From positions 1 to 23,322 of the IMG/VR virus record IMGVR_UViG_3300044691_000231: a DNA stretch of 23,322 bases. One strand, given 5' to 3'. This document shows, one piece after another, positions 1 through 23,322 of the stretch. Both the position numbers and the translations under genes were made by a program. How positions within the stretch are numbered: position 1 is the first letter of the stretch; every line of letters starts with the position of its first letter. The DNA comes from a virus. The notes under the pieces are model-generated. The model worked only from the letters and a program-made list of their open reading frames with translations. It was not told the DNA's origin and searched no databases.

Positions 1-780
1 GCCGTAGGGCCAGAACTCCAGGCTGTAGCCGGTCCACACGGAGACCGAGTTGGTGATCTGCAGCCAGCGGGCAAGGATCGAGGTCCCCTGCTCCTGGTTC
101 TGGATGAACGGCGAAAGGTCAAAACCCATCGCCGTGCAATAGGTCTGGTAGGCGCTGTCTCCGGTCGTGGGCGCCGCGCCGGAGCTGAGCAGCGTCGTCA
201 GGTCGATCCGGGCGGTCGGGAAGTTGCAGCCGTACTGGGTGTTGCTCAGGAAGTCCTGGACCAGCAGCCCAGGATCCGCGCCGCCGGTCCCGCTCGCGCC
301 GGTGTTGTAGAGCGGCGCCTTGACCTCGAAGGAGAAGGCCGGCGCGACCTCGGAGGTCCCGAAGCCGTAGTTGGCCGCCGCCAGGTAGCAGATGCCCTGA
401 TAGCCGAAAGCGTCGGCTGGGTGCTTGGAGACCAGATACGACCACGGCGCTTGCGGGGTCGTGCCCAGGAACAGGGCGAACTTGTCGGCGTTGAAGCCAC
501 CCTCGAAGCCCTGGTTGATATAGGTCTTGTTGATCCCGGTGATCGGACCTTCGCAGAGCGCCAGGATGATGGTGGCGCCGTAGGTGTTCTGGGTGGCCTT
601 GGTTGTCGTGCCGCCCTTGCCGACCTTCTTCGAGGCCACCGCGAAGTCGGTCATGTAGATCAGGTTCGGTGAGCCTTTGCAGAGCCCCCACGCCAACGGG
701 ACCGGCAGCGACATGGCCGAGGTCTGCAGCTGGCTGCCGGTGTAGTCCGGCGCCTGGTTGATCTTGTTGTGACCGGCCAT
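1..780 (-). CDS. Tail hub / host-specificity protein, N-terminal part (cut by window edge)
   Basis: The reading frame opens with ATG at 780 and stays open for 260 codons to base 1, so only the N-terminal part is present. The ATG follows the TAG of the peptidase gene with no gap, and I see no strong ribosome binding site, so translation is probably coupled. The protein begins MAGHNKINQAPDYTGSQLQT and the last visible stretch contains QEQGTSILARWLQ and SVWTGYSLEFWPYG. That resembles the insertion domain of large gpJ/Phage-tail_3-like baseplate proteins. Its place directly after the NlpC/P60 peptidase is that of the large host-specificity protein (orfg15) of the Rhodobacter GTA. It probably forms the tail tip that contacts the host surface. 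The family is inferred from order and these motifs, not from a search. Confidence 0.72.
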   Translation of the reverse strand, partial: MAGHNKINQAPDYTGSQLQTSAMSLPVPLAWGLCKGSPNLIYMTDFAVASKKVGKGGTTTKATQNTYGATIILALCEGPITGINKTYINQGFEGGFNADKFALFLGTTPQAPWSYLVSKHPADAFGYQGICYLAAANYGFGTSEVAPAFSFEVKAPLYNTGASGTGGADPGLLVQDFLSNTQYGCNFPTARIDLTTLLSSGAAPTTGDSAYQTYCTAMGFDLSPFIQNQEQGTSILARWLQITNSVSVWTGYSLEFWPYG

Positions 781-1221
781 CTAGCGCGGCCAGACCGAGA
801 AGGCGCGCATCTCGCGCTCGCCCGCGAAGTCGGCGACCGGCGTCTCGACCACGGACCCGTAGGCGGCGAAGGCGTGGATCACCTTGGGCCACTGGCTGAC
901 AATCGCCCCATGGCTGAAGGTCCGCCCATAGCGCCAGGCCACGACATCGCCAGGCAAAGGCTCGAAGACCTTCGGATCATACTCGGTGGCGAAGCGCTCG
1001 ATGGTCTGCACATAGCGCTCCTCTGATCGGTGCATGTGCCAATCGGGCGGGTACGGCGGGATGAAGAAGTCTGCGATCACGCCGGCCTCGCTGAAGCTGA
1101 CCGCGAGGATCTGGGCGCAATCCACGCCGGCCCCCTTCACGCGCGCGGCGTGGTGATACTCCGTGCCCAGCCACGCCCGCGCGGCTACGACGACGGCGGC
1201 GCGTTGCTCCCCCTCTGTCAT
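781..1221 (-). CDS. Tail-associated NlpC/P60-family cell-wall peptidase
   Basis: This 146-residue protein has the layout of a phage NlpC/P60 cysteine peptidase. The catalytic Cys is C35 in GAGVDCAQI, the His is H104 in FSHGAIV, and H116 is a candidate third residue. GTA orfg14 and similar tail peptidases have the same order: GTxYHHxAxVKGAGxDC near the N-terminus, then LPGDVV, then SHGA. It would sit in the tail tip and cut peptidoglycan during DNA entry. I start it at ATG 1221 because GAGGG lies 4 bases upstream. An in-frame ATG at 1245 adds eight residues but would overlap the likely promoter of the divergent plus-strand gene. It lies between DUF2163 and the hub gene, the expected GTA-like order. 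Confidence 0.85.
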   Translation of the reverse strand: MTEGEQRAAVVVAARAWLGTEYHHAARVKGAGVDCAQILAVSFSEAGVIADFFIPPYPPDWHMHRSEERYVQTIERFATEYDPKVFEPLPGDVVAWRYGRTFSHGAIVSQWPKVIHAFAAYGSVVETPVADFAGEREMRAFSVWPR

Positions 1222-1236
1222 GCGCCCTCGCTTGTG

Positions 1237-1245
1237 TGGTATCAT
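1237..1245 (+). promoter_or_regulatory. Candidate extended -10 promoter for the Rmf-like gene
   Basis: TGGTATCAT gives the TGn extension plus a hexamer matching TATAAT at five of six positions, inside an A/T patch that stands out in GC-rich DNA. The hexamer ends at 1245, which puts the transcription start at about 1251-1252. That is the ATG of the plus-strand gene, so the mRNA would be leaderless. I see no good -35 at 16-18 bases upstream. The assignment rests on the match and its position only. Confidence 0.4.
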
Positions 1246-1250
1246 TGAGG

Positions 1251-1439
1251 ATGACCGGAGAGCCGCTCAGCCCTTATTGCGAAGGCCAGCGCGCCGCTGA
1301 GGTCGCGCCTTCAAGAGGTCAGCCGAACTGCCCCTACCCTGATGCCGACCCACGGCATGACGAATGGTATGAGGGCTTCGGTGACGCGACAGAGGAATTG
1401 ATCGCCTGGAACGGCGGCGAGTTCGACGTCCCAGACTAA
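1251..1439 (+). CDS. Ribosome modulation factor (Rmf)/CrpP-like small protein
   Basis: This 62-residue protein is one of only two genes on the plus strand. Its core has EGQRAA, then NCPYP, then R-x4-W-x2-GFGDA. That matches the Rmf family pattern of G-x2-A, then CPY, then R-x-x-W-x-x-GW, with the CPYP motif and Trp spaced as expected. Family members include Rmf, which dimerises ribosomes in stationary phase, and the related CrpP proteins. The insert between EGQRAA and NCPYP is a few residues longer than in E. coli Rmf, and the C-terminus is acidic. ATG 1251 is preferred over the in-frame GTG at 1236 because the likely promoter would start RNA at 1251 and GTG 1236 has no ribosome binding site. 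The TAA overlaps the TAG of the convergent DUF2163 gene. It may be a phage accessory gene acting on host translation, which is inference. Confidence 0.66.
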   Translation: MTGEPLSPYCEGQRAAEVAPSRGQPNCPYPDADPRHDEWYEGFGDATEELIAWNGGEFDVPD

Positions 1440-2371
1440 ACCGCGAAAACCGCTTGCGGAACCTTCGGGGTCGCCCGGAAGGCCCCTTGGCGGCTGAAGA
1501 ACGCGCAGCCCCCACCATATTGCCGGTCGCAGCCCGGATAGGCCGCGAACTGGTCGCCCGCGATGGGCAGCTCATAGAGCGGATAGGTGAGCCAGAGCCC
1601 GGTCGCGTCGGCCTTGCGGATCGAGCGCTCCTGGCCGACGCAGGAGCCGTTCTCGAAGAAGACCGTGCCCGCGGTGAATTGCGTCGTGGCGCTGGTCCAG
1701 GGGATGAAGCTGATGGTCGGCGAGGCTCCAACCACGTCGTGAACCACGAAGGCCGACTTGTCGGCTCCGCAGCCGGTCGAATAGACCGTGTATTGGCAAT
1801 TGGGCTGGTAGAGGTTGCGCGGCATCTGCTGGCTCAGCAGGACGATGTCGCTGGTCACCTTCAGCACGACCTGGGTGCGGCTCTGCGCTTCCACGCTGCA
1901 CGCGAGGCCGTAGAACATCGGCATGCCGCCGACCGGGTTCCCAAGCGAGCCGTCGAAGTACCAGCGGTCGCGTTGGATCGTGGCGCCGTCGAAACAGCGG
2001 CGCCCCACGGCGATCAGGAACGGTACGCCCGCGACCATCGAGGGGCTGTCCGAATTGCTGTTCGGGTAGAGCGTGACGGTCTGTTCGTCGACTTCGATGC
2101 TGGCGCTCGGGTCTCCCCCGGTGCTGTCGGACCCGGTCCCGATCTTGAACCGCAGACCTTTGACCAGCACGTCGCCGGCCACATAGGTCTCCTGGATCAA
2201 GGAACCGTCGCAGGGCGGCACGGTGAAGTCCCGCTGGGCGTCGGTATAGACCAGCACCGTCCCGTCGATCAGCCGGAAGGTGTAGGCTTCCGCGTAGAGG
2301 AACTGACGCGAGGCCAGAAGGGCGGTGAAGTCGCCCAGCACCTTGCCGGGCGCGAGGGTGACTGGCCTCAC
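1436..2371 (-). CDS. Tail protein of the DUF2163 / BR0599 family (GTA orfg13-like hub)
   Basis: The 311-residue product fits the DUF2163 family, the GTA orfg13 baseplate hub. The N-terminus holds LASRQFLYAEAYTFRLIDGTVLVYTDA. A Cys-rich middle and C-terminal part includes CQYTVYSTGCGADKSAF and GCDRQYGGGCAFF, a late pattern typical of this family. It would link the distal tail ring to the tail tip. The start is GTG at 2371, which overlaps the TGA of the preceding DUF2460 gene as GTGA, so the two are probably translationally coupled. The TAG at 1436-1438 overlaps the stop of the convergent Rmf-like gene. Family assignment is from sequence pattern and gene order. Confidence 0.85.
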   Translation of the reverse strand: MRPVTLAPGKVLGDFTALLASRQFLYAEAYTFRLIDGTVLVYTDAQRDFTVPPCDGSLIQETYVAGDVLVKGLRFKIGTGSDSTGGDPSASIEVDEQTVTLYPNSNSDSPSMVAGVPFLIAVGRRCFDGATIQRDRWYFDGSLGNPVGGMPMFYGLACSVEAQSRTQVVLKVTSDIVLLSQQMPRNLYQPNCQYTVYSTGCGADKSAFVVHDVVGASPTISFIPWTSATTQFTAGTVFFENGSCVGQERSIRKADATGLWLTYPLYELPIAGDQFAAYPGCDRQYGGGCAFFSRQGAFRATPKVPQAVFAV

Positions 2372-3462
2372 TGGATGATGCTCCGGAAGTCGATCTTCTG
2401 CAGATCCCAGAGCTTGGACACGAACTGGTTGAAGTCGGTCGTGTCCTCGGTGAAGCGGCAGACGAACCAGAAGTCGAAGTCGGCCGTGATGGCGTGACCC
2501 GTGGTCGGGGCCGAGGTGAAGACCAGCTGGTTCGGCAGGGTCACCGTGTAAGCCGCCGGGCCTTGCAGGGTCCCATTGTCATAGACCGCGACGCCCTTGG
2601 TCAGCGCGTCGGCGCCAGAGCCGGCGGCGGTGATGTTGATCTGTGTAGCGGCCAGGGCGTTGGCGAGGGACGTGGCCAGCTGGAAATGGTCGGCGTCGAC
2701 GGCGATCACCCAATAGGCCGTTGCGGCGACCAGCCCGGTCGGCAGCGTCCCGGCCGAGGAAACCCAGACGGGCCCCTGCCCGGTCGCCAGGCCATGGGAG
2801 ACGACATGAATCGCGTCCGTCGTCGTGTTGACGTCGGTCGAGGCGAACGTCGCCAGCGTCGAGAAATCGATCTGGCCGACCGGCTCGAGGAATGTCCCGA
2901 AGTCGCGGAAGAACGGCCACTGCACCGTGACGCCGTCGCCCGTGGCGATGGGACCCCCAACGACGTGGAAGTCGTCCTTGTCGCGGAAGAGCCATGCCTG
3001 GAAGCTGCCCCCCATCGACAGGAAGAAGCCCTGCAGGGTCCGAAGATCGGTATAGCCCGAGGTCCCCGGCGTGATGTCCGGCAGGTAGTCGTAGTTGAAC
3101 TCGAAGTTCCAGTTCGGATAGTCGCGATTGGAGGTCCGGGTCTCGCGCCCGCTGGGCATCTGGCGCTTGGAGACGCTGAACTCGGGGTTCTTCTTGATGT
3201 CCCATTTGAGGCCCCGAAGGGTCGGGAAGATCGCTGTCGCCACGGGCCCCTCCTCGGGAACTTCGATCAAGGCTTCGACCATGAACAGCGCCACCCGCAG
3301 GTGTGCGGCGCCCTCGGTGAGCGGTTCGGAGATGACTAGCGAGGCCCGGAGGGCCGCATCGCCCTCGGTCAGCGGCTCGCCGATGAGCAACGGGACGCGA
3401 AGCAGCGCCGCGCCTTCGGTTAGCGGCTCCTCGACAACGAGCGGAACGCGAAGCTGCGACAC
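2368..3462 (-). CDS. DUF2460 distal tail protein (GTA orfg12-like) with N-terminal repeats and an inserted beta module
   Basis: The 364-residue protein carries a DUF2460 body, the GTA orfg12 distal tail protein. Signatures are FPTLRGLKWDIKKNPEFS, LPDI, DLRTLQGFFLSMGG, FLFRDKDDF-like FRDKDDFHVVGG, and late ITADFDFWFVCRFTED. It should form the ring joining tail tube and tip. Two additions are visible. Residues 4-71 are four 17-residue repeats starting LRVPL with core EPLTEG. Residues about 205-289 hold an Ig-like module (HGLATGQGPVWVSSAGTLP, FQLATSLANALAATQI) placed between DUF2460 segments. Start is GTG 3462, since GAGG lies about 10 bases upstream and the frame opens directly into the repeats. 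The gene overlaps the GTG of DUF2163. Typical family members are shorter, about 200 residues. Confidence 0.85.
   Translation of the reverse strand: MSQLRVPLVVEEPLTEGAALLRVPLLIGEPLTEGDAALRASLVISEPLTEGAAHLRVALFMVEALIEVPEEGPVATAIFPTLRGLKWDIKKNPEFSVSKRQMPSGRETRTSNRDYPNWNFEFNYDYLPDITPGTSGYTDLRTLQGFFLSMGGSFQAWLFRDKDDFHVVGGPIATGDGVTVQWPFFRDFGTFLEPVGQIDFSTLATFASTDVNTTTDAIHVVSHGLATGQGPVWVSSAGTLPTGLVAATAYWVIAVDADHFQLATSLANALAATQINITAAGSGADALTKGVAVYDNGTLQGPAAYTVTLPNQLVFTSAPTTGHAITADFDFWFVCRFTEDTTDFNQFVSKLWDLQKIDFRSIIQ
3250..3453 (-). repeat. Four tandem 51-bp coding repeats (17 residues each)
   Basis: The encoded units are LRVPLVVEEPLTEGAAL, LRVPLLIGEPLTEGDAA, LRASLVISEPLTEGAAH and LRVALFMVEALIEVPEE. 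The period is exactly 17 residues (51 bases), and the fourth copy has diverged. Each unit has alternating hydrophobic residues followed by an EPLTEG turn, which suggests repeated beta strands. The repeats precede the DUF2460 body. Confidence 0.85.
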
Positions 3463-3467
3463 CGCGG

Positions 3468-4577
3468 TCAGGCCTCGACCTTCGGTCCCATCTGCGAGCC
3501 GTTCACGTCGGTTCCGACCATGCCGGTGCTGGTGGCCGGATTCAGTTCGAACATGTCTAGCCAGTCAGAATAGGTCTGGTTCGTATAGTGATCGCGGCCG
3601 GTGACGGTCGTTCCACCCATCTTCAGGACGTTGCGGTAGATGCGTTGGGTCGCGTCGTCCTGGCGCACCGAAGCGCGAAGCTGCAGGGCGCGGACTGGCT
3701 GCGATCCGAGGTTCGGGTCGGGCGCGTAGAGATCGAAATCGTTGACGGTCCCGTCGGCCGCATACTTGGCGTCGCTGCGGAGCGTATTCACGACCGCCTG
3801 GTAGTTCGCCCCGGCCCCAACTGGCGTGAACATGGTCGAAGACCCGGCGCCGACCATGAAGCCGCTCTTCACGCGGACCTTCCCCAGGTAGGTATTATTG
3901 ACCGAGCCCTGGTCGTCATTGACGTTCAGGTTGTCGATGAAGAAGCTGAAGCTGCCCACCCCGATGCCCTCGCTTTGAAAGCCCGCGGCGATGGAATCGA
4001 AGTAGGCGTTCCCGGTGTTCTTGGTGTTGATCGACGGGACGGTGAGCACCGGCACAGTGTTGACGCGCACTGCGACAAAACCGGCCGTTGGGTCGATAAA
4101 GGTTCCGAGTTCCAGCCGAAACCACGTGTCCAGCAGATAGGCGCCGAGCTTCGACGTTCCGATCGCCGTGCCGCCATTCGGATAGCCCCGATACATCCTC
4201 AGAACGCCGTTGGGGCGGAACTGAATCGTGACCTGCGGGGCATCATTGACGCCGTCGTAGAAGCCGATCCAGCAGAACGAGGCTAGGGTGGCGGCCGGAA
4301 AATAGACATCGGCGCCGATGAATCCTGTCGCTGCAGTTATGCTGGCTTCGGCGTCCAGGGGATGCACGAGATGATAGCCGCCCGCTGCCGTTACGAGGCT
4401 GCCGGTGATCTGAAGGCAACTTCCGAAGCCGTATGCGCCTGGACTTGAAACACCCGGCGTCCCGCCAGCGGTGTCGCGCCGGAGATACCAGCCCGCAGCC
4501 GACAACATGGCCTCGTTGGTCGCGGCTGATTGGCCGAGCGGAAGATGCTCAAACCCGTCGTGAAAGCGCGCAGTCAT
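3468..4577 (-). CDS. Lectin-like (concanavalin A fold) tail structural protein
   Basis: The 369-residue product begins MTARFHDGFEHLPLGQ, the FxDGFE opening I associate with concanavalin A-like beta-sandwich phage tail proteins. It continues with many short beta-rich segments such as GFIGADVYFP, WIGFYDGVNDAPQV, LRMYRGYPNGG and TWFRLELGTFIDPTAG, then FSFFIDNLNVND. The C-terminal third (YLGKVRVKSGFMVGAG to the end) looks like a separate structural segment. No catalytic motif is evident. The gene sits between the tape measure, whose TGA it overlaps as ATGA, and DUF2460. This slot holds no such gene in the Rhodobacter GTA cluster. A role in tail decoration or receptor/glycan binding is inferred from the fold call, which needs a structure search. 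Confidence 0.6.
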   Translation of the reverse strand: MTARFHDGFEHLPLGQSAATNEAMLSAAGWYLRRDTAGGTPGVSSPGAYGFGSCLQITGSLVTAAGGYHLVHPLDAEASITAATGFIGADVYFPAATLASFCWIGFYDGVNDAPQVTIQFRPNGVLRMYRGYPNGGTAIGTSKLGAYLLDTWFRLELGTFIDPTAGFVAVRVNTVPVLTVPSINTKNTGNAYFDSIAAGFQSEGIGVGSFSFFIDNLNVNDDQGSVNNTYLGKVRVKSGFMVGAGSSTMFTPVGAGANYQAVVNTLRSDAKYAADGTVNDFDLYAPDPNLGSQPVRALQLRASVRQDDATQRIYRNVLKMGGTTVTGRDHYTNQTYSDWLDMFELNPATSTGMVGTDVNGSQMGPKVEA

Positions 4578-7309
4578 CCGCCTCGCCCTGCGGCCTTCAT
4601 GACCTTGTTGAGCTGGCCGCTTCTGGCGAGGCCCTTCAGCACCCGGACGTGGTCACGGCTGGAACTGTCCATCTGCGACTTCAGATCGCTGGGTGCGGAG
4701 CCGCCGTTGACGGTTGGGCTGTAGTGGGAGTGGAAGTGGTTGTCGCCGGAGCCGCCGCCGGCGCTGTTGCCGTTGACCGCTGACATCAGCGCGGCGTTGT
4801 CCGCCGCGGGGATGATTCTCTCGCCGGCATGGATCTGCGCGATCATGTCGTTGGGGACGAGGTTGGTGCCGACATCGAAGGACGCCAGCGCCGCATAGGA
4901 CGCCGCTCCGGCGTAGGCCGCCGCCGCCGCAGCCGGCGCCAGTTCCGGCCCGATGATCGGGATCATGGCCGTGGATGCGTAGGCGGCCGAGCCGGCGACC
5001 GCGGCGTTGCTGAGCGCCTGGGCCGTCGCCGTTGTCGCCGTCGCCGCCTGCCCGGTGATCATGCCGACGATCCAGTTCGCCACCATCTTTTCGATGGCGC
5101 TCATGATCGCGCCCTCAATCGACTGGCCGATCTGCAGGAGCGCCTGGCGCCAGGTCAGCGTGTGATTGATCAGGCCCAGCAAGGCGCCGCCGGTGGCGCT
5201 GACCACTGGATCGATGGAACTGTGCCAGGACGCGGCAATCCTCTGCTGGTCCTGGACCTGCCGCTGGACCATCTGGTTCTCGAGCTCGCGGTGCTTGTTG
5301 TAGAACTCCTGGTCGGCCAACTTCTTGGCGTTGATGGCGTCGTGGTAGCTCTTGGCGCCCAGCCCGTCGGCGGCCACGGCATTGACGATGTCTTGCTGGC
5401 GAAGTTTGTCCTCAGCGGCGTATAGGGCCTGGTCGGCGGCCAGCTGCTGCTGATCGAGCTGCTTGTGGAGCGCGAGCATCTGCATGTCGGCCTGGACCCC
5501 GGCAAGGGGGTTTGCGCTGGTCTTCGCGCCTTGCTGGATGGAGCCCTCTGCGGTCTTGGCGTTCTGCTCGCGGATCGCCTTGGCCGCCGCGAAATTGGAC
5601 TTCAACTCGGCGAGCGCTTCAACTTCCGTGCCGCGCTGGATTTCCAGCATCGTGTGCTGATGCTGACGCTCGGCCGCCTCGAATTCCTTGTGGGCCGTGT
5701 GGTATTCGCGGCTCTGGTCGCCGAAGTTCTTCCGGATCAGCGCCAGCTTTTCGTCCCAGGTCGCCTTCTCGGCGCCCCAGTTGTTCTTCTCGGCCTCGAT
5801 CTGGTCGCCGAGCGCGGCGATCTGGTCGTTGAAGGCGTCGTGCGCCAGCTTCTTGGAGGCGTCGTAAATCTTGGACTGGACCTCCAGCCATTCCTTGCTG
5901 CCGGTCTTGGTCAGCGCCAGCTTCTTCTGCCAGAAGGCCAGTTCCGTCGCGGTCTGATCGCCGAAGTAGTTCTTTGAGGCGACCTCCTGAGCGTGAAGCT
6001 GTTCGGTCCATTGCGAGACGATGCCCGGGCCCTTGGCCTTCTTGCTCCCGTCGGAGAGCTTCACCGGCTTGGGGCCGTCCGTCTTGGGCTTATCCTTGGC
6101 GGTGTTGAGCTTGTCGGCCGCGACCGTGTCGGCGTGACCCATCTGCTTCAGAAGGCCGACGATCTCCCGAAGCGGCCCAAGCATGGGGACCATACGGTCA
6201 ACGGTGTCCGAGATGGCGCCGCCCAGGCCGTTGGCGGCTCCGATGGCCTTGCCTGTCCATGTCGCGAAGTCAGCTAGCGGGCCGAGCACATGCTCGACGC
6301 CCTTGATGAAGTCAGCGAAGTCCTCTGCGGCATGGGCCACCGCCGAGGCCGCGCCCGCGATCACCGGGGCGAGCTCAATGAAGGAGACCCTCAGTTCGCC
6401 GTCGATGATCGCCTTCCATTCGCGCATCTTGCCGGCGGACTCGGCGGACTTGTCGATGACGTCGGCGGAGATGACGATGCCGTATTTGTGCGCCTCGGCG
6501 ATCAGATCGCTGAGTCGGCCGCGCGCCTCGATCATCGAGGTGACGACTTCGGGGTCGATCTTCAGGCGCTGACTGATCGCCGCGCGCTCCTCCGGATCGA
6601 GCTTGGCCAGCGCGTCGAGAATGTGCGGCAGCTGCTCTTCGAGCGTCCCCCAGCCGCGCAGATCCTCGGGCGTGATCTTCAGGGCGTCGGTGAAGGCCTT
6701 GACCTGCATCGAACGCGCCAGACCCGACTCCACCAGGCCGATGGTCTTCTCCAGGCCGGACAGCGTCTGTCGGCCCCGCTCCACGTCGATGCCCATGGCG
6801 TTGAGGGCGAAGTCGAACTCTTGAAGCTGGGTGGTCGTGAAACCCAGGGTGGTCGCGGCGCGCTTCAGCTGCTCGGCCCATTCGGCGGCCTTCACCGCCT
6901 TCTCCGCCGCGAAGGCCATGGCCGCGAGGCCGCCGGCCGCCACCATGCCCGCCGGCCCCAACGCCTCGATCGCAGAGCCGAAGATCGGCATCTTCGCGGT
7001 GCCCGCCTCCAACACCGCCGGGCGCGAGCGGTCGAAGAGGTTGTTGAGCGCAAGGCCCGCGCCCTTATGCTCGCCGAGGCTCTTCATCTCGGTGTCGAGG
7101 CCGCGGATCTGTGCCCGCGCCTTGGCGACCGCCTCGCCGGCCTTGAGCATGTCGGCGCGTAGGGCATCCGTCATGCCGCCGGTGCGCGCGGTCTTGGCGA
7201 AGTCGTTGAGGTCCCGGGTCGCCGCCTTCAGTTCCGCCGACATGATGGCGCGCTTGGCGGTGAGGTCGGCGACATCCGCCGTGATCTTGACGGCGATGTT
7301 GTTGGCCAT
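4574..7309 (-). CDS. Tail tape measure protein
   Basis: At 911 residues this is the longest gene in the window. The N-terminus (about 1-90) is helical with ADVADLTAKRAIMSAELKAA. Hydrophobic segments follow near 115-140 (GPAGMVAAGGLAAMAFAAE) and about 315-330. A long charged coiled-coil region lies in the middle. A hydrophobic Ala-rich stretch then precedes the C-terminal motif DVGTNLVPNDMIAQIHAGER followed by IIPAADNAAL. That VPxDMxAxIHxGExIxPA ending is typical of phage tape measures. It sets tail length and leaves ahead of DNA. ATG 7309 has AAGGGGG about 6 bases upstream. The opposite-strand gene 7387-7866 separates it from its usual upstream partner, the tail assembly chaperone. Confidence 0.93.
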   Translation of the reverse strand: MANNIAVKITADVADLTAKRAIMSAELKAATRDLNDFAKTARTGGMTDALRADMLKAGEAVAKARAQIRGLDTEMKSLGEHKGAGLALNNLFDRSRPAVLEAGTAKMPIFGSAIEALGPAGMVAAGGLAAMAFAAEKAVKAAEWAEQLKRAATTLGFTTTQLQEFDFALNAMGIDVERGRQTLSGLEKTIGLVESGLARSMQVKAFTDALKITPEDLRGWGTLEEQLPHILDALAKLDPEERAAISQRLKIDPEVVTSMIEARGRLSDLIAEAHKYGIVISADVIDKSAESAGKMREWKAIIDGELRVSFIELAPVIAGAASAVAHAAEDFADFIKGVEHVLGPLADFATWTGKAIGAANGLGGAISDTVDRMVPMLGPLREIVGLLKQMGHADTVAADKLNTAKDKPKTDGPKPVKLSDGSKKAKGPGIVSQWTEQLHAQEVASKNYFGDQTATELAFWQKKLALTKTGSKEWLEVQSKIYDASKKLAHDAFNDQIAALGDQIEAEKNNWGAEKATWDEKLALIRKNFGDQSREYHTAHKEFEAAERQHQHTMLEIQRGTEVEALAELKSNFAAAKAIREQNAKTAEGSIQQGAKTSANPLAGVQADMQMLALHKQLDQQQLAADQALYAAEDKLRQQDIVNAVAADGLGAKSYHDAINAKKLADQEFYNKHRELENQMVQRQVQDQQRIAASWHSSIDPVVSATGGALLGLINHTLTWRQALLQIGQSIEGAIMSAIEKMVANWIVGMITGQAATATTATAQALSNAAVAGSAAYASTAMIPIIGPELAPAAAAAAYAGAASYAALASFDVGTNLVPNDMIAQIHAGERIIPAADNAALMSAVNGNSAGGGSGDNHFHSHYSPTVNGGSAPSDLKSQMDSSSRDHVRVLKGLARSGQLNKVMKAAGRGG

Positions 7310-7361
7310 GCGGACCCCCTTGGGAGGCTATCGACGCGCGAGCGCGGCGGCGTTAGGGTCG

Positions 7362-7383
7362 CGGCCCCTGGGCGGAGGGGCCG
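7362..7383 (+). promoter_or_regulatory. Hairpin covering the ribosome binding site of the plus-strand secreted-protein gene
   Basis: CGGCCCCT and AGGGGCCG form a perfect 8-bp stem around a 6-base loop (GGGCGG). The second arm contains the AGGGG of the GGAGGGG Shine-Dalgarno sequence that precedes ATG 7387. In RNA of that gene the stem could limit translation. In the antisense RNA of the tail operon the same hairpin lies just upstream of the tape-measure start. Function is inferred from geometry only. Confidence 0.4.
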
Positions 7384-7386
7384 GCA

Positions 7387-7866
7387 ATGCGCGTATTGAG
7401 GACGGCGGTCTTAGGTTTCGTGGTCTGTGCGACGGGCGCATGGAGCGCCGATGTGAACGCGCCGCTCGATGTGCGGCCGACCATCCAGACCGAGATGCAC
7501 CGCGGCTACCTGGCCGCCAACCGCTGCGACATCACGCTGGCGCCGCTCCAGTACGATATCTGCATCGGCCATGTGTCCGACGCCGAGGAGGCCAAGATCT
7601 CCAACGCAGACGCCTTCAACATCGGCCTGTATCTGGCGGCCTGGGGCGTGATGGATCTACACATGAGATCGTCCGCGTCCCTGCCCGACAACAGATTTGC
7701 CCGTGCCGACCTGCCAGCCTCACAGGAGGAAGCCGCTGCTGATTTCCTGATCCTGCGTGGTCTGCAGAAGCGGCTAGGGCTGTCCGACCAGCAAGTTCGC
7801 GGCGGCGCCGGCGCTCTGAACGATGCACTGGCCGACCGTTGGAACTACTGGCTAGGCCGGCGCTAG
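7387..7866 (+). CDS. Predicted secreted protein of unknown function, opposite strand to the tail operon
   Basis: The 159-residue product starts MRVLRTAVLGFVVCATGAWSAD, which reads as a Sec signal peptide with cleavage probably after WSA. The mature part has two Cys (NRC and YDICIG, about 12 residues apart) that could form a disulfide, then helical segments EEAKISNADAFNIGLYLAAW and EEAAADFLILRGLQKRLGL. I do not recognise a family. ATG 7387 is preceded by GGAGGGG at good spacing, and codon use is GC-rich like the neighbours. The gene lies antisense in the gap between the chaperone and tape-measure genes. Its TAG shares CTAG with the stop of the frameshifted chaperone extension. It may be an accessory (moron) gene acting at the host envelope, for example superinfection exclusion, but this is speculation. 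Confidence 0.7.
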   Translation: MRVLRTAVLGFVVCATGAWSADVNAPLDVRPTIQTEMHRGYLAANRCDITLAPLQYDICIGHVSDAEEAKISNADAFNIGLYLAAWGVMDLHMRSSASLPDNRFARADLPASQEEAAADFLILRGLQKRLGLSDQQVRGGAGALNDALADRWNYWLGRR

Positions 7867-8114
7867 AGTTCGCCAAGGGACGGCAGGTGAACCTCTTCCG
7901 CCGCAGATGCGCCAGCCCCTGTCGGCGCCTCGTATCCGAAATAGCCCGCCAGGAACTCTTCGGCCGGGGGAACCTCACGCAGTTCGCGCGAGTAGATGTC
8001 GCGCCAGTCCTGGAGGGTCCCGTTTTCCAGCCAGTACCCCTTGGTTTGGCCGAAGTAGCGGATCAGCTTTCCGAGGATGCGGCCGAAGTCGATGTCGGGG
8101 GCCTCGGCTCCCCC
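7863..8114 (-). CDS. Tail assembly chaperone C-terminal extension, reached by -1 frameshift
   Basis: This frame is -1 relative to 8063-8509 and has no ATG, GTG or TTG that could start it. It reads on from the G-rich repeat as GGAEAPDIDFGRILGKLIRY and later WLENGTLQDWRDIYSREL, ending HLPSLGEL at a TAG at 7863-7865. The dense Trp/Tyr/Phe content and FGRILGKLIRYFG look like real protein. The arrangement copies lambda G and GT, where a -1 slip makes a longer chaperone that binds the tape measure. Three GGGGGA runs spaced 12 bases apart (minus strand, within 8109-8138) are candidate slip sites. None is a canonical XXXYYYZ heptamer, so the exact site is uncertain. The 83 codons counted here begin at the last run. 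The TAG is interlocked with the stop of the plus-strand gene. Confidence 0.72.
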   Translation of the reverse strand, partial: GGAEAPDIDFGRILGKLIRYFGQTKGYWLENGTLQDWRDIYSRELREVPPAEEFLAGYFGYEAPTGAGASAAEEVHLPSLGEL

Positions 8115-8509
8115 TCGGTCTCCCCCTGGTCTTCCCCCGCAGGCTGTCTCACCCAGCCGCCCGACTGAAACCGAGCGACGCTCCAGCCCGCGAGCATCTC
8201 GGCTGGCGTCACCGGCAGGGCGTTGAATTCGTCGACCGTCAGGCCGGGCTCGGCGGCCTTCGCGCAGAGGAACAGCACCGTCGTCAGGTCGCTCATGTCC
8301 TCCGAAGTCAGGGGCGCGGCGGGCGACATCTCGACGCTCTCTACGTCCAGGGCCGAAGGCTTGGTGACCCCCAGCCAGCGCTCCAGGAAGCCGCTGTTTT
8401 GCATCTTCCGCAGCAGCGGATAGGCCTCGATATTGTGAGCGATCGACAGCGGCGGAACCTCGAAGGTGCGACCGCCAAGTTCAAGGGACAGGGTTGCCTT
8501 CTCGCTCAT
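8063..8509 (-). CDS. Tail assembly chaperone, short form (lambda G-like role)
   Basis: This 148-residue protein begins MSEKATLSLELGGRTFEVPP and runs to TSTSAASSES. It lies in the chaperone position, after the tail tube gene and before the tape measure. The visible body has LSIAHNIEAYPLLRKMQNSG, DLTTVLFLCAKAAEPGLTVDEF and MLAGWSVARFQ, a mainly helical pattern common in these chaperones. The C-terminal part contains repeated xGEx units (GED, GET, GEP) coded by the G-rich 12-base repeats where the frameshift probably happens. ATG 8509 overlaps the TGA of the preceding gene as ATGA. It should guide tail tube polymerisation on the tape measure. The function comes from position and the overlapping frame, since sequence families here are poorly conserved. 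Confidence 0.75.
   Translation of the reverse strand: MSEKATLSLELGGRTFEVPPLSIAHNIEAYPLLRKMQNSGFLERWLGVTKPSALDVESVEMSPAAPLTSEDMSDLTTVLFLCAKAAEPGLTVDEFNALPVTPAEMLAGWSVARFQSGGWVRQPAGEDQGETEGEPRPPTSTSAASSES
8110..8138 (-). repeat. Three G5 runs at exact 12-base spacing; candidate frameshift element
   Basis: On the minus strand the G runs lie at 8134-8138, 8122-8126 and 8110-8114. Each follows a codon ending in G and reads G GGG GAR in the zero frame. In the -1 frame each becomes GGG GGA. The Gly-decoding tRNA can re-pair perfectly, while the following Glu codon would not re-pair canonically. The runs directly precede the extension frame. Confidence 0.6.
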
Positions 8510-8880
8510 CCCGTCACCCGGGCTTTGACCCGCTGGGCCGCCTCGCGAATAACGTTCACGCTGTCGAGCTTTTCGACGCCGATCTTGGGCAGGATCAGGT
8601 CTGTCGACAGATACTCATCGGTGAGCTGCCCCAAGGTCTCCAGCAGCGGCAGGCGGTTGAACCTGATCGCCTTGATCCCCTGGTTCTCCAGCGGCGGCAT
8701 GCGAGTCCGGAAGCGGGCCTCGCGGATCTTGCGGCCCACGAACTCGACCTCGCGCCAGACCTCTTCCTCGGAACGCCGAAACGCCGCCTTGATCTTTTCC
8801 ATCGGTACGCCATTGGCGACGTTTTCAAAGATCAGGCGGCGTTCGCTGCCCCGCTTGAGGCGTTCGTCTACTGCTGTCAT
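8506..8880 (-). CDS. Small protein of unknown function between tail tube and chaperone
   Basis: This 124-residue protein is rich in Arg, Lys and Glu and mainly helical by eye. The segment RRLIFENVANGVPMEKIKAA followed by FRRSEEEVWREVEFVG looks like a helix-turn-helix, with IREARFRTRMPPLENQG after it. I do not recognise a family. It may be a phage tail accessory protein, since it fills a slot between the tube and the chaperone, and its TGA overlaps the ATG of the chaperone (ATGA), which suggests tight co-expression. Start ATG 8880 lies 12 bases after the tube gene stop. A DNA-binding role cannot be excluded from the helix-turn-helix-like stretch, but the location argues for a structural or assembly role. 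Confidence 0.7.
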   Translation of the reverse strand: MTAVDERLKRGSERRLIFENVANGVPMEKIKAAFRRSEEEVWREVEFVGRKIREARFRTRMPPLENQGIKAIRFNRLPLLETLGQLTDEYLSTDLILPKIGVEKLDSVNVIREAAQRVKARVTG

Positions 8881-8891
8881 CGGCTGATGTC

Positions 8892-9638
8892 CTAGGCCGC
8901 GTAGGCGAAGCTGAAGGTTCCGAGGTTGTCGGAACTGTCCGTCGCGGCCATGAAGCCGAAGCTCGGCTTGTCGAAGTCGCCTTGCTTGGTGGAGAAGCTG
9001 AAGTCGGTGGCGATGGCGTTGTTGAGCGTCAGCACGTCCTGCTGGGTCCCGTACATGAAGGCCATCACCGCCGTGAACGCGCCGGCCGGCCCCTGGAGGG
9101 CGTTGGCGAGCGCCAGCTTCTCGCCGACCGCAGAGGCGGTGTAGAGATAGCTGATCAGCATGTTGAAAGTCGTATCGGCCGCGGCGAAGGTGTAAACGCC
9201 TGCTGAGACGGAATACTGGCCGGTTGTCGGCGAAGAGGCGACACGGGTGTAGACGGTTCCGTCGGTCTTCATCACGCCTAGGTCGGTCGTCCAGGTGGCG
9301 CTATTGGTGACCGTGATCTGATAGGGCGTCGTAGGGACGGTTCCAGCTTCCTTATCCGCCTGGAGAATCTGACCTGAGGACCCGGAGGCGTTGAACAGGT
9401 AGTCGCCCAGCATGCGGACGTTGGGGGCGCCCATGCTCACCTTGCCGGTGATCGACATCTCGCCGGCCGCGATCGCGACGGCGAACTTCTTCTCGCCGAA
9501 GAGTTCCTTCGTCGCCTGCTTGAAGTCGATCGACATGTCCTGCTGCACATAGGTGCGCGCGGGCGTCGGGTTCGAGACGTTGTTGATGCCGAAAAAGCGG
9601 CCGGCGCCGAAGGTCGGCTTTCCGTTGACTGCGGGCAT
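8892..9638 (-). CDS. Major tail tube protein
   Basis: The 248-residue protein begins MPAVNGKPTFGAGRFFGINN and contains TYVQQDMSIDFKQATKELFG then EKKFAVAIAAGEMSITGKVS. This pattern is common in tail tube proteins of long-tailed phages. Residues about 100-169 hold a beta module (TVPTTPYQITVTNSATW, QYSVSAGVYTFAAADT), and LQGPAGAFTAVMAFMYGTQQ follows. The C-terminus (DFSFSTKQGDFDKPSFGFMA, FSFAYAA) ends in beta strands. It should polymerise as the tube between connector and tip. ATG 9638 has GAGGA about 8 bases upstream. The same module recurs in the connector gene at 11386-11595. Confidence 0.82.
   Translation of the reverse strand: MPAVNGKPTFGAGRFFGINNVSNPTPARTYVQQDMSIDFKQATKELFGEKKFAVAIAAGEMSITGKVSMGAPNVRMLGDYLFNASGSSGQILQADKEAGTVPTTPYQITVTNSATWTTDLGVMKTDGTVYTRVASSPTTGQYSVSAGVYTFAAADTTFNMLISYLYTASAVGEKLALANALQGPAGAFTAVMAFMYGTQQDVLTLNNAIATDFSFSTKQGDFDKPSFGFMAATDSSDNLGTFSFAYAA
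9132..9341 (-). repeat. Beta-module copy in the tail tube protein, related to 11386-11595
   Basis: Residues 100-169 read TVPTTPYQITVTNSATW and VYTRVASSPTTGQYSVSAG then VYTFAAADT. The copy in the connector protein has the same skeleton: TVPATPFQVTVTQAATF, VRVASGPTVGQYSVSAAG and VYTFAAADT. The two copies match by eye along their whole length, with short length changes. Confidence 0.82.
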
Positions 9639-9643
9639 GGTGC

Positions 9644-10012
9644 TTAATCCTCAGCGGGGGCGGACGGGGCCGCGGTTTCGGGTTGCGATGGCGGGGACGC
9701 CTTGGCGGGCGACTTGGCAGGCTTCGGCGTCAGCGGTTCTGCATCCGCGGCGTCGAGGCGGCCGATGAGGTCGGTCTTCGCGGCGAAGGCCTGGTTATAG
9801 GCCTCGGTGTCTCGGGCAATGTCGCCGGTGGCGATCTTCTCGGCGAACCACGCGGCCACGGTATCGGCAGCGGCGCCCTTCGCGGCGTCGAGACGCTCGA
9901 CCAGGTCGTCCTTTGCCTGGATCGCTTGGTCGTGGGCGGCATCGTTGCGGGAGAGCGGTCCGGTCGCCATCTTTTCGGCGAACCAGACGCTGACCAGGTC
10001 GGCGTTCGACAT
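9644..10012 (-). CDS. Small protein with two internal repeats and a Pro/Ala-rich tail
   Basis: This 122-residue protein is built from two related 38-residue units. Residues 7-44 read VSVWFAEKMATGPLSR and residues 52-89 read VAAWFAEKIATGDIAR. Both end in a DL-x-x-RLDAA block. The C-terminal 30 residues are rich in Pro, Ala, Lys and Ser (PLTPKPAKSPAK), probably disordered. I do not recognise a family. It sits between the probable tail terminator and the tail tube, so it may be a tail structural or assembly protein. ATG 10012 is preceded by AAGGA at 8 bases, and the TAA is just before the ribosome binding site region of the tube gene. The internal duplication is visible in DNA as well as protein. 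Confidence 0.78.
   Translation of the reverse strand: MSNADLVSVWFAEKMATGPLSRNDAAHDQAIQAKDDLVERLDAAKGAAADTVAAWFAEKIATGDIARDTEAYNQAFAAKTDLIGRLDAADAEPLTPKPAKSPAKASPPSQPETAAPSAPAED
9746..9994 (-). repeat. Internal tandem duplication (two 114-bp units) in the protein at 9644-10012
   Basis: The first unit is 9881-9994 and the second 9746-9859, offset 135 bases. They share WFAEK[MI]ATG, then an AK-x-DL-x-x-RLDAA end. The match is at protein level with recognisable DNA similarity around the WFAEK codons. Confidence 0.8.
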
Positions 10013-10037
10013 GGGGACAGTCCTTCTTGGGTGCGGC

Positions 10038-10676
10038 TCAGAGGCCGGGATCGAGCGTGATGCGCACCGGGATGCGGGAAATGCCTTGGCCGCCCTGGTC
10101 GCCCGGCGAATAGTCGCTGTGACCCTCGATCCGGCACCAGTAGACGAGGCCCCCGATTGTGTAGCGGGCGTCGCCGTAGACTTCGGGCGTAAAGGCCGTC
10201 CGCACCATCCGGTCGAGATTGCTCAGCGCCTCGTCGGGGATCGCGTCCGGGTCCTTGCCGGCCTGGCTGTAGATCCAGACTTCGCAGTCCAGCGTGGTGA
10301 TCTGCTGGTGGCCGGAATACTCGTCGTGCGTGCCGATGCGGCGCAGGAACAACGCCGGCTGGGCGGTGACCTGCGACCAGTGCTGGACGCGCCGGCCCGT
10401 GGTCAGGAACCCGGTCTTGAACTGCGCTGTCGTTCCGTTGGCGGCCAGCGCCGACGAAAGCGTCACCGTGCCCGCGCCTGCATTGAGCGACAGGATCGTC
10501 GCGCCGCGAGGGACGCCCGGCCCGAACACCGGCAGGCCGGCGAACAGCCCCGTGAAGTTGCTGACGTTCGCCAGCGTGGCGGTGGTCGCCGTGGCGTCGG
10601 CGGTGAACGGCAGGGTGGCCGCCGCCTGGAGGTGGGCGAACAGCGCCGCCATCACCGGTTCGAAGGCGCTGCTCAT
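10038..10676 (-). CDS. Probable tail terminator / minor tail protein with an inserted beta module
   Basis: The 212-residue protein starts MSSAFEPVMAALFAHLQAAA and, after an insert, continues RRVQHWSQVTAQPALFLRRI, CEVWIYSQAGKDPDAIPDEA, LSNLDRMVRTAFTPEVYGDA, and ends RIPVRITLDPGL. Position after gp10-like and before the tube suggests the tail terminator or tail-to-head joining protein. That role is inference from order. Residues about 22-89 hold a beta module (NVSNFTGLFAGLPVFGPGVP, VTLSSALAANG) that breaks an otherwise helical N-terminus. ATG 10676 overlaps the TGA of the gp10-like gene as ATGA. Without the module the protein would be close to 145 residues, a usual length for this class. Confidence 0.66.
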   Translation of the reverse strand: MSSAFEPVMAALFAHLQAAATLPFTADATATTATLANVSNFTGLFAGLPVFGPGVPRGATILSLNAGAGTVTLSSALAANGTTAQFKTGFLTTGRRVQHWSQVTAQPALFLRRIGTHDEYSGHQQITTLDCEVWIYSQAGKDPDAIPDEALSNLDRMVRTAFTPEVYGDARYTIGGLVYWCRIEGHSDYSPGDQGGQGISRIPVRITLDPGL

Positions 10677-11176
10677 CCGTTCGCCTCAGTCGCAGCCTTG
10701 GCGACGACAGCCTCCAGCCTGGCGATGATCTCCGGCGCCATCTCCGCCAGCGGGCCGCGCTCGAACGCGTATTCCGCGATGTCCGGCGTGCGTGTATAGG
10801 CGTCGACCATAACCATCTCGGGCTCGGCCAGCTTCGTTGACCAGTAGTGATCCAGCTTCATGCTGTGGGCCGCGACCTTGGTCGCCCGGTGGGCGCCGTA
10901 TTCCAGCGCGCCGGCCTTCGCGAAATCCTGCGATCCTTTGGTCCCGGCGATGTCGATCTGGCCGGTGATGCGGTTCGGATCGGTGAACAGCCGGGCGCGT
11001 TCCTGGCTGCGCAGGGCCCCGGTGCGATCTGGCGTCACAGATTCAATGCGGGCGAGGAGTTCCAACGTCAGCGCGTCGACCTCGACGCGGAGATCGCTGT
11101 AAAGCACGTCCGGAAAGGTCTCGAAGAGCAGCTCGACCTTGCGGGCGTCGGTGATATTGGCGTGGATCGCGTCCAT
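10673..11176 (-). CDS. HK97 gp10-like head-tail / tail protein
   Basis: The 167-residue product fits the HK97 gp10-like family. It has a helical N-terminus (ELLFETFPDVLYSDLRVEVD), then TPDRTGALRSQERARL, then a GALEYGAH segment, and a helical end MAPEIIARLEAVVAKAATEA. The TGxLRxS-like block followed by EYGxH is characteristic of this family, which acts in head-tail joining or as a minor tail component. The start ATG 11176 overlaps the TGA of the connector gene (ATGA), and the stop overlaps the ATG of the next gene in the same way. The three genes therefore look translationally coupled. Confidence 0.8.
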   Translation of the reverse strand: MDAIHANITDARKVELLFETFPDVLYSDLRVEVDALTLELLARIESVTPDRTGALRSQERARLFTDPNRITGQIDIAGTKGSQDFAKAGALEYGAHRATKVAAHSMKLDHYWSTKLAEPEMVMVDAYTRTPDIAEYAFERGPLAEMAPEIIARLEAVVAKAATEANG

Positions 11177-12075
11177 CAGGAGACGACGGGTACTTTGTAG
11201 TTGTCGAGCATCCCGGCGATGCTGGGTGGGAAGGGCCCGGCCTGTCCCGGCGCGCCGCCGAACCAGAATCGCTCGGTGCCGAGGCCGGGGGTGTCCCGCT
11301 GGATCAGCGACGGGTCCCGGCCCTTGGCTCGGAAGCGCGCCGTGATCAGTTGCAGCGTCGCGTCGACGAGATCGCTGGGAACGCTAATCGTGGCATAGGC
11401 GAAGGTTAGCGCCTTGCTGGTATCTGCTGCGGCGAAGGTGTAAACCCCGGCCGCGCTCACGCTGTACTGACCGACCGTCGGGCCGGACGCGACGCGCACC
11501 AGAGGCAAGCCCGATGAGACGTAGCTGACCTGCTGGTCGCAGGAGAACGTCGCGGCTTGGGTCACGGTCACCTGGAATGGCGTCGCCGGGACGGTATGCG
11601 CCTCGCTCACCGCGGCGCCGTAGCCGCCCGAGTACCGCACTGCGACCGGGAGCGCTTCCCAGGCGCTGACTGTGCCGGTGTCCGAATTCAGGCGGTAGAT
11701 CTCTCCGGTGGCGTAGTCGACCCGAAAGTCGGTGTTCTCGACCAAGCTCAGCGGCGCGTTTTGGCCGACCAGGCTGATGACCACTGACGTGACCGCCAGG
11801 ACCGGCCAGCGGCTGAGCTGGAGCACGCATTGGCCGTTGGGGACCTGATAGCGGGCGCGACGGATGTCAAACAGGTCTTGCACGAACTCGGGCGCGAACA
11901 CCCGGTTGGTGTCGTTCATCACCGCGCTGGACACCTGACCCAGGGCGCGCGTCAGCCAAGCATCGTTCCCCGTGTCGCCGGCGTCGACTTCGAGTTCGTC
12001 CTTCACCGTCGCGAGATCGGTCAGGTTGTAACTGGCCGCCGAGGAAAGCACGGTCGTGATGGGCTCGTTGCTCAT
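11176..12075 (-). CDS. gp6-like head-tail connector with an inserted beta module
   Basis: The 299-residue product has the N-terminal LTDLATVKDELEVDAGDTGN helix pair, then WLTRALGQVSSAVMNDTNRV and VLQLSRWPVLAVTSVVISLV. It continues with GEIYRLNSDTGTVSAWEALP and VAVRYSGGYG, then SVPSDLVDATLQLITARFRA and the DTPGLG end region. These are hallmarks of the HK97 gp6-like connector family. Between RYSGGYG and SVPSDL, where other members have a short loop, a 70-residue beta module is inserted (residues 161-230). The connector ring sits below the portal and accepts the tail. ATG 12075 follows the stop of the small Cys protein by 12 bases. Confidence 0.82.
   Translation of the reverse strand: MSNEPITTVLSSAASYNLTDLATVKDELEVDAGDTGNDAWLTRALGQVSSAVMNDTNRVFAPEFVQDLFDIRRARYQVPNGQCVLQLSRWPVLAVTSVVISLVGQNAPLSLVENTDFRVDYATGEIYRLNSDTGTVSAWEALPVAVRYSGGYGAAVSEAHTVPATPFQVTVTQAATFSCDQQVSYVSSGLPLVRVASGPTVGQYSVSAAGVYTFAAADTSKALTFAYATISVPSDLVDATLQLITARFRAKGRDPSLIQRDTPGLGTERFWFGGAPGQAGPFPPSIAGMLDNYKVPVVS
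11386..11595 (-). repeat. Beta-module copy in the connector, related to 9132-9341
   Basis: Residues 161-230 of the connector (TVPATPFQVTVTQAATF to TFAYATI) align with residues 100-169 of the tail tube protein. Shared blocks are TVP-x-TP-[FY]-Q-[VI]-TVT, VASxPTxGQYSVSA and VYTFAAADT. The copy falls exactly between the GGYG strand and the VPSDLVDA helix of the connector family. Confidence 0.82.
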
Positions 12076-12087
12076 TGCCGCGCTCCC

Positions 12088-12345
12088 TCAGTCATCGAAT
12101 GGGGGCGGCGGTGGCGGCTTCGAGGGGTCGCCCACCTCGTACCATCGCCCCTGCGGGCCGCAATAATCGAAGATCGTTGCCCACCAGCCGAAAACGCTGC
12201 GCTGGCTTTCGGCGCGGTTCGTGACGCGTAGGCGCGGCTCTTGGGCGCCCACCAAAAGTTCGGCGCGCGTCGGTGGCGCCCACTTCCGAGGCGATGCGCA
12301 ATAATAGCCGCGCTGATAGAATTGGCAGTCCGTGCAGAGGCGCAT
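12088..12345 (-). CDS. Small cysteine-containing phage protein
   Basis: This 85-residue protein starts MRLCTDCQFYQRGYYCASPR and has a later FDYCGPQGRWYEVGDP. The pattern of C-x-x-C, then C-x-x-P, then CGPxGxW[YF]E, resembles a widespread small phage protein with probable zinc-binding Cys residues. C4, C7 and C16 plus C62 are candidate ligands. A run of prolines precedes the FDD end. Its ATG overlaps the TGA of the GDP-mannose dehydratase gene as ATGA. It lies just before the connector gene, but no function is known to me. The zinc-ribbon idea is inference from the Cys spacing. Confidence 0.68.
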   Translation of the reverse strand: MRLCTDCQFYQRGYYCASPRKWAPPTRAELLVGAQEPRLRVTNRAESQRSVFGWWATIFDYCGPQGRWYEVGDPSKPPPPPPFDD

Positions 12346-13634
12346 CAGGCGGCGGCTTGTTGCGCGCTGGCCTCGACGGCGTAGTCGTCCGCGGGGTCAT
12401 AGGGCCGACTGTTGAGGCCAACGAGGACGCTGCCCTTCTTCAGGACGAACCAGTGCGGCGTGCCGGCCTCGACGGTGTAGAGCTTGCCGATCTGCATCGG
12501 CACGGTCTCCTCCGGAATGCCCAGGACCATGTCGCCCTCGCCTTCCGATAGGATGAACAGTTCGTCCTTCTTGGCGTGGTAGTGGCCGCCGATCACCGTG
12601 TCTTCCTTGACCGTGAGCACCTTGCCTTCCGGAAAGCTCTGAAGGTCCCGTCGCTCGTCGCTGTGAAACGTCGGCGTCGGCGCGAGCTTCGCGATCTCTG
12701 CGTCGACCATGATCCCGACCAGTTCGGCGAACTTGACCTTGGGCTCGAAGCCCAAAACCCGCTTGGATTTGCTGGCGTCGCCGCAGAGTAGGTCGACCTC
12801 TGCCGGGCGGGTTAGGTCATGGTCGTAGTCGACATGAGCGCGCCACTCAGCGATCCCGGCGTGCGCGAAGGCGGCCTCGACGAACTCCTCGACCGAGCGG
12901 GTCTCGCCGGTGGCGATCACGAAGTCGTCCGGCTCCGGATGCTGCATGATCCGCCAGATCCATTCGACGTACTCGGGCGCGTAGCCCCAATCGCGCTTGG
13001 CCGAGAGGTTGCCCAGCACCAGCTTGTCGCGGGCGCCGGTTGCAATCTCGGCAACCGCCTTACAGACCTTGCGGCTGAGGAAGGCTTCGCCGCGGCGCGG
13101 GCTCTCGTGGTTGAACAGGATGCCGCAGGAAACCCGGGTTCCGTAGGCTTCTCGCCAGACCTTGGCGAGGTGAAAGGCGGAGACCTTGGACGCGCCATAG
13201 GGTGAGCGCGGATAGAAGGCGGTCGTCTCGGTCTGCGGCGTCTCTTGCACGCGCCCGAACATCTCGCTGGAACAGGCCTGGTAGATCCTGGCATCGAGCC
13301 CAAGGGTCCGGCAGCTTTCCAGGATGCGCAGCAGGCCCCCGGCGTTGATGTCCTGCGTCACCTCGGGGTGATCGTAGCTATCGCGGACCTGCGACATGCC
13401 CGCGAGGTTGTAGATCTCGTCGGGCTGGACCGCCTGCAGGATGCGGAACAGGCTGGGCCCGTCCGTCATGTCCCCGGTGTGCAGCATGATCTGGTCGCGG
13501 ATCGCCGCAAGGTTCGAGAGGTTGGGCTGTGAGACGCGGCGCACCATGCCGTGCACGTCGTAGCCCTTGGAGAGGAGCAGCTCGGCTAGGTAACTGCCGT
13601 CCTGCCCCGAAATTCCAGTGATGAAGGCACGCAT
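12345..13634 (-). CDS. GDP-mannose 4,6-dehydratase fused to a cupin domain
   Basis: The 429-residue protein starts at ATG 13634, MRAFITGISGQDGSYLAE, with AGAGGA about 7 bases upstream. An upstream in-frame start at 13682 lacks such support. The first about 320 residues are a GDP-mannose 4,6-dehydratase. The GISGQDG loop binds NADP, CSSEMFG holds the catalytic Ser region, YGASK is the Tyr-x3-Lys pair, and RDWGYAPEYVEWIWRIMQ is a family motif. It would convert GDP-mannose to GDP-4-keto-6-deoxymannose. Residues about 322-407 are a cupin: HYHAKKDE with E following gives HxH(x4)E, and AGTPHW supplies the last His. The cupin could isomerise or shape the keto-sugar product, which is inference. It lies with the glycosyltransferase gene inside the head module. 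Confidence 0.86.
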   Translation of the reverse strand: MRAFITGISGQDGSYLAELLLSKGYDVHGMVRRVSQPNLSNLAAIRDQIMLHTGDMTDGPSLFRILQAVQPDEIYNLAGMSQVRDSYDHPEVTQDINAGGLLRILESCRTLGLDARIYQACSSEMFGRVQETPQTETTAFYPRSPYGASKVSAFHLAKVWREAYGTRVSCGILFNHESPRRGEAFLSRKVCKAVAEIATGARDKLVLGNLSAKRDWGYAPEYVEWIWRIMQHPEPDDFVIATGETRSVEEFVEAAFAHAGIAEWRAHVDYDHDLTRPAEVDLLCGDASKSKRVLGFEPKVKFAELVGIMVDAEIAKLAPTPTFHSDERRDLQSFPEGKVLTVKEDTVIGGHYHAKKDELFILSEGEGDMVLGIPEETVPMQIGKLYTVEAGTPHWFVLKKGSVLVGLNSRPYDPADDYAVEASAQQAAA

Positions 13635-13640
13635 CGGTAA

Positions 13641-13656
13641 TCCTCTGTCGGGAGGG
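13641..13656 (-). repeat. Leader repeat copy 1 upstream of the GDP-mannose dehydratase gene
   Basis: TCCTCTGTCGGGAGGG (plus strand) is identical to 14940-14955. On the minus strand it carries the AGAGGA ribosome binding site of the downstream gene. An 11-base GTCGGCCCGGG also repeats, at 13723-13733 and 14968-14978. Confidence 0.82.
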
Positions 13657-13666
13657 TGGGGTCGAC

Positions 13667-13690
13667 GGGACCGGACCGACATCCGGTCCC
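13667..13690 (-). other. Intergenic hairpin with 9-bp stem
   Basis: GGGACCGGA and TCCGGTCCC pair perfectly around a 6-base loop. No U-tract follows on the minus strand, so it is not a standard intrinsic terminator. It resembles the hairpin at 15722-15747, which shares the GGGACCGG/CCGGTCCC arms. It may stabilise or define mRNA ends, which is inference. Confidence 0.7.
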
Positions 13691-13741
13691 ATCTGGTCAG
13701 CGCTGACGTGTCGTCCCAGGAGGTCGGCCCGGGTTCCTTGC

Positions 13742-13768
13742 GGCCTGGCTCCGGCTAACCGGAGGGCC
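13742..13768 (-). other. Hairpin just after the methyltransferase-like/glycosyltransferase stop
   Basis: CTCCGG and CCGGAG form a 6-bp stem with loop CTAA. Outer GGCC segments can pair across a 3-base bulge. It starts 6 bases after the TGA at 13774-13776. No U-run follows on the minus strand. Confidence 0.5.
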
Positions 13769-13773
13769 TTTGC

Positions 13774-14931
13774 TCACTTCCAAACGTCGTCCGGGACGCC
13801 GGTCTTCTGGAAGTCGCCCATCGACTGATGGAAGGTTTCCAGGTTGATATCCGGCCATTTGACCTGTAGCTCGGCGTGGCCGATGGCGACGCGGTTGGCG
13901 AGGTGCAGCGAAAAGCCCTGCTCCTCCCACTTCCGCCAGAACTGGATGTCCTCGTCGATATGCCCGTCGCCGTCTTTCCACTCGCCGGCGGCGGACGGCA
14001 CGGAATGGAACCACGGCTTCGGCAATTGCCTGAGCTTCTCGGTGCGGATCAGCGTCAGGCCGAAGTGCGCCGTGTGGATTGGCATGGTGTCCGGCGCCAT
14101 ATCGGTGCGCCTGATCAGCGGCTCGTTGCCGTCGTCGCCCCTCACCGTGAACAGCGTCGACTTCAGGTGCCGGGACGACTGGATCGGCGCCAGGGCGTCG
14201 ATCTCCGGATGAAGCATCATCAGCTGCATCAGGGTCGCCAGATGCTTCGGCGTGAAGATCGAGTCGTAGTCAACGGCCAGGATGCAGTCGGTGTCGCCCT
14301 CGTCCAGGATGTGCTCGAAGACGTTGGTGAGCGACTGGCCCCAGAACGCGCCACCGTGCTTCTTGAACCTCACATTGCAGGCGACCGCCGCCTCGATGGC
14401 GCAGAACATGTTGTCGGTGAAACCGAGGCGAGGGACGCTCATGGCGCCGGTGACGCGAAGCTCGCTCTGGTGCGGCTTGTAGCCCTCAAGGTTGAGCGAA
14501 ATCGGGAAGGCCGAGCAGTCGTCGATGTCGGCTTCCCACGGTCGCAGCAGCACGAGATCGCAGGCCGAAAACAGGCGCTTCAGCTTGTCATGATCGAAAA
14601 GCGCCTGGTGATAGTCGTTGGCGTCCGTCTGGCCGCCTAGCAGCCAGCCCTCTGTCGGCTGGGCCGCGCCTTCGAGATAGCCGGTGGCGATCTTCGCGAA
14701 GTCAGGGACCGCGATGCGAAGGTGCCCACCCTTCTTCAGGGCGCGCACCCAATCCTTCAGCACCGTCTCGACCTGGCCGTGCGGGAAGTGCTCCAGGACG
14801 TGCGAAGCGACGATCTCATCGACGCTCTCGTCGGCGTAGGGCAGCGGATAGATTTCGGAGCCATGGCCGCGGCCGAGCGGCACGAAGCCTGGACGCGGGA
14901 TTTCCCCCGCGCCGAGATCGAGTTTGAGCAT
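13774..14931 (-). CDS. Methyltransferase-like / GT-A glycosyltransferase fusion
   Basis: The 385-residue protein starts at ATG 14931 (MLKLDLGAGEIPRPG) with AGAGG 9 bases upstream. A longer frame from 15084 would add an Arg-rich stretch with no support. Residues 1-168 resemble a class I methyltransferase of the COG4627 kind: LDLGAG, then ADESVDEIVASHVLEHFP, then LKKGGHLRIAVPDF. The acidic ribose-binding residue usually found after motif I is not visible (PLGRGHG), so it may be inactive or reshaped. Residues about 170-385 look like a GT-A glycosyltransferase: WGQSLTNVFEHIL, then DYDS at 221-224 (DxD-like), then DEDIQFWRKWEEQGF and the GH at 351-352. It may glycosylate a virion or host surface target using sugar made by the neighbour. 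The target is unknown. Confidence 0.76.
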   Translation of the reverse strand: MLKLDLGAGEIPRPGFVPLGRGHGSEIYPLPYADESVDEIVASHVLEHFPHGQVETVLKDWVRALKKGGHLRIAVPDFAKIATGYLEGAAQPTEGWLLGGQTDANDYHQALFDHDKLKRLFSACDLVLLRPWEADIDDCSAFPISLNLEGYKPHQSELRVTGAMSVPRLGFTDNMFCAIEAAVACNVRFKKHGGAFWGQSLTNVFEHILDEGDTDCILAVDYDSIFTPKHLATLMQLMMLHPEIDALAPIQSSRHLKSTLFTVRGDDGNEPLIRRTDMAPDTMPIHTAHFGLTLIRTEKLRQLPKPWFHSVPSAAGEWKDGDGHIDEDIQFWRKWEEQGFSLHLANRVAIGHAELQVKWPDINLETFHQSMGDFQKTGVPDDVWK

Positions 14932-14939
14932 TTCGTCGG

Positions 14940-14955
14940 TCCTCTGTCGGGAGGG
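14940..14955 (-). repeat. Leader repeat copy 2 upstream of the glycosyltransferase gene
   Basis: TCCTCTGTCGGGAGGG is identical to 13641-13656 and contains the AGAGGA ribosome binding site read on the minus strand. Next to it, 14961-14978 can form a CCCGGG/CCCGGG 6-bp hairpin with loop TGTCGG. Confidence 0.82.
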
Positions 14956-14986
14956 GGAAGCCCGGGTGTCGGCCCGGGACTGATCG

Positions 14987-15202
14987 CTATTCGGAGGCGG
15001 CCTCGGCGCCCTTCGCCTTCGATTTCGGCTTGGCCTCAGCCTCAGGCTCAGCGCCGTCCTCGAATTCACCCGCATAGGCTTCATCGAGGATGGCGTTGGC
15101 CGTCCCTACGGCCGCCTTGACGTGATGCGGCTCGGCGTCGTGGCGGCCGCTGAGCAGGGCGGCGGCGATGCTCGCGACGTGGACGTGATTGTGTTTCGCC
15201 AT
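14987..15202 (-). CDS. Small Ala/Lys/Glu-rich protein of unknown function
   Basis: This 71-residue protein begins MAKHNHVHVASIAAALLSGR and has a helical segment GTANAILDEAYAGEF. It ends in an Ala/Glu/Lys-rich tail (EAEAKPKSKAKGAEAASE) that is probably disordered. I do not recognise a family. ATG 15202 is preceded by GAGGG at 7 bases, overlapping the end of the decoration-like gene, and the two genes are 4 bases apart, which suggests coupling. It might be a small head or assembly protein, since it sits with the capsid genes. This is location only. Confidence 0.66.
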   Translation of the reverse strand: MAKHNHVHVASIAAALLSGRHDAEPHHVKAAVGTANAILDEAYAGEFEDGAEPEAEAKPKSKAKGAEAASE

Positions 15203-15206
15203 CGGC

Positions 15207-15671
15207 TTAGCCCTCGACCAGGTTCAACACGCCGGCCTTGGCCGCCGTGACGGGCGCCTGCTCGGCCCTAAAGCCGTTGGCGTTGACCTGGAAGGTCTGG
15301 GTCGTGGTCGGCGAGATCACGAGGTTGAGGTAGCGCTTGCGCGACCGGCAATCGACGTTGAACTTGTAGGCGTTGATGCCGGTGGTCTTGCCGATGGCGA
15401 CGACGAAGTCGACGTTGGTCGCCGTGGCCGAACCGCCGCGGAACCCGACGCAATCGGCGAAGGTCGACGCGACGGTCGTATCGCTTTCCTGGATCTTGAG
15501 CACGGACGGCGAGCCGGCCTGGGTCGAGGCGGATTGCGTCGTGGCCGAGACGTCGATGGTGACGAAGTCGACGCCGAGCGTGTCGATGTTCGAGCTGGTG
15601 AAAGTGCCCGCGTTGGTCGCCGAGCCTGCGCCGGTGACGGAATCGAGCACGAGTTTGCCTTGCGGAAGCAT
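15207..15671 (-). CDS. Probable capsid decoration or minor head protein
   Basis: The 154-residue product is beta-rich: MLPQGKLVLDSVTGAGSATN, then VDFVTIDVSATTQSASTQAG, then FADCVGFRGGSATATNVDF, and KFNVDCRSRKRYLNLVISPT near the end. It has no catalytic motif I can see. Proteins of this size and style often follow HK97-fold major capsid genes in phages, where decoration proteins stabilise the shell. That role is inference from order and composition. ATG 15671 has a strong GAAGGAG ribosome binding site 7 bases upstream. A hairpin (15722-15747) and a T-rich stretch lie between it and the second capsid gene, which may separate their RNA levels. Confidence 0.65.
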   Translation of the reverse strand: MLPQGKLVLDSVTGAGSATNAGTFTSSNIDTLGVDFVTIDVSATTQSASTQAGSPSVLKIQESDTTVASTFADCVGFRGGSATATNVDFVVAIGKTTGINAYKFNVDCRSRKRYLNLVISPTTTQTFQVNANGFRAEQAPVTAAKAGVLNLVEG

Positions 15672-15721
15672 CTCGCTTCTCCTTCAGAAAAAAGGGGGGA
15701 TCAGGGAATGTTGGTGCGATC

Positions 15722-15747
15722 GGGACCGGCGGCGATGCGCCGGTCCC
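15722..15747 (-). other. Intergenic hairpin after the second major capsid gene, 10-bp stem
   Basis: GGGACCGGCG and CGCCGGTCCC pair perfectly around a 6-base loop (GCGATG). It lies about 20 bases past the capsid gene stop on the minus strand. The downstream CCCCCCTTTTTT run is roughly 20-30 bases away, so this is not a classic terminator. It may protect capsid mRNA or cause partial attenuation. Confidence 0.7.
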
Positions 15748-15765
15748 TCCGCTAGGGCTTGCCGC

Positions 15766-17079
15766 TTACGGGGATTTCGCCGCCACGAGCGGACCGGCGT
15801 TGGTGTTGTCGCCGAGGTCGTGGTTGTTGATGTCGAAACGCTCCGTGCCAAGCAGGCCGATCTGGTCGCTCTCGAAATAACGATGGTCGGAACGCTTCAT
15901 CGTGACGCCTCGACGCTCTCCGAGGGCCGCAGCCTTGTTCAGGTCGCCGAAATAGAACATCGGCTTCCCGGAGCCAGGCGTGGCGACCGGCAACTTCTGC
16001 GCGATGACGACGGGATAGCCGAGGAGCCGCTTCGCAGGGCCCTCGGTGAGGGTATCGATGCGGTTGCCGCCAGCGCTGCCGGTGATGGTGGCCACGATCG
16101 AATAAAACGCCTGCTGCGACATATACCACTTGGCGTTCGCGGCGGCGTATTCCGGCAGGACGCCCATGACGCCGGTCAGGTCCTTCAGGACCATAGACGT
16201 CCACGTCGCCGAGGAGACCTGATACTGGCCGGCAGTGTGGTTGCCGTCCTGGAACAGCGTGGTGAGCCCGCGGATGCCGCCGTAGGTCGAGGTCCCATCG
16301 CCGTTGAAGCCGCAGTCGTCCTCCTTGGCGGCGAAGGCGTAGGCGATTTCACCGACCAGCCAATCCGCGACCGAGACGACCGCGTCCTCGGCGATTTCGT
16401 TCGACATGCGGGTCAGCGCGCCGATCTTTTTGGCCGTGAGATTGATGTTGTCCCACGTCGCCTGCGACTCGGTGATCGCAGTGTTCTCGCCGGTGAAGAA
16501 GGCGGTAAGGCCGCCGAGGCGGCGCGGCCAGTTCAGGGTGTCGCTGCCCATCGGCACGACCTGACATTCGCGGCGGTAGACCCCGAATTGCTCGCGAAGG
16601 ACGATAATCGTGGCCATCAGTTCCTCGGGAACGAGGAAGCCGCCAGCCGAGTCCACGCCTTCGCCCTGAGCCTTGGTCACAGCGACGCCGCGCGCCTTGC
16701 ACCACTCCATAGCTTCGGAGTTGTTGAATATCGTCGCCTTGAACCACTGGCCCACGGTGAAGGCTTGGTCCACGGCCCGAACCATTTGGCCGTCGATCTC
16801 GCGATCCTGGAAGTTCTTGATCTGACCGTAGAGTTTGTGGGCGCTGGGCGGCGCCGTCGGGGTCATGCGGTCCTGGCCAGCCACGGGCTGAGCGAGGTTG
16901 CGCGCTTCGGTCGAGGCCTCCTCGGCCCGCGAGATGCGCTGCTTGATCTCAGCGATCTCGACCTTCAGAGCCTCGTAAACGTCCTCCTTGAAGCCGTCGG
17001 CCTCGGACTTGCCGGCCATCGCCTCCAGTTGATCGACAGCCGCACCGAGCTGTGCCTTCAGTTCATGAATCTTCGCCAT
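15766..17079 (-). CDS. Major capsid protein 2, HK97 fold with N-terminal delta (scaffold) domain
   Basis: The 437-residue protein begins with a coiled-coil delta domain (HELKAQLGAAVDQLEAMAGK, then EALKVEIAEIKQRISRAEEA) over about residues 1-65 and a linker to about 105. HK97-type heads use such a domain as an internal scaffold that the protease removes. The shell part has the HK97 order: AQGEGVDSAGGFLVPEELMA, then FGVYRRECQVVPMGSDTLNW, AKEDDCGFNGDGTSTYGGIR, and late RSDHRYFESDQIGLLGTERF with HDLGDN. ATG 17079 has GGAG 8 bases upstream. It resembles the capsid homologue at 18451-19512, which lacks the delta domain, and is likely the main shell subunit because it has the scaffold. Confidence 0.93.
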   Translation of the reverse strand: MAKIHELKAQLGAAVDQLEAMAGKSEADGFKEDVYEALKVEIAEIKQRISRAEEASTEARNLAQPVAGQDRMTPTAPPSAHKLYGQIKNFQDREIDGQMVRAVDQAFTVGQWFKATIFNNSEAMEWCKARGVAVTKAQGEGVDSAGGFLVPEELMATIIVLREQFGVYRRECQVVPMGSDTLNWPRRLGGLTAFFTGENTAITESQATWDNINLTAKKIGALTRMSNEIAEDAVVSVADWLVGEIAYAFAAKEDDCGFNGDGTSTYGGIRGLTTLFQDGNHTAGQYQVSSATWTSMVLKDLTGVMGVLPEYAAANAKWYMSQQAFYSIVATITGSAGGNRIDTLTEGPAKRLLGYPVVIAQKLPVATPGSGKPMFYFGDLNKAAALGERRGVTMKRSDHRYFESDQIGLLGTERFDINNHDLGDNTNAGPLVAAKSP

Positions 17080-17215
17080 TGTTTGGCTCCATCTATTTGG
17101 GAATGGCGCGTCTCTCGACGGGCCGGTTAGCGCGGTGCCAAGGCGCGCGTGTCAGGCAGAGCGGCGCGCAGGGGCGACGCCCGATCTCGGTTGTCGGGAA
17201 ACCCGAGAAATTCAG
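17080..17215 (-). other. 136-base gap between the protease and the second capsid gene
   Basis: No gene is supported here. On the minus strand it carries the GGAG ribosome binding site of the capsid gene. A weak 5-bp pairing (CTCGG with CCGAG, near 17190-17213) is the only structure I see. No convincing promoter or terminator is visible. Confidence 0.5.
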
Positions 17216-18439
17216 TCAGTCGTTGAGCGGAAGCGATGCCCTGAGCTCGCGGGCTTCCTTCATCCGGCGCTCTTCGGGCGACAGGTATTCCGGCACGTCC
17301 GAGCCGGGAGGCTCCGGCGTCAGTTCGTCAGGATCCTCGTCGTCGTCCGGTTCTTCGTCGTCGGGCTCGCCCATCAGGCCCTCGATGCACTTCGTCATCG
17401 CCTCATCGTGCGGCGCCGCAGCGGCCTTGCCGGCGGCGGCGTGGTCGAGCGCCTGCTGCAGCTTCGCCTTGGTAGCGGCGGAGACCCGGCGCCCGGCCTT
17501 GGTCGCAAGGCTCACGACAAGCTTCATGGCTTCTGGCGTCGGCGTCTTCAGGGCCTCCGCGACGGCGGCTTCGAGGGTTTCCGCGTCGTCGCCGGTTTCG
17601 ACAGCAGGCTCGTCTTCGGCGCTGTCCGTTGTCGCGGCTGGCGCGTCGCCGACAGTGCGCAGCGTGAAGCCCGGTTCGAGGACGAGCACCTCGCTGGGGT
17701 CAGCCTGCCATCCCTTCACGGCGTCGCGCACCCGTCCGGCCGCCTCGGCGCTCAAGGCCTTGTCGGACTGGATGTAGAAGCGCCGCTCGACCGCGCCGGC
17801 CTGGCCGCGAAGGGCTTCCAGGTCCTTGCGGGGCATGAACACGGTCTCGCCGCTGTCCAGGACCTTCTCGGCCCATTCGACCAGCGGGCTGGTGTCGATG
17901 CCGACGCTGCGCGCCTCGCCGAGAGCCGCCGGATTGCAGGGCACCGGGCAGACACTGATTTCGAGCAGAAGCTGCTCTTTGAAATCGATGCCGTAGGGCC
18001 GGTCCTTGTCGTTGCTGAACGACCATTTCTTCGGCAGGAAGCCGACACTGACCGCCTTCAGGTAGCCACCGTCGACGAGCCGATAGATGGTGTCCGCGAA
18101 ATCGTAGACCTCTGGCGGTGCGAACTCGATATCGCCGGCCAGCTTGCCGCCGGAGACCTTCACGTTGGACGCTCGACCGATGGGCGGATCCCACGACATA
18201 TGGCTGAAGAGCGCGACGGGGTTCGACTCGAAGACGTCGAGTTGCCAGCCCTTCGGGTCGATGCTGTCGTCGGAATGATCGACCGTCGCATCGCTGAAGA
18301 CGAACCGCTTGGTGCGGGCCCTCACCTCGCCGACGGTCTCGGGCTCGGTCGTCGAGAACTTGAACAGCATGCCCTCAGGGCGCTCGCCGTCCTTGGCTGC
18401 GGTTCGAAATTCGTCCGCGGTCAGAAGCTTCGTAGGCAT
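17216..18439 (-). CDS. Prohead protease (HK97 gp4-like, U35 family) with long acidic C-terminal extension
   Basis: The 407-residue protein carries the U35-type serine protease in its first about 175 residues. H80 lies in NPVALFSHMSWDPPIGR, S131 in KAVSVGFLPKKW, and E160 in LEISVCPVPCNPAA, matching the family's His, Ser and acidic motifs. It should cut the delta domain from capsid protein 2 during maturation. Residues about 200-250 hold FYIQSDKALSAEAAGRVRDA, then VLVLEPGFTLRTV, as a separate domain. The C-terminal 150 residues are Ala-rich then acidic (EPDDEEPDDDEDPDELTPEP), a scaffold-like composition. Many HK97-type proteases are about 200 residues, so the tail doubles the length. ATG 18439 has GGAG 7 bases upstream. 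Confidence 0.88.
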   Translation of the reverse strand: MPTKLLTADEFRTAAKDGERPEGMLFKFSTTEPETVGEVRARTKRFVFSDATVDHSDDSIDPKGWQLDVFESNPVALFSHMSWDPPIGRASNVKVSGGKLAGDIEFAPPEVYDFADTIYRLVDGGYLKAVSVGFLPKKWSFSNDKDRPYGIDFKEQLLLEISVCPVPCNPAALGEARSVGIDTSPLVEWAEKVLDSGETVFMPRKDLEALRGQAGAVERRFYIQSDKALSAEAAGRVRDAVKGWQADPSEVLVLEPGFTLRTVGDAPAATTDSAEDEPAVETGDDAETLEAAVAEALKTPTPEAMKLVVSLATKAGRRVSAATKAKLQQALDHAAAGKAAAAPHDEAMTKCIEGLMGEPDDEEPDDDEDPDELTPEPPGSDVPEYLSPEERRMKEARELRASLPLND

Positions 18440-18450
18440 CTGGAAACTCC

Positions 18451-19512
18451 TTACGGCGCGACGAGGACGGCGAGGCTTCCCGCCGTCGAGTTGTCGCCAA
18501 GGTCATGCAGGACAGCGTCGAACCGCTCGGTGCCGAGGATGGCGATCTGATCGGTGTCTAGGTAGCGGTGGTCGCTGCGCGCGATGGTGAGCCCGCGCCG
18601 CTGACCCAGGACCGCGGCGCCGTACATGTCGCCGAACGCCAGCATGGCCTTGCCCGTCAGGGTCGTGGAGATCAGCGGCAGCTTCTGGGTCATGATGACC
18701 GGAAAGCCGTTGTAGAACGGCGTCGGCACGCCATCGACTTCGCCCACCAGAAGGGCGCCGGACGTGCCGGCCAGGCGTTCGAACGTCTGGCCGAAGCCGG
18801 TGACGCTCACGAACCACGCCGCCCGCGGGAGCGCCGAGGCGCGGACGCTGGCCACCAGATTGCCAAGGTCCGTACTGTCGAGCGTCAGAAAGGTGTTGTG
18901 GGCGACAGCGGCGGTGACCTTGGCGATGCCGTGGGCACCGTCGAGGGCCAGGAACCCCGCGCCGCGGATACCTCCATAAGTCGAGGTGCCATCGCCGTTA
19001 AAGGCGCAGTCATCTTCCTTGGCGGCCAGCGCCCAGGCGAGTTCGTTGGCGACATAGTCGACCAGATCGAAGATGGAATCCTCATCCAGCTCGCTTGACA
19101 GCGTGACGAGCGCGCCCAGCTTCTTCGCCGTGAGTTGAACGCCGTCCATGTTGGTGCTGGTGCTGGCGCCCGTCGCCGCTGAGGCGCCCTCGGTCAGAAA
19201 GTACGCAGCGGCGCTCCCGGTGCGGCGCGGGAACAGCGAACTGTCCGAGCCCATCGGCCAGACGCAGGCGCGGCGGCGGAACGCGCCGAAGCTGTCGCGT
19301 AGGTCGAGGATCGCGCGTTCGAGCGTAGTCGGCGTGAGGAAGCCTCCGCCGCTGCCGATGCCCTCCGACGCCGCCTTGCGAATGGCGACGCCCTTCTTAT
19401 CGCACCAGTCGCGCGCGTCCTTGCGGCCATACACGGTGGCGAGCAGCCACTTGCCGGCGCGCTCGTACAGGTCGTCGACCTCCGGGCCGGAGCCGGGAAA
19501 TGCTCGCTTCAT
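18451..19512 (-). CDS. Major capsid protein 1, HK97-fold homologue without a delta domain
   Basis: This 353-residue protein is clearly a paralogue of the capsid protein at 15766-17079. Shared blocks include EGIGSGGGFLTP, RRRACVWPMGSDSSLFPRR, LTAKKLGALVTLSSELDEDS, AKEDDC, FNGDGTSTYGGIRG, and RSDHRYLDTDQIAILGTERF then HDLGDN. It starts about 85-90 residues further in, near EVDDLYERAGKWLLATVYGR, and so has no scaffold domain. ATG 19512 is preceded by GAAGGG about 9 bases upstream. It lies between portal and protease, where a capsid gene is not usual. It may be a minor shell subunit, a vertex-specific variant or a duplicate kept as an alternative capsid. That is inference. Confidence 0.9.
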   Translation of the reverse strand: MKRAFPGSGPEVDDLYERAGKWLLATVYGRKDARDWCDKKGVAIRKAASEGIGSGGGFLTPTTLERAILDLRDSFGAFRRRACVWPMGSDSSLFPRRTGSAAAYFLTEGASAATGASTSTNMDGVQLTAKKLGALVTLSSELDEDSIFDLVDYVANELAWALAAKEDDCAFNGDGTSTYGGIRGAGFLALDGAHGIAKVTAAVAHNTFLTLDSTDLGNLVASVRASALPRAAWFVSVTGFGQTFERLAGTSGALLVGEVDGVPTPFYNGFPVIMTQKLPLISTTLTGKAMLAFGDMYGAAVLGQRRGLTIARSDHRYLDTDQIAILGTERFDAVLHDLGDNSTAGSLAVLVAP

Positions 19513-19538
19513 TTGCGTCGCCCTTCAGGTGGCAGAGG

Positions 19539-20861
19539 TCAGTCTTCGGGGGCCGCGTCGCTCGGATCGTCGACAGCGACGGGATCGCCATGGCCGCCGG
19601 GTGCGGGTTGCCCCGTCATGTCGCTGCCGGGGCCGGTCTCCGAGCCGGTGGGCTCAAATCCGAGCGGCGCCATGTTGGTCGGCTGGTAGAGCTTGTCGCC
19701 GTCTGGATCGTCCGGCAGGCCCTCGGCGCGGCGCGCTTCGTTCGGCTTGATGAACATGCCGGAGATGCCGGCGCGATAGGCTTGATATCGGACCATCAGC
19801 GAGGCCCGGGTCAGGGCGGAGACATCGAACTCGACGAAGAGTCCGTCGGCGGACAGCCCGAAAACCTGATCCAGCTTGGCTTCCCAGCGGCAAATATCGC
19901 TGGTGATCACGTCGTTGGCGTAGTCCTGGTTCATCTCCGGGATCGAGGCCCCGGCGCCCCGCTCGACGACACCCAGCTTGTGCATCGGCATCCGGTAGAG
20001 CCGCGCGATCTCCTGGACCTGCATGTTGCGCGCCGCGATCATCTCGGCGTCGCGCGCCGTCATGCCGAGCGGTTGCCATTTCAGGCCCTGCTCGAGGACC
20101 GCAGTGTCGCCGGCATTGCGCAGACCCTGCTTCGTGGCCTTCCATGCCGTCTTGAGGCGCTCGCCGGCTTCCTTGGTCAGTTTCTGGTCGGTCGAAAGCA
20201 CGCCGCCGAGGTTGGTGCTGTTGGCCGAGAGCCGGCCGGCCAGTTCCTGCTGCGACAGAGCGAGACCGATGGCTTCGCGGGCCAGGCCGATGCGCGACGC
20301 CCCGTAGAGCGAATTGTCGAGCGCCATCCAGCGCAGGTGAAGCATGTCCTCCGATGGGATCATCAGGGACATAGATGCCAGAACGGCGGTTTCGTGCATG
20401 CCGTGGCGGGCGACCTGGTAGAAGACCTCGCCGCCCGGCGCCTCGTAGATCCGCACCCGGTCAGGGTTGACCGGAATGAGGCTGCTGACGCGCCCGCGCC
20501 CATCGCGCAGGATCACCGCATAGGCGTTGCCGCGAAGCATGATGCTGACCTGCATCTGCTCGACGAACTCGAAGCGGCTCTGGTCGCTGTTTGGCGCCTG
20601 CAGAACGCGTTCAAGCGGGTTATCGGCGACGATCTCGCGCCCACCGTCCTTCCGCCTCCGGTAGACGTGCACCGGCAGCTTGGCGACATCCTCGGCACGG
20701 ATCGAGACGCAGGCCTGGACCGTGGAGACCTGCAGCGCGCTCAGCTGCGTGACCGCCATGCCGCCGGAGCTGGTCGAGGTGGGGCCGTATTCCGACCACC
20801 ACTCGTCGATCGACATGGCGCCTTTGGAGGTCGGCGCCGCCAATCGGCTGAGGAAGCTCAT
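19539..20861 (-). CDS. Portal protein (HK97 family)
   Basis: The 440-residue protein has the HK97 portal layout: SALQVSTVQACVSIRAEDVA, then KLPVHVYRR, RFEFVEQMQVSIMLRGNAYA, PVNPDRVRIYEAPGG, IPSEDMLHLRWMALDNSLYG, MTARDAEMIAARNMQVQEIA followed by RLYRMPMHKLG, and IKPNEARRAEGLPDDPDGDK. It forms the dodecameric ring for DNA passage and binds terminase and connector. A disordered Gly/Pro/Asp-rich tail ends the protein. ATG 20861 overlaps the TAA of the membrane-protein gene as TAATG, with GGAAGGG about 7 bases upstream. A longer frame from 20957 adds an unlikely N-terminus. Confidence 0.93.
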   Translation of the reverse strand: MSFLSRLAAPTSKGAMSIDEWWSEYGPTSTSSGGMAVTQLSALQVSTVQACVSIRAEDVAKLPVHVYRRRKDGGREIVADNPLERVLQAPNSDQSRFEFVEQMQVSIMLRGNAYAVILRDGRGRVSSLIPVNPDRVRIYEAPGGEVFYQVARHGMHETAVLASMSLMIPSEDMLHLRWMALDNSLYGASRIGLAREAIGLALSQQELAGRLSANSTNLGGVLSTDQKLTKEAGERLKTAWKATKQGLRNAGDTAVLEQGLKWQPLGMTARDAEMIAARNMQVQEIARLYRMPMHKLGVVERGAGASIPEMNQDYANDVITSDICRWEAKLDQVFGLSADGLFVEFDVSALTRASLMVRYQAYRAGISGMFIKPNEARRAEGLPDDPDGDKLYQPTNMAPLGFEPTGSETGPGSDMTGQPAPGGHGDPVAVDDPSDAAPED

Positions 20862-21052
20862 TAGACGCCCTTCCGCGCCATGAGCCATGCTGCCGAGAGC
20901 AAGAACAGGCCCGCCGCGATGAAGCCAGCGGGACGATAGATCAGCGCCGCGCCCCAAGTGACGAGGCTGGCTCCGCCGATGAACGCGGCGTCGACCAGAA
21001 GACCGGCGAACGTCGTCGTTCGCGAGCGGCGGTTATGCATGTCGTCGGTCAT
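20861..21052 (-). CDS. Small membrane protein between terminase and portal
   Basis: The 63-residue product starts MTDDMHNRRSRTTTFAGLLV and has two predicted hydrophobic segments, about 15-35 (FAGLLVDAAFIGGASLVTWG) and about 40-57 (PAGFIAAGLFLLSAAWLMA). It then ends ARKGV. ATG 21052 has AAAGGGG about 8 bases upstream, beside the terminase TAA. The TAA overlaps the portal ATG. A longer frame from 21241 runs through terminase and is a shadow. Its function is unknown to me. Short membrane proteins occur between terminase and portal genes in related phages, but I cannot assign a role. Confidence 0.7.
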   Translation of the reverse strand: MTDDMHNRRSRTTTFAGLLVDAAFIGGASLVTWGAALIYRPAGFIAAGLFLLSAAWLMARKGV

Positions 21053-21063
21053 GCGCGGCCCCT

Positions 21064-22842
21064 TTAGAGGATCAGGAGCCCTCGCTCCTCGTAGACCGAG
21101 CGAGGAGACTCGGGATTGGCAGCCATCACGGCGACAGCATCGAACAGGGCCATGGCCGGGTCGATCTTGGCGTCGCCGGCATTCTGCTTGGTTGCCCGGA
21201 CCGCGGTGGCGGTCGCCTCGATCTTCAGGTTGGCGACACACCAGTCCATCAGCGCCTGGTCAGCATGGACAAGCGTGCCGTTGGCCAGTTTGCGCTCGGA
21301 GGTCTTCAGCGCGTTCATCATGGCGTAGCCCTGCGGGGCGCCGATCACGTAGTTCGCGCCCGACTCCCGGTTCTCCTGAACGACGCCAATTTCCGCCAGG
21401 GCGTCGATCATCTCGCCAAGGCCGGCCGGGTCGACAGCCACGCAGCAGAGCAAACCAGCGTCGCGGATCTTGACGATGATCTCGATGATCTGGGCGATAT
21501 CGGCCGGCAGTGAGTCGACCATCTCGCCGTCGTCCAGGATGGTGAGGTCGCCGGCCCTCTCGAAGTCCTCTAGCTGGGCGGCGATCGACTTGCGGCGCTC
21601 CAGCACGATCCGGTGCGCCCAGGCGTGGCTCCAGGAGAGCCAGCGCTTGATGCGCTTCTTGCCGTCGACCGGCTCCTGGGTGTCCTCGGGCGCGGCCTCG
21701 GCGGCCACCTCAATCTCTTCGGACTCTCGACCGAGCACCGTCAGGCCGTAGAGGTCGTCCAGCCCTCCGCCGTCCAGCCCGACTACGATCACCTCGCTGC
21801 GGGCGATAATGTCGTCAAGCGTCAGGCGTTTATCCGCGCGACGTTTCCAGAACTCGGCGCCGGCCCAGCTGTCGGATCGCCCCGCCATGCCGGGCTCGAC
21901 GTTCAGATGTTTGGCGAAGAAGCCGACGAGGGATTTCTGGCCCTCGCGGAGCGCCTTGTCGTACTCGTCGAGCAGAAACTGATTATCGACCGAGGCGCCC
22001 AGGTTCGGGTTCGGGATGTAGAAGGTGGCCCGGTCCTTGTAGGCCTCCGACTTGATCATCTCCTCGGGGTATTCGTAGAGCAGCCCCAGCGACCGCGGCG
22101 CGACCAGCTTGCCATCCCGGATGTCGCGGAAGCGACGCAGCCAGTCCAGAAAGACGCCGGCCGGCGGTTCGTCACTCTGCGTCGAGAGCGCTATGACGAA
22201 ACCTTCGGGGCGGCTAGCCAGGCCGCCGTAGGCCTCGCGCAGCATGTTCTTCGCCTTGGCGCGCTTTCCGAACATCCAGAGTTCGTCGATCAGGACGCCG
22301 GTGGCCTTCATGCCCCCGACGGTTTCGGAGTCCGCCGCGACGATCTTCAGTTGGGCGCCCGTCGAGCGGTGCTCGATCAGCCGCTGGTGAGCGACCGGCT
22401 TCAGGATCCGGCGCAGTTCGGGATGCTCTGCCACGAAGTCCATGGCCGGTTCGGCCGAGTTCTTGGCGACCTCCAGCGTTGGAGCGAGAATGATAAATTC
22501 CGCCGAATTGCGCTCGTTGCGCACCAGCTCGGTGATCATGATGCCGGCGGCGCGGGTGGACTTGGTGTTCTTCTTTGCGATGAGCTCGAAGAATTCGTTG
22601 ATCTCACGGCGGCCAGTGGCTGGGTTGTAGGATCCGAACACCGCGCGCGGCAGGTCGAATATCCAGTCCCGCCCGATCTCGCCGAAGGTCGGCTTGCCCA
22701 TCACGTCGACGATGGGCAGGTCCCGGAAAACCTCCAGCGCGGCCGCGGCTTCGTCAGGAAACAGCGGCCCGCATGGCAGAAGCGACCGCCCCTCGACGAT
22801 GCGCTCCTTCCAGTCCGGACAGGCCGTCGACCACGAGGCCAC
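21064..22842 (-). CDS. terL: Terminase large subunit
   Basis: The 592-residue protein has ATPase and nuclease parts. A Walker A-like stretch IAKKNTKST lies at about 88-96, a Walker B VLIDELW at about 183-189, and an adenine/coupling-type ALSTQSDEP near 218. The nuclease part begins VIVVGLDGGGLDDL at about 351 with acidic D357 and D363, and a late FDAVAVMAA carries the third acidic residue. This matches the HK97/YmfN-type Terminase_1 family, which cuts and pumps DNA into the head. The GTG start at 22842 follows directly on the TAG of the small subunit, and GAGGAGG lies about 6 bases upstream. The spacing to its ribosome binding site supports this start. Confidence 0.94.
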   Translation of the reverse strand: MASWSTACPDWKERIVEGRSLLPCGPLFPDEAAAALEVFRDLPIVDVMGKPTFGEIGRDWIFDLPRAVFGSYNPATGRREINEFFELIAKKNTKSTRAAGIMITELVRNERNSAEFIILAPTLEVAKNSAEPAMDFVAEHPELRRILKPVAHQRLIEHRSTGAQLKIVAADSETVGGMKATGVLIDELWMFGKRAKAKNMLREAYGGLASRPEGFVIALSTQSDEPPAGVFLDWLRRFRDIRDGKLVAPRSLGLLYEYPEEMIKSEAYKDRATFYIPNPNLGASVDNQFLLDEYDKALREGQKSLVGFFAKHLNVEPGMAGRSDSWAGAEFWKRRADKRLTLDDIIARSEVIVVGLDGGGLDDLYGLTVLGRESEEIEVAAEAAPEDTQEPVDGKKRIKRWLSWSHAWAHRIVLERRKSIAAQLEDFERAGDLTILDDGEMVDSLPADIAQIIEIIVKIRDAGLLCCVAVDPAGLGEMIDALAEIGVVQENRESGANYVIGAPQGYAMMNALKTSERKLANGTLVHADQALMDWCVANLKIEATATAVRATKQNAGDAKIDPAMALFDAVAVMAANPESPRSVYEERGLLIL

Positions 22843-23271
22843 CTAGCCCTCCTCGACTGGAGCGCCTCCGACCACAGCCAGCCTTGGCGCGGTGCGAGTG
22901 GAGAACCGGCCGCCGGCTGCAACCGCCGCGTCGGCGTCCGCCTGCGCCGCCGCCTTCTTGCCGGTCTTGGGTTCGACGGATCGCGCCGACTCGGCGGCGC
23001 CGACCCCGCGGCCCATCTCTTCCAGCTTCTTCTGGGCTGTGACGTTGCCCTTTTTCGCGGCGTCGAACAGGTAGCCCACAACCTCGCCGCGGCGATTGGC
23101 GTGGCCATCGGCCAGTTCATCGTGGAAGTGCTTCTTGAGCGTGTCCTCGTCGATGCCGATTGCACGGGCGATGACCGTTACCGGCTCGGCGCAATATCGC
23201 ATCTGCTCGACCAGTTCGCGCTGCTTAAGCGTCGGCTTGAAGGGCGGCCGACCTCGGCTTTTTTCGGGCAT
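22843..23271 (-). CDS. terS: Terminase small subunit
   Basis: The 142-residue protein begins MPEKSRGRPPFKPTLKQREL with a helix-turn-helix region: AEPVTVIARAIGIDEDTLKK then HFHDEL. A helical GYLFDAAKKGNVTAQKKLEE follows, and the rest is Ala/Lys-rich and likely flexible. This fits a DNA-recognition subunit that binds the packaging site and recruits the large subunit, whose gene follows at once. ATG 23271 has GAGG about 7 bases upstream. No terminase-specific catalytic motif exists, so the call rests on the helix-turn-helix and on the adjacent terL. It is the first gene of the minus-strand operon in the window. The 51 bases beyond it show no clear promoter. Confidence 0.82.
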   Translation of the reverse strand: MPEKSRGRPPFKPTLKQRELVEQMRYCAEPVTVIARAIGIDEDTLKKHFHDELADGHANRRGEVVGYLFDAAKKGNVTAQKKLEEMGRGVGAAESARSVEPKTGKKAAAQADADAAVAAGGRFSTRTAPRLAVVGGAPVEEG

Positions 23272-23322
23272 TTTATGCCTCAGTCTGAATTGTCGCGGGG
23301 CCGAAAAAAACCTGCGCGTGGA

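Follow-up and report, generated by a model that had tools for sequence, protein, structure and literature searches.

The window, meaning the whole stretch of DNA that we analyzed, comprises 23,322 bases and comes from IMG/VR, where it is listed as a virus record. Its minus strand encodes, in this order, a probable small terminase subunit (TerS), the large subunit (TerL), the portal protein, a capsid protein termed MCP-A, a maturation protease, a second capsid protein termed MCP-B, and a 154-aa protein, with adaptor, tape-measure, and tail-assembly genes coming later (Table 1). An earlier note on this DNA had described two HK97-fold major capsid paralogues flanking a single protease, and we indeed found the three open reading frames (ORFs), with matches of both capsid proteins to the Phage_capsid family (PF05065) and of the intervening ORF to prohead proteases. 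The 154-aa protein had no family match in Pfam or PHROGs searches.

Table 1. Features of the window and of elements carrying a scaffold-less capsid gene (positions are those of the respective sequence)
Feature	Position	Strand	Basis or remark
Probable terminase small subunit	22843-23271	-	phrog_12540, 3.5e-21 (unknown function); phrog_309, weak, 0.006; position
Terminase large subunit	21064-22842	-	phrog_9, 3e-105
Portal protein	19539-20861	-	PF04860, 1.3e-91; upstream of MCP-A, 26-base gap
MCP-A, 353 aa, HK97-fold capsid paralogue without N-terminal coiled-coil (delta) domain	18451-19512	-	PF05065, 4.8e-33; phrog_10 (major head protein)
MCP-A short prosegment, residues 1-46, up to predicted site K46/A47	19375-19512	-	Alignment with MCP-B and HK97 mature chains; putative cleavage
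Prohead maturation protease, 407 aa, between both capsid genes	17216-18439	-	PF04586, 8.7e-05; phrog_80, 1.2e-22
MCP-B, 437 aa, full-length HK97-type capsid protein with scaffold domain	15766-17079	-	PF05065, 9.7e-48; phrog_10, 4.1e-64 (residues 1-418)
MCP-B delta (scaffold) domain and linker, residues 1-136, up to predicted site K136/A137	16672-17079	-	HK97 alignment, predicted helices
154-aa protein adjoining MCP-B downstream, candidate decoration protein	15207-15671	-	Kept in nearly all relatives; MCP-B-like codon usage
Scaffold-less capsid gene preceded by ~200-aa gene, L156	7336-9047
Same, L157	4119-5778
Same, L182	8232-9972
Same, L184	8289-9945
Same, L112 and L186 to L189

Further genes of the window drew our attention. 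The head module includes, at positions 12345 to 15084, one gene resembling GDP-mannose dehydratases and another encoding a fused methyltransferase/glycosyltransferase; the fusion gene has the same location in most relatives, distant single-capsid ones included, and this conserved position suggests a sugar modification linked to the head. The head-tail adaptor (11176 to 12075) and a probable tail protein (8892 to 9638) have a domain in common (phrog_8234), as if one module had been inserted twice, and a tail-region protein (2368 to 3462) begins with near-identical repeats of the type LRVPLVVEEPLTEGAA.

We then compared the two capsid proteins. MCP-A and MCP-B are 43% identical over 334 residues (E value, 5e-96), far beyond chance, and they score 115 and 163 bits, respectively, against PF05065, whose curated cut-off is 24.2. 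The AlphaFold model of MCP-A (pLDDT 86.7) has the HK97 fold; its best solved matches among the top 50 listed by VIA-align were the capsid proteins of RcGTA (Z 19.3) and of the cf-PICI EcCI2 (Z 18.7), and HK97 proheads matched with Z 15 to 16. The MCP-B model was poor (pLDDT 60.8) and was left out of the fold comparison. Gene conversion between the two genes was considered and rejected, as MCP-A and MCP-B are equally identical within and between genomes (0.448 versus 0.444). Radical differences between them at conserved sites number only 10, without clear concentration in the A-domain.

The two proteins differ mainly at their N termini. About 90 N-terminal residues of MCP-B, with predicted long helices at residues 2 to 22 and 32 to 62 (in a model of low overall confidence), are absent from MCP-A, in agreement with the claim that the upstream capsid protein lacks the coiled-coil delta domain. 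The MCP-A frame is closed ∼4 codons 5' of the ATG (the stop-to-stop ORF has 357 aa, versus 353 aa for the protein), so no longer MCP-A can be read from the DNA, and a hidden longer form is ruled out. In HK97, the cleavage site is K103/S104 and mature chains start at S104. Residue 3 of these mature chains aligns to residue 139 of MCP-B, and mature MCP-B is therefore expected to begin near residue 137, with a cut near K136/A137. The ATG of MCP-A corresponds to about residue 91 of MCP-B and 46 residues precede the homologous site, so the earlier note was mistaken in placing the start of MCP-A where processed MCP-B begins. From the alignment, K46/A47 of MCP-A is the predicted cleavage site equivalent to K136/A137 of MCP-B and K103/S104 of HK97. 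Within the respective families, K46/A47 (31 MCP-A sequences) and K136/A137 (26 MCP-B sequences) each show conservation of at least 85%; MCP-B has both the delta domain and the predicted site, and MCP-A keeps the predicted site without the domain. An R-A-F-(x)-G-P motif marks the start of MCP-A proteins; this breakpoint is identical in every relative, and in single-capsid kin the motif is internal to longer capsid proteins, just after the scaffold domain.

We collected relatives by scanning IMG/VR with MCP-A and MCP-B. Of the related contigs, 38 distinct ones extend across the two genes, and every one of them carries both, in the order portal-MCP-A-protease-MCP-B or the part of it present on the contig; six contigs with MCP-A alone end before MCP-B, and three with MCP-B alone begin after MCP-A. 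Across these contigs, identity to the window proteins is 53 to 80% for MCP-A and 58 to 78% for MCP-B and falls to ∼40% for the portal and TerL, and the pair has therefore persisted through wide divergence. The gap between portal and MCP-A is ∼10 to 55 bases in most loci. MCP-A is open in every full-length relative, so we did not see the broken upstream gene that the earlier note had named as evidence against its reading, and dN/dS is ∼0.28 for MCP-A and ∼0.22 for MCP-B. Both capsid genes are under purifying selection, and the pair is neither an accident nor a decaying copy. In single-capsid near kin (L099, whose portal is 61% identical, L100, and L102 to L106), the portal adjoins the protease and MCP-A is absent where the contig shows the region. 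Searches of whole records found two capsid genes in genomes of 58 to 98 kb (58 to 62 kb, and one of 98 kb) and one capsid gene in the single-capsid kin searched, including a 57.7-kb genome. Among phage records, we found no two-capsid phage (best matches, <60% identity), and the pair was found neither in plasmids nor in the genomes sampled around Bradyrhizobium.

A few relatives carry additional ORFs in this region. Read by eye, ORFs directly after the MCP-A gene resemble homing endonucleases, of the GIY-YIG type in L021 (8996 to 10048) and HNH-like in L095 (988 to 1893) and L113 (3596 to 4501). In L027, ∼3 kb of extra ORFs lie between portal and MCP-A (2140 to 5189), two of them with repeated acidic motifs of the "SITEADDTVA" type.

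To place MCP-A, we analyzed a tree of 71 capsid proteins based on the mature domain. MCP-A formed one clade (support, 100/99) and the MCP-B proteins of two-capsid phages another (97/85), with the single-capsid kin grouping with MCP-B (100/97). Trees with MCP-A and MCP-B as sisters were rejected (AU test, P = 0.014 and 0.022), so the recent duplication for which the earlier note had proposed a phylogenetic check did not hold up, and MCP-A falls in a separate lineage of scaffold-less capsids. It groups with scaffold-less capsids (100/93) that are encoded either by chromosomal elements (three genomes of the Bradyrhizobium group and one Hyphomicrobiales bin) or on IMG/VR contigs, and the truncation point at the R-A-F motif is common to both. 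The best tree nests MCP-A inside this group (99/94); a tree with the scaffold-less elements as one clade was not rejected (AU test, P = 0.13), so transfer in either direction would fit.

The elements in the same clade as MCP-A, namely, those of Bradyrhizobium and Hyphomicrobiales (L156, L157, L182, and L184) and the IMG/VR contigs L112 and L186 to L190, differ from the two-capsid phages in having this capsid gene only, with a ∼200-aa gene directly before it; we found no MCP-B partner in them. The ∼200-aa gene overlaps the capsid start in several elements, and nine copies of its product form one profile family that matched nothing in Pfam or PHROGs. This helical protein is probably a separate scaffold. 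In some elements, we found no capsid gene besides the scaffold-less one, so the lineage is not inherently restricted to pentamers, a point that counts against the vertex reading proposed below. L156 and L182 carry VapE, and L156, L157, and L188 carry an integrase. We considered the Bradyrhizobium elements as satellites, given the presence of integrase, VapE, and TerS, but did not keep this assignment, since related contigs have tape-measure, tail-assembly, protease, and TerL genes; these elements may be prophages. A PF04860 portal was not found on the five element contigs tested, which are mostly fragments. In two relatives of the window, L091 (about 2943 to 3248) and L101 (27 to 494), a ∼110-aa helical ORF lies directly before MCP-A. 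By BLAST against a small set, it resembles the L112 helical protein (8e-5), but this likeness lacks profile support (0.14), and we set it aside as a weak lead to a relic scaffold gene. MCP-A might have been captured by an ancestor of the phage from a foreign scaffold-less lineage, might have lost its own scaffold gene, and might have become an obligate subunit riding the delta domain of MCP-B, a scenario that we regard as possible but rather doubtful.

Codon usage provided a proxy for copy number. With a score trained on MCP-B versus TerL, portal, and protease, with one locus left out at a time, MCP-A resembled the protease (P = 0.67) and the portal (P = 0.08) and was unlike MCP-B (P = 3e-8, 26 loci); the gene of the 154-aa protein, which was outside the training set, scored like MCP-B. 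This result suggests that MCP-A is produced in smaller amounts than MCP-B. Shine-Dalgarno strength disagrees: across loci it is, if anything, slightly greater for MCP-A (−5.9 versus −4.6 kcal/mol, P = 0.04), although the window has the weaker value for MCP-A (−2.8 versus −5.6 for MCP-B), and the copy number of MCP-A therefore stays a guess. Comparison by segment gave a similarity between MCP-A and MCP-B of 0.30 in the A-domain, 0.51 in the peripheral domain, and 0.68 in the N-arm, and the A-domain is similarly conserved within each family (0.64 and 0.61). E-loop identity is 88% among MCP-B proteins and 48% among MCP-A proteins. The flexibility of the HK97 fold, chiefly in the E-loop, has been credited with allowing one protein to form pentamers and hexamers (2025; PMC12407261), and the loose E-loop of MCP-A would fit a subunit with a single environment.

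We propose that the head of this phage would be built of two HK97-fold subunits with different jobs. MCP-B, with its cis-acting scaffold (delta) domain, would make most of the shell as hexamers. MCP-A, having lost the delta domain, would be unable to drive assembly alone and would be recruited as a minority subunit into the MCP-B-driven prohead, most likely to form the pentamers of the eleven vertices that lack the portal, the part played by T4 gp24 beside gp23. The single protease would then cut both proteins at the homologous K/A site, leaving mature chains of nearly equal length (about 307 aa for MCP-A and 301 aa for MCP-B). We infer the presence of both proteins in the virion, the cleavage of both, and the position of MCP-A at vertices. 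The codon usage, the loose E-loop, and the missing scaffold domain favor a minority subunit recruited by MCP-B, most simply as vertex pentamers, and this is the reading that we tentatively prefer. Evidence presented here fits incorporation of MCP-A at ordinary vertices, at the portal vertex, or scattered in the shell alike.

Scattered incorporation would give a mixed shell, in which MCP-A and MCP-B enter the same capsomers without fixed positions and tune shell properties, as in two-component encapsulins. Irregular coassembly of two paralogous HK97-fold shell proteins is possible (PMC12407261), and the peripheral-domain and N-arm segments of the two proteins have stayed similar; however, the specialization of the pair, with one member devoid of the scaffold domain, the divergence of their A-domains, and the low-copy codon usage favor a dedicated position, and we hold a mixed shell to be unlikely. 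A role of MCP-A at the portal vertex, where it would nucleate assembly around the portal or replace the adjacent MCP-B, appears quite improbable: the position of its gene right behind the portal gene is invariant and its codon usage equals that of portal and protease, but gene order alone is weak evidence and, to our knowledge, there is no precedent for an HK97-fold paralogue restricted to the portal vertex.

We also evaluated functions of MCP-A outside a fixed place in the virion. Its nesting among the delta-less capsids of integrated elements (99/94 and 100/93) would be consistent with an alternative major capsid or with a factor for size or interference, such as one directed against, or derived from, capsid-using mobile elements. 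Yet MCP-A has no scaffold domain, the window shows no candidate scaffold gene next to that of MCP-A, the two genes always occur together, the codon usage of MCP-A is unlike that of a bulk protein, and two-capsid genomes are similar in size to the single-capsid one, so that such a function seems highly doubtful. The idea of a redundant, decaying duplicate or an annotation accident could draw on the ∼1.6 times faster evolution of MCP-A than of MCP-B, but it is refuted by the dN/dS of 0.28, by frames that are open and full length in every relative covering the gene, and by the constant breakpoint and neighbors, and its probability is close to nil. Among the readings offered by the earlier note, co-occurrence, purifying selection, low-copy codons, and scaffold loss thus favor a dedicated second subunit, with a vertex position ahead of a mixed shell, and speak against an alternative capsid.

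The two-capsid phages are a second, widespread set of tailed phages, unrelated to T4, with a conserved capsid pair in which the scaffold is on one member only. They offer a simpler system for studying how pentamers and hexamers are distinguished, whether a subunit that bears a scaffold can bring in one that does not, and by what route phages acquire capsid paralogues. Should the capture scenario be true, the result would be a chimeric HK97 shell of two lineages, obtained through gene capture and not gene duplication.

Among known systems, we compared the pair with HK97 itself, with Family 2B encapsulins, and with T4. The order portal-protease-capsid, the delta domain (on MCP-B), the K/small-residue site, and the fold are those of HK97 gp4-gp5, but HK97 has one capsid protein and this phage has a second, delta-less capsid gene inserted between portal and protease. 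Family 2B encapsulins (Enc1/Enc2, Streptomyces lydicus) likewise encode paralogous HK97-fold shell proteins together, and their mixed shells have been shown (PMC12407261); they are nonviral, lack protease, delta domain, and portal, and place their subunits irregularly. In T4, whose gp23/gp24 pair is the nearest match in function to the proposed one, gp24 forms pentamers at 11 vertices, has a 10-residue prosegment versus 65 residues in gp23, and originated by duplication (PMC9958956). T4 and this phage both have two HK97-fold paralogues per head, one protease, and a much shorter prosegment on the second paralogue (PMC9958956, PMC3185693), and the occurrence of such a paralogue with a shortened prosegment in the same genome is as for gp24-type vertex proteins. 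T4 differs in being a myovirus with a pair about 20% identical, a separate scaffold core (gp22), and the gp24 gene after that of gp23; unlike T4, this phage has 43% identity, a scaffold in cis on MCP-B, and MCP-A before the protease, and the virion positions proposed for its pair are predictions. gp24 was not among the Pfam, PHROGs, or top 50 structure matches listed, an absence that does not exclude homology, and the resemblance to gp24 is a functional analogy only. We would call this a two-subunit HK97 head type independent of T4. Its pair is kept by about 40 related environmental phages, which suggests shells in which each of two subunits has a dedicated role; elsewhere, such a design is documented for one virus group only, that of T4.
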